Below, one piece after another: positions 1 to 64,000 of a DNA stretch of 64,000 nucleotides. This stretch comes from Chloranthus sessilifolius (lineage: Eukaryota; Streptophyta; Magnoliopsida; Chloranthales; Chloranthaceae). Below the pieces are notes generated by a model, which did not search any database, was not told the DNA's origin, and saw only the letters and a list, made by a program, of their open reading frames with translations. Positions within the stretch are counted from its first letter, which is position 1. The number at the start of each line of letters is the position of its first letter. Location: contig CM037598.1 of assembly GCA_021018995.1 (NCBI GenBank), positions 50,956,185-51,020,184 of the forward strand. Direction: 5' to 3'. Both the position numbers and the translations under genes were made by a program.

Positions 1-388
1 TTGCTTTGTCCTTTAGTGAGAAAGGAAAAAGCCTCAGCTTGGTGGCCTTAGGTCCCAAGCCAGCAATATTGAAAGTAGTGCAAAGTGCCAAAAATTGGTC
101 GATATGCTTGTAGGGATCCTCCTTACTAAGCCCATGAAACGAAGGCAGCATATTAATGGTGGAGAGTTTAATTTCATAATTTCCCTCAATAGAGGAAAAT
201 TGAATGCAGAAGGGAGAGGTGTACTCCCCAGGTGCATTGTACTCCTTTAATGTTTTCTGCCTCTCAGCCATGATAGCTGATTTAGTTTCAATAGCAAGGC
301 CTTGTGTGGTGTGTCTAGGTCTAAGGATCCTTTCAACCTCTAGATTTGGAGGTTCCAACTCAGGGTTTAAGGACCTTCTACTAAGCAT
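1..388 (-). CDS. Element D gag, N-terminal part (runs off the window)
   Basis: The ATG is at 388-386 and the frame stays open for 129 codons to the window edge, so this is the cleanest gag start here. It reads MLSRRSLNPEL, then the Athila-type gag landmarks MLPSFHGLSKEDPYKHID, FNIAGLGPKATKLRLFPFSL. Gag forms the virus-like particle in the cytoplasm and packages element RNA. The protein resembles the gags at 44.3 and 31.0 kb. Its own leader, PBS and LTR lie 47 kb away at 47411-50320, because element C inserted exactly at the start codon: the target duplication TATAC covers 388-392 and includes the A/T of the ATG. Partial, probably dead in place for lack of an adjacent promoter. Confidence 0.85.
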   Translation of the reverse strand, partial: MLSRRSLNPELEPPNLEVERILRPRHTTQGLAIETKSAIMAERQKTLKEYNAPGEYTSPFCIQFSSIEGNYEIKLSTINMLPSFHGLSKEDPYKHIDQFLALCTTFNIAGLGPKATKLRLFPFSLKDKA

Positions 389-392
389 ATAC

Positions 393-1153
393 TGTTAGGG
401 TATTTTAAGTGCTTGTTGCTAACTTTATTAAGAACAATGATAAGAATGGGTAAATGAAAATGAATCAAAGGTGGATTAAAAACTACAGAGAAGCAAGCCT
501 AAAAATACACAGACCTGCAATATACAGGGTCTGTTGTAGCAAGTTTTAATAAGAGTTTGTCCCACAGGGAAAATTGATCTAAGGCTCCAAGGGAGCTATC
601 TTTAGTAGGCCCTCTAGATCTGGCTACAGATCTGGCAATCCTAAATGGAAGGGGATTTCAGGTCTCTATTGTCTAAATCCTAAGATAACGTAATGCCTAA
701 ACTACAGAAATGGTTGAGAAGAATGATGGAGTGTGAGAAAAAAAATACAAAAGGGTGAGAAGTAAGCTATTAGGTACAGATTTGATGGGTCTTATAACTT
801 AGACTCAATTCTGCTGCTATAGAAATCTTGTCCAATGGCTACATTATCACCAAAGAGGAGAAAGGATCCAACTCACCCCTGTGCCATGATCCAATCCCTT
901 ATGGTTATAACCTATCCACTTAAATGGTCACAGACTATCCAATAGGGGAACCACAGTCCAGAGATGGGTCAGAACAAGTTTATCATTGTAGGCACTACCT
1001 CTTTCAGGCTACCAGCTCAAGAATCCATAGGAACCTCAACCTCTAAAGTTCTGTGTGTGGGGCTAGGCCGGCAATGTGCACTAGCCTGGACACATAACCA
1101 GCAAGAGTTTGAGTATTAGCTTTTAAGCCTAGCTATTCACTGCTTTAGAAAGA
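393..1153 (-). repeat. Element C 3' LTR, segment 1
   Basis: Starts TGTTAGGGTATTTTAAGTGC, matching the end of the C 5' LTR at 45028. It stops at 1153, where a family I LTR begins, and the same LTR resumes at 2955. Reading across the gap reproduces the uninterrupted copy around 45770-45785. Confidence 0.92.
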
Positions 1154-2949
1154 TGTTGACAAGTGAAAAATACCATTTTTCACCCCTGAACTTGAGTCTT
1201 GATAGACCTTTGAGAGAACTAAATAAGTGTTTTAAGTGCTTATGTTGCAGCTAACAATAAAGATAGGCTTAACCATAAAAGCAGCTTAAAAGTGCCAATA
1301 AGATGACAATCCATGTCAATCCAAAGGAAGAAAGTGAAGAAACAACCTCATCAGCTGTTGAAAGGTCTGAATAGAAGAAGCAAAGACCTGGAAGAGAAGT
1401 ATGGAACAATTCAAACAGAAAAATGCACTACAGAGTCCTTTTCGCAAAGAACCTGTACTTTTCTCAAAGAACCTAAAACTTTGCGAAAAGGAACAAAACT
1501 CCAGGCGTAGCATTTGAAGAGCATCTGAACTGTTCGAAGAGAGGATTGAACTTTGCGAAAAGAAGAAAACACAATTCGAACAGAACCAGAACATTGCGAA
1601 AAGAGCTTCAGCAGTCACAACACTTTGCGAAAAGGCCCTAAAATGCGAAGAGGCATTACGGAGATTCCGTAACTTTAACAAGGGCAATTCGGTAATCTAT
1701 TGCATGCATCCCAATGCATTTTAAAACCTAGGACATTCGAGGAGGTTCTAAGCATGAAGCGAAGGAATATTCCACCCACGTGAGCACCTAGAGAGGAATA
1801 AAGTGGCGGGAACTTCTAGAAACTCTAACAAACTTTCAAAATGCATGTAATTGATGCCTTTTTCACGATTTGAACCGGATCGAGAATTCGATTGGCGAGC
1901 AGTCTGGATCCCGTGTCGACTACCATTGGTCAATCTGGATCTGAGAAACTCGATTGGTTGATACACATATGAGTGGACACAGGAAAGCTATAAATAAGCA
2001 TTTGCCCAATTGGGGCATCCAGTTTTGAGTTTCATTTCTAATCCCCATTTCTTATGCAATCCTTGTAATAGCCTACTTTGTACTTGCATTTGAGAGCTGT
2101 GAGATACTACTGTAATTCAAAAGAGAGTTTGCATCCAAGCGCATATCCAGAGTTTTGTTAAGCCGTAAATTATGGATGATTTTTAAAAGGTTGTTGTAAA
2201 CTATGCATTCTCCATTGGACTCATGTCAAGGGTTCCCTCTGATCTCCTCAGTACATTAGACTCCTTTAGATTCATTGTTTTGCATGCAATTTCCCTTGAT
2301 TCATTAATCCTGTGAGAATTAGTGTTTGTAACCTAGTCTCTTATAGCATTTGTAGTGATGTTTCTTGTTCTGAATTGAGGATTTGGATTAAAGACTATTG
2401 GATGGTATGTGGCCATTAAAGTGGACAGACCATAGCCATAAGTGTAAGCCTAATCCTTGAATTAGATTTATCTCTCTTACATCTGTGCTTGTAGCCAGAT
2501 GAAGATTGGATCACCTCTTGAGTCTGCTATTCTCATTAGATTTTAAAGACCAAATCAGATTTAGATATTACTTCTCCATCTTTGTTTCAATCATTCCCCC
2601 AACTCGGATCTGGATCATTTAGTTTAAATTTTTCTTTGTTTTTTGTTAGTTAAACGTGACAAATTCAAACCTCTCATCTTATCAGTTTTCTAGATAGGAT
2701 AAGAAGCCAGATCTGGTAGCTCAGTTCTGGAGGTTTATCTTACATTTTAGACAAATTCTCTGTGGACGATCTTTCACTCACTTACTTTTAAAACTTGCTA
2801 CAATTGGCCCTGATCTTGCAGGCTAATTCTCTTCTAACTGTGCTGATATTTCTTTATTTTTTTTATATAGTCTAGAGCCACTGTAATTTAGCAGCTATAA
2901 ATCTGTTTTCAAAACACACATAAATCAAGCACACTAAGAAGCAACAACA
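1154..2949 (+). mobile_element. Family I solo LTR
   Basis: A 1796-bp LTR beginning TGTTGACAAGTG and ending AAGCAACAACA, clearly the same family as the LTRs of elements B and E. No internal region remains, so it is a solo LTR produced by LTR-LTR recombination. It has a TATA-type box TATAAATAA at 1989-1997 and the family I motif array near 1443-1646. It lies in plus orientation, opposite to its host LTR. Confidence 0.93.
1443..1646 (+). promoter_or_regulatory. Family I CpG-motif array in solo LTR U3
   Basis: Repeats of TTCGCAAAG, TTCGAAGAG and TTGCGAAAAG. CpGs, or their decayed CT/TG equivalents, sit at 1443, 1463, 1484, 1515, 1535, 1556, 1577, 1597, 1628 and 1646. Steps are 20, 21, 31, 20, 21, 21, 20, 31 and 18 bp, nearly all whole helical turns. 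It lies 340-550 bp upstream of the TATA box. A binding role is inferred. Confidence 0.75.
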
Positions 2950-2954
2950 AAAGA

Positions 2955-3729
2955 CAGCAGTGATCCAGTCACAAGCTTATAATCTCTATAGCCAGATCAG
3001 ATCTGTCATCTGATGGTGGGTCTATACAAATACAGGGGGTCTGTCTCTGCACAATCTCTCACAAGGCTACAAGCACAAGTGCAGAGAAGAAGAATCTATC
3101 TTAGATCTGTAGATTGGCCTCACCCTAGGGTTATAACCTATCCACTTGAATGGTCACAGACTATCCACAGAGGCTATCCTCCTCACAGAGGTCTGAGACA
3201 GAACAAGAAGATTACTGCCACCACCATGTTCACAAGGCTACCAGCTCAAGCTCCCATGGGGATTCAGATTTAGTGGATCCTGTGGTGGGGCATAGGGCTG
3301 CAATGTGCCTAGCCTGGACACACAGGTCACTTGGATTTAAATAAATCCTTAACAACAATCCTCCATTACTTATAATGCAACATAGTAATGGAGGATCTCA
3401 AGGAAGCAGCCTTGTACAGAACAACCCTCAAAACACCAATCCCATATAAGTATAACATCCGATTATAAAACACTATTAAAATTATTCCAAATAAATATAC
3501 AAAGGCATAGCCAGCAAGTGCTGGACTATGGAGAGAAGAAAAAGGGAAAAAGAAGCTACCTAAACCCTAACCTTAGCCTACTACAATTCTATAGTTGATT
3601 CAAGAAGAAGGAGTACAGATGTCCCTTAAACCTAAACTAGGCTTAGGCTTATATAACAGTCAGCTGTGGGAGCATTAGGGTTAGGAAAACCCTAATTTTA
3701 TTAATGCAATCGTGGCCCATTTTTGTTCC
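2955..3729 (-). repeat. Element C 3' LTR, segment 2
   Basis: Continues the family II LTR, matching about 45777-46550. It carries the LTR core promoter: TTATATAA at 3649-3656, the minus-strand TATA box. It ends at 3729, where element B starts; the last five bases GTTCC (3725-3729) are the duplicated target. Confidence 0.92.
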
Positions 3730-5590
3730 TGTTGGTTAATCTAAGTGTGCATGATTTATTTGTGTTTTGAAAACAGATTTGCAACTGCTAAGTTATACTG
3801 AATCTGGAACATTAAAAAGAGTAAAGAAATATCAACACAGAGAGAAGTGAATTAGCCTGCAAGATCAGGACCAATTGTAGCAAGTTTTTAATGTAAGTGA
3901 GTAAAAGATCGTCCACAGAGAATTTGTTTAAAATGCAAGATAAACCTCCAGATCTGAGCTACCAGATCTGGCCTCTGATCCTATCTACAAAGCACATAAG
4001 ATGGGAGGTTGAATTTGTCACATTAACTAAATGATAAAAGTAAAATTAAAACTAAGTGATCCAGATCTGAGTTGGGGGAATTTTGATGTAAACTTACAAA
4101 AAATGAAGAAATAATATCTAACTTTGATTTGGTCCTTGAAACAAAATGAGAATGACTGCAGATCAAATGAGAGATGATCCAATCTTCATCTGGCTACAAG
4201 CACAGATGTAAGAGAAATAAATCTAACTCAAGGATTAGATTTAGGCTTATGGCTATGGTCTGTCCACTTCAATGGCCACAGACCATCCAATAGTCTTTAA
4301 TTTAAACGCTTAATTCAGAACAAGAAATATCACTACAAATGCTGTGTGAGATTAGGTTACAAACACTAATTCCCATAGGGTTAATGAATCAAGGGAAATT
4401 GCATAAAAAATAGTAAATCTAAAGGAGTCTAGTGCAATAAGGAGATCAGAGGGAACCCTTAACACGAATCCAATTGAGAATGTACGGTTTATAGCAACCT
4501 TTTCAAATTCACCATTACAATTACAGAGCACAGCTTAAACAACTCTCCAATTTGTAGTCTTGAATATAATTCTCTTTTGAATTACAGAGGTATCTCACAG
4601 CTCCCAATTGTAAGTAAAAGTTAGGCTATTACAGGGGTTTCAGACAAACTAGCTGATTTGGAAATGGGGGAATAGGAATGAAACTCAAAATCTGGATGCC
4701 CAAATTGGGCAAATGGTTCATCTATTTATAGTTTTCCCCAGGTCTAGCTCAGATGCGTATCGACCAATCAGAAGTGCTCAGATCTGTATCAACCAATGGT
4801 AATCGAGCACAAGGATCCAGATCTGTTCTAGCCAATCAGAATTGCTTGATCAGGTTCAGCCAATCAGGCGACATAAGCATCAATTCTGTTATGCAATTTG
4901 AAAATCTGTTAGAGCTGCTAGAAGTTCCCGCCAAGTGATTTCATCTTCGGGTGCTCACATGGGGTGGAATATGCCTTCGCTTCGTGCTTAGAATCTTCTG
5001 GAATGTCCCTAGGTTTTTAAATGCATTGGGATGTGTGAAAAAGATTACTGAATTATCCTTGCAAAAGCTAGGAATCTCCAGAATACCATTTCACATGGTT
5101 TAGGGAACTTTTCGCAAGGTACTGTGACTCCTGAAGCTCTTTTCGCAAAGTTTAGGTTCTATTCGCAAGGCATTCTCTTCTTTTCGAATAGGTCAATCAT
5201 CCTTTCGAAGAGTTCAGGTGCTCTTCAAAAACTAAGCCTGGAGCTTTTAGTTCTTTTCGCAGAGTTCATGTTCTTTTCGAAATGTTCAGATTCTTTTCGA
5301 AAAGCACTCTGTAGTGCATTTTTCTGTTCGAATTGCTCCACATTTCTTTTCTGGGTTCAGACCAGGTCTTTGCCTCTTCAGTTCATGCATTTTGACAGCT
5401 AGTGAGGTTGTCCCTTCTCTTTCTTCCTTTGGATAGACATGGATTATCATCTTTTTGGCACTTTTAGGCTGCTTTCATGGTTAAGCCTGTCTTTATTATT
5501 AGCTGTAACACAAGCACTTATTTAGTTCTCTCAAGGGTCTATCAAGGCCTAGGTTAAAGGGTGGAGAATGGTATTTTCTAGTTCTCAACA
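3730..5590 (-). repeat. Element B 3' LTR
   Basis: 1861 bp; on the minus strand it begins TGTTGAGAACTAG and ends CCAACA. TATA box (TATAAATAG on the minus strand) at 4722-4730. The motif array is at 5113-5329. Confidence 0.95.
5113..5329 (-). promoter_or_regulatory. Family I CpG-motif array, B 3' LTR
   Basis: TTTTCGCAAAG, CTTTCGAAGAG and TTTTCGAAAAG types. CpG cytosines at 5113, 5144, 5164, 5185, 5206, (5226 decayed), 5259, 5279, 5299 and 5329; steps 31, 20, 21, 21, 20, 33, 20, 20, 30. The helical spacing matches that of the E LTR although the two LTRs differ in sequence. Confidence 0.75.
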
Positions 5591-5603
5591 CACCCCGAAA
5601 CCT
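5591..5603 (-). other. Element B polypurine tract
   Basis: Minus strand AGGTTTCGGGGTG, directly abutting the 3' LTR; primes plus-strand cDNA synthesis. One base differs from the E tract AGGTTTGGGGGTG. Confidence 0.85.
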
Positions 5604-7145
5604 AAGCTTTGCTAGTCCCTTAGCAAAGTCAAAATTAAAAACAGAATAAAAAGCCACTTTCGTAGGGAACACAGTTGCATTTAGCATATACAACAAGCCT
5701 TTTAAACCCCTAGGTGATCCCTAGTGGAGGAGTGAAGTCTCCTGAGGGTTTTCCATGAAGGTACCCACAAACTTCTCCAATAAAACAGTTAAGATCAATG
5801 CAGTTCTGTTAAAGCAAACTTTCATCCAATCAGATTATTCACACCTGCATCAGTCAGGCTGTAAGATGATTTTCAAGAAAACATCAGTTCAAAACTAAAA
5901 TTCTGCTGTAATTCCTTTTACCATTCACTCAATTTGTGTCAAAAAGTTATTTACAAGAAAAATTAATGAACAACTTGCCTTCTATTTGAGAATCCAGCTT
6001 TGATGTTACCCCAAATAAGTCGATTTCAAACCCAACTCTTACCAGGTTTTCACTCAACATGTAAGTAAGAGGGTTGTACTATTTCACACTGAGCGCATGT
6101 TCTGACCCAAATAGGACTGTAAGCATGAGCATAGGCATTGCCTTTTAGTTTTGAATTCACTGCTCTTTTCACCATAGATTACACAAATCCTTATCTCCAT
6201 GAAACAGCTCAATCCATCATTGATCAGTAAGGACTTTAACTTGGATTGTAATGTGGCTTATGGGTGAAATTTATCACGAATAAAGGGGTGGAATGGAGTT
6301 CAAAATTGAGAAGTCAGTCAAGGCAAGGAGGTGGTATGGACACCTTCTTTATTTCAGCACAATTTCATCTTCTTCTTTGAATTTTCAGTGCCAAAGTGGC
6401 CATCATTTTCTCTTTCTTTTTCAAACTTCCAATGAAATGACTTCTCCTCTTTTTTTTTTTTTTTCAAAGCAACATTGACTGGAATGCCATATTTCTTTTG
6501 CTGATACATCATTGCCTTCAATTATTTTTCTTTTTACCAAACTGATACCCAACTCTCCTTTCTTCAGCTTCCTTTCCTTTACCTTCTGAATTCTCAAAGT
6601 GAGGGTTAGGCTAAATGAGGTTGATGAGGTTTCAAAGAAATCTTGGATTTATAAAGCTCAAATGGTGTGTATCAAGGGCAGTTTTTAAAAGGTGGGGACT
6701 TTTGAAGTTCAAACTGTTCAAAAGGAAGCCTTACATCATGTCTTTAATATCATGATTGCTATCAAATTATTTCAATTTGGATATGTGTAACTTCTAATGA
6801 AAGTAAGCAGGTTCAATCAGTCCCTAGAGCATAAAAAATTGCCAATTCATACCTCTAAAGAATACATTTCAGGCCCAAATCTCACTGGGTGTGGTTTTCT
6901 ATCAAATTCCTGAGGTATATCATCACTGTTTTCTCTCTTTTTAGGTTTACTAAAACATCAATTTTCTTTTGTAAATTTTCTGACATTCACTTCATGAAAG
7001 TATTAGAATTACACTAGAAATTAATTTCAAAAAGTTTTTAACTTCCTCATTTTTCAAAACAACAGGTGTGAAATTACTTAATTTTCAAAAATTCCACTGA
7101 TCATAAGCTGCATTGATGTTAACTCAATTATTGACATTTCTGCCA
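5604..7145 (-). other. Element B 3' non-coding region
   Basis: About 1.5 kb between two PPT-like sequences with no convincing gene; the small ORFs here are not conserved in E (39.7-41.3 kb) or C (18.8-20.4 kb). It holds T-rich runs near 6450 and a strongly conserved block at 5650-5780 with two hairpins. Confidence 0.7.
5650..5780 (-). other. Conserved 3' block with two stem-loops (B)
   Basis: Nearly the same sequence occurs at the same place in C (18870-18995) and E (41145-41275), although the flanks have diverged. Two adjacent hairpins: CTAGG/CCTAG with loop TGATC at 5710-5724, and AGGAG/CTCCT with loop TGAAGT at 5728-5743. Candidate RNA signal in the element transcript; role unknown. Confidence 0.65.
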
Positions 7146-7158
7146 CACCCCCAAACCT
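7146..7158 (-). other. Second, internal PPT-like tract (B)
   Basis: Minus strand AGGTTTGGGGGTG followed by TGTGGCAG, lying just downstream of ORF2 and about 1.55 kb before the LTR-adjacent tract. It is identical to the E terminal PPT. Confidence 0.7.
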
Positions 7159-7315
7159 AAGGTGAGCAGGGTCCTCACTGGTCCAAAGCAAAGAAAAGAA
7201 ACAATCAAGCAGGAATCATAATGACAAGAAGAAAGAACAGAAATGCACAGTAATTACACAAGAAAAATCAGAATTTTATATTACAAACTCATAACACAGA
7301 TAAGTACAATGTGAT

Positions 7316-9714
7316 CTAATAACTGGGGTCAAAATCTGTATCATAAGGTTGTTCAATGGGATCAGAACTGGAGTCACTGTCAGAGTCAGAACTAGAATCA
7401 GTATTGGAGTCTGAACTCAATTTAGCCTTCTCCTAGATTGTGTTTTGCAGCTCAGTGTATTCCTCTGATTTGATCTTTTTGGTGAGGCCAATGTACTTTC
7501 CAAGTCTAGTAGTCCTCAGTTTTTCCTGGTCAAGCTGTGCTTGCAACATGGTCACCTTGTTCTACTCTCTCCTAACCATCTGAAAAGTTTGACCCAGCAG
7601 GTCCTTCATTTGCTCTCTCTCAAATTTCATGAATAACTCTAATTTATGAATCTGGTTTTCATAAGGGGTTCTAATGTAAGCTTGCAAATCAGCTAACCCC
7701 TTGAGGACATCTCGACAGATATATGGATTTTCTTCCATGGCCCTTTTGAGAGCGGCAAATCTGGGAATGGGAATGGAATGGTAGGGGACCAAAGGTATCC
7801 CAGCTGTGGGAGTGGGAGAAGAGGGGTCCAGAAGGATGACTTCAGGGTCGGTCTGATTGGCTTGATCACAGAAAGTGAGGAGAGGTGAAGGGGACTCAAC
7901 CAGAGGTACCTCAGGTTCAGTTTGGGTAGCATGGGCAGTAGTGGTGAGGGTGGGCAGATAAACCAATACTACCTCAGGTTCAGTTTGTGTAGCATGGTCA
8001 TCAACAGCAGGTACAGTGGTTAAGGTAGTTGTGTGGGATGTGGAGGCTAAGGTTTGGAGAAGGTCATTGGTCATAGACTGATTATCTGTGTTGATCTATA
8101 GTTGTGCTTGGATGGATTGGAGAAAGGTAAGTATTTGGCTAATTGATTCAGGTGTGGGTGAGGTATGCATAGCAGGGGCTGGTAAAACTGAAGTGGATGG
8201 TGGAGGTGCAATGGGTGAAATGGTCAGAAGGGAGAAGTAGCCAAGTGAGTGAAATGAGGAGGTCGTTCAACATTTTCAAAAATAGACCCCATCAATGATG
8301 AATAAGCCTCTGTAGTGAAAGGCTCGTGTTGGGGTATGGGATACTTGTGTGTGTAAGAGGCTTTGGAGAAGAAGAGTGCAAGGAGATTGTTCAATAAACT
8401 CTGTGGCGGTCTTGGGCATTGGTGGGAGAAATTGGTGGTGCGAGTATGGTCTGGAGTGGTTAGTGTAGAGGGGAATCAGAATTGGGATAATGGTGGGTAT
8501 GGGAGATGGGACTGCTGGAATAGGTGAAGAGGTTAAAATGCCAACTTCTTCAAGAATGGGTGCAGCTGAAGAGCTGGTCACCACAGGAAGGACAGCTTCT
8601 TCAAGAATGGGTGCAGCTAAAGAGCTGGTCACCTCAGGGTCTGGCAAAGCAGGTTCTAAGGGAGCTGCAGGGGCAGGTTCATGTATGGCAGGTCCACTAA
8701 CAGCTGCAGATGCAGGCTCAGTAGCAATTGCAGGTGCAGGCTCACCTTCCTCTCTCAGTCTTTTCAGCATTGCTTGGCTTGTAGTCCAAGCCTTTTTCCC
8801 AAAAGTATGAGGAGCTATGACTTCAAATGGCTCCTGGTCATCAATGTCAAACTTAGCTCTTAGTAGGGCTGTGATCAGTCTACCAAATGGGATTCCAAAT
8901 TTACGCTCCTTTACAACTTGGCACTAATATCAGCCATGGCTTCAAAAATTAACATAGGGGCATTGAAAAATTGCCCCTTAGAAAAATGAAAGAGAGCCTC
9001 TAAAATTGGTGTCCTCCTTTCTTGGCTGTGCCCGGTGACATAAAAACTTCCCCTCAAAATTGAATCCATCAATAAAAATTGAGGTGCTAGGTCTCTCCTC
9101 ATTATGGACTGTCCAGTTCCAACGATCCCTTGGGTTAAATGTGCAGCCATTTCTCTGAAAGAGGCTGCTTACGAGTCCAATGGACGGTGAAAAGGTATCC
9201 CCAAAGCATTCCCAATGTCTTCATATGTGACAGTTAGATCACAATCATCAATAAAGATAACAAGAGTAGGGACATCAGCATCTTTTTCTGTCACTTTTAC
9301 CAGGTTTTGGTACCATAATTTCACCATTCGCGGATAAATTTTCTCTGGCAGAGGGGTAAGGATATTGCTCAGTGAGGCATCCCTCATGTATCTTAAAGAT
9401 AGCTGACAGTCCGGTTTGTTGACGAAAAAAGTTTCATCCATGATAAGCTCAGGAATCAGCTTCTGAGCTTCAATGAATGGATTTGGCAGTACCAAATGCA
9501 TAGGCAGAGGAGGAAGCTCAAGCTCAGGACTAGCAGCTGCAGGGATGGGTTCCTCATGTCTAACTTTCTTCCCTTTCTCAATCCTATCAGCTCTATCCAT
9601 TGATAGTTTTCTTTTGGCTGAAGTTTTGGTTTTTCCTTTTGGGGTCGGTTTGCTAATTTTCTTAGCAGAAGATTTTGGGAACATGGCAGCCAGTGATTTT
9701 TCAGCTTTCCCCAT
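7316..9714 (-). pseudogene. Element B ORF2 (env-position ORF), broken
   Basis: About 800 codons. The ATG at 9714 gives MGKAEKSLAAMFPKSSAKK. Order of parts: basic NLS-like stretch (PKGKTKTSAKRKL and KGKKVR); a conserved domain with LPEKIYPRMVKLWYQNL and DDCDLTVTYEDIGNALGIP, reminiscent of the domain annotated as putative plant transposon protein; RRDLAPQFLLMDSILRGSFYVTGH; a Pro/Ala/Thr/Ser-rich middle with a 17-residue tandem repeat; three Q-T-[ED]-P-E-V motifs; a coiled-coil-like stretch (FEREQMKDLLGQTFQMVRRE); and an acidic tail SSSDSDSDSSSD ending DFDPSY at 7316. No signal peptide or membrane segment is visible, so it does not look like an envelope. Broken by stops near 9172, 8911 and 7562 and by frameshifts. 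It has its own upstream motif array (9993-10257). Function unknown; a DNA-binding or regulatory role is inferred. Confidence 0.75.
8545..8646 (-). repeat. 51-bp tandem duplication in ORF2
   Basis: Two copies, 8545-8595 and 8596-8646, encode repeated (S)SAAPILEE-type segments in the low-complexity middle of ORF2. Element E has a longer, degraded version of the same repeat at about 38030-38200. Confidence 0.8.
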
Positions 9715-9992
9715 TCTAAAGTTGTGTATAAAAATGCCCACAACAAATGCTGACACAAAATCAAACTTTGCAAATGATAAACAGAGGAAATGCGCAGAAA
9801 AATACCGAAATCTAAGGTTTTGGTTGAACGTGTTGCTTGCTCGCTGAAATCCACCAGACCAGAAGCTAAAATCCCTCTCTTCAAGCTCAAATGATCGAAC
9901 AAATGTGAAGAAAAGTGTGGCTGAATTCTAAAATAACGTAAAGAATGAAAGAAATGGGGTTTTTGTGAAATAGGACGTTCTCAGAAAGCTTT

Positions 9993-10257
9993 CGAATATG
10001 AAACCCTTACTTCGAAAGGGTTTAAATATGCTCAGAGTTATTTTCGCAAAGTCATTGTTAAGTTTTCAAAAAGTTCCAAAACAGTCCCTTTTTTCAACAG
10101 AGAATGGCATCAGTACCATTCGAAAAGCTAATAGCTTCATAAACAACTTTTCGAAAAGCAAATGGCTTCAGAAACAACTATTCGAAAAGCAAATCATTGC
10201 TTTCGAGCAGTTCGTTACAAATCCAGATCCTTTTCAAAAAGTAAATTGAACTTTGCG
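9993..10257 (-). promoter_or_regulatory. Family I CpG-motif array between integrase and ORF2 (B)
   Basis: The nonamer TTCGAAAAG/TTCGCAAAG, the same as in this element's LTR, recurs here. CpG cytosines include 9993 and 10013 (20 apart), then 10121, 10152, 10183 and 10204 (31, 31, 21). Near the right edge two TTGCGAA motifs are 22 apart. The region separates pol from ORF2 and is upstream of the ORF2 ATG (9714). Confidence 0.75.
10018..10029 (-). promoter_or_regulatory. Putative ORF2 core promoter (B)
   Basis: Minus strand ATATTTAAACCC, about 300 bp upstream of the ORF2 ATG. Equivalent sequences lie at the same place in E (36718-36730), C (24055-24067) and F (53153-53164). TATA-like; transcription from it is not shown. 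Confidence 0.5.
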
Positions 10258-10402
10258 AAAAGACAATTTTTACTTTGCGAATTAATTTTTCACATATTTA
10301 AACATTGTGAAAAGAGAACAAACATGAATAAAAACAGAGAAATAGAAGACTAAGCAAAAACTATAGAACAAAAACATATTGTACAGTTGTATACCCTCAG
10401 AT

Positions 10403-11608
10403 TTAGGGAGGTTCTTGATGATAGATGGGCAGCACAGGCTCCTGGGTATTTTCAATGCATGGTTTGAGCCTCTGACCATTTACTTTCAAGATTCTTCCAT
10501 TGCTTGGGTCTAAAATGTCAATGAAGAATTTGCATGAATGACAGTATATGGCCCTTCTCATCTGGATCTCAGCTTTCCAGGAAAAAACTTAAGTTTTGAG
10601 TTAAATAGCCATACCTTAGAGCCAGCTGTGAACTCTTTTCTCAACAAATTTTTATCATGGAAGGCTTTAACTTTCTCTTTGTAAGATCTTGAATTGGTGT
10701 ATGCATCCATTCTCAGCTCCTCCAACTCAGCAAGTTGCAGTTTCCTGTGATTACCAGCAGTAGTCAGATCCATGTTCAATGTTTTAATAGCCCAAAAGGC
10801 TTTATATTCTAACTCCACTGGTAAATGACATGCTTTGCCATAGACCAACCTGAATGGGGACATGCCAATTGGGGTTTTATAGGCTGTCCTATATGCCCAC
10901 AATGCATCATTAAACAAGGACCAATCCTTCTCGCCTTCTTCACAGTCTTTTCCAGTATATGTTTGATTTCTCTATTGGAAATCTCCACTTGTCCACTGGT
11001 TTGTGGATGATATGGAGTAACTACTCTATGAGTCACAGAGTATTTTTTCAATAAAGCTTCAAAATGTTTATTACAAAAATGGCTTCCCCCATCACTGATA
11101 ATAGCTCTGGGAAAACCAAACCTGAAAAAAATGTGATCCTTTAAAAATTTCAGAACCACTCTATGATCATTGGTTTTAGTGGTTGTGGCTTCAACCCATT
11201 TGGATACATAATCCATAGCTACTAAAATGAAATTACACCCATTGGAAGGAGGAAAGGGACCCATGAAGTCTAACCCCCAAATATCAAACAATTCAACTAC
11301 CAAAATGGGCTGCAAAGGCATTGAGTTTCTCTTGGAAATGCTGCCCAATTTCTGGCGATTCGCAAGACAAGGTCTTTAACATCTTTGAAAAGTGTAGGCC
11401 AATAAAATTGACACTGCAAAACCTTTGCAGCAGTTTTGTTTCCACTAAAATGGCCTCCACAGGCCTGTTCATGACACATAGAAAGTATGCTATGAAATTC
11501 TTCTTCAGGGACACATCTTCTTATTATTTGGTCTGCACAAATCTTAAACAGATAAGGATCTTCCCAAATAAAATGTTTAACTTTTGAGAAGAAAAGATCT
11601 TTATCCAT
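10403..11608 (-). pseudogene. Element B integrase
   Basis: Inserts the cDNA into the host genome. The N-terminal zinc-binding region contains MCHEQACGGHFSG, but a small deletion near 11355 removes the first Cys of the CxxC and shifts the frame. The core (10809-11348) keeps Asp in WGLDFMGPF, Asp in IISDGGSHF and Glu in [15 protein letters not shown]. After another frameshift the C-terminal part continues: [20 protein letters not shown], the GPY/F-type [18 protein letters not shown] and [11 protein letters not shown]. Pol ends at a TAA at 10403-10405. No chromodomain is present, as expected for Athila-type elements. Confidence 0.85.
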
Positions 11609-11614
11609 TTTATT

Positions 11615-12350
11615 CTAATGTTGAGGAATTCTTCCAGTAGCCAAAAAGTTGACTATGTTTGGAAACCAAGGGGTGTGTATACTAATAGCAAAAAGTTGCT
11701 CATCAGGGAAAGATTCATTGATAGGCAACCTATCAATCTCAGTAGTTAAAATTCTAGACAGGTGATCAGCCACCACATTCTCCACACCCTTTTTATCTTT
11801 GATCTGTAAATCAAATTCCTGTAATAGGAGGATCCACCTGATTAATCTCGGTTTGGTGTCCTTCTTAGACAGAAGGTATTTCAAGGCAGAGTGGTCAGTG
11901 AACACCACTATTTGTGAACCCAAGACATATGACCTGAATTTCTCTAAAGCAAAAACAATTGCCAGCAGCTCCTTCTCAGTTGTTGTGTAATTGAGTTGTG
12001 CATCAATCATTGATCTCTGGCATAAGCTATGACATGAGGCAGCTTATCCTTTTCTCCGCCCAAGGGCAGCTCCCAAAAGCATAATCGATGCATCACACAT
12101 CGATTCAAAAGCGGATGAATAATCTAGACTGTAATATTGGAGCGAAATCAAACAATTTTTAAGAATTCAAATGCCTTCATGCATTCATTGTTAAAAACAA
12201 AGGGACATCTTGGTACAATAAATGACAAAGAGGCTTGGTTATTTTACTGAAGTCCTTAATGAACCTTCTGTAAAATCCAAAGATGTCCCAAAAACTTCTG
12301 CTTATGCTTTGGGAGGTGGTAAATGCGCAATTAAATCAATTTTGCTCTGC
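11615..12350 (-). pseudogene. Element B RNase H domain
   Basis: Degrades template RNA during reverse transcription. The clean part (11615-12010) has [33 protein letters not shown] and KKGVENVVADHLSR. The N-terminal part (about 12010-12350) is frameshifted. A TGG to TAG stop near 11613 separates it from the integrase, which is in the same frame. Confidence 0.85.
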
Positions 12351-12354
12351 TACC

Positions 12355-13571
12355 TCAATGCCCTTGTGGAGACAACATGGCCAAGGACAATGCCACAGGT
12401 GACCATGAAATGGCTCTTCTCCTCAAAACTAGATTGGTTTCTTCACATCTCTGTAACACCAATTTGAGATGATGTAAACACTGGGCAAAACTGTCTCCAT
12501 AGATTGAAAAATCATCCATAAAAATCTCCATAAATTGGTCAATCATATCAGAGAAAATGGAGTGCATGCATCTTTGAAAAGTAGCAGGAGCATTACAAAG
12601 ACCAAAAGGCATTCTCCTATAGGCAAAAGTGCCAAAAGGGCAAGTGAATGCGGTCTTTTCCTGATCTTGTGGGTACCAGAAGAATCGTTGTAACCATCAA
12701 GAAAATAATAATAAGCTTTTCCTGCTAGCTTATCTAAAATCTGATCAATGAATGGGAGAGGGAAATGGTCTTTTCAAGTCATTGAATTTAATTTTTTGTA
12801 ATCAATACAGACCCTCCACCCAGTTGTTTGTCTGGTTGACATAAGCTCACTAGAATCTGAGGTTACAACAGTGATCCCAGATTTTTTAGGTACCACCTGT
12901 GTAGGTGCCACCCAAGCTGAATTTGAAATGGGGTAAATGACCCCTGCATCCAACAACTTAACAACCTCTTTCATGACCACTTCTTGCATATGAGGGTTCA
13001 ACCTCCTTTGCATTTCCCTAGAAGGCTTTGCATCTTCTTCCAAATGGATTTTATACATGCAAACAGCTGGACTGATTCCTCCCAAATCAGCAATAGTCCA
13101 GCCAATTGCCCTTCTATGTTGTTTCAAAACAATCAACAGCTCTTCCTCCTGCTCCTCTGTGAGGGAGGAAGAAATAATCGCAGGCAATGATTTATGGTCT
13201 CCTAAAAATACATATTTCAAAATTTCTGGCAACTGCTTCAGTTCTAAATCAGGTGCGCTAAGAAAAGAAGGTCGCAAAGGTACCTTAGCTATTTGTGGAA
13301 GGGGAAGAATAGCAGGTTTCCAAGAAGAGAAACTTGCTGATTGATTATGAGTTCCTTGCACAACATTTACTTCCTCAGACTTTGAGGTACAAAATGTTTC
13401 TTCCTCGGAATTTCCCCAAGCATCTTTAGAATCTGTGGTTAAATGTTCACACTGCAAAAACTGTTGTAAAGTCCCTTCCACCAGTTCATCCAATAGATCA
13501 ACATGAAAACATTCCTCAGAGCTGAATTGAGGTCGTAGTGTCGCATTATAAACATTTAATTTCACCTTCAT
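12355..13571 (-). pseudogene. Element B reverse transcriptase (two frames)
   Basis: Copies element RNA to cDNA. The N-terminal half (12774-13571) contains the linker SWKPAILPLP, SSSLTEEQEEELL, GWTIADLGGISPAVCMYKI and the RT start TGWRVCIDYKKLNSMT. After a frameshift near 12770 come FGTFAYRRMPFGLCNAPATFQRC and the catalytic block EIFMDDFSIYG (YXDD box as FMDD). The active-site aspartates are present. A further break follows ETNLVL near 12435. Confidence 0.87.
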
Positions 13572-13713
13572 ATTTCAAAGAGACTTCCATAATACGGACT
13601 GGATTGAATGCAAGCATTTCTTGTGTGAATGGTCTTCCAAAATGACAGGATGGAAGTTTTCCTTTTGTAGGTTCCATGTCCAAAACTAGAAAATCAAGGA
13701 TAGAAAAATTTAT

Positions 13714-14079
13714 CTACTCCACCAATACATCCTCAATCATCCCAATCGCTTTCTTTCGGATCATCGCTAGTTGTAACATCACATGAGTGGGTTTTAATTC
13801 TCCCAAACATAGTTTCTCATATACAGAATATGGAAGCAGGTTGACACTAGCACCCAAATCTAATAAAGCCTTTTCAATGGTATGTTCCCCAATAATCCAA
13901 GGGATGGTGGGGATTCCAGGATCTTGAAGTTTAGGAGGTGTGGTAATATACAACACCTGATTAACTCTTTCCACAACAAAGACCTTCTTGGATAACTGTA
14001 TCCTAGACTGTCTTTTGTGAGTGCAAATATCTTTCAAAAATTTTGCATATGCTGGAATTTGTTTGATTACATCAAGCAA
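13714..14079 (-). pseudogene. Element B aspartic protease
   Basis: Cleaves the Gag-Pol polyprotein. Active-site box ALLDLGASVNLLPYSVYEKL; preceding PGIPTIPWIIGEHTIEKA. It is in the same frame as gag, separated only by stops, so gag and pol form one ancestral ORF. It ends at a stop at 13714; downstream DFLVLDMEP remains before a frameshift. Confidence 0.85.
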
Positions 14080-14136
14080 AGGTAGATTTATCTTGACTTG
14101 CTAGAAAGTCTCCATCATTTCATCTATTTTTGTGTT

Positions 14137-15864
14137 TCATTTATCAGAAGGGGATACAGATTTCATGGCATGAGGAAATGGTAAATGAGGAACTTGTCCT
14201 TCATGTACAGCTTTAGAAGCATTATCAGAATCTTTTTGATTTTTTTGTTTTTCATTTTTTTTATTTTTCTGAGGTACATCAGTACCCACACTGCTAACAT
14301 TATGATGCTCCTGCTGCATATCTTTATCATTTTTCTCACTTTTTTCTTCTTCAGTACCCACTTTGTTATTTATAATTCTTCCACTTCTCAAAGTTGTGAC
14401 AGTTTTTACTTCTTCATGTGAAATAGAAGCCTCTCCAACCATGAGCTGTCCTTTGGGATTGTTCAAAGGTTGGCTGGGTAACTTTCCTTCCTCTCTTTTG
14501 GCCAAAGTATTTGAAAGCTGACCTAATGTTTCTTCAATATTCTTTATGCTCTGACTATGAAAGTTCACAGTCTGAGTTAAAGATCCTAAATTCTAGAGTG
14601 AATTTAGGACTTGATCTTCAAAAGAAGGGGGCCTGGAAGGGATTTGAACTAGAGCAAATTGTTGTACAGGTTGTTGTGGAATGGGCTGCTGAAAATTTGG
14701 CCTGGCATAAAAATTCTACTGATAAGGCTGAGTAGTTTTGAAAGGCATTTGGTTCTTTGGTTGCTGCTGCTGTTGTGATTGATAATTCCCCTGGCTCCAC
14801 CTCAAATTGGGGTGCCCTCTCCATGAATATTCATTTGACTGCATCTGTCCAAATGATTGGGCAACATGAGCTTGTTCCACCACTAGATCTGGGAACTGTG
14901 GTGTAGTGGGACATTGGTCAAGTGAATGAGTAGGGGACTGGCATATCAGACATGCCTCCTCTACTTTTGCAACCATTGGATTTTTAAGTGAGTCGATCAA
15001 TCTATCAAACTTTGTGGTTAAATTATCCATCTTTCTTTCCAACTCATTCACCTCATAAATCTTTCCTTTGGTGGTTTGCTGATTGTTCAACTTAGCAAGA
15101 TTTTCAATATCTCTTGACAAAGATTCCTGTTGAGTTGAGTTTTCACCAATTACTTCAAATAAGTCCCAAACCTCCTCAACTATTTTTTGCAAGTAAGTGC
15201 CTCCACAGGAAGCATCTACCATATTCTTGCCTTTTTGATCAATTCCTTGATAGAAGCTTTGAACAAGCTGCCATCGGGGAATTTGATGATGAGGACATTG
15301 CCTTAAAAGTTCCTTAAATCTTTCCCATGCTTCATGGAAAGTTTCAGTTGAGTTTTGTGAGAAGGAAATAATACTTTGTCTCAATTGGCTTGTTTTAGAC
15401 ATTGGGAAGTATTTGGCTAAAAATTGACACTGCAAATCATTCCAAGAAGTGATACTATTTGGTGCTAACATAGACAACCATGCTCTAGCTTTGTCCTTTA
15501 ATGAAAAAGGAAAGAGCCTAAGTTTGGTTGCCTCTGGACCAAGTCCAGCTATGTTGAATGTGGTGCAAAGAGACAAGAATTCATCCACATGTTTGTATGG
15601 ATCTTCCTTACTCAACCCATAGAAGGAAGGAAGCATTTGGATAGTCGATGATTTGTTCTCATAATTTCCTTCAACAGTAAGAAATTGAATGCAAAAGGGA
15701 GAATTATAAGCACCAAGTGCAAAGTAATCCCTCAAAAGTCGAGGTTCTTCACCCATAGTTACTGTTTCAGCAGAATTCTGTGTTGTTTGTCTGGTTCGTA
15801 ATAGCCTTTCAACTTCTAAATTCAGAGGGACAATCTCAGGGCTGAGAGTCCTCCTACCAAACAT
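14137..15864 (-). pseudogene. Element B gag
   Basis: ATG at 15864 (MFGRRTLSPEIVPLNLEVE). The first 382 codons are open to 14716, where CAG has become TAG (element E keeps CAG). Capsid-type region: FSLKDKARAWLSMLAPNSI, QFLAKYFPMSKTSQLRQ, FHEAWERFKELLRQCPHH. Zinc knuckle CLICQSPTHSLDQC fits C-x2-C-x4-H-x4-C for RNA binding. The same frame continues after two stops to 14137 with the family signature KTVTTLRSGR and a Lys/Glu-rich linker. Confidence 0.9.
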
Positions 15865-16037
15865 ACAACGCAGAACAGAGAATCAGATTATGATGACAAA
15901 CCTTGTAATTCCTTTTGAAGTAGATTCCCTTCTTCAAAACGGATATGAATAACTGCACAGATATAAACAATAGAATAGTTTAGCACTGATGTAAAAATAA
16001 AAATGAAAACTTAGGTCTATCTATTTTAAAACAAACT
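15865..16037 (-). other. Element B 5' leader
   Basis: About 170 bp between gag ATG and PBS; no gene seen. Confidence 0.6.
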
Positions 16038-16054
16038 CCCCGGCAACGGCGCCA
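16038..16054 (-). other. Primer-binding site, tRNA-Asp (B)
   Basis: Minus strand TGGCGCCGTTGCCGGGG, an exact 17-base complement of the 3' end of plant tRNA-Asp(GUC). Primes minus-strand cDNA synthesis. Six bases separate it from the LTR. Confidence 0.95.
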
Positions 16055-17048
16055 AAAACTTGTTGGTTAATCTAAGTGTGCATGATTTATTTGTGTTTTG
16101 AAAATAGAATTGCAACTGCTAAGTTATACTGAATCTGGAACATTAAAAAGAGTAAAGAAATATCAGCACAGAGAGAAGTGAATTAGCCTGCAAGATCAGG
16201 GCCAATTGTAGCAAGTTTTAAATGTAAGTGAGTAAAAGATCGTCCACAGAGAATTTGTTTAAAATGCAAGATAAACCTCCAGATCTGAGCAACCAGATCT
16301 GGCCTCTGATCCTATCTACAAAGCACATAAGATGGGAGGTTGAATTTGTCACATTAACTAAATGATAAAAGTAAAATTAAAACTAAGTGATCCAGATCTG
16401 AGTTGGGGGAATTTTGATGTAAACTTACAAAAAATGGAGAAATAATATCTAACTTTGATTTGGTCCTTGAAACAAAATGAGAATGACTGCAGATAAAATG
16501 AGAGATGATCCAATCTTCATCTGGCTACAAGCACAGATGTAAGAGAAATAAATCTAACTCAAGGATTAGATTTAGGCTTATGGCTATGGTCTGTCCACTT
16601 CAATGGCCACAGACCATCCAATAGTCTTTAATCTAAACACTTAATTCAGAATAAGAAATATCACTACAAATGCTGTGAGAGATTAGGTTACAAACACTAA
16701 TTCCCATACGGTTAATGAATCAAGGGAAATTGCATAAAAAATAGTAAATCTAAAGGAGTCTAGTGCAATAAGGAGATCAGAGGGAACCCTTAACATGAAT
16801 CCAATTGAGAATGTACGGTTTATAGCAACCTTTTCAAATTCACCATTACAATTACAGAGCACAGCTTAAACAGCTCTCAGATTTGTAGTCTTGAATACAA
16901 TTCTCTTTTGAATTACAGAGGTATCTCACAGCTCTCAATTGCAAGTAAAAGTTAGGCTATTCTGAGGTTTCGGACAAACTAGATTTGGAAATGGGGAATA
17001 GGAATGAAACTCAAAATCTGGATGCCCCAAATTGGGCAAATGGTCCAT

Positions 17049-17057
17049 CTATTTGTA
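17049..17057 (-). promoter_or_regulatory. Decayed TATA box in B 5' LTR
   Basis: Minus strand TACAAATAG where the 3' LTR (4722-4730) and both E LTRs have TATAAATAG; probably weakens the gag-pol promoter. Confidence 0.6.
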
Positions 17058-17418
17058 GTTTTCCCGAGTCTAGCTTCGGATGCGTATCGACCAATCGAAG
17101 TGCTGGATCTGTATCAACCAATGGTAGTCGAGCACAAGGATCCGGATACATTACGGCCAATCAGAATTGCTCGATCGATCTGGCATCAATTACATTATGC
17201 AATTTGAAAATCTGTTAAAGCTTCTAGAAGTTCCCACCAAGTGATTTCATCTTCGGGTGCTCACATGGGGTGGAATATGCCTTCGCTTCGTGCTTAGAAT
17301 TTTCTGGAATGTCCCTCAGTTTTTAAATGCATTGGGAGGCGTGAAAAAGATTACTGAATTATCCTTGCAAAAGCTAGGAATCTCCAGAATACCATTTCAC
17401 ATGGTTTAGGGAACTTTT

Positions 17419-17635
17419 CGCAAGGTACTGTGACTCCTGAAGCTCTTTTCACAAAGTTCAGGTTCTGTTCGCAAGGCATTCTCTTCTTTTCGAATAGGTC
17501 AATCATCCTTTCGAAGAGTTCAGGTGCTCTTCGAAAACTAAGCCTGGAGCTTTTAGTTCTTTTCACAGAGTTCATGTTCTTTTCGAAATGTTCAGATTCT
17601 TTTCGAAAAGCACTCTGTAGTGTATTTTTCTGTTC
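17419..17635 (-). promoter_or_regulatory. Family I CpG-motif array, B 5' LTR
   Basis: Same TTTTCGCAAGG, TTTTCGAATAG and TTTCGAAGAG series as in the 3' LTR, with two CpGs decayed to CA (TTTTCACAAAG, TTTTCACAGAG). Confidence 0.72.
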
Positions 17636-17910
17636 GAATTGCTCCACATTTCTTTTCTGGGTAGAGACCAGGTCTTTGCCTCTTCAGTTCAGGCATTTTG
17701 ATAGCTAGTGAGGTTGTCCCTTCTCTTTCTTCCTTTGGATCGACATGGATTATCATCCTTTTGGCACTTTTAGGCTGCTTTCATTGTTAAGCCTGTCTTT
17801 ATTGTTAGCTGTAACACAAGCACTTAAAACACTTATTTAGTTCTCTCAAGGGTCTATCAAGGCCTAGGTTAAAGGGTGGAGAATGGTATTTTCTAGTTCT
17901 CAATAGTTCC

Positions 17911-18817
17911 TTGGATGCCTCGGGGTGTGTGCATGGAGATTAGAGCATTGGAGTGCATGCCCTAGTTGCTGGAAGTTCCCAGATTGCCCCTGCAAAAGTG
18001 GGGAGAAGTTAAGATCCCGAGCCTCGCTAGGTAGCAAGGATTTCCAGGTCTTGTCGAGTCATAGAATTGGGGTCGTGGGATTAAATTGACTTGAAGGTCT
18101 TACAGTCGCGGGATTGATACTTTGGTCATCGCAGGAATGCTCTGGTCGTGGCGAGATTGAGCTTTCAATTTGAATGGCGCGGGAATTGTGTGCGTGGTTC
18201 GTTCCTTGGTGAATCTCACGGAGATCCTCGCAAAGAAGCAATGTGCATGGGCTTTTGGATCATGAGATCAGTTTCCTAAAGGTCTGTATCTCGCAGCCAC
18301 TGCGCGACAGCTACGCACAGGAATGCCTGGAGCTCTCTCTCCTAAGTGAATCGTGTGAAGATTAAAGGTGCCTTTCTTGAGCTGCGCGAGACTGCGCGAG
18401 AGCTTATGACTGAGCCTTGCGAGAACTGTGCGAAGTCTACTTTCTGGGCTCTTCTGTCATTCATCTGCGCGAGAATAGTGCGAGCTGTTGGTGTGCTACC
18501 TTCAGAAACCCACGACAACTGCACGAAGCATTCTTTCTGATTCAATTTAAACCTTGCGACATCTGTGCGAGGCTCACTTCTTGACATTTTTCTGCTTTGT
18601 TATGCCTATGTTGCAGCCAATTCTCTGTCTGGGTCCAACCTCCTTTCTTCTGAGGAACTTCTAGGGCAACAGTAGGCTTCTTGGCATGGTTAAGGCCTTA
18701 TCTGCAGCTGCTGCTTTTTACCTACAAGATGGGCTTAACACATATTTATTAAATGACTAAGGGTCTAAAAGAGAGTAAGTTAAGGGGTGAAAAGTGGTAC
18801 TTTTCGGGTCTCAACAC
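17911..18817 (-). repeat. Element C 3' LTR, segment 3
   Basis: Resumes the family II LTR after element B (TTGGATGCCTCGGGG) and ends CTCAACA at 18817 against the PPT. Contains the family II motif array. Confidence 0.92.
18004..18572 (-). promoter_or_regulatory. Family II CpG-motif array, C 3' LTR
   Basis: Repeats of TGCGCGAGA, TGTGCGAG and CTCGCAA, often in pairs one helical turn apart. CGA cytosines pair as 18387/18397 (10), 18420/18431 (11), 18470/18481 (11), 18513/18524 (11) and 18557/18568 (11). The motif differs from family I and recurs in this element's integrase-ORF2 gap. Confidence 0.75.
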
Positions 18818-18830
18818 ACCCCCAAACCTA
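18818..18830 (-). other. Element C polypurine tract
   Basis: Minus strand AGGTTTGGGGGTG, directly before the 3' LTR; identical to the E tract. Confidence 0.88.
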
Positions 18831-20439
18831 ATCTTTGTTAGTCCCTTAGCAAAGCTTTAACTAATTAAATGCCACTTTCGTAGGGATCACGAGCACATTT
18901 AGCATATGTACTAAGCCTTTTAAACCCTTAGGTGATCCCTAGTGGAGGAGTGAAGTCTCCGGAGGGTTTTCAGTAAAGATACCCACAAACTTCACCATTA
19001 GAACAATTAAGTATAGTGCAGTTAATGATAACACATATTTCAATGTATAAAGCTTCATTCCACAGCCATTCTTTAACATTTAGAGGGAACTGCAGCATTA
19101 ATGCAAGCCATTTAAAACTCAAAATTAGCATGTGTTTGCATCACCACCATTCATTTTACATTAGAAATTCAATGTGTAAAAATCAGTACCCAACTTGCCT
19201 TATATTCAAAAATTAGGTTGGATACAACCCCAATGAGGTTAAAATTCAGACCCAATTCTCAGCAGGGCTATCTCTCAACATTGACAATCTGAGGGTGTTC
19301 ACATTCAAAATAGCTCAAGAGTAGTTATAGACCCTAAATGGGCCTGCAAGCATGACCATAGGCAAAGCATTTAATTTCTGACATCCTCATGACTTTTTAC
19401 CATAGATTGGACAACTCCTCAACTCCACATGACAACTCATTTCACTTTGGATCTACAAGGTCTTTTTAAATGGGTTGTAATGTAGCTTATGGGTGAGGGA
19501 TATAAAGAATCAAGGGGTAAATTGGGAATCAGAATTAAGAAATCAGCAAGGTAAGGACTGATTCATGACTTCACAACCTTCATTTCAGCAAAACTTCATC
19601 TTACTTGATATATTCCAGAATCAAAGTGGCCAGCTTCTCCTCTTCTTTTCAATTTTCAGATGATGTTTTTCTCTAGACTTCTCTTTCTTTTTCTCTTTTT
19701 ATTTTTATTCAATATTTTTATGATTTTTATGATGAACTGCCACCCAAATACCATTGATACACTACTCTTCATAAGTTGCTTTTCTTCACCTTCCACCAAA
19801 TATTGGACCACTCTCACTGTCTTTAACTCCTTCTCCTTTACCTTCTGAATTCTCAGTGTGAGGGTGAAGTTGAATCAGGTGAAGAGGTTAAAGTGCAAGT
19901 ACTCTTGTGTTTGTTAAAGAAGAATAAGACTTTCTGAGGCTCAAAGAGTGTATACTAAAGGGTAGTTTTAAAAGGTTCGGTTTTCAGGCTCAAACTATTC
20001 AAATGATGGCCTTGGATCATTTCCTTAGTGTCATGAGTGCTGTCAATCAGTTTTGATTTGGAGGTGCCTAACTTCTAGTGAAAAGGTCTTGACTCAATCA
20101 GTCCTCAGAGCATAAATAACGCCAAAAATACTCTTCAAAAGAAAATGATGGTCCCAAATCTCACTAGGTATGGTCCTCAAATTAACCCATGGGGTGTATT
20201 TTTACCTGTTTCTCTCCTCTTAGGTTCACTAAGTATTAACTGAAAAATTTTCTGATGTTAGCTTCATGGTGGTGTCAAGATTTTAACATTTTTAGCTTCG
20301 AAAAGTCTACAAAAATATTTTAATTTTTCACAAATTTCCTCATGGCGGCAAGTTAGGTGGAAATTGACTTTATTCATCCCAGTTACACCACCATTACTGC
20401 ACTAAAATTAACTATTCTATTGGCAGACCTACCCTGCCA
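18831..20439 (-). other. Element C 3' non-coding region
   Basis: 1.6 kb between the two PPT-like tracts, no supported gene. The conserved stem-loop block is at 18870-18995; CT-rich and AT-rich low-complexity sequence is at 19650-19740. Confidence 0.7.
18870..18995 (-). other. Conserved 3' block with two stem-loops (C)
   Basis: Same block as in B and E. Stems TAGG/CCTA around TGATC (18929-18941) and GGAG/CTCC around TGAAGT (18947-18960) are kept, although this family is well diverged elsewhere. Confidence 0.65.
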
Positions 20440-20452
20440 CACCCCCAAACCA
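20440..20452 (-). other. Second, internal PPT-like tract (C)
   Basis: Minus strand TGGTTTGGGGGTG, followed by TGGCAGG; follows the ORF2 3' end by about 200 bp. Confidence 0.65.
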
Positions 20453-20652
20453 TGAGGAGCAGTGTCCTCACTGGTTCAAAGGTAAGAAAATGCAGGGTAA
20501 AAGTCAGGAATAAAAAGGTAAACATACACAGATCAAATACAGAAAGCAAAATACAAAAAGAAATTCTATTAATTTAGAAGGAAATGTACAACTGTAATTG
20601 AAATGACAAGAAAAAAAGTGGAAAGGAAAGAAAAGCCTCAGTACAATCTATT

Positions 20653-23600
20653 CTAAGAGGACTCAGAATCTGAATCTGAATCTATGAACCAGTCCCAGCC
20701 CATCTTTTGTGCTTGTTTCCTAAGTGCAGCGTTGTCCTTTATCTTGCTTGCTTGCTTCTCAGTTGGACTCTTTTTCTTCTTTGCTTTGCTCTCAACTGGG
20801 CTCTTTTTCTTTGGCTGCTTTGGTTTCTTAGGTTGGGCTGGTGGTTTCCTCATGGTAGGAGCTTTTGGTGCCCTCACCCTCATTTTTTTGGTTTTGGGTT
20901 CAGGAGAGATCGTAGGGGATTTTCCTTTGTCTTGCTTAGTGGGGGCTACTAGGGACTTCCCTTTTGCAGGCTGGTCATGTGGTGGTTCCTCCTCAGACTG
21001 GGCAGCTAGCTCTTTGCCAATTTTAATAGAGGCTGCTGTGGAAGCAGTCCTCTTAGCAGTGACTTTCCTCTGTTTAGGATAAGTTTGCTCAGTAGGGTGT
21101 GTAGCAGGAGTTGGGGTCGGTTGAGCCTTCTCTGTAAGGGGTGCATTAGGAGGGGCAACAGGGGATTTCCCTTTATCTGGCTGGCCAAGTGATTGTGCCT
21201 CCTCAGACTGGGTAGCTGGGGCTTGAGAAGGTTTAGGCTCAGGTGCAGGCATGAGTACAGAGAGTGGGGTGAAATGAGCTGCTTCGGCGCGACCAATCTG
21301 ACTTCCAAAGAGGCTATCTGAATTTTAGCTTTGAGGAGGTCAGTGTCATGGATTTCCTTTTAGAGTCGAAAGATTTCCTGGGCATTGTTGAGTCTCTTTT
21401 CAAACAACCTGGCCTTCATCCTCTCCACATTGGTATTTGCCTTCTCTAGCTCTAAATTCATCTGATGATAAGTAGCCATGGTTTTTGCCTTCTCATATGC
21501 CTCCAAGATATTGGTCCACCCAAGGGAAATACTCAGTAATTGCTTTCTATGGGCTTCCTCAATTTCACTAAGCTGCTGTAGCAGGGGGGTCTCAATGGAC
21601 TGCCTAAGTTGGGCCATGCCCCCCAGGACATCCCTCCTAAGGTAGAGATTGTCCCTCATGGCATGGAGGATGGTGAGGTAGGGAGGGATGTAAAAGGAGT
21701 GTTTGGGTGCGATGGGAAGACAGGAAGAGAGGAAGAGAGGAAGTGGAAGGAGCAAAATGTGGTTGGTCCTGGGTGGGGAAAGTGGATTTATTAGTGGGTA
21801 AGTCTAGTTGTTGGGAGAGGGTAACAGGTGCTGGGTCTGTTTGTGCCTTCTTGTCAGTGAATGTTGGAGGGGATAGGATAAGAGGTGGGATTGAAGGCAT
21901 GGGGGGAAAAGAAAATGAGGTAGGCTCACTAGGAGTAGGGGGTGATGGTGGAGGGAAAAAGGGAAGGTGAAAGGTATGAAAGAGAATGGTTGGGTCGTGG
22001 GGTCAGGGCTGGGAGGGGAAAGGACCAGGGGGTTTGAGTGGATTGTTGAGGGATGGGTGGGTTAGTCAATGTCTGTAGGGTGGATTTGATGGATGTGAGT
22101 TCAGTCTGCATCTAAATCTGGGTGTGTGTAGTGGTGGATAGTTGGGATTGGATGTCTTGGATGAGGGAGAGGATGAGTGTCAGTGTGTCTGGGTTGGGTG
22201 GTTGAGATTGTGTAGAAGATGGTACAGGTTGAAAATGTGAGGAAGGGGCATGATGGAAAGTAGAAGGAGGAGGAGATTAGGGTTCTGGTGAGTGATGTGG
22301 TGATGTAATTGGGGAGTCCGGGAGGGGGGTGTAGTGGGTGGGCATGGTGTCAAGGAAACTAGCAATAAAGGCTTTGAATCTTGTGGTTGTGTTAGGGTTG
22401 AGGTCTATGTCTGTGAATGGGGATGTAGTAGGCATGGCTGGAGTGGTATCTTCTTCAATGTGAGGTGTGTCAGTGGGAATAAATGGGATTGTGGGTGGTG
22501 TTTGGGAGATGGTGGGGGTTGTCTCAGTGGTTTTCCTTTTCTTATAGGAAATGAGTGGAGGGTTGTCAGGTTTATGTGAAGATGATGGGGGTATTGGGGT
22601 TGTGTATTGAGGTAGGGTAGGGGATGGTGAGGTGCTGACATGGGGGTTGGTTTCCTCCCAGGTACCAATCATAGGAGAAAGGGGTGTAGGGGAGGAAGGG
22701 AGAGATGCTGATGGTGGAATGGGAGGGATGTTGTGAGGGATGGGGATCTGGAGTAAAGGTGGGGGGATCTTTCGTGGTGGTGACAAGCTTTAGAATCTCC
22801 TGTGTAGTAACAGGGGTAGGCCTTCTAACAGCTGCCTCTTCTACTTGCTTGGAGGGGGCCTGAGTCTCAGCTTTCTTCTTCTTCTGTGCTTCCATCAGGC
22901 TCCTGCTGATTCCCCATTGCCTCTTGGTGAAAGTTGTAGGAGCAAGGGTGGTAGTCTCCTTGGTTTTTGTTATCTTGTACCCCTCTTTTAGAAGCAGTTT
23001 GGTGATGACTCTGGCATAGGGGAGTGTGTGTGGCTTCTTGTTCTGCCCTAATTTCTCCACCAAATCCTTCATTACTTCAAAGATTAACCAGGCTGTAGGA
23101 AGCCATGGCCCAGAGAGAACGAGTAGACAGCATCAACAATAGGAGCTCTCCTCTCCTGCTGATGGCCTGAGCAATAGATGTTCTTTCTCAGGACCTGATC
23201 AATGAAAAGGAGTCCAGGCTCCAACTCTCTTCTTCTGATAGAATCTCCTGAGGCCTTTAATCCTCTAGTTAGAGCCCTTACAATTATATCAATTGAGGCA
23301 CTCAGGGGGGGGTCATATCCACAGCTAGGGTCAAATGCGACTGGGATGCCCAATACCTCTGCAATCACCTTGGGGCTAATAAACATTTCAAAATCATCAA
23401 TTAACACAAGGAGACCTACTTATCCATCTTTGTCTTTGGTGACCCTGATGTGCTGGTAAAAGAGTTACACTAGCCTAGGGTAGGCTAGTGCTGGAATTCC
23501 TCTCATCAAGGGTGTCAGGCTAGCCTTGCTCATAAATTGAATGGCAGGGGCAGAGAGAGGCTCCTTCTCAAAGAAGGGTAGGTCGAAAGTTGTCTCAGGC

Positions 23601-23779
23601 TCCAAGGGGATTAAAGCCATGAGCTCAGAGGGTGTAGAAAACTCAGGGGTTGGCTCCTCCACCTCCTCAATCACTTCCTTCCCTTTTCTCGGTGCCTTTG
23701 AAGTTTTGACCTCCATAGCAGCGGGTTCAACAGGGGCCTTATCCTTGCCCATTTTCTTTCGTGCACTCTTAGGGACCAT
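20653..23779 (-). pseudogene. Element C ORF2, broken
   Basis: ATG at 23779 (MVPKSARKKMGKDKAPVEP); an in-frame ATG also lies at 23797. Conserved domain ASLTPLMRGIPALAYPRLV, LIDDFEMFISPKVIAEVLGIP, then ELEPGLLFIDQVLRKNIYCSGHQQERRAPIVDA. A basic block with KRQWGISRSL and EAQKKKKAE follows, then a long Pro/Thr/Ser-rich segment with STQT near 22045 and KKAQTDP near 21850. A Lys-rich region (KKPKQPKKKSPVESKAKKKK) precedes the acidic end DSDSDSESS at 20653. About 1040 codons, longer than in B. Stops and several frameshifts (near 23465, 23075, 22000-21600, 21300) make it non-functional as read. No membrane segment is visible. Confidence 0.72.
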
Positions 23780-24054
23780 TCCAAACTCTACTTTCAAAAA
23801 TAAAAATAGGGGACTAAGATCTAAGTGTTTACCCTAAAATTGTAGGGTTTGGTTCGATTTGACGCACAGTGTACCACAAGATCTCTGAGCAGAGGGAAAT
23901 TGATGGGGATGATGTTAGGAACAAATCGGTAGATTCCTGGTGCGAATGATGGGTTGTAGGATGGACGCTGGAGGAGAGAGGGAGAAGAGCACCGGAAGCT
24001 AGGGTTTCACTGGATGGAGAAGAAAGAGAGAGTACTGGAAAGGGAGGCAAGTGC

Positions 24055-24067
24055 GGGGTTAAAATAC
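24055..24067 (-). promoter_or_regulatory. Putative ORF2 core promoter (C)
   Basis: Minus strand GTATTTTAACCCC, about 280 bp upstream of the ORF2 ATG; positional equivalent of the B, E and F sequences. Confidence 0.45.
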
Positions 24068-24500
24068 TTGTCGCTAAGCTTGGCGCGCTTTGGAAATATC
24101 TGGTCGCGGGATTGGAAATGAAACCTAGCGAAGATGCAATTCAACTTGGATTGCACAAGAGTCTCCCAGGTTTACCTTTGAGCATGTGATAGCTTGTGAA
24201 GAATTTTATGTGAATTGTGCGAGAGTCTCCCATGCTTCCTTTTGGATTGCGCGAGGGGCTTTGAGGTTCACTTTGAATCTCGCGATTGCCTTTGATTCTC
24301 GCAACAGCTAATGAAGTATTCTATTTGAATTGCGCGAGAGTCTCCCAGGCTTCCTTTTGAACCTCGCGACAGCTAATGAAGTATTCTATTTGAATTGCGC
24401 GAGAGGTTCCCAGGTTTACTTTGAATCTTGGTACAACTATTGAAGGGTTCTATGTGAATTGTGCGAGAGTCTCTCAGGCCTCCTTTTGGACCCAGCGACA
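24063..24500 (-). promoter_or_regulatory. Family II CpG-motif array between integrase and ORF2 (C)
   Basis: TTGCGCGAGAG, TTGTGCGAGAG, CTCGCGACAG and CTCGCAACAG recur, matching the motif in this element's LTR. From about 24180 the array is built on imperfect repeats of about 65 bp: GCAACAGCTA at 24301 and GCGACAGCTA at 24366. Confidence 0.75.
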
Positions 24501-24838
24501 ACAAAGTATTAACAGAGAGCATGTGCTCTTCATTCTGCCATTTCCATTTGTGCTGTGGCTGGATCCTAGGCATGACTCACCACCAGGGGTACCCCCAGAC
24601 ACATTAAGATCAAGCATTCAAGCATAGACAACAAAAATCACCATCCAACATTATGCATTCAAGTAAAAACCATCAATTCGAGAGCGGTAATCATCAAACC
24701 AAGCATAAAGAAATCATACCAGACAGGTCCAAATTCAAGTGGGGCCACTAAAATTTTCTAGAGAGTTTGAACAAAAGAAAGCAAGACAAATCTAACAAAA
24801 CCAAATTACATATGATACAATATTGACACACATGTGGA
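24501..24838 (-). other. Gap between pol and motif array (C)
   Basis: About 340 bp of non-coding sequence; nothing recognised. Confidence 0.4.
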
Positions 24839-25795
24839 TCAATTTAATAAAGGATCCCCTTGAAAGTGAATGGTGTCCATAGGTTTAGCAGGTTTTTCGA
24901 AACAAGGCTTAAGCCTCTGACCATTCACCTTCAAGGTTTTCCCAGACTTAGGATCCTTGATTTCCACAGCACCAGATGGGGAAACACTCATGACAATGTA
25001 GGGACCTTTCCATCTGGATTTCAGTTTACCAAGAAAAAATTTAAGTTTGGAGTTAAACAACCAAACCTTGTCACCAGCCATGAAGCACTTTCTCAATAGA
25101 CCCTTGTCAAACAAAGCCTTGGACCTTTCCTTGTAGATCCGAGCATTGGCATATGCATCCATCCTTAGCTCATCCAGTTCTGACAGCTGCAGCAACCTGT
25201 GATGACTAGCAAAAGTTAGGTCTAGATTAAAATTTTTAATGGCCCAATAGGCCCTGTGTTCTAACTCTACTGAGAGATGACAAGCCTTGCCATAAACCTG
25301 TCTGAATGGGGACATAGCAATGGGAGTCTTATAGGCAGTCCTATAAGCCCAAAGTACATCATTTAGCTTGTCAGCCCAATCCTTCCTGTCAGTCCTCACA
25401 GTCTTCTCAAGGATGTGCTTGATCTCCCTATTAGAAATTTTAACTTGCCCACTGGTTTGTGGGTGGTAGGGAGTAACAATCCTATGGGTGATAGAATATT
25501 TCTTGAGCAAGCTCTTGAAATTTCTGTTGCAGAAATGGCTACCTCCATCACTGATAATGGCTCTAGGGGTGCCAAATCTTGAGAAGATATTCTGCTTTAC
25601 AAACTTGAGGACAACCTGATTATCATTAGTTCTTGTGGCAACAACTTCTACCCATTTTGAAATATAATCCACTGCCACTAAGATGAAATGATAACCATTT
25701 GAAGGACGAAAGGGGCCCATAAAGTCAATACCCCAGACATCAAACAGTTCCACAACAAGGATGGGCTGAAAAGGCATTGAGTTTCTTTTGGACAA
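24839..25795 (-). pseudogene. Element C integrase core and C-terminus
   Basis: 318 open codons, the longest clean pol frame in the window. WGIDFMGPF and IISDGGSHF supply the two Asp residues, but the catalytic Glu position reads [11 protein letters not shown] (AAA for GAA). The C-terminal GPY/F-type region is [20 protein letters not shown], then [10 protein letters not shown], ending DPLLN. The open frame with a lost catalytic residue suggests recent loss of function. Confidence 0.88.
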
Positions 25796-26620
25796 CCCTC
25801 CTAATTTTTGACATCTTTCATAGATCCTGCAGTGTGTATTGGCATCTCTGAATAAAGAAGGCTAATAGAACCCACACTGCAAGATTTTGTCAGCTATTTT
25901 TCTTCCATTAAAGTGGCCTCCACAAGCATTTTCATGGCACATGGCTAGAATACTGGGGAAATCACTTTCTGGAACACATTTTTGGATGATTTGGTTTGCC
26001 TAGTACTTGTATAAGCAAGGTTCCTCCCAGAAAAAGAATTTGACCTATGAGAAAAACAAGTCTTTGTCCATTTTGGTCCAATGGGCAGGAATCTAGCCTA
26101 TAACTAGATAATTTACAATGTGTGCATACCGAGGAACTAAGGAATGGATGGCAAACAATTGCTCATCAAGGAAAACATCATTTGTAGGATCATCAACACA
26201 TCTTTCCAACACAATTCTGGATAAGTGGTCAGCCACCATATTTTCCACACCCTTTTTGTTCTTGATTTCAATATCAAACTCCTATAATAGGAGTATCCAT
26301 CTAATCAGCCTGGGCTTAGCATCTTTCTTGGAAAATAGGCATTTCAATGATGAGTGGTCTGTGAAAATTACAGTTTTAGACCCAAGTAGGTAAGGTCTAA
26401 ATTTGTCAACAGCAAAAACTACTGCCAGAAGCTCTTTTTCAGTTGTGGTATAATTCAATTAAGCTTTAGCAAGTGATTTGCTGAGATAGGCAATGACAAC
26501 TAGCAACTTATCTTTCCTTTGGCCCAAAACAGCACCTATTGTCAAGTCGGATGCATCACATATGAACTTAAAGGGCAGTGTATAGTCAGGTGTTTGGAGT
26601 ACAAGGGCAGAAGTGAGGCA
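25796..26620 (-). pseudogene. Element C RNase H and integrase zinc domain
   Basis: RNase H landmarks [37 protein letters not shown] and KKGVENMVADHLSR, then the integrase HHCC region AMCHENACGGHFNGRK with [14 protein letters not shown]. It carries several stops (for example after RWILLL and in CLYKY-ANQII), mostly G-to-A type. Confidence 0.82.
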
Positions 26621-26626
26621 AATCTT

Positions 26627-27573
26627 TCAAGTTTCAAAAGCCTCAAAACATTCAGTAGAAAAGTCAAACGGCACATCCTGGCAGAGCAGGTGGCACAATG
26701 GTTTAGTAATTTTGCAAAAGTCTTTAATGAACCTCCTATAGAATCCTGCATGTCCAAGGAAAGATCTGATTTGTTTGACTGTTCTTGGAGGGGGTAAATT
26801 TGTAATAAGGTCAGCTTTGGCCTTATCTACCTCAATCCCATCTCTAGAGACTACATGGCCTAACACAATACCTTGTGTTATCATGAAGTGACTCTTTTTC
26901 CAACATAAGACCAGATTGGTCTCCTCACATCTTTGCAAGACCAGGTGGAGGTGTTGCAGACATTGGCCAAAACAATCCCCATATACAGAGAAATCATCCA
27001 TAAAAATTTCTAAGAATTTGTCAATCATATCAGAGAATATGGCATACATACACCTCTGAAAGGTGGCTGGGGCATTACACATCCCAAAAGCCATCCTTCG
27101 ATAAGCAAAGGTGCCAAAAGGACAAGTAAATGTAGTTTTCTCTTGGTCATGAAGGTGCACAAGGATTTGGTTGTACCTTGAGTACCCATCAAGAAAGCAA
27201 TAGAAAGCTTTTCCAGCCAACTTATCCAGATATTGATCAATGAAGGGGAGAGGGAAGTGGTCTTTTCTGGTCTTAGAGTTGAGCTTCTGATAATCTATGC
27301 AAACCCTTCGGCCAGTGGTCTCTCTGGCTGGTCTCAGCTATCCAGACTCAGTTGTGATGACTGTTATGTTAGATTTCTTGGGCACCACTTGGATAGGTGC
27401 CACGCATTCAGAATCAGAAATGGGATAAATTACCCCAGCATCTAGCAATTTAATGATTTTTTTTAGGACCACTTCCTACATGTGAGGATTCAATTTCATC
27501 TGCATTTCCCTGGAGGGTGTTGAGCCCTCCTCTAAATGGATCCTGTGCAAAAATATTGATGCATCTATCCCTC
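26627..27573 (-). pseudogene. Element C reverse transcriptase
   Basis: AFYCFLDGYSRYNQILVH, FGTFAYRRMAFGMCNAPATF, then the active site EIFMDDFSVYGD with both Asp intact, and the connection QIRSFLGHAGFYRRFIKDF. The open part is 26627-27220. The finger region to 27573 is interrupted by stops (around SQLSRP near 27340 and near 27475). Confidence 0.85.
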
Positions 27574-28567
27574 CTAGATCTGCAATGGTCCAGCCAATTG
27601 CCTTTTGTTCTTCCTCAAGACTGTTAGTAATTCTTCCTCTTGCTCATTGGTAAGAGAGGAGGAGATAATTACAGGAAGTTTTTCACCTTTCTCAAGGAAG
27701 GCATATTTCAATGTTTCTGGAAGCTTCTTGAGATCCAGATCAGGGGTTTGTTGGGTGGATGGCAGGATTGGTGCTTTGTTGGTTTGAGGAAGAGGCAGCA
27801 ATGTAGGTTTTCAAATGGAATGCTGCACTAAGCCCATGAAAGACTTCAATGTGGTCATGTCTTCTGGCATAACAGCTGGGCTTCCTTCCCCTACCATGTC
27901 CCAAACTTTAATTAAACTTGTGACAATGTTGCCCCACTCCAACAGAGTGGGCAACTCTTCTTCAACAACATCCTCTAGTACATCCACTGCAAAGCTTTCC
28001 TCATTGTTCAGCTGAGGGTACTTTGCACTATTGTACACATTAAGTTCAACCTTCATATGTCTGAAAGTTACCTCCATGATCCCTGACCTGCATTGAATGC
28101 ATGCATTAGCTGTGGCCAAGAATGGCCTACCCAAAATAACAGGTATAGGGGATGTACTCTTGTTGCAGCCCATGTCCAAAACAAGGAAGTCTGTAGGGTA
28201 AAAGAACTTGTCAAGCCCCACTAAGACATCCTCAACCACTCCCATTGGTCTCCTTTCAGACCTTTCAACCATTAACAGCACAATGGGGGTGGGTTTTAGC
28301 TCCCCCAAACCTAGCTGCTGATACACATTGTATGGCAGCAGGTTTACACTGGATCCAAGGTCTAGAAGGGCCCTTCCAATTGGGTGGTCTCCAATTATAC
28401 AGGGAATAGTGGGTATCCCTGGGTCTTGCAACTTCTCTGACATTGTCATGTTTAATACAGAATTAATTGTATCAGTTGCAAAGACCTTTTTGGACAAATG
28501 GCCCCTAGCTTTTCTTTTCTGGGTGCAAAGGTCTTTTAGAAATTTGGCATACACTGGGACCTGTCTA
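27574..28567 (-). pseudogene. Element C protease and protease-RT linker
   Basis: Active site RALLDLGSSVNLLPYNVYQQ, followed by DFLVLDMGCNKS, PVILGRPFLATANACIQC and HMKVELNVYNSAKYPQL. Open from 28554 to 27811; after one stop the linker continues in frame to 27574 with SSSLTNEQEEELL. Cleaves Gag-Pol. Confidence 0.85.
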
Positions 28568-28921
28568 ATTGCATCAAGTAGGGGCTAATTGATTTTTACC
28601 TGCTTAAAGGTCTCCATCATTTCCTCGATCTGTGCATTCCCCTTATCAAAAGGGGTAGGGCCACTCAAAGCCTGAGAAAATGGCAACTAAGGTACTGCTG
28701 GTTCCTCAGCTGCACGCCTATGACTAAACTTTTGTTTTTTTCTTTTTTCATCTTTTATTTCCTGCTGAGGCTCAACTACAGCCTCTTTATTTTTCCCTTG
28801 TTGTAGGGTAGCAGGCAACTCTTGGTTCTGTACTCTAACAATTTCTTTTTCACTTTCATTTGAAAATTCCTTGGAAATCACCTCTCCTTGTTCCTTCCCA
28901 ACCTGGTTGTCCACCAGCCTA
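28568..28921 (-). pseudogene. Element C gag C-terminal linker, left of the E insertion
   Basis: Lys/Glu/Gln-rich linker RLVDNQVGKEQGEVISKE with several stops. Its N-terminal neighbour ITTLRSG lies 14 kb away at 43.18-43.26 kb; joining the two across E restores the family signature TTLRSGR. Confidence 0.8.
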
Positions 28922-29184
28922 CCAGATGTTGAGAACTGAAAAATACCATTTTTCACCCCTTAACTTGAGTCTTGATAGACCTTTGAGAGAACTAAATAAG
29001 TGTTTTAAGTGCCTGTGTTGCAGCTAACAATAAAGACAGGCTTAACCATAAAAGCAGCGTAAAAGTGCCAAAAAGATGACAACCCATGTCAATCCAAAGG
29101 AAGAAAGAGAAGAAACAACCTCACTAGCTATTGGAAGGTCTGAATTGAAGAGGCAAAGACCTGGTCTCAACCCAGAGAAGAAGT

Positions 29185-29435
29185 ATGGAGCAATTCGAAC
29201 AGAAAAATGCACTACAGAGTACTTTTCGCAATGAACCTGAACTGTTCGCAAAGAACCTAAAACTGAAAAGAACAAAAACTCCAGGCTTAAGCTTTCGAAG
29301 AGCATCTGAACTCTTCGAAGAGATGATTTACCTTTTCGAAAAGAAGAAAACTCAATTCGAACAGAACCAGAACCTTGCGAAAAGAGCTTCAGGAGTTACA
29401 ACACCTTGCGAAAAGCCCCCTAAAATTTGTGAAAA
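29185..29435 (+). promoter_or_regulatory. Family I CpG-motif array, E 5' LTR
   Basis: ATTCGAACAG, TTCGCAAAG, CTTTCGAAGAG, TCTTCGAAGAG, TTTTCGAAAAG and TTGCGAAAAG in series, about 350-600 bp upstream of the TATA box. Confidence 0.75.
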
Positions 29436-29777
29436 GGTATTCTGGAGGTTCTCAGCTTTTACAAGGGCAATTCAGTAATCTATTTCACGCGTCCCAATGC
29501 ATTTAAAAACCTAGGGGCATTCCAGAGGATTCTAAGCATGAAGCGAAGGCATATTCCACCCCACGTGAGCACCCAGAGATGAAATAACTTGGCGGGAACT
29601 TCTAGAAACTCTAACAGATTTTCAAAATGCATAACAGAATTGATGCCTTTTTCACCTGATTGGCTGAACCAGATTGAGGAATTTTGATTGGCCAGAACAG
29701 ATTTGGATCCTCGTGCTCAAACACCATTGGTCAATTCTGATTGGTTGATACACATCTGAGCTGGACTTGGGGAAAAC

Positions 29778-29786
29778 TATAAATAG
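29778..29786 (+). promoter_or_regulatory. TATA box, E 5' LTR
   Basis: TATAAATAG in the sequence context AAAACTATAAATAGACGAACC, repeated at 42190-42198 in the 3' LTR. Confidence 0.75.
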
Positions 29787-30763
29787 ACGAACCATTTGCC
29801 CAATTGGGGCATCCAGATTTTGAGTTTCATTCCTATTCCCCCATTTCCAAATCAGATTGTTTATGCAGAAATCCTATAATAGCTTCACTTTGACTTGCAA
29901 TTGGGAGATGTGAGACATTTACGTAATTCAAGAAAGTTGTATTCAAGACTACACAAATCAAGAGGCTATTTAAGTGTAATGCTCTGTAATTGTAATGGTT
30001 GAAAAGGTTGTTGTAAATCGTATATTCTCAATTGGACTCATGTTAAGGGTTCCTCGATCTCCCTTGCATTAGACTCCTTTAGATTTCTTGTTTTCATGCA
30101 ATTTCCCTTGATTCATTAATCCTGTGAGAATTAGTGTTGGTAACCTAATCTCTCACGGCATTTGTAGTGATGCTTCTTGTTCTAAACTAAGGCTTTGGAT
30201 TAAAGACTATTGGATGGTTTGTGGCCATTAAAGTGAATGAGACCATAGCCATAAGCTTAAACCTAATCCTTAAATTAGATTTATTTCTCTTACATCTGCT
30301 TGTAGCGGATGAAGATTGGATCATCTGTCAGTTGAGCTGTAGTCGTTCTCATTAGTTTTCAAGGACCAAATCAAAGTTAGATATTACTTCTCCATTTTTT
30401 ATATGAGTTTACCTCAAACGTTTCCCCAACTCGGATCTGGATCACTTAGTTTAATTTTTACTTTTATCATTTAGTTAATGTGACAAATTCAACCTCCCAT
30501 CTTATGTGCTTTCTAGATAGGATAAGAGGCCAGATCTGGTAGCTCAGATCTGGAGGTTTGTCTTGCATTTTAGACAAATTCTCTGTGGACGATCTTTCAC
30601 TCACTTACATTTAAAACTTGCTACAATTGGCCCTGATCTTGCAGGCTAATTCACTTCTACCTGTGCTAATATTTCTTTATTTTTTTTAGTATAATTTAGG
30701 AGTTGTAAACCTGTTTTCAAAACACATATAAATCAAGCACACTAAAAAGCAACAACAAGTTTT

Positions 30764-30780
30764 TGGCACCGCTGCCGGGG
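30764..30780 (+). other. Primer-binding site, tRNA-Asp (E)
   Basis: TGGCACCGCTGCCGGGG: two differences from the exact tRNA-Asp complement in element B. Confidence 0.9.
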
Positions 30781-30943
30781 AATTTGTTCTAAAATAGGTA
30801 GACCTAAGTTTTTACTTTTATTTTTTATATCATTACTATTACCTGTGCAGTTATTCATGTCCAATTTTTGAAGAAGGGAAACTACTTAAAAAGAAATTCT
30901 TAAGGTTTGCTGTGAATAATTGGATTTTTTTGTTCTGAGTTGT

Positions 30944-32206
30944 ATGTTTGGTAGGAGGACTCTCAGCCCTGAGATTGTCCCACTGAATTTAGAAGTTGAA
31001 AGGCTGCTACGAACCAAACAAAGAACACAGAATTCTGCTACTATGAGTGAAGAACCTCGACTTTTGAGGGATTACTTTGCACCTGGTGCTTATAATTCTC
31101 CCTTTTGCATTCAATTTCCTACTGCTGAAGGTAATTATGAGATCAAATCATCAACTATCCAAATGCTCCCTTCCTTCCATGGGTTGAGTAAGGAAGATCC
31201 ATACAAATATGTGGATGAATTCTTGGCTCTTTGCACCACATTCAACATAGCTGGACTTGGTCTAGAAGCAACCAAGCTTAGGCACTTTCCTTTTTCATTA
31301 AAGGATAAAGCTAGAGCATGGTTATCTATGTTAGCACCAAATAGTATCACTTCTTGGAATGATTTGCAGTGTCAATTTTTAGCCAAATATTTCCCAATGT
31401 CTAAAACAAGCCAATTGAGACAAAGTATCATTTCTTTCTCACAAAACTCAACTGAAACTTTCCATGAAGCATGGGAACGATTTAAGGAACTTTTAAGGTA
31501 ATGTCCTCATCATCAAATTCCCAGATGGCAGCTGGTTCAAAGCTTCTATCAAGGAATTGATCAAAAAGGAAAAAATATGGTGGATGCCTCCTGTGGAGGC
31601 ACTTACTTACAAAAAATAGTTGAGGAGGTTTGGGACTTATTTGAAGTAATTGGTGAAAACTCAACTCAACAGGAATCTCTGTCAAGAGATATTGAAAATC
31701 CTGCTAGGTTGAACAATCACCAACCCACCAAAGGGAAGATTTATGAGGTGAATGAGTTGGAAAGAAAGATGGACAATTTAACCACAAAGTTTGATAGATT
31801 GATGGACTCACTTAAAAATCCAAATGTTGCAAGAGTAGAGGAGGCATGTCTGATATGCCAGTCCCTTACTCATTCAATTGACCAATGTCCTGCTGCACCA
31901 CAGTTCCCAGATTTAATGGTGGAACAAGCTCATGTTGCTCAATCATTTGGACAGATGCAGTCAAATGAATATCCATGGAGAGGACACCCCAATTTGAGGT
32001 GGAAGCAAGGGAATTATCAATCCCAACAGCAGCAACAACCAAAGAACCAAATGCCTTTCAAAACTGCACAACCTTATCAGCAGAATTTTTATGGCAAACC
32101 AAATTTTCAGTAGCCCATTCCACAACAACCTGTGCAACAATCTGCCCCAGTTCAAACCCCTTCCAAGTCCCCTTCTTTTGAAGATCAAGTCTTAAATTCA
32201 CTCTGA
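30944..32206 (+). pseudogene. Element E gag
   Basis: Starts MFGRRTLSPEIVPLNLEVE; an in-frame ATG 24 bp upstream is less likely because the B gag starts here. One frame to 32206 with two C-to-T stops: 31499 (after FKELLR) and 32111 (after KPNFQ). Zinc knuckle CLICQSLTHSIDQC is intact, followed by a Gln-rich stretch. Nucleocapsid and capsid functions as in B. Confidence 0.9.
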
Positions 32207-33260
32207 AATTTAGGATCTTTAACTTTCAGACGTAATTTTCATAACGGAGCATAAAGAAGATTGAAGAAACATTGGGAATGACTTTCAAATACTTTGGCAA
32301 AAAGAGAAGGAAAGTTACCACCAACCTTTGAACAATCCCAAAGGAGGACAATTCATGGTTGGAGAAGCTTTTAATTCACATGAAGAAGTAAAAACTATTA
32401 CCACTTTGAGAAGTGGAAGAATCATAAATAACAAAGTGGGTACTGAAGAAGAAAAAAATGAGGAAAATGATAAAGATATGTAGCAAGGCGACATAGTGAT
32501 AGCATTAGAGTCTTGATGGACCTCAGAAAAATCAAAAAAATGAAAAACAAAAAATCCAACAAGTTTCTGAAAATGCTTCCAAATCTGTAGATGAAGGACT
32601 AGTTCCTCATTTACCATTTCCTCATGCAATGAAATCGCATCCCCTTTTGATAAAGGAACACAAAAATAGATGAAATGATGGAGACTTTCAAGCAAGTCAA
32701 GATAAATCTACCTTTGCTTGAGGCAATCAAACAAATTCCACATATGCAAAATTTTTGAAAGATGTTTGCACTCACAAAAGACAATCTAGGATCTGATTAT
32801 CCAAGAAGGTCTTTCTTGTGGAAAGAGTTAATCAGTGTTATCCATTGCCACACCTCCTAAACATCAAGATCACGGAATCCCCACAATCCCTTGCATTATT
32901 GGGGAACATACCATTGAAAAGGCTTTATTAGATGGGTGCTAGTGTCAACCTACTTCCATATTCTGTATATGAGAAACTAGGTTTGGGAGAATTAAAACCC
33001 ACTCATGTGGTGTTACAACTAGCGGACAGATCGAAAGGAAGCCAGTGGGGATGATTGAAGATGTATTGGTGGGAGTAGATAAATTTTCTATCGTCTGATT
33101 TTCTAGTTTTGGACATGGAACCAACCAAAAACAAAACTTCCATCCTGTCATTTTGGGAAGACCATTCACAGCTCTGACCAATGCTTGCATTCAATGCAGT
33201 CTGGAATTAAGAAGTCTCTTTTTGAAACATGAAGGTAAAATTAAATATTTATAATGCGAT
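32207..33260 (+). pseudogene. Element E gag-pol linker and protease, heavily shifted
   Basis: Recognisable pieces: TTLRSGRIINNKVGTEEE, IPTIPCIIGEHTIEKALLD, then a two-base deletion at about 32933 that breaks the protease active-site box D-L-G-A, then SVNLLPYSVYEKLGLGELKPTHV in another frame, and MKVKLNIYNA. Many one- and two-base indels. Confidence 0.8.
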
Positions 33261-34690
33261 TACACTGACCTCAATTGATTCTGAAGAATGTTTTCATGTT
33301 GATTTATTGGATGAGCTGGTAGAAGGACTTTTCATAATTTTTGCGTGTAAAGATTTCCACAAATGTTAAAGATGCTTGGGGAAATTCTGAAGAAGAAATA
33401 GTTTGTATCTCAAATTCTGAGGAAATAAATGTTGTGCAAGGAACTCATAATCAATCAGCAAGTTTCTCTTCTTGGAAACCTGCTACTCTTCCCCTTCCAC
33501 AAGCTTGACTAAGGTACCTTTTGTTACCTTCTTTTTGACCCACACGATTTAGAAACTAAAATTTGCCGGAAAATTTGAAATATGTGTTTTTAGGAAATCA
33601 TAAATCATTGCCTGCAATTATTTCTTCCTCCCTCACAAAGGAGCAAGAAGAAGAGCGGTTGATAGTTTTGAAAGAACATAGAAGGGCAATTGGCTGGACT
33701 ATTGCTGATTTGGGAGGAATCAGTCCAGCTGTTTGCATGCACAAAATCCATTTGGAAGAAGATGCAAAGCCTTCTAGGGAAATGCAAAGGAGGCTGAACT
33801 CTCATATGCAAGAAGTGGTCATGAAAGGTTGTTAAGTTGTTGGATGCAGGGGTCATTTACCCCATTTCAAATTCAGCTTGGGTGGCACCTACACAGGTGG
33901 TACCTAAGAAATCTGGGATCACTGTTGTAACCTCAGATTCTGGTGAGCTTATGTCAACTAGACAAACAACTGGGTGGAGGGTTTGTATTGATTACAGAAA
34001 ATTAAATGCAATGACCAGAAAAGACCATTTCCCCCTCCCATCATTGATCAGATTTTAGATAAGCTAGCAGGAAAAACTTATTACTGTTTTCTTGATGGTT
34101 ACTCTGGGTACAACCAGATTCCTGTGTACCCACAAGATCAGGAAAAGACCACATTCACTTGCCCTTTTGGCACTTTTGCCTATAGGAGAATGGCTTTTGG
34201 TCTTTGTAATGCTCCTGCTACCTTTCAAAGCTGCATGTATTCCATTTTTTCTGATATGATTGACCAATTTATGGAGATTTTTATGGTTGATTTTTCAATC
34301 TATGGAGACAGTTTTTCCCAGTGTTTACATCATCTCAAATTGGTATTACAGAGATGTGAAGAAACCAATCTAGTTGAGTTGGAAAAGAGTCATTTCATGG
34401 TCACCCAAGGCATTGTCCTTGGCCATGTTATTCTCTACAAAGGGCATTGAGGTGGATGAGCAAAAATTGATTTAATTGCACATTTACCACCTCCCAAAAC
34501 ATTAAACAAATCGAAGTTTTACGGGACATGTCGATTTTCTGAAGGTTCATCAAGGACTTGATAAAATAACCAAACCTCTTTGTCATTTATTGTGTCTCAA
34601 GATGTCCCTTTTGTTTTCAATAATGAATGCATGAAGGCTTTTGAATTCCTAAAAAAGTTTGATTTCAGCTCAATATTGTAGTCTCTAGAT
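33261..34690 (+). pseudogene. Element E reverse transcriptase
   Basis: Pieces NLKYVFLGNHKSLPAIISSS, GWTIADLGGISPAVCMHKI, TTGWRVCIDYRKLNAMTRKD and FGTFAYRRMAFGLCNAPATF. The catalytic block reads EIFMVDFSIYGD, so the first Asp of FMDD is Val. Frameshifts near 33835, 34050 and 34380. Confidence 0.85.
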
Positions 34691-35160
34691 TATTCATTAC
34701 CTTTTGAGCGATGTGTGATGCATCAGTTATGCTTTGGGAGCTGTCCTTGGGAGAGAAAGAGAAGCTGCCTCATGTCATAGCTTATGCCGATAGATCAATG
34801 ATTGATGCACAACTCAATTACACAACAAGCGAGAAGAGCTGCGGCAATTGTTTTGCTTTAGAAAAATTCGAGGTCATATGTCTTGGGTTCACAAATAGTG
34901 GTGTTCATCGACCACTCTTTGAAATACCTTACATGCGAGAAGGACACCAAACCAAGATTAATGGTGGATTCTCCTATTACAGAATTTGATTCTGAGATAA
35001 AAAGATAAAAGGGGTGGAGAATGTGGTGGCGATCACCATCTAGAATTTTAAGCTTCTTTGAGATTGATAGGTGCCTATCAATGAATCTTTCCACGATGAG
35101 CAACTTTTGCCATTAGTGTACACACTCCTTGGTTTGCAAACATAGTCAACTTTTTGGCTC
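34691..35160 (+). pseudogene. Element E RNase H
   Basis: CDASV, KLPHVIAYADRSMIDAQLNY and KLE/KFE-type remnants of ALEKFR; the TDHS box and VENVVADHLSR are visible only across frames. Confidence 0.75.
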
Positions 35161-35190
35161 TTTGGAAGAATTCCTCAACATTGGAATATA

Positions 35191-36375
35191 ATGTATAAAG
35201 ATCTTTTGTTTGCAAAGGTTAAACATTTCATCTGGGAAGATCCTCATCTGTTTAAGAGTTGTGCAGACCAAATAATAAGAAAATGTTTCCCTGTCCAAGA
35301 ATTTCATAGAATACTTTCTATGTGTCATGATCAGGCTTGTGGAGGTCATTTTAGTGGAAACAAAAGCTATGCAAAAGGTTTTGCGGTATGGATTTTATTA
35401 GCCTACACTTTTCAAAGATGCTCTGACAGATTGTAAGTCTTCCATTGAGAAACTCAATGCCTTTACCTATTTTGGTAGTTGAGTTGTTTGATGTTTGGGG
35501 GATAGACTTCATGGGTCCCTTTCCTCCTTCCAATGGGTATAATTTCATTTTAGTAGCTGTGGATTATGTATCCAAATGGATTGAAGCCACAGCCACTAAA
35601 ACAAATGATCACAAAGTGGTTCTTAACTTTCTAAAGGATCACATTTTTTCTAGGTTTGGTTTTCCCAGAGCCATTATCAGTGATGGGGGAAGCCATTTTT
35701 GTAATAAACATTTTGAAACTTTATTAAAAAAATACTCTGTGACTCATAGAGTAGCCACTCCATATCATCCACAAACCCGGTGGACAAGTGGAATTTCCAA
35801 TAGAGAAATCAAACATATTTTGGAAAAAGGCGTGAAGAAGGACAGAAAAGGATTGGTCCTTTAAAATTTGAATGATGCATTATGGGCATACAGGACAGCC
35901 TATAAAACCCCAATTGGTATGTCCCCATTCAGGATGGTCTATGGCAAAGCATGCCATTTACCAGTAGAGTTAGAATATAAAGCTTTATGGGCCATTAAAA
36001 CATTGAGCATGGATCTAACTCTTGTTGGTAATCACGAGAAAGCGCAACTTGCTAGTTGGAGAGCGAGAATGGATGCATACACAAATTCAAGATTGTACAA
36101 AGAAAAGTCAAAACTTTCCATGATAAAATATATTGAAAAGAGTTCACAGCTGGCTCTAAGGTATGGTTATTTAACTCAAAACCTAAGTTTTTCCCAGGAA
36201 AGCTGAGATCCAGATGGGAAGGGCCATACACTGTCATTCAGACAGCCCCTTTGGGAGCTGTTGACATCCTTGATCCAAGTAATGGAAGAATCCTAAAAGT
36301 AAATGGTCAGAGGCTCAAACCATGCATTGAAAATACCGGGGCACATTACGCCCATCTATCATCCGAACCTCAAAA
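35191..36375 (+). pseudogene. Element E integrase
   Basis: HHCC part MYKDLLFAKVKHFIWEDPHL with MCHDQACGGHFSGNK; core [17 protein letters not shown] and [14 protein letters not shown]. At the Glu position compensating one-base changes give [10 protein letters not shown] in the read frame. C-terminal part [20 protein letters not shown] and a shifted GPY/F region, then [13 protein letters not shown]. Confidence 0.85.
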
Positions 36376-36456
36376 ATCGATGGTAGATAAGCATGTATTT
36401 ATTTCATAGTTTTGCTTAGTTTCTTTATTTCTGTTTTTATTCCTGATTTGTCTCTT

Positions 36457-36640
36457 TTCGCATGGTTTAAATATGCTCCAAGATAATTCGCAAAGCAATA
36501 ATTCTCTTTTCTCATAGTTCAATTTACTTTTCGCATAGACTCTGGATTGGTAGAAGCGCTTTCGAAAGCAAGATTTGCTTTTCAAATAGTTAGATTCAAG
36601 CTATTCTTTTGAAAAGATGTTTACAGCGATTAACTTTTGA
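36457..36640 (+). promoter_or_regulatory. Family I CpG-motif array between integrase and ORF2 (E)
   Basis: TTTTCGCATGG, ATTCGCAAAG, TTTTCGCATAG and CTTTCGAAAGC: the LTR motif again, more decayed than in B. Confidence 0.6.
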
Positions 36641-36717
36641 ATGGTACTAATGCCATTCGATTGTAAAAAGTTTTGGAACTTTTGAAAACTTATAAAGAAC
36701 TGCGAAATTAACTCGAG

Positions 36718-36730
36718 TATATTTAAACCC
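36718..36730 (+). promoter_or_regulatory. Putative ORF2 core promoter (E)
   Basis: TATATTTAAACCC, about 290 bp upstream of the ORF2 ATG; equivalent to 10018-10029 in B. Confidence 0.5.
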
Positions 36731-37016
36731 TTTGAAGTAGGGTTTCATATTCAAAACTAGAAGCGACTGTTCACGGAAACCCCATTTCTTTCTTTCCTTG
36801 CATAATTTGAGAAGCTTGCTACATTTTCTTCACCTTTGTTCGATCATTTGAGTTTTGAGAAGGATTTTAGCTTCTGATCGGGGATTTACGCAAGCAAACA
36901 ACTTCGTTCAATTAAAACCCTAGATCTCCGTATTTTCTGCACATTCTCTCTGTTTATCATTTAAAAATTTTCAATTTGTGACATCTGCATTGTGGGCATT
37001 TCATACATCAATTTGA

Positions 37017-39574
37017 ATGGGAAGCGAGAAAATCAATGGCCATGTTCCCAAAATCCTCTGCTAAGAAAGTTAGCAAACCTACCCCCAAGGGAAAAGCCAA
37101 AACTTCAGCCAAAAGAAAACTATCTATGAATAAAGCGGGTAGGGTGGAGAAAGGGAAGAAAGTGTGGCCTGAGGAACCCATCCCAACTTGCTAGTCACGA
37201 GCAGAGCTTCCTCCTGCCCTATACATTTGGTACTGCCAAACCCATTCATTGAAGCTCGAAGTTAATTCTGAGCATTGTTGATGAAACTTTTTTAAACAAA
37301 CCATGCAGTGCTATCTTTAAGATACATAAGGAAGCCGCACTGCAATATCCTTACCCTTTGCCAGAGAAATTTTACCCACGAATGGTGAAGTTATGGTACC
37401 AAAACCTAATTAAGGTCACTGAAAGAGATGCTGATGTTCCTACCCTGGTTATCTTTTTTGATGATTGCGATCTTATGGTCACATTTGAAGACATAGGGAA
37501 TGCTTTGGGGATACCCTTCCAATTTGATCCTGCTGGGCCAGTGGCTGCACCAGAAACAACCTCCTTTAGAGAAATGGCTGCACATTTAACCCAAGGAATT
37601 GTGGGCCTTGGGCATCCATCATGAGAGAGACCTAGCCCCCAATTTCTATTGATGGACTCCATTTTGAGGGAATTTTTATGTTCAGACACGAAAGAGGAGA
37701 ACACCAATTCTAGAGGCTCTTTTTCATTTTTCTAAGGCGATTTTCAATGCTCCGATGTTAATTTTGAAGCCATGGTGATATTAGTGCCAAGTTGAAAAAG
37801 GAGGCAGAAATTTTTGGTAGATTGATCACGACCCTCCTCGAGCCAAGTTTGACATTGATAATGAGGAGCCATTGAGTCATTGCTCCTCACAATTTTGGGA
37901 AAAAAGGCTTGGACTACAAGCCAAGCCATCTTGTGAAGAATGAGAGGAAGGTGAACACACTGCACTGCAAGTAATGAACACACTTTTTGAACACCTGCAG
38001 TTCCCTTAGAACCGATTTTGCCAGAACCTGTGGTGACCAGCTCTTTAGCTGCACCACTTCTCGCGACTGCTAGACCACTGTGACCTCTTTAGCTGCACCA
38101 CTTCTCTCGACTCTGCGAGACCACAGCTCTTTAGTGCACCACTTCTCACTGCCAAACCACCTGGTGACCAGCTCTTTATTGCCTCTATTGTTGAAGAAAC
38201 TTTCCTTCCCATGGTGACCACTCTTCACGCACCAATTTTTGAGGAAGTTGGCCTTTCACCCTCCTCCCTATTCCAGCCACCACTTCACCTATCCCACTGT
38301 CCCATCTCCCATACCTCCATTATTCCAATTAATGATTCCCCTACACCAACCACTCCAACCATACTCACACCACCAATTTCTCCCACCAATGCCCATGTTT
38401 TAGTAGCAGATTTTATTGCCCCATCTCCTGCACTCTCCTCCCAAAACCCTCAAATTCACCGCCATTCACACACACCTGAAGTATCCCATACACCTGAACC
38501 TGAGCCTTTCACTACAGAGGCTTATTCTTCCTTAATGGGATCTATTTTTGAAACCATGGGACTTGAACCTACCCCTATACCTGACCCTCATCATTTCACC
38601 CATTTACTTACTTCCCCCTTTACAGCCCTTGCACCTCCACCCTCCACTTAGCTTGTACCTGCCTCGCTATGCCCACCTCTCCCCCACCTGCCTCTATTAC
38701 CCAAATACTTGCCTACCTCCAATCCATCCAAGCCCAACTCCAAATCAACACCGAAAACCAGTCTGTGACCAATGACCTACTCCAAACCTTAGCCTCCACG
38801 TCACTCACAACCACCATTACCCCTTTACCTACTGTTTATTCCCATGCTACCCAAACTAAACCAGAGGTAGTATCGGTTGATCTGCCCACCCCCACCACTA
38901 CTTCCCATGCTACCCAAACTGAACCAGAGGTAGTATTGGTTGATCACCCACCCACCACTCGCCCATGCAACCCAAAGCTGAACACAAGTCCCTCTGGTGG
39001 CATCCCTTCACCACTCCCCACTTTCATTGAGCAAGCCACTCGGGACCGACCACAAGTCCTCCTTCTGGACACTTCTTCTTCCCCTCCCACAGCTGGGACA
39101 CCTTTGGTCCCCTACCATTCCATTCCCCTTCCCCGATTTGCCTCCCTCAGAAGAGCCATGGAAGAAAATCCTTATATCTGCAGAGATGTTCTAAAAGGGG
39201 TAGCTGATTTACAAGCCTACATTCGAACCCCTTATGAAAACTAGATTCGAAAGGTAGAGTTATTTAGGAAATTTGAGAGAGAGAAAATGAAGGACTTGCT
39301 GGGTCAAACCTTTCAGATGGTTAGGAGCGACCAGCACAAGGTGACCATGTTACAAGCACAGCTTGACCAAGAAAAGCTGAAGACCACTAGACTTGGCAAG
39401 TACATTGGCCTCACCAAAAAGATAAAATCAGAGGAATACACTGAGCTGCAAAACACAATCCAGGAGAAGGCTCAATCAAGTTCGAGACTCAATCGATTCC
39501 ATTCGATTCGAAGGTGACTCCAGTTCTGAGCCAATTGAACCAACTTATGATACAGATTTTGACCCAGTTATTAG
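37017..39574 (+). pseudogene. Element E ORF2, broken
   Basis: Homologous to the B ORF2: SSAKKVSKPTPKGKAKTSAK, LPEKFYPRMVKLWYQNLIKV, FDDCDLMVTFEDIGNALGIP, then a degraded repeat region (38.03-38.20 kb), a Pro/Thr-rich middle with two SHATQT[KE]PEVV motifs (38.85-38.94 kb), IPLPRFASLRRAMEENPYICR, coiled-coil-like region MKDLLGQTFQMVRSDQHKVT, and an acidic tail in shifted frame. Ends near the TAG at 39572. Many indels. Confidence 0.75.
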
Positions 39575-39730
39575 ATCACATTGTACTTATCTGTGTTATG
39601 AGTTTGTAATATAAAATTCTGGTTTTTCTGTGAAATTACTATGCATTTATGTTCTTTCTTTTTGTCATTATATATTTTTTTTTATTGCTTCTTTTCTTTG
39701 CTTTGGACCAGTGCGGACCCTGCTCCCCTT

Positions 39731-39743
39731 AGGTTTGGGGGTG
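39731..39743 (+). other. Second, internal PPT-like tract (E)
   Basis: AGGTTTGGGGGTG followed by TGTGGCAG, identical to the terminal PPT at 41307-41319. Confidence 0.75.
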
Positions 39744-41306
39744 TGGCAGAAATGTCAATAATTGAGTTAATATCAATGCAGCTTATGATAAGTGGAATTT
39801 TTGAAAATGAAGTATACTCACACCTGCTGTTTTGAAAAATAAGGAAGTTAAAATTTTTTAAATTGATTTCTAGTGTAATTCTAATACTTTCATGAAGTGA
39901 ATGTCAGGAAATTTCTAAAAGAAAATTGATGTTTTAGTAAACCTAAAAAGAGAGAAAACAGTGATGATATACTTCAGGAATTTGATAAAAAAACCATATC
40001 CAGTGAGATTTGGGCCTGCTGAAATGTATTCTTTGGAGGTATGAATTGACAATTTTTTCTGGTCTAGGGACCGTTTGAACCTGCTTGTTTTTACTAGAAG
40101 TTACACATATCCAAATTGAAATAATTTGATAGCACTCGTGATATTAAAGACATGATGTAAGACCTCCTTTTGGACAGTTTGAACCTTACAAAGCCCCACC
40201 TTGTGAAACTGCCCTTGATACACACCATTTGAGCTGTACACATCCAAGATTCCTTTGAAACCTCATCCAATAAACCTCATCAACTTCATTTAGCCTAACC
40301 CTCACTCCGAGAAGTCAGAAGATAAAGGGAAGGAAGCTGAAGAAAGGAGAGTTGGGTATTAGTTTGGTAAAAAGAAAAATAATTGAAGGCAATGATGTAT
40401 CAGCAGAAGAAGTGTGACATTCCAGTCAATGCCATTTTGAAAAAAATAAAAAAAAATAGAGAAGTCATTTCATTGGAAGTTTGAAAAAGAAAGAGAAAAA
40501 GATAGCCACTTTGGCTCTGAAAATTCAAAGAAGAAGATGAAATTGTGCTGAAATAAAGAAGGTGTCCATACCACCTCCTTACCTTGACTGACTTCCCAAT
40601 TTCGAACTCCATTACACCCCTTTATTCTTGATAAATTTCACCCATAAGCCACTTTACAATCCAAGTTAAAGTCCTTACTGATCAATGATGGATTGAGCTG
40701 TCACATGGAGATAAGGATTTGGGTAATCTATGGTGAAAAGAGCAGTGAATACAGAACCAAAAAGCAATGCCAATGCTCATGCTTACAGTCCTATTTGTGA
40801 GCTGTAACTGCTCTTGAGCCGTGTGAAATAGTACAACCCTCTTACTTGCATGTTGAGTGAAAACCTGGTGAGAGTTGGGTTTGAAATCGACTTATTTGGG
40901 GTAACATCAAAGCTGGATTCTCAAATAGAAGGCAAGCTGTTCATTAATTTTTCTTGTAAATAACTCTTCGACACAAATTGAGTGAATGGTAAAAGGAATT
41001 ACAATAGAATTTCAGTTTTGAACTGATGTTTTCTTGAGGATCCTCTTATAACTTGACTGATACAGGTGTGAATAATTTGATTGGATGAAAGTCTGTTTTA
41101 ACATAACTGCATTGATCTTAACTGATTTATTGGAGAAGTTTGTGGGTACCTTCACTGAAAACCCCCAGGAGACTTCACTCCTCCACTAGGGATCACCTAG
41201 GGGTTTAAAAGGCTTGTTGCATATGCTAAATTCAACTGTGCTCCCTACAAAAGTGGCTTTTTACTTTATTTTTAATTTTGTCTTTGCTCAGGGACTAGCA
41301 AAGATT
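39744..41306 (+). other. Element E 3' non-coding region
   Basis: 1.56 kb between the two PPT-like tracts, no supported gene; conserved stem-loop block at 41145-41275. Confidence 0.7.
41145..41275 (+). other. Conserved 3' block with two stem-loops (E)
   Basis: Hairpins AGGAG/CTCCT with loop ACTTCA (41167-41182) and CTAGG/CCTAG with loop GATCA (41186-41200), then GGGGTTTAAAAGGC. Matches B and C closely. Confidence 0.68.
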
Positions 41307-41319
41307 AGGTTTGGGGGTG
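41307..41319 (+). other. Element E polypurine tract
   Basis: AGGTTTGGGGGTG directly before the TGTTGAG start of the 3' LTR. Confidence 0.92.
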
Positions 41320-43179
41320 TGTTGAGAACTGAAAAATACCATTTTTCACCCCTTAACTTGAGTCTTGATAGACCTTTGAGAGAACTAAATAAGTGTTTTA
41401 AGTGCTTGTGTTGTAGCTAACAATAAAGATAGGCTTAACCATAAAAGCAGCGTAAAAGTGCCAAAAAGATGACAGCCCATGTCAATCCAAAGGAAGAAAG
41501 AGAAGAAACAACCTCACTAGCTGTTGGAAGGTCTGAATTGAAGAGGTAAAGACCTGGTCTCAACCCAGAGAAGAAGTATGGAGTAATTCGAACAGAAAAA
41601 TGCACTACAGAGTACTTTTCGCAAAGAACCTGAACTGTTCGCAAAGAACCTGAAACTCTGCGAAAAGAATAAAAACTCCAGGCTTAAGCTTTCGAAGAGC
41701 ATCTGAACACTTCGAAGAGATGATTTACCTTTTTGAAAAGAAGAAAACTCAATTCGAACAGAACCAGAACCTTGCGAAAAGAGCTTCAGGAGTTACAACA
41801 CCTTGCGAAAAGCCCCCTAAACTTTGCGAAAAGGTATTCTTGAGGTTCTCAGCTTTTGCAAGGGCAATTCAGTAATCTATTTCATGCGTCCCAATGCATT
41901 TAAAAACCTAGGGACATTCCAGAGGATTCTAAGCATGAAGCGAACGCATATTCCACCCCACGTGAGCACCCAGAGATGAAATAACTTGGCGGGAACTTCT
42001 AGAAACTCTAACAAATTTTCAAAATGCATAATAGAATTGATGCCTTTTTCACCTGATTGGTTGAACCAGATCGAGGAATTCTGATTGGCCAGAACAGATT
42101 TGGATCCTCGGGCTTAAACACCATTGGTCAATACAGATCTGAGCACCTCTGATTGGTTGATACACATCTGAGCTGGACTTGGGGAAAACTATAAATAGAG
42201 GAACCATTTGCCCAATTGGGGCATCTAGATTTTGAGTTTCATTCCTATTCCCCCATTTCCAAATCAGATAGTTTATCTGAAATCCCTGTAATAGCTTCAC
42301 TTTGACTTGCAATTGGGAGATGTGAGACATTTCTGTAATTCAAAAGAGAGTTGTATTCAAGACTACAAATCTGAGAGCTGTTTAAGCTGTGCTCTGTAAT
42401 TGTAATGGTGGATTTGAAAAGGTTGTTGTAAATCGTATATTCTCAATTAGACTCATGTTAAGGGTTCCCTCTGATCTCCTTATTGCATTAGACTCCTTTA
42501 GATTTACTGTTTTTCATGCAATTTCCCTTGATTCATTAATCCTGTGAGAATTAGTGTTGGTAACCTAATCTCTCACGGCATTTGTAGTGATGCTTCTTGT
42601 TCTAAACTAAGGCTTTGGATTAAAAACTATTGGATGGTTTGTGGCCATTAAAGTGGACAGACCATAGCCATAAGCTTAAACCTAATCCTTAAATTAGATT
42701 TATTTCTCATACATCTGCGCTTGTAGCCAGATGAAGATTGGATCATCTCTCCGTTGAGCTGCAGTCGTTCTCATTAGTTTTCAAGGACCAAATCAAAGTT
42801 AGATATTACTTCTCCATTTTTTATATAAGTTTACCTCAAACGTTTCCCCAACTCGGATCTGGATCACTTAGTTTAATTTTTACTTTTATCATTTAGTTAA
42901 TGTGACAAATTCAACCTCCCATCTTATGTGCTTTCTAGATAGGATAAGAGGCCAGATTTGGTAGCTCATATCTGGAGGTTTATCTTGCATTTTAGACAAA
43001 TTCTCTGTGGGCGATCTTTCACTCACTTACATTTAAAACTTGCTACAATTGGCCCTGATCTTGCAGGCTAATTCACTTCTACCTGTGCTAATATTTCTTT
43101 ATTTTTTTCAGTATAATTGAGCAGTTGCAAACCTGTTTTCAAAACACACATAAATCAAGCACACTAAGAAGCAACAACA
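41320..43179 (+). repeat. Element E 3' LTR
   Basis: 1860 bp, near-identical partner of 28927-30757; TATA box at 42190-42198. Confidence 0.96.
41589..41827 (+). promoter_or_regulatory. Family I CpG-motif array, E 3' LTR (best-phased copy)
   Basis: CpG cytosines at 41589, 41620, 41640, 41661, 41693, 41713, (41734, decayed to TG), 41755, 41775, 41816 and 41827. Steps 31, 20, 21, 32, 20, 21, 21, 20, 41, 11: all close to whole multiples of 10.35 bp, 23 turns in 238 bp. Motif TTCG[CA]A[AG]AG or its reverse. Confidence 0.8.
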
Positions 43180-43184
43180 CCAGA

Positions 43185-44723
43185 CCTTAGGGTTGTGATG
43201 GCATTGGCTCCCTCAAAACTTGAGAAACCTTCTCCAATCGAATATTAGCCCTTAGGGTTGGCCATTGGCTGGCTTGGCAACCCGCCCTCTTCTCTTTTGG
43301 CCAAGGAATTGGATATTTGGCCTAGTTGTTCTTCCATTTTCTTTATGCTTTGACTGTTATAAGTCACAGTCTGAGTCAAGACTCCAAGTCTTTGCAATGA
43401 GGTCAAACCTGGTCCTCGAAAGAAGCATTTTGGGGCTAAGGTGGGGGAACTACCAAGTAATTTTGCTGCTGGGGCAGCTGTTGATGCTGGAAATTTGACC
43501 TTGGGACATATCCCTGGTTAAATTGCTACAGTGGCCTTTGAGGTAAGGCCAATATCTGTTGTGGCTGCATGTAATTGTCTTGTCTCCACCTCAAATTTGG
43601 GTGGTCTCTCCACTGGTAACAAGTATTTTGGTGCTGGTATCCAAATGGCTATTTGTTGTAGCCAACAGATTGTTGCTGGCCAAATGATTGGGCAGCAGCA
43701 GCTTGTTCCATCACATACTCAGAATATTGCCCTGTAGATGGGCACTCTTCCACTGTGTGTTGTGGAGATTGGCATATCAGACATGCCTCCATTACTTGTG
43801 CAGCCAATCTGGGTTGCACCACAGTTAATAGTTTATCAAACTTATTAGAAAGATTGGCCATCTGCATTCTCAGGTCATTATTCCCAGTTACTTCATACAT
43901 CTTTCCTTTGAAAGTTTCAGCAAGTCCCATTTTAGGAGGAGGCTCTTGAACAGTTCTTGACAAGGACATCTTGTGGAAAGGATTTTCACTGATGTCCTCG
44001 AACAACTCCAATGCCTCATTAGTTGTTTTGTGCATGCAAGTTCCACCACAAGAGGCATCTACCATGTCTCTGCTTTTCTCATCAATCCCATTATAGAAGC
44101 TCTGGATAAGCTGCCAGACAGGGATCTTGTGGTGGGGACATTGTTTGACCATCTCCTTAAATCTGTCCCATGCTTGATTAAAATCCTCAGTTGGGGATTG
44201 GGTAAAAGCAAGTATTGCTTTCCTCAACTGGCTGGTTTTTTTCTCTGGGAAGAATTTAGTTAAAAATCTTGTTTGGAGGTCTTTCCAAGAAGTGATCTTT
44301 GTTGTTTGGGAGTAGCTAACGGTCTTGTACATCCTTTAGGGAGAAAGGAAAGAGCCTTAATCAAGTGGCTTCTGATCCCAAACCAGCAAAGGAGAATGTT
44401 GTGCACAGGGCCAAGAATTGGTCAATGTGCTTGTAAGGGTCTTCCTTGCTGAGCCCATAGAAAGAGGGAAGCATTTGGATGATGGAGGTTTTAATCTCAT
44501 AGTTTCCCTGAACATCTGGGAATTGAATGCTGAATGGGAAATTATAATCATCAGGAGCAATCAATTCCTTCAATGTTCTGGGTTGCTCTTCACCCATGCC
44601 TGCTGTCTCAATTTCAGTAAGGATCTCAACTGTGGTGTGTCTGAGCCTTCTTGGTCCTCTGCCCCTTTCTATCTCAAGGTTAGGAGGCTCTAATGTGGGA
44701 CTGAGGGATCTCCTTCCTAACAT
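43185..44723 (-). pseudogene. Element C gag, right of the E insertion
   Basis: ATG at 44723 (MLGRRSLSPTLEPPNLEIE). Open to 44361, then a frameshift near 44340; the second half (43649-44332) has KITSWKDLQTRFLTKFFPEK, FNQAWDRFKEMVKQCPHH and the intact zinc knuckle CLICQSPQHTVEEC. The end runs through Gln-rich sequence and AKREEGGLPSQPMANPKG to ITTLRSG, where E cuts it at 43184. Confidence 0.87.
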
Positions 44724-45004
44724 GCACACACACAAAAAGCAGGGAAGACTACTTGCAGACACATTGCAATTAAAAAAATTACAACTATCCTAATCAACTG
44801 CTACAGAATTTTCAAAGGAGAAATAGACTGAGTTTTTGAGGGTTAGAGAAGTGCAAACAAAGATAGCTAGACTCCCAGTGCAGTTCAACTTTCCGTCTCT
44901 GCTACTGTCCAGATCTAGGGTCACAAGTACCAGTTATTCACAAGTACAACTACGAAAGAATAAAAAAAATACAAAAATCTAGGGTCTACTAATAGATCAA
45001 GATT
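44724..45004 (-). other. Element C 5' leader
   Basis: About 280 bp between gag and PBS; no gene seen. Confidence 0.6.
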
Positions 45005-45021
45005 CCCCGATAGTGGCGCCA
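45005..45021 (-). other. Primer-binding site, tRNA-Asp-like (C)
   Basis: Minus strand TGGCGCCACTATCGGGG; four transitions from the exact tRNA-Asp complement, first seven bases intact. Confidence 0.8.
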
Positions 45022-46466
45022 AAAACTTGTTAGGGTATTTTAAGTGCTTGCTGCCAACTTTATTAAGAACAATGATAAGAATGGGTAAATGAAAATGAAT
45101 CAAAGGTGGATTGAAAACTATAGAGCAACAAGCCTAACAATACATAGACCTACAAGATACAGGGCTTGTTGTAGCAAGTTTTAATAAGTAAGAGTCTGTC
45201 CCACAGGGAAAATTGATCTAAGGCTCCAAGGGAGCTATCTTTAGTCGGCCCTCCAGATCTGGCAATCCAAAATGGAAGGGGATTTAAGGTCACTATTGTC
45301 TAAATCTTAAGGTAACCTAATGCCTAAACTACAAAAATGGTTAAGAAGAATGATGGAGTGTGATAAAATAAACATAAAAGGGTGAGAAGTAAGCTATTAG
45401 GTACAGTTCTGATAGGTCTTATAACTGAGACTCAGATTAGCAGCTATAGAAATCCTGTCCAATGGCTATATTATCACCAAAGAGGAGAAAGAATCCAACT
45501 CACCCCTGTGCCAAGATCCAATCCCTTATGGCTATTACCTGTCCACTTAAATGGTCACAGACTATCCAATAGGGGAACCATAGTCCAGAAATGGGTCAGA
45601 ACAAGTTTATCATTGTAGGCACTACTTCTTTCAGGCTATCAACTCAAGAATCCATAGGAACCTCAACCTCTAAAGTTCTGTGTGTGGGGCTAGGCCTACA
45701 ATTTGCACTAGCCTGGACACACAGAACCAGCAAGTAGTAGCTTTTAAGCCTAGCTGTTCACTGCTTTAGAAAGATAGCAGTGATCCAGTCATAAGCTTAC
45801 AATCCCTACAGTCAGATAAGATCTGCCATCTGATGGTGGGTCTATACAAATACATGGGAGTCTGTCTCTGCACAATCTCTCACAAGGCTACAAGCACAAG
45901 TGCAGAGAAGAAGAATCAGTCTTAGATCTGTGGATTGGCCTTACCTTAGGGCTATAACCTGCCCACTTGAATGGTCACAGACTATCCACAGAGGCTATCC
46001 TCCTCACACAGGTCTGAGAGAGAATAAGAAGATTACTGCCACCATCATGTTCACAAGGCTACCAGCTCAAGTTCCCATGGGGATTCAGATTTAGTGGATC
46101 CTGTGGTGGGGCATAGGCCTGTAATGTGCCTAGCCTGGACACACAGGTCACTTGGGTCTAAATAAATCCTTAAAAATAATCCTCCATTGCTTACAATGCA
46201 ACATAGCAATGGAGGATCTCAAGGCAGCAGCCTTGTACAGAACAACCCTCAAAACACCAATCCCATATAAGTATAACATCCGATTATAAAACACCATCAA
46301 AATTATTCCAAATAAACATACAAAGGCATAGCCAGCAAGTGTTGGACTATGGAGAGAAGAAAAAGGGAAAAAGAAGTTGCCTAAATCCTAACCTTAGCCT
46401 ACTGCAATTCTAAAGTTGATTCAAGAAGGAGTACAGAAGTCTCTTAAACCTAAACTAGGCTTAGGC

Positions 46467-46474
46467 TTATATAA
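46467..46474 (-). promoter_or_regulatory. TATA box, C 5' LTR
   Basis: TTATATAA, shared with the 3' LTR (3649-3656), 180 bp and more downstream of the motif array. Confidence 0.6.
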
Positions 46475-46654
46475 CAGTCAGTTGTGGGAGCATTAGGGTT
46501 AGGAAAACCCTAATTTTATCAATACAGTCATGGCCCATTTCTGTTCCTTGGATGCCTCGAGGTGTGTACATAGAGATTGGAGCATTGGAGTGCATGCCCT
46601 AGTTGCTGAAAGTTCCCAGATTGCCCCTACAGAAGTGGGGAGAAGTTAAGATCC

Positions 46655-47170
46655 CGAACCTCGCTAGGTAGCAAGGATTTCCAAGTCTTGTCGCGTGATA
46701 GAATTGGCATCGTGGGATTGAATTTACTTGAAGCTCTTATAGTCGCGGGATTGATACTTGGGTCATTGCGGGAATGCTCTGGTCATTGCGGGAATGCTCT
46801 TGGTGAATCTCGTGGAGATCCTCGCGAAGAAGTAATGTGCATGGGCTTCTGGATCGTGTGAGCAGTTCCCTGAAGGTCTGTATCTTGCGGCCACTGCTCG
46901 ACAACTGCGCACAGGAATGCCTGGAGCTCTCTCTCCTCAGTGAATCGCGCAAAGATTAAATGCGCCTTTCTTGAGCTGCGCGAGACTGCGCGAGAGCTTA
47001 TGACTGAGCCTCACGAGAACTGCGTGAAGTCTACTTTCTAGGCTCTTCTGCCATTCATCTGTGCGAGAACAACACAAGCAGTTGGTGTGCTGTCTTTAGA
47101 AACCCACGATAATTGCGCGAAGCATTCTTTCTGATTTAATTTGAACCTTGCGACATCTGCGCGTGGCTCA
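46655..47170 (-). promoter_or_regulatory. Family II CpG-motif array, C 5' LTR
   Basis: TGCGCGAGACTGCGCGAGAG at about 46977-46996, TCGCGTG, TCGCGGG and TGCGCGAAG; several pairs seen in the 3' LTR have lost CpGs here. Confidence 0.7.
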
Positions 47171-47410
47171 CTTCTTGACATTTTTCTGCTTTGCTGTGCC
47201 TATGCTGCAGCCAATTCTCTGTCTGGGTCCAACCTCCTTTCTTCTGAGGAACTTCTGAGGCAACAGTAGGCTTCTTGGCATGATTAGGGCCTTATCTGCA
47301 GTTGCTGCTTAATACCTACTAGATGGGCTTAACACATATTTATTAAATGACTAAGGGTCTAACAGAGAGTAAGTTAAGGGGTGAAAAGTGGTACTTTTTA
47401 GGTCTCAACA

Positions 47411-47598
47411 TATACTCACACCCATAGTAACTAAAGAGAATGCTCACAAGCACACACAAAAATATTTCAAACAAAAATTAACTGCATAGATTTACACTAA
47501 ACAAATAATAGGGAATTAAACATAAATGGACTGAGATTTAGGGGGAAGGAAGTGTAAACCGAGCTAGCTACACTCAGGTCTACTAAAAAGATTAATAT
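47411..47598 (-). other. Element D 5' leader
   Basis: Begins with the duplicated TATAC; continues the D sequence cut at 388. No gene. Confidence 0.75.
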
Positions 47599-47615
47599 CC
47601 CTGACAATGGTGCCA
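47599..47615 (-). other. Primer-binding site, tRNA-Asp-like (D)
   Basis: Minus strand TGGCACCATTGTCAGGG; four differences, all transitions, from the tRNA-Asp complement. Confidence 0.75.
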
Positions 47616-49240
47616 AAAACTTATTGTGTTATCTCAAGATGCTTACTGCTAACTTTATTTGAAAACAGTGATAAGAATGTGTTAGTAAAAATAAATCGAA
47701 GGTGGATTAAAAGGCACAAAATAACAAGTCCAAAAATACACACAGACCTGCAAGATATAGGGCCTATTGTAGCAAGTTTTGATAAGTAAGAGTTTGTCCC
47801 ACAGAGAAATTGATATAGAACCCAAAATGGGCTATAATAGTAGGCCTTCAGATCTGGCTACAGATCTGACAATCCTAAAGAAAGGGAGTTGGGTGTCACG
47901 ACTAAACTAAATTGACCCTAACAAAAGAGAAATAAAGTGCAGCCCTATCCTAAAGAAAGGGTTAAGAAGAAGATGGTGATGGTGTGTGCCAAAATAAAAT
48001 ATAAAAATAATGGGAAGTAAGCAGGTTAAGCTAGAGTTAATGTAGTAATGTAACTCAGATTTAGACTGTCTCTGTAGTGGTCCTTGCTGAGATGCTATCA
48101 AACCTCAACAAGGTAGAAGAATCCTATTTAACCAATACCATTTGGGGTGCTCTTAGGGCTATACTCTGTCCACTCAAATGGTCACAGAGTATCCAATAGA
48201 GTTTGTCAAATCCCATTGATTAAACAAGAAATGCTAACCTATTCCAAAGGAGTGGTCTGATCATTTCTCCAACTAATGGACCAGATCAGGCCATGAATAT
48301 TATTGTAGACACTATGTAATGCCAGTGCTACAAGCTCCCCAGATCTGTGCACAGATTTAGCTGACATCCATAGGTATTCCAACCCATAAAATCCTATGTG
48401 CTTTGCCAAGGCCAACGGCTCAATGTGCTCACACAGAGGACCAGCAACAGGTTGAATAAGGATTTAGATTCAGTTGGTCATTGCTACAATAGGCCTGTAA
48501 TGAATCAGCCTCAAGCTACAATTACAACAGAGAAATCAAATCTAACATTTGATATCGGTCAAGTAAAATAGAGGGGAGCCAGTTTCTACACAAACCTCCA
48601 CCCAAGGCTCTAGACGCTCATGTGCAGAGGAGAAGAATCGTTCTCAGACATGTGGCTGGACCCACCTTAGGGTTATATTATGTCCGCACAGATGGTCACA
48701 GGGTATCCAATAGGTCTGTCCATACCACAGAGCTCTAAGAAAGAACATATAAACTATTGCTGCCACCATAGAGTCCCAGGGCTACAAGCTCTCCAAATCT
48801 GGCTACGAATCCGGCTTGCAATCCATGGGTCTATTAAACCAAGGAAAATCAGATGGTAAATAATAAATCTACTAGAAACTGAATGGGCTAGTCCCAAAAA
48901 TATGGATCCTATAGACATCTAAGGAAATCATAAGATCTATAGATTTAATTAGTCTTTTAAACAATAATCCATTGATAAGAGCAAAACTTATAATGAATTG
49001 TCTCAAGGATGCAGCCTGTACACAATTGCTCATCCAAAAGATCCCAATGTTTACAAAGCCTATTACAGAATTAAAATAAAACTAAACCTAGCTGGTTATA
49101 AAAGGATTAGCCAGCCAATGCTGGGCTAAGAGAGAGGAAAAATAAGAAAAAGAGATGATCAAACCAAAACCCTAGCCTGCTAGAGTTCTCAGTCGACAAA
49201 GGATGACGGAAAGATAAAAATACTAAACTCTAAGTACAGC

Positions 49241-49247
49241 TTATATA
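49241..49247 (-). promoter_or_regulatory. TATA box, D LTR
   Basis: Minus strand TATATAA, at the position equivalent to the C LTR box. Confidence 0.5.
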
Positions 49248-49449
49248 CTCTATCCATAAGGCCTTGGCTCAATAGAGATTAACCCTAATTTTTCCAGAAG
49301 ACGTGGCACTGTTATAGCCCTTGAATGCCTTGTGATGTGTGCCTCAAAATTCACACCTCAGGAAGTTTGTCCTAACCTTGGGAAATTCCTAAAAGGTCCT
49401 TGAGTTAAAACTGAGAAGTGGAGAGCCCGAGCTTCACAGGGCTGGCATC

Positions 49450-49790
49450 TGCATTAATTTACTCTCGCAGTGGCAGAGCCGTCGCGGAGGAGTATTTGGC
49501 TTAGGAGGATTGTTCACTCTCGCGATAGATTCTTAGTTGATCGCACAGCTGCTTTGCGCTGCAATGCTGTCGCAGAGGTGATTTGGAATGCCTGAATTTT
49601 TCGTGTAATAGAGCTTTAGAAGTTCTCTCTCGCTGGATACTCGCGCTGGTAGTCTCCTGCGCTCGTGTAGTAACCGGTTAGGCTTCAGAGCACGCGAGAG
49701 CTACGCCAGGAAAATTTTAGGGGTCTCTCTCTTCCAGGGCTTTGTGAGAACTCCGCGAGGTGACAAATTATTCTTTATGCATATGGACTC
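49450..49790 (-). promoter_or_regulatory. Family III CpG-motif array, D LTR
   Basis: TCTCGCG, TCGCGGAGG, TGTCGCAGAGG, CGCGAGAG and CCGCGAGG; related to family II. One pair of TCGC (TCGCTGGATACTCGCGCTGG) is 11 bp apart. Confidence 0.6.
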
Positions 49791-50323
49791 GCTATGTTCC
49801 GTGTCTGGCTACTTTAACGCTCGATCTCCACTAGAGCTTCTCGAGCACAAATTCTGAGGGTTTTAAGATGTGAGATGTTTGCAATTTCTTTACTGCTCTC
49901 CTATTGACTGCGTGTCATATCTGCCTGAGGGCAGCTTCCACTACATCCATAGCTCCACGAGGGAGCTCCTTAACTCTATGAGGTAAGTCTTTTGATCCTC
50001 TGATGCATTGCACTTGCTGCTGTTGCAGCTTCCTCCTGTCGCATCTAACTTCTTTCATCTGTTACACTTTTGGTCAATGATGACCAAAAATATGAGTCAC
50101 CATGGTGAGCACTACCAGGGTGTTCCATTTGGCTTTGGCTCAGCTGTCATCTTTGTATGTTTTCTTTCTCTTCTTTGGACCAATAAACAGGGATTTTGTA
50201 TTAAGCGGCAGAGTTTATTGCTAACTACAAAACACACCTAACAAATGATTATTAGTCTGCTTCAAGGTTCATCAAAGGCTAGGTTAAGAGGTGAAAAGTG
50301 GTACTTTTTAGTGAATAACACTA

Positions 50324-50336
50324 TACTCCCAAACCT
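50324..50336 (-). other. PPT-like tract (F)
   Basis: Minus strand AGGTTTGGGAGTA, four bases from the D LTR. Its upstream context (CAGTGAGGACACTATTCCTCAT) matches the internal tract of C rather than the LTR-adjacent one. Confidence 0.6.
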
Positions 50337-50490
50337 ATGAGGAATAGTGTCCTCACTGATTTGGAAGTGCAATAAAAGGAAATAGCAGGGTAGGCACAAG
50401 GAGAGTAACAAATGAAGCATAAAGAACAAATAAGAACAAAACTAAACACAAAGGAAGGCAAGAAATAGTGGAACTGACAAAACAGAAATT

Positions 50491-52817
50491 TTATTGCACA
50501 CAAGTTATTACAAAGCACAAGAGAAACAATACAACGGCCCAATGGGGAGGGTCATCCACAGAGGAGGGGGTGATGGGTAGCTCAGGAGGTGGTGGAGATG
50601 GTAAAATGAATGAAAGTGGTAGCTCCTCTTCCACATCAATTGATTCAGGTGGGGTGGAGGGGTAGGTGAAAGGTAAAGAGGGTAGGTAAGCTTCTATGGG
50701 GTCAATTCGGGTTGCAACAAGGATGGACAAAACCACTTCTTCAAAATCAGTTTGAGTGGAGGCATCAGAAGTAAGTACTACAGGGGATAGTGAGATTGGT
50801 TCTTCCTTCTTAGTAGTTGTAGGCATTACTATAGGGGACAGCTGAGGGGATGGAGGACGAGTAGGTACAGGGATAGGTGTAGGAGCAGGAATTGGAAGAG
50901 GTTGAATGGTTGAGGTAGATGGGATTAGAGTGGATTGAATGGCATGGAGGCAGGTAGCCATAGCATACTGGTTTGCTGTGTTGTTTTGGAGCTGGGCTAG
51001 TATAGATGTGAGAAGGGAAAGAATCTGGGTAGAGGCCTCTGGTAAAATTTGGGCTTGGGTAACAGGTGGAATGAGTATAATGGGCTAGAAAGGAGATGTG
51101 GGAGCATGCTGGAATTGAGTGGCCTGTGGAGAGTCAGGTAAAGGGGAGTACTCATGCCCAATGTCCTCCACAATGGAGTCAATCAAGGATGAATACTCCT
51201 TAGTGGTGAAATGTTCTAGGTCATGGGTATGTGCAAGTGACATGGGGGTAGTGGGGTCACTCTCCAACGGTAGGGAAAGTGGAGAGGAGACTGGGACCGA
51301 TGATGTAGATGGGGCTGCTGGTGCAGGGCTTAAGGGTTCAACAACTGAGATGGATGGCTAGCTGGAGGGGTTATGGGTGACTTTGATTTTCTCTGATAGG
51401 TGGATGTGATGGGAAGTGAAGGTAGGGTAGCAATTGGGTATGTGGTAGGAGGAGTTGACACAGGGGTGATTGTGGTGATGATAGAAGGGGTGGCTAAGCT
51501 GCTGGAATGTATGGGAACTGAAATGGAAGGAATGGAAGGTGATGGAATGGAGATGCTGACAACAGCAAAGCTGACAATAAACAAGGGCACATCAGTGGAA
51601 GGGGGGAGTATGGGTGCAAAGGTCACAGGTGGAGGCACTAAGCTAGGACCAGCAAAGGTAGGCAGAGGATCTGATCTAGCTAATGTGGAGGTCCCAGGTG
51701 CAGCCACTGATGTGGCTGATGGGGCTGTGGGTATTATAGGTGCAGCTATTGGCCACCTGAGATGTTTTCATTTTAGGACCGTCAACTAATTTTTTCTTGC
51801 TTTTCCCAATCAGGGTCCTACTAGGAGACTAGGCCCTACTCCCAAACACCTTAGGGCTCATTTTCTCCACTGGCTCATCTTTTTGTATCACAAATTTCCC
51901 TTTTCTTAGCAAAGCAGTGATGAGCCTACTGTAGGGTAACCCTGGCAAGGCCTATCCTCTTTGGATCTTGTCATTCACATCTACCATGACCTCAAATATC
52001 AGTTGAGAGGCATTCAAGAATTGGCCCTTGAAGAAAAAGTAGAGGGCATCCACTATAGGGGTTCCCCTCTCCTGCTGATGTCTACTCACATAAATGTTCT
52101 TCCTCAAAATTGAGTCTATGAAAAGCAGGCTAGGGTCTAGATCTCTCCTCATTAATGATTCCCCAGAGACCACAATGCCTTAAGTAAGATGTTTGGCCAT
52201 TGCTCGGAAGGATACAGTCTCAGGTGCTCCTAGGCTATAAAGTAAATAAAAAACTGATGGGGCCCCTAATGCCAACCCAATATCACTATAATCCACAACC
52301 AATCCCAATTATCTATCAAAACCACAAGGGTAGGCTCAGTTGACCCTGGCTTCATCTTCTTTCTGATATTCTGATACAATAATTTGACCAGTCTAGGGTA
52401 GGATTTTTCTTGTAATGGGGTCAACAAAGGTGTTAGGGATGCCTTCACCAAGTAGTCCAAGGTCTTCTTGCAGTCCTCTATTTTAGAAAAATAAGGTAGG
52501 CAAAAAATTGTCTCAGGAATTAGGCCTAAAGCATCCACAAACTCATTGGGGGTTGTCAGGTTCTTAGGGATTTTAGGTACAACCTCAGGTTGAGGCTCAG
52601 GCACAGGGACATCCTCAAAAATCTCTTCAATTATTTTTGCTTTCTTGGCTTTCTTATCCTTCTTAGCTTTCCCAGGTTTATCCATGATGAGCTTCCTCTT
52701 AGTAGGTGGGTCATCTTTGGGCTGTGTGTCAATCCTACTTGATTTTCTAGTGGATTTTTGGGCAGATTTGGATGGGGCTTTGAAAAAGTCAGCCAATGTA
52801 TCCTCACGGTTAGCCAT
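50491..52817 (-). pseudogene. Element F ORF2, broken
   Basis: ATG at 52817 (MANREDTLADFFKAPSKSAQ). A strongly basic NLS-like block (TKRKLIMDKPGKAKKDKKAK) is followed by SLTPLLTPLQEKSYPRLVKL, LYQNIRKKMKPGSTEPTLVV and, in shifted frame, DLDPSLLFIDSILRKNIYVS with HQQERGTPIVDALYFFFKG. The middle is Pro/Thr/Ser-rich with one DASTQTDFEEVV motif. No acidic Ser/Asp tail: the last frame ends in a hydrophobic WAVVLFLLCFVITCVQ, which aligns with non-coding sequence after the B stop. Frameshifted near 52280, stopped near 51950 and elsewhere. Confidence 0.72.
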
Positions 52818-53119
52818 TGGTTACAAAAATCCACACAATCACTCTCAACAACCACAACAAACTTCCTTTGCCCAAGAAATTATCCACACACACAGAAATA
52901 TGGAAGTACAAAGCTTGAAAATCACAAAGTGGAGGTTGAAGAAGCACTTACCCACAGAACCTAGGGTTTCTCAGATCTTGCGGTACACGGTGCTAAATGT
53001 CGCCTTTGTAAAATTAAAGCAATTGAGCCAATGGAAGGGTGATTGGAGTTGGAGTCAGTGAGGTGGAGGAGAAAGAAGAAAGTGGGAAATTGGGCACAAG
53101 AAGAATAAAGCTTTGAGCA

Positions 53120-53630
53120 GAAGTTGTCGAATGGATGAAATGAGTTGTCGATAGGTTTAAAATAGATAAAATCCTATTTCGACAGGATTGGAGAGAGGAT
53201 TTGGATAGGTTTGCGCAACCTGTCGAATGATTAAAATAAGCTAGGATGACAGGATTGTCAGACTGAAGGTCTAGAGAGGTTTTCTCAAACCTTTTGACAG
53301 GTACAGAGCTTCAGAAAAATCAATTCGAGAGGTTCATGGAACCTCTCGAAAGGATGAAAACTTTTAGATGTTAAGGCTCTGAGAGGTCTCTCAACCTCTT
53401 GACAGGTACTTTGAACCTATCGAAAATGTAATCAACAGCCTTCAGTACCTCTCGACAACATCTCACATCCTTTTGACAGGTTCACAGATCCTGTCAAAAT
53501 TCATTTGTACACCTTCAGTACCTGTCAAGATCAACTTAACTTCTCGACAGGATTCAATACTTGTTGAAATTCACAAGGAGAGCTTTTAGTACCTGTCGAA
53601 CTTCTCATAGCACCTCTCGACAAGTTATTT
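53120..53630 (-). promoter_or_regulatory. Family IV CpG-motif array between integrase and ORF2 (F)
   Basis: TCGACAGG, TCGAGAGG and TTGACAGG with GGTTC, often as inverted pairs with a 3-base spacer. Arms 53324-53335 and 53339-53350 are a perfect 12-bp inverted repeat. Others: 53399-53409 with 53413-53423, and 53471-53483 with 53487-53499. Same motif as in this element's LTR. Confidence 0.8.
53153..53164 (-). promoter_or_regulatory. Putative ORF2 core promoter (F)
   Basis: Minus strand CTATTTTAAACC, about 340 bp upstream of the ORF2 ATG. Confidence 0.45.
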
Positions 53631-53852
53631 CTCAGTTTAAAAGTATTTCTCATCAGTTCACAGTCAATTCTCCACATAGATTTGTCAATCCTATTCTACT
53701 CCCATTCATTTCTCATGCCTTGGAATTGATGACTCATAATTCTAAATGAAAAAAAACTAATCAAAATTGGCAACATATTTACAATGCCAAACAGTTTTGA
53801 AAACAACCAAAACTGACAGTTATGATACATAATATACAATATTGAAAATCAA

Positions 53853-54950
53853 TCACACTTTGGAGGTTCTTGAAGGTGAATGGTTATCACAGGCTCTACT
53901 ACATTTCAACCAAAGAGTTTGAGCCTTTGACCATTAACTTTCATGATCCTACCATCTTTTGGATCCATGATTTCCACAACTCCAGATGGGGATACATGCA
54001 TTACAATGTAAGATCCCTCCCATCTAGATCTCAACTTGCCTGGGAAAATTTTCAATTTGGAATTAAACAGCCATACCTTGTTGCCAACAGTAAACTCCTT
54101 TCTCAGCAAATGCTTGTCATAAAAAGCTTTAGCTTTTTCTTTGTAGATCCTTACATTGGAGTAGGCTTCCAATATCAGTTCTTCCAGCTCTAACAGCTAC
54201 AGCCTCCTGTACATACGAGCAGAAGTTAAATCAACATTTAATGCTTTAATAGCCCAGTAGGCTTTGTGTTCTAACTCCACTGGTAAGTGGCATGCCTTGC
54301 CATACACAACCCTAAAGGGAGACATCTCTATTGGGGTCTTATATCCAGTGCTATAAGCCCAAAGAGCATCAGTTAGCTTCAGGTATCAATCCTTCCTATC
54401 TCCTCTCACAGTTTTCTCTAAAATGTGTTTGATCTCTCTATTAGAAATTTTCACTTGCCCACTAATCTGTGGGTGATATGGGGTGGCAACTTTGTGTGTT
54501 ACAGAGTACTTTCTAAGTAAGTTCTCAAACTGTCTATTGCATTAATGGCTTCCCCCATCACTAATGATAGCTCTAGGGGTACCAAACCTAGAGAAAATAT
54601 TGTCCTTTAAGAACTTGAGGATAACTCCGTGCTCATTGGTTCTTGTGGCTATGGCCTCAACACATTTGGACACATAGTCCACAGCCATAAGAATAAAATT
54701 GTATCCATAAGAAGGAGGGAAAGGGCCCATGACGTCAATCCCTCAAATATTAAATAGTTCAACAACCAGTATAGACTATAAAGGCATGGAAATTCTTTTG
54801 GAGATACTTCCCATTTTCTGGCATCTTTCGCAAGCTTTGCAATGCTGCCATGCATCTTTGAAGAGTGTGGGCCAATAAAACCCACTTTAAAGTACGTTAG
54901 CAATAGTCTTGTTTCCACTGAAATGGCCTCCACAAGCCTGTTCCTGACAC
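53853..54950 (-). pseudogene. Element F integrase
   Basis: GIDVMGPFPPSYGYNFILMA (first Asp box altered to GIDVMG), [17 protein letters not shown], then [20 protein letters not shown]: the catalytic Glu is Lys, as in C. C-terminal part [30 protein letters not shown], then KVNGQRLK; ends at TGA 53853-53855. Stops in several places. Confidence 0.83.
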
Positions 54951-55480
54951 ATGGTTAGTATGCTGTGAAATTCATTCTCAGGGACACACCTCCTCACAAC
55001 TTGGTTTGCACAATGCTTGAAAAGGTATGGATCCTCCCACATGTAATGTCTGATCTGGGAAAAGAACAACTCCCTATCCATTTTGTTCCAATGTGGGGGA
55101 ATCCTTCCCACTTACAAGTAATTTACTATATTTGCAAACCAAGGTGCTGTCATGCTAACAACAAATAACTGTTCATCAGGAAATGAGTCATTGATAAGCA
55201 GCCTATCAAACTCAACAGCTAGGATCCTGGATAGGTGGTGTGCAACCATATTTTCAACCCCTTTTTTGTCTTTAATCTTAAGATCAAACTCCTATAATAG
55301 GAGGATCCATCTGATTAATCTTGGCTTATCATCCCTTTTAGACAACAGGTACTTCAGGGATGAGTGGTCTGTGAACATCACAATCCTAGATCCTAACACA
55401 GAAGACCTGAATTTTTTCAAAGCATAGACAATGACTAACAATTCCTTCTAAGTTGTAGTGTAGTTTAACTAAGTATCAAT
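54951..55480 (-). pseudogene. Element F RNase H (C-terminal part) and integrase zinc domain
   Basis: [34 protein letters not shown] (Asp of ADHLS changed to His), then MDRELFFSQIRHYMWEDPYL, MCQEQACGGHFSG (first His of the HHCC replaced by Gln). Stops after RWILLL and in the TTT-KELL box. Confidence 0.8.
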
Positions 55481-56560
55481 CATTGTCTATCTTGCATAAG
55501 CAATCCCACAAGGTAACTTGTCCTTCCTTTGCCTCAAAACTGCACCAATAGTAAAATCTGATGCATCACACATTAGCTCAAATGGCAAAGAATAATCAGG
55601 TGCATGAAGGACAGGTGTAGAGGTTAAACATCCTTTTAAAAACTCAAAAGCAATGAGAAATTCATCATTAAATTCAAAAGGAACCTCTTGGCATAGCAGG
55701 TGACGAAGAGGTTTTGAGATTTTGCTAAAATCTTTGATGAATCTCCTATAAAAACCAGCATGCCCCAAGAAAGATATGACTTGTTTAACAGTTTTAGGTG
55801 GGAGCAATGTGCAAACAAATCAATTTTAGCTTGGTGTATGCCTCTGTGAAAAACAACATGGCCAAGGACAATGCCTTGATTGACCATAAAATGACTCTTT
55901 TCCCAACTCAAAACTAAGTTGGTTTTCTCACATCTCTGCAGCACTAGGCTGAGATGATATAGACACTGGCTAAAATTGTCCCCAAAGATAGAAAAATTAT
56001 GCATGAAAATCTCTAAAAACTGATCAATCATGTCAGAGAAGATGACATACATACACCTTTGGAATGTTGCAGGAGCAATACACAATCCAAATGGCATCCT
56101 TCTATAAGCAAAAGTGCCAAATGGACATGTGAAAGTAGTTTTCTCTTGATCTTGTGGATACACAAGGATTTGGTTATACCCAGAATATCCTTAAAGAAAG
56201 TAATAAAAAGCTTTGCTTGCCAACTTGTCCAAAATCTGGTCTATGAAGGGCAAAGGAAAGTTGTCTTTTCTGGTTTTTAAATTGAGCTTTCGATAATCAA
56301 TGCACACCCTCTAACCAGTGGTTTCCCTAGTTATAATTAGCTCACCAAAATCAGATTTACCCACAGTGATTCCAAATTTCTTAGGTACCACCTGAGTAGG
56401 TGCCACCCATTCAGAATCTGAAATGGGATAGATGACTTCTGCTTCTAACAATTTGATCACCTCCTTCATCACTACCTCTTGCATGTGGGGGTTTAACTTT
56501 CTCTGCATCTCTCTAGAGGGTTTGGAACCCTCTTTCAAGTGGATCTTATGCATACAAACA
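55481..56560 (-). pseudogene. Element F reverse transcriptase
   Basis: MHKIHLKEGSKPSREMQRKL, VYPQDQEKTTFTCPFGTFAY, RRMPFGLCIAPATFQRC. The active site reads EIFMHNFSIFGD: both catalytic Asp residues are gone. RNase H start CDASDFTIGAVLRQRKDKLP. Several stops and a frameshift near 55810. Confidence 0.85.
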
Positions 56561-57098
56561 GTAGGGCTGATGCCTCCAAGATCAGCAATAGTCTAACCTA
56601 TTGGTTTTTTATGCCTTTTCAACACACACAACTCTTCTTCTTGCTCATTAGTGAGGGAAGAAGAAATTATCACATGCAACTTTTGATTTTCTCCCAATAT
56701 GCATATTTCAAAAACATGGGAAGCAATTTCAATTACACATTAGGTGGACTTATGAGTGAAGGCAACAAAGGTGCTTTTGAAGGTGGTGGAATAGGCAACA
56801 CAACTAGTTTCCAAGGAGGATACCTTGTTGCCGGCCCCACTTTAGAATTTAAGGCTTTCACCTCTTGAACAACAGGTGTGGGGGCCTTCTCTTCCACAAT
56901 TTCGCTTCACACATTTTCAAAAACATCACATAAATCATCACAATGTAGCAGTTTGGGCAAAGTCTCTTCCACAAGCTCATCCAACACATTAATCAAAAAG
57001 CAATCCTCACTATCCAAGTGAGGATGACTTACTACATTGTAAACATTCAATTTTACTTTCATATTGCCAAAAGACAACTCTATTACACCTGATCTACA
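56561..57098 (-). pseudogene. Element F protease-RT linker
   Basis: Shifted remnants of MKVKLNVYN, LDELVEETL and SSSLTNEQEEEL; a second copy of this piece lies at 62889-63392. Confidence 0.7.
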
Positions 57099-57640
57099 TT
57101 ATATACAAGCATTGGCAGTGGCCAAGAAAGGCTTGCCCAAAATTACTGGAATGGAGGTAGTGCACTTGTTTGGTTCCATGTCAAGAACCAGAAAATCTAC
57201 TGGATAGAAAAACTTATCAATCCCAACTAATACATCTTCTGTCATTGCTACAGGTCTTCTTTTGTTAGCCAACTGTAATACTACATGTGTGGGCTTCAAC
57301 TCTCTCAAACCTAAATTCTCATAAACTGAATATGGAAGTAGGTTTACACTGGCTCCCAGATCTAACAAGGCTTTTTCAATGGTGTGATCCCCAATGATGC
57401 AAGGGATTGTGGGAAATCTAGGGTTTTGGAGCTTTGTGGAGGTTGCAATGGACAACACTTGATTCACTTTCTTAGCACAAAATACCTTCTTGGATAGGTG
57501 TATCCTAGATTGTCTTTTGTGTGTGTACAAATCTTTCAAAAACTTTGCATAGACTGGCACTTGCTTGATTACATCAAGTAAAGGCAAATTGATCTTTACT
57601 TGATTAAATGTTTCCATCATTTCCTTAATTTTAGCATTCC
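57099..57640 (-). pseudogene. Element F protease
   Basis: Open from 57752 to 57099: KINLPLLDVIKQVPVYAKFL, FPTIPCIIGDHTIEKALLDL, GASVNLLPYSVYENLGLREL, DFLVLDMEPNKC. Active-site box D-L-G-A intact. Confidence 0.85.
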
Positions 57641-57684
57641 CCTTGTCAAAAGGACAAGTCATTCCCCTTGTCAAAAGGACAAGG
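57635..57684 (-). repeat. 25-bp tandem duplication in the gag-protease linker (F)
   Basis: CATTCCCCTTGTCAAAAGGA-type unit at 57635-57659 repeated at 57660-57684; duplicates the PFDKGN segment and shifts the frame between the gag linker and protease. Confidence 0.85.
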
Positions 57685-59417
57685 TGCTTGAAGTGCATTG
57701 GGAAATGGCAAATAAGGGACTGATCTCCCATTTGCTGCCTTAGCAATCTCATTTATTTTTTCCTTCTTTTTGTTTTCATATTTCTGTTGGGGTTCATCAA
57801 CACCCCCTTTATTTCTCATATGCTTCTCCTGCTGCATATCATCATGGGCTGTTCTTTCATTTCCTATACTCTTCTCACACTCAACACCAACCTTGTTATC
57901 AACCGGGCTTCCACTTCTCAAAGTGGTGACAGATTTAGCTTCCTCATGTGAAGAAGTCTTACCCACCATATATTGCCCATTTGGGTTGTTCATGGACTGA
58001 CTAGACAGTCTTCCCTCTTCTCTCCTAGTCAAAGTATTGGATAGCTAACCAAGGTGATCCTCTATCTTCTTAATACTTTGACTATGGGAGTTGACTATTT
58101 GAGACAAAGAGCACAAATTCTGAAGTGAAGACAAAATTTGCTCTTCAAAAGTGAGCGATCTAGAGGATGCCGGGGCTGGTGTACTTTGATGCACAGATTG
58201 TGCCATTGGCTGGGCCATAGGCTGCTGGTATTGGGGCCTTGGAAAGTAATTCTGCTAGTAGGGCTAGGCATTTCTATAGGGCATGGACTGATGTGGTTGT
58301 TGCTACTGCTAGTTTTGAAAGGTATCTTGTCTCTACCTAAAGTTGGGGTGGTTTTTTCAATAATAATCAGTAGTTGGCTGTTGTCCAAAGGACTTAGCAG
58401 CATTCACATGTTCCATAACAAGATCTGAAAATTGGGCAGCAGAGGGACATTCTTCAAGGGATTGAGTGGGGGACTGGCATATCAGACATGCCTCCTCCAT
58501 TTTGGCAGCCATTGGAGACTGCATTGCTCCTATGAGCTTATCAAATTTTTGAGTCAAGCTATCCACCTTCCTTTCCAAATCATTGTAACCACTGACCTCA
58601 TACATTTTCTCTCTTGTAGTGTTCTCTCTCACCAATCTAATAGGAGTCTCCATGTCTCTTGAGAAAGTCTCCCTTTGCATGGAGTTTTCACTAATTATAT
58701 CAAGCAACTCTCAAGCCTCATCAACTGTCTTATGGAGGTAAGTACCTCCACATGAGGCATCAACCATGTCCCTGCTCTTGGGATCAATTCCTTGTTAGAA
58801 ACCTTGAACAAGTTTTCATTCCAGAATTTGGTGATGGGGACATTGTTTTAAGAGCTCCTTAAATCTCTCCCATGCTTGGTGAAAGTCTTCATTTGGGGAT
58901 TGAGCAAAGGAGATTATGCTCTTCCTCAACTGAATTATTTTAGACATGGGAAAAAACTTGGCCAGAAATTGACATTGAAGGTCATTCCAAGAATAAATAC
59001 TATTAGATGGGAGACTTGACAACCATGTTCGAACTCAGTCCTTTACTGATAAAGGAAAGAGTCTCAACCTGGTTACTTCCTCCCCCAAACCTGCAATGTT
59101 AAAAGTAGTGCACAGTCCTAGGAATTCATTAATGTGCTTGTATGGGTCTTCCTTACTCAAGTCATGATATGAGGGCAACATTTATATGATGGAAGATTTA
59201 ATCTCATAGTTCCCTTAGACAACAAGGAATTGAATGTAGAAGGGAGAGTTGTACACCCCTGGTGCATTGAATTCTTTTAATGTCCTAGGTTGCTCACCCA
59301 TTGCAGAGATCTTACAATGAACTACAGGTGTGTTAGGGACTACTTAGGTCTGAGAAGTCTCTCAACTTTAAGATCTAAAGGAACAATCTCAGGATTGAGA
59401 GACCTTCTACCAAGCAT
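57646..59417 (-). pseudogene. Element F gag
   Basis: ATG at 59417 (MLGRRSLNPEIVPLDLKVE) but stops follow soon. Better-kept pieces: SWNDLQCQFLAKFFPMSK, FHQAWERFKELLKQCPHH (58816-59022), DNLERK-type coiled region and knuckle CLICQSPTQSLEEC (58357-58707), where the zinc-binding His is Gln. The C-terminal linker with KSVTTLRSGSPVDNKVG is open from 58032 to 57646. Confidence 0.82.
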
Positions 59418-59722
59418 ATACACAACAGAAACACAAAATCACAACATAGATTTCATCAAAGCAATTACAAAAACACAACTATTGCTGCAGATCTAAAAAT
59501 TTACAAAGCTAAAAATATAAATGAGTTAGGAAATGCAAATTGAAGCAAAGTTAGCTCCTCTAATCAGCATAGTGCTCCTGTTAGAGCTACAACTCCAAAT
59601 CTCAAACACAAAATTAAGCTAAAAACAACTACAACAGCAATTAGTCAAACACAAAATATGCAATTATAAATCTATATCTAAAATAAGAAAAACTTAGATC
59701 TACCAATTCTAAAAACACAGAT
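59418..59722 (-). other. Element F 5' leader
   Basis: About 300 bp, A-rich, no gene. Confidence 0.6.
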
Positions 59723-59739
59723 CTCTGGCAGCGACGCCA
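59723..59739 (-). other. Primer-binding site, tRNA-Asp-like (F)
   Basis: Minus strand TGGCGTCGCTGCCAGAG; four transitions from the tRNA-Asp complement. Confidence 0.78.
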
Positions 59740-60718
59740 AAAACTTATTGTATTGCTTACCTTGCAATTATTAAAGGGCTAAAAATAGCAAACTAAAGGC
59801 AAAAAGAAATGGGATCAAGGTAAGCAATCAGGCTTGCAAGAACCAGGGCTATTGCAACAATCTTTAAGGGGTAAGTGAGGGTATGTCTATAGGAAAATGT
59901 GCTTTAAAATAAGGTAAATCTCCAGATCTATAGTAGATATGGCACTCTATCCTATCCTAATTTAATCTAAACAAGAAAGGAAAGAGGAGAGGTTTTAAGG
60001 ATTGTCACTTTACTAAAAACTACAGAAATACAATGTAAAATCAAATGATCCGGAGCTAAGTAAGACACAAATTTAATAGAATGGAGAGGAAGATTAAAAT
60101 GAAAAGGGGGAGAATAACAGCAAGGGGTTTTGGCCTTTACTGAAAATTGATTAGTTCAAAGACAATGCAGGAGCTTGATTTGCAATAATCCTTCATCTGG
60201 CTACAAGCTCAGATGCAAGGTATAAGAAACTAATCTTAACCAGAGAATTGGATTGATATTAAGGGTATGATCTATCCACTAGAATGGTCACAGATCATCC
60301 TATAGATTTCTTCCAATTCTAAGGTTTTAATTAGAACAGTGAAATGCTGTGGATGCAAGGCTACAAGCTCAAGCATCCACAGGGAGATTTAATCTAGGGA
60401 AATCAAATGCAATCAAGAGATCTATAGATCAATATCAACTCTATAATCCATAATATACTGATTCAATATAAACTTACAATATAATGTGCTCAGATCTGCA
60501 ATTTGTGCACCATCCAATCACTATACAAAGCCTTGAACCTCTCAATTTTTACCTCTCAACCTCACCCTAGCTACTAAAGGTGTTTAGCCAACCATGGTTG
60601 GTCTAAAGAGAGAATGGGGAAGAAAGAAGAGGGATGAAATTTTGGATGGAAGGGGGAATTCGAATTTTGTCCGAGCTCTCACAATTTATGGATGATTCTT
60701 CTGCGTAATTTCTCTTTC

Positions 60719-60725
60719 ATTTATA
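60719..60725 (-). promoter_or_regulatory. TATA box, F 5' LTR
   Basis: Minus strand TATAAAT in GACTATAAATGAAAG, 290 bp downstream of the motif array. Confidence 0.55.
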
Positions 60726-61005
60726 GTCTTCCCTTCTGTCCTCAGATCTGTTTCAACCAATCAGAGCTCAAGGGAATAAGTCTGTTATTCTGAGCTGCTG
60801 ATGTGGTTGATTTTTCTTCTAGAAGCTTTCCACCAATTGGTCCAAACTAGCCAAGTACATGTGAGGTGGTTAGAGGGTTCCCATTCATGCCCATTTGTAT
60901 TTTAAAAATACCTCCAAGGGTTGTTAACATGCCTTAGAACGCGTGCATAGAGCACTGAAGTGAGCAGCTGATGTGGCTAGAACTGAGAAGTTCCCAATTC
61001 GTGTG

Positions 61006-61505
61006 TCGAGAGGTTCAGACAACCTTTCGACAGGTTCTTAGTCCATTTGGTGCTCATTTCGACAGGTTGGGGTAGGCTTTCGACAGGTTTTGTTGAACTG
61101 GTCGGCAAGATATCCTCAATATTTAACTATTGTTCGAGCTCCATTCATTCTCTCAACAGGTTATAATCCAACCTCTCGATTTCTTACATAGCTCCAGTTG
61201 AACTTGCGATAGGTTCTGTTCTACTTCTCAACAGGTTGACTCAACCTCGTGAAAATGGATGTGGTTTCAGGTAAGTCCTTGCTAGGTTGATTTTGACTGC
61301 TCGCTAGGTTTAGGGAAACCTCTCGACATGTAGCTGGAACCTCACGAGCTCCCCTGTATCTCCAGCTGACCTATTGACAGGATGCACTTTACTAATCGAC
61401 AGGTTCTGTGAACCTATCGAACTCTTCACTTTTTCACCTCAGGACCTCTCGACTGGTTGGAATACATCTCTAGAACCACTCGACAGGTTGAATTAACCTC
61501 TCGAG
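61006..61505 (-). promoter_or_regulatory. Family IV CpG-motif array, F 5' LTR
   Basis: About 15 copies of TCGACAGGTT or variants. Inverted pairs with 3-base spacers: 61006-61016 with 61020-61030, 61396-61406 with 61410-61420, and 61480-61490 with 61494-61504; the paired TCGA cores are 21 bp apart each time. Confidence 0.8.
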
Positions 61506-61884
61506 CTCTTCTGCTCTTTGCTTCCACAGCTGGCACACATCTTTGGGGTGTTGTCCTTCATATGTCAGCACACAGTAGCCTCATGAGGGGTTCAATCTTC
61601 ATCCAATGCAGCTGCTCTTGCTCCCACGTGTGCCCAATTGGACACATGGAATTCCCATAGACTTTTGAAACTCTGTGGACTACTTGATGGCTGGCCTTTT
61701 GGCCTGCAGGAGAACATGTATGAGCAGTAGGTCCCTTCTTTGACATATTTAGCTGGATGTCAGCACTATGACTACACTTTATTGCGTAACTACAAAACAT
61801 ACTCAAGGCACATTATTAGTCACCTCAAAAGTCCATCAAAGGTCAGGTGAAGAGGTGAAAAATGGTATTTTTCTTTGATCAACA

Positions 61885-62313
61885 ATTATCAGGTTGCAAT
61901 TGAATAGATCGAGCAAGTTCGAATTGACATAATGTGAAACCTATTAGTCCGAAAGTGCCATGGAGAGCAACAAAAGTCCACAGACCACCTAATTGACACC
62001 AACGAGTAAAATCTCCTTGTGCTTTGTGGCCCCATAGTAGCAACAAAGAATGTGCTAAACTATTAGCACGAGTAGAAACTACAACGGTTAAGAAATTACA
62101 GCCTTCCAAATAGGAACTGGCCAGTCCATGGGTATACCATGAAGTTACAAAGGTTGTACCCGTGAACCAACCTCCTAAAGAGAAATAAGCACAAGGACAT
62201 AGTAATAGACCAGATCAACCTACAAAAATGAAACGGTCCCTCCGTAACCAGTCATCCACAATAACAAATAAATCATTTTCTTCTTTGGTAAATCTACCAA
62301 GGGCTATAGTCAT
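61885..62313 (-). pseudogene. psbD: psbD 5' fragment (photosystem II D2 protein), nuclear copy
   Basis: ATG at 62313 gives [13 protein letters not shown], then [40 protein letters not shown] and QFELARS. D2 binds the photosystem II reaction-centre cofactors in thylakoids. Only about 143 of some 353 codons are present. Trp33 is a TGA stop (62215-62217), and other residues differ, as expected for unconstrained nuclear plastid DNA. The 3' part is cut by the F LTR edge at 61885. Confidence 0.93.
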
Positions 62314-62888
62314 AGTGATCCTCCTATTTAACTACTTCAACCATTTTTGAACACCTCATATTATTATATTATTTTATTAGCACATACAATGGTTTGATCA
62401 TCTATGAACCTCGTACATTGCCCCTTTCAATGGGTTTTGAAGATACAAATCCTGCCTTTCTATTAGGCCATAAACAGACTTAGGGTAATCCAGCAGCTCA
62501 ATTTGATTATTCCTTCCTATTCTTAATAATCATCTGAACCTTGAATTGTCTTATGACTCATCAATCAAATGTATTTTTTGAAATAACTGTCAAGGAACAC
62601 GAGATCCCTTCTCTCGCTACCAGTTGTTGCCGCGCTCTAGATCTATCTCCCCGTTCCATCAACTAATCTTATTCTTGTATCTTATTCATGATATTGAGAA
62701 AAGATCCATAAATATCTCTATGGATTCTCCGAATTTATTTGTATACTAAACAACTACAGTAACATATATATATGATTCGATATATTATCATATATATATA
62801 ATATATGGCTTTCATTTTTTGATTGTTCATGATCTATATGTGAATGAGCCAAATTACTCTGGAGATAGCAACATAAATACCTCTGTGC
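61885..62888. other. Plastid DNA insertion 1 (psbD start and upstream region)
   Basis: The first 429 bp match psbD, and the rest is the AT-rich region that lies upstream of psbD in plastomes, judged by position and character. The right boundary with the retroelement scrap is about 62888 and uncertain by tens of bases. 62760-62810 is an (AT)-rich run. Confidence 0.8.
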
Positions 62889-63392
62889 TCACACAACAAC
62901 TCTTCTTCTTGCTCATCAGTGAGGGAAGAAGAAATTATCACAGGGATCCTCCTATTTGCTCCCAAAAACATGGGGAGCTGTTTTAATTCTACATCAAGTG
63001 GACTTATGAGTGAAGGCAACAAAGGTGCCTTAGAAGGTGGTGGAAGAGGTAACACAGCTGGTTTCCAAGGAGGATACCTTGTGGCTGGCCCCACTTCAGA
63101 ATTTAATGCTTTCACCTCTTGAATCATAGGTGTGGGGACATTTTTTTCCACAATTTCAGTTCAAACATTTTAAAAAACATCACACATGTCATCACATTTT
63201 AATAAACATCACACTATCCAAGTGAGGCTAACTTGCTGCATTATAGACATTCAATTTCATATGGCCAAAAGATACCTCCATTACATCTGATCTACATTGT
63301 GTACAAGCATTGGCAGTGGCCAAGAAAGGCTTGCCCAAAATGATAGGAATGGAGGTATTGCACTTGCTTGGTACCATGTCAAGAACCAATAA
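62889..63392 (-). pseudogene. Family IV gag-pol fragment between plastid pieces
   Basis: Minus strand: SSSLTDEQEEELL, PPSKAPLLPSLISPLDVELK, PPWKPAVLPLP and, toward 63392, PVILGKPFLATANACTQC-type protease end. It aligns with 56620-57200 of element F but is a separate, independently mutated copy without LTRs. Confidence 0.82.
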
Positions 63393-64000
63393 TGTTCTCA
63401 ACCCATGACAATTATGGCCCCGAAGCTTCCTTCGTAACTCCCGGAACTTCTCCGTAGTGGCTCCGTTCCATGCCTCATTTCATAGGGAACCTCAAAGTGG
63501 CTCTATTTCATTATATTCCATCCATATCCCAATTCCATTCATTTAATATCCCTTTGGTGTCAGAGATGTCATTTCTAGTCTATCTGTTTCTATATATGGA
63601 AAGTGAAGAAATCATCATATAATAATCGATAAATTGCAATAGAAAAGAAAAAAGGGAGGTTTGTGATGATTTTGAAATCTTTTCTACTAGGTAATCTATT
63701 ATCCTTATGCATGAAGATAATAAATTCGGTCGTTGTGGTCGGACTCTATTATGGATTTCTGACCACATTCTCCGTAGGGCCCTCTTATCTCTTCCTTCTC
63801 CGAGCTCGGGTTATGGAAGAAGGAACCGAGAAGGAGGTATCAGCAACAACTGGTTTTATTACGGGGCAGCTCATGATGTTCATATCGATCTATTATGCGC
63901 CTCTGCATCTAGCATTGGGTAGACCTCATACAATAACTGTCCTAGTTCTACCATATCTTTTGTTTCATTTCTTCTGGAAGAATCACAAACACTTTTTTGA
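63393..64000. other. Plastid DNA insertion 2 (inverted-repeat region with ycf1 start)
   Basis: 63393-63665 matches the spacer that precedes ycf1 in angiosperm plastomes (GGCCCCGAAGCTTCC, CATATCCCAATTCCATTC), followed directly by ycf1. No tRNA gene is visible in it. Confidence 0.82.
63666..64000 (+). CDS. ycf1: ycf1 5' end (Tic214), plastid-derived, partial
   Basis: ATG at 63666, open for 111 codons to the window end. [65 protein letters not shown] and [20 protein letters not shown] are typical of the hydrophobic N-terminus of Ycf1, a membrane component assigned to the inner-envelope TIC translocon. No stop yet, so this insertion looks younger than the psbD piece. A nuclear copy is not expected to be expressed. 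Confidence 0.9.

Follow-up and report, generated by a model that had tools for sequence, protein, structure and literature searches.

Family-matched CpG-centred motif arrays in the LTRs and internal linkers of Athila-type Gypsy retrotransposons, helically spaced in two families: candidate operators for an element-encoded protein

In nested plant retrotransposons of three families (I, II and III), CpG-centred motifs that differ from family to family are found in the U3 region of the long terminal repeat (LTR) and again in the linker between pol and an additional open reading frame, ORF3. This matching of LTR and linker motifs by family is the main new result. Families I and III moreover have their sites spaced mostly by two or three helical turns. 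The arrays are interpreted here, at roughly even odds, as operators for a dimeric DNA-binding protein that would act on the LTR promoter and on an internal ORF3 promoter, the binder presumably being the element's own ORF3 product. The evidence base is one stretch of 64 kb (the window) from one host, in which every ORF3 copy is broken.

The window is filled by nested Gypsy LTR retrotransposons from a plant genome, as judged from self-comparison, Pfam domains and gag matches in plants, the latter with 33-54% identity among 120 listed of 322 and with the named ones belonging to scattered flowering plants. The elements are the following:

3730-17903, minus strand: element B, family I
28927-43180, plus strand: element E, family I
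1154-2950: solo LTR, family I
393-47410, minus strand: element C, family II, enclosing B, E and the solo LTR
~59740-61885: 5' LTR of the family III element
~47620-50335: fourth LTR type (family IV)

Five-base target duplications were read by eye for the solo LTR (AAAGA), B (GTTCC), E (CCAGA) and C (TATAC). Gag, protease, reverse transcriptase, RNase H and integrase are present in Gypsy order, and the RVT_1-type reverse transcriptase agrees with Athila-type Ty3/gypsy elements, as does the additional ORF, in sense orientation, that B, C, E and the family III element carry between pol and the 3' LTR. Because each copy is broken, the Pfam domain set (PF03732, PF13650, PF00078, PF17919, PF00665) was assembled across elements, with some matches (rve in III, PF13650 in C) below cut-off. 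Athila-type elements have a tRNA-Asp primer site; exact TTTTTGGCRYC occurs five times in the window, in all cases directly after one of the five 5' LTRs, and with up to one mismatch there are 13 matches versus 6.5 expected, only those five being exact. By eye, a polypurine-like stretch was recognised before the family IV LTR (47620-61885 region) and a primer-site-like sequence after it, hence this LTR may serve two elements, as the 3' LTR for the internal region of family III and as the 5' LTR for a further element, the arrangement being perhaps that of an inter-family recombinant. In the protease region of the family III element (57635-57683), a 25 bp unit is present twice with 100% matching.

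Motif arrays were delimited in LTRs of all four families and in linkers of families I-III as follows:

41589..41828, plus strand: phased motif array in the U3 of the E 3' LTR, family I, 11 sites of CTTTTCGAAAAG type
29196..29410, plus strand: family I array in the E 5' LTR, CpG peak 10.10 bp, power 7.44/9
5114..5331, minus strand: family I array in the B 3' LTR, CpG peak 10.30 bp, power 8.53/9
17420..17637, minus strand: family I array in the B 5' LTR, CpG peak 10.30 bp, power 7.79/8
1412..1647, plus strand: family I array in the solo LTR, 10.20 bp by CpG and 10.36 bp by motif
9993..10316, minus strand: B linker array (family I) between pol and ORF3, with the motif of the LTR, 10.54 bp phase
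36440..36780, plus strand: E linker array (family I), decayed, five motif matches, unphased
60990..61520, minus strand: family III LTR array, palindromic AACCTSTCGASAGGTT-type sites, 10.52 bp phase
53090..53670, minus strand: family III linker array, with the motif of the family III LTR, 10.44 bp phase
46660..47170, minus strand: family II (element C) 5' LTR array, CTCTCGCGCA-type sites, phase weak at most, p 0.04
18030..18640, minus strand: family II (element C) 3' LTR array, unphased, p 0.20
24090..24500, minus strand: family II linker array, motif CTCTCGCGCAATTC as in the family II LTR, tandem units of 32-33/65 bp, unphased, p 0.20
49440..50060, minus strand: family IV LTR, CpG-rich array with some CTCTCGCG-like sites, unphased, p 0.30; its linker lies outside the window

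The motif cores read TTCGAA, TCTCGCG and CTSTCGASAG, with a TCG-centred core kept in families I-III and with palindromy that is clear in families I and III and less so in II. Matching by family is apparent from the 9-mers shared between U3 and linker, with shuffles as reference. The B linker shares 34 with the U3 of the E 3' LTR (10.7 expected, z 5.5), 39 with that of the B 3' LTR (9.9, z 7.0) and 28 with that of the solo LTR (10.7, z 4.1); the U3 and own linker of element C (family II) share 31 (9.8, z 5.5), and those of family III share 62 (15.2, z 8.7). Off-family pairs (z -1.1 to 2.8) and U5 (z -1.1 to 2.7) served as controls; against the three U3s of family I, the E linker reached z 3.6, 1.6 and 0.6. 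The limits of the arrays were set by eye around CpG clusters; the tests with shared 9-mers and with swapped models took whole U3, LTR and linker stretches. At low threshold, models swapped between families find 6-13 sites, which are also phased (e.g., 13 for the III-linker model in the E 3' LTR and 11 for the B-linker model in the family III LTR). At a threshold of 10, the swapped models retain 1, 1, 4 and 1 sites versus 8-11 for the matched pairs apart from the E linker, which has 3. The family specificity of the motifs is, thus, graded.

Helical spacing had been claimed in a first-pass annotation for the family I LTR, and its core stands with corrections. The E 3' LTR array contains ten CpGs (41589, 41620, 41640, 41661, 41693, 41713, 41755, 41775, 41806, 41827) at steps of 31, 20, 21, 32, 20, 42, 20, 31 and 21 bp; the CpG-less site CCTTTTTGAAAAGA (~41734, TpG for CpG) divides the 42 bp step into 21+21, giving 11 motif sites at steps of 31, 20, 21, 32, 20, 21, 21, 20, 31 and 21 bp. 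Accordingly, the annotated recurrence of 11 motifs is right and that of 11 CpGs is not, and the first eight annotated steps are confirmed, while the final two, given as 41 and 11 bp, are actually 31 and 21 bp. The span of 238 bp, or about 23 turns, follows from the outermost CpG positions, and the annotated fit to multiples of 10.35 bp is borne out by a CpG-only periodogram (period range of all CpG periodograms, 7-16 bp), which peaks at 10.36 bp with a power of 9.54/10, reached in 0 of 2000 random placements. As to the like stepping reported for two further copies, the B 3' LTR agrees, whereas the solo LTR is the weakest family I copy by CpG (10.20 bp, power 6.92/9, p 0.0025); of its nine CpGs, those at 1506 and 1646 lack a motif match, and its motif steps are 31, 41, 31, 20, 21, 21, 20 and 31 bp. 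The top CpG peak falls at 10.10-10.36 bp in each of the five family I LTR copies, which are homologous and, therefore, amount to one observation, not five.

Support that is independent of the family I LTRs is provided by the phasing in family III and in the internal arrays. The family III LTR, whose palindrome AACCTSTCGASAGGTT is unlike the family I motif, has 19 model matches with a peak at 10.52 bp (15.59/19). Models trained on the LTR alone recover 12 family I sites at 10.54 bp in the B linker and 16 family III sites at 10.44 bp in the family III linker, and reverse training, in which the linker model scans the LTR, also recovers phased sites for both B and III. These linker scans and reverse LTR scans are the held-out results, the E 3' LTR and family III LTR models having been trained on those very arrays. 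Against 3000 random placements, phasing by motif model has p 0 for the E 3' LTR, the B 3' LTR and the family III LTR, and p 0.0003 for the solo LTR, the B linker and the family III linker. With motif peaks of 10.28-10.54 bp in the arrays of the E 3' LTR (10.36 bp by CpG), the B linker, the family III LTR and the family III linker, the placement of the sites on one face of the helix, which the annotation had taken as expected for a cooperatively binding protein, has good support in geometric terms.

When 51 adjacent steps from these four arrays were pooled, the best period was 10.45 bp with a mean cosine of 0.865, a value reached by 0 of 20000 jittered sets (mean 0.036, maximum 0.428); by our own count from the step list, 46 of the 51 steps deviate by no more than 1.5 bp from a multiple of 10.45 bp. 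The remaining family I LTR copies, the E linker (5 matches) and the arrays of families II and IV stayed outside the pool, and 5 of 60 motif matches were excluded from it: two in the E 3' LTR, one in the B linker and one in the family III LTR outside the arrays and, as the fifth, a site in the family III linker 8 bp from a better match; the motif-model periodograms kept all matches. Background CpG segments of the window, with families II and IV included, reach maximal R2 values of 0.68 (44 segments of 260 bp) and 0.70 (63 segments of 540 bp), as compared with 0.83-0.97 and 0.69-0.95, respectively, for the 14 best array segments per size, several of which come from homologous copies.

Universal phasing was rejected, given that no clear phase was seen in families II and IV or in the E linker. 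The E linker has p 0.35 by motif, with five matches, and p 0.07 by CpG, and a scan of families II and IV with the consensus CTSTCGCG, run without a null, revealed no clear phase, the top peak of the family II linker being at 10.62 bp with a power of only 4.80/22. Either phasing is dispensable, or families II and IV use another geometry. Within the family II LTR array, a perfect 20 bp duplication with the unit GGTCATTGCGGGAATGCTCT is found at 46761-46800.

The CpG content of the arrays bears on their history. The observed/expected ratio is 0.54-1.20 in the arrays versus 0.17 outside, and the arrays, making up 7.1% of the window, hold 173 of its 588 CpGs, an excess that is in part one of choice because the arrays were drawn around CpG clusters. 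Comparison of the two LTRs of E and of those of B (96% identity) showed that, of 61 CpG sites, 26 are retained by only one copy, with TG/CA in the other at 19 of the 26; loss of CpG to TG/CA fits methylation decay after insertion. The pattern suggests that the motif CpGs may have been kept by selection as long as the lineage was active.

Each linker also contains a second element, a TATTTWAAMCC box at the ORF3 end of the array, and its four exact matches, one per linker, are the only ones in the window (0.24 expected). The pattern was written after the linkers had been inspected; therefore, its absence elsewhere tells more than its presence there.

10018..10028, minus strand: TATTTAAACCC box near the ORF3 end of the B linker array
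36720..36730, plus strand: TATTTAAACCC box in the E linker
53154..53164, minus strand: TATTTTAAACC box near the ORF3 end of the family III linker array
24056..24066, minus strand: TATTTTAACCC box at the ORF3 end of the family II linker array

In B (10014-10028) and III (53149-53164), the box is followed directly by a motif site, ~14 bp from where TATTTWAA starts; a protein on that site could block the core promoter, which may amount to negative autoregulation. In the LTRs, a TATA-like box, picked among one or two TATA-like matches per LTR, follows the array ~220-385 bp downstream in the E 3' LTR, the B 3' LTR and families II, III and IV.

According to the proposed mechanism, the CpG motifs would be near-palindromic sites for a sequence-specific, probably dimeric DNA-binding protein. 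Because the sites of families I and III are whole helical turns apart, the bound proteins would be placed on one face of the helix, where they could touch along the array. In families I-III, the array would be used twice, in U3 ahead of the TATA box and in the linker that separates pol from ORF3, with the TATTTWAAMCC box as the putative ORF3 core promoter, so that one protein per family would control both the promoter of the genomic RNA and that of ORF3. The binder would most likely be the element's own ORF3 product in an autoregulated circuit, and its effect may be activation, repression or protection from methylation. The sites, their phasing in families I and III, the agreement of LTR and linker motifs by family, the box and the downstream location of ORF3 are observed directly; binding, the dimer, cooperativity, promoter activity and the identity of the binder are what we infer. 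In its most far-reaching form, held only tentatively, the proposal is that Athila-type ORF3, which generally goes by the name envelope-like, encodes a family-specific DNA-binding regulator that would form a one-faced filament on phased palindromic operators in the LTR and at its own promoter, a counterpart of VANC in which motif and protein would diverge together.

The ORF3 protein is a candidate for the array binder because of its position and the family matching. Its coding regions are the following:

7562..9714, minus strand: ORF3 region of B, several broken frames
37020..39517, plus strand: ORF3 region of E, broken
20653..23833, minus strand: ORF3 region of C, broken
50491..52820, minus strand: ORF3 region downstream of the family III linker, broken

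The ORF3 blocks of families I, II and III resemble each other in parts, and a lysine-rich stretch is located at the ORF3 start in B, E and III. Ten ORF3 pieces had no Pfam match at the cut-off, and no DNA-binding domain was recognised in them; a homologue search with two pieces (255 and 8 candidates) retrieved none, and an AlphaFold model of a 111-residue family II piece from four sequences was, with a pLDDT of 53, too poor for use. Hydrophobic stretches occur within ORF3, the most pronounced (1.77) being that at the end of the block in family III; they would suit a membrane protein, and ORF3 may have a membrane role. In the ORF3 region of E (38041-38147), a 44 bp tandem repeat contains TTCTCGCGAC, which resembles the family II motif.

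Relatives were sought in viral contigs, where none were found, and five plant-like loci (L001-L005) encoding a plant-like Gypsy gag were encountered within bacterial assemblies, apparently as plant contamination of bacterial genome records. Of these, L004, with an open gag-pol frame of 2004 residues, and L005 extend well past pol; being 99.7% alike, they are one element. Compared with L004/L005, the ORF3 pieces gave nothing beyond a 45-residue match (E 0.067). The strongest CpG segments of this pair near 10.5 bp (R2 0.61 with 8 CpGs at 10.56 bp and 0.49 with 9 CpGs at 10.38 bp) are weaker than the phased arrays of the window, with a period near theirs.

A different binder is conceivable, namely a host transcription factor or chromatin protein, for which the elements would have captured sites in both promoters, and the families would have diverged in adaptation to separate members of a single host factor family. 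Host factor sites are often present in LTRs, and the TCG-centred core common to families I-III, the cross-recognition of some sites between families at low threshold and the failure of Pfam to recognise a DNA-binding domain in ORF3 are all in keeping with this explanation. We nevertheless regard it as unlikely, albeit a serious contender; the families carry different motifs within one genome, and since each motif is matched between the family's own LTR and its own linker, a family-encoded binder is the easier assumption. Furthermore, L004/L005, a comparable element lacking an ORF3 match, has no array as strong (best R2 0.61, 8 CpGs), although this is a single case judged by CpGs only. Similarity of LTR and linker could also stem from template switching that copied a block from one array to the other, in either direction, in which case the motif matching would need no selection. 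The within-family motif match and the local LTR-linker scores of 11-28 (spans of 30-134 bp), mostly above the shuffled maxima of 14-16, are compatible with such an event; however, the alignment of several phased motifs would give scores of this size, true homologues score 166-194, and the order and steps of the sites are unlike between LTR and linker. With no common block and with 9-14 bp as the length of the longest common words, block copying was rejected as scarcely credible.

Two further explanations address the spacing itself. Neutral tandem duplication of a 20-21 bp unit, with the helical fit as a coincidence of unit length, could draw on the short 20-21 bp arrays detected by Tandem Repeats Finder in the family I LTRs and on those of 21 and 31 bp in the B linker, as well as on one spacer column each with an agreement of 0.53 in the E 3' LTR, the B linker and the family III linker. 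The same program, however, detected no tandem array in the family III LTR or linker, and the spacer columns 8-14 bases from the motif centre agree at 0.26-0.35 in the family III LTR and mostly at 0.18-0.42 in the others, against a background of 0.26-0.28 (compared without a significance test). In addition, phasing extends to steps of 3, 5 and 7 turns, the 24 pooled steps outside the 19-23 bp class having a mean cosine of 0.841 at 10.40 bp. Owing to the low spacer homology, tandem duplication fails as an explanation, and one simple duplication, which the first-pass annotation had named as the alternative to its claim, was rejected as the main cause on account of near-background spacers and phased long steps; we consider it very improbable. 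Only slightly more credence is given to the possibility that the period of 10.4 bp is a rotational nucleosome-positioning signal or a DNA-bending lattice and not an operator spacing. AA and TT inside the arrays do peak at 10.36-10.60 bp (range searched, 10-11 bp), but with the motif cores masked, no significant period of 10-11 bp is seen in the A/T and G/C steps of the family III arrays (p 0.12, 0.73, 0.14 and 0.47), so that the signal is unsupported outside the motifs of these arrays, and it would leave the family-matched palindromes of LTR and linker unexplained.

For the preferred reading of the arrays as operators of an element-encoded protein, the RM boxes of Sireviruses are the nearest known system and VANC/VANDAL is the nearest known working system, as far as the available parts of the sources go. 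The RM boxes of these Ty1/copia elements are CpG palindromes of which many copies precede the TATA box within the LTR, with a second set ahead of the ENV-like gene; the motif varies by element with a CGG-CCG core in all but one, an internal promoter has been suggested, and the boxes were called Sirevirus-specific by the authors (PMC2829016, BMC Genomics 2010). Palindromic repeats upstream of TATA in the LTR and before the env-like gene are likewise found here. In contrast, the elements of the window are not Copia but Gypsy (RVT_1, Retrotrans_gag, Gypsy order), their cores are TTCGAA, TCTCGCG and CTSTCGASAG instead of CGG-CCG, and they possess helical phasing (in two families) and the shared TATTTWAAMCC box; no mention of helical spacing was found in the available part of PMC2829016. 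In VANDAL anti-silencing by VANC, family-specific short noncoding motifs, often in tandem, diverge together with their binder, and both binding and methylation loss have been demonstrated; the motifs, YAGTATTAY and AGTTGTCC/AGTTGTAC, contain no CpG and are not palindromes (PMC5735166, in the part available). Family-specific short motifs of the element in noncoding DNA that diverge between relatives are common to both systems; however, VANDALs are Mutator-type DNA transposons, and the arrays of these LTR retrotransposons are known from sequence alone.

Closer by lineage are the Athila elements, which are Gypsy retrotransposons with an extra sense env-like third ORF and with recombination between families (PMC2410132, PMC12844716). 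In sunflower, one Athila clade has a drop of methylation in the LTR, and the authors ask whether ORFs of the elements cause such patterns (PMC12844716). The extra sense ORF of these Gypsy elements is shared here, with the operator arrays as the added feature; in the available portions, the words promoter and tandem are absent from PMC2410132, and operator arrays are described neither there nor in PMC12844716. Retand, whose extra ORF has predicted DNA binding, and Grande, whose gene23 has its own promoter, carry tandem repeats between pol and the 3' LTR (PMC11963269, PMC7264820). An extra ORF and repeats in this position are features in common; unlike here, their ORFs are antisense, and the repeats are not said, in the parts available, to match the LTR. 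Among the literature matches listed, drawn mostly from outside the subscription literature, there was no description of helical spacing or of internal Athila promoters.

With these arrays, ORF3 of a common group of plant retrotransposons would be tied to a concrete target, i.e., an operator of defined spacing, specific for each family and present at two promoters. If the ORF3 protein binds the arrays, its reading as an "envelope" would yield to that of a regulator or an anti-silencing factor, and the helical phase predicts how insertions of half a turn should behave. If the proposal is true, the element families would be systems with private addresses, and their operator code could be read off the sequence.
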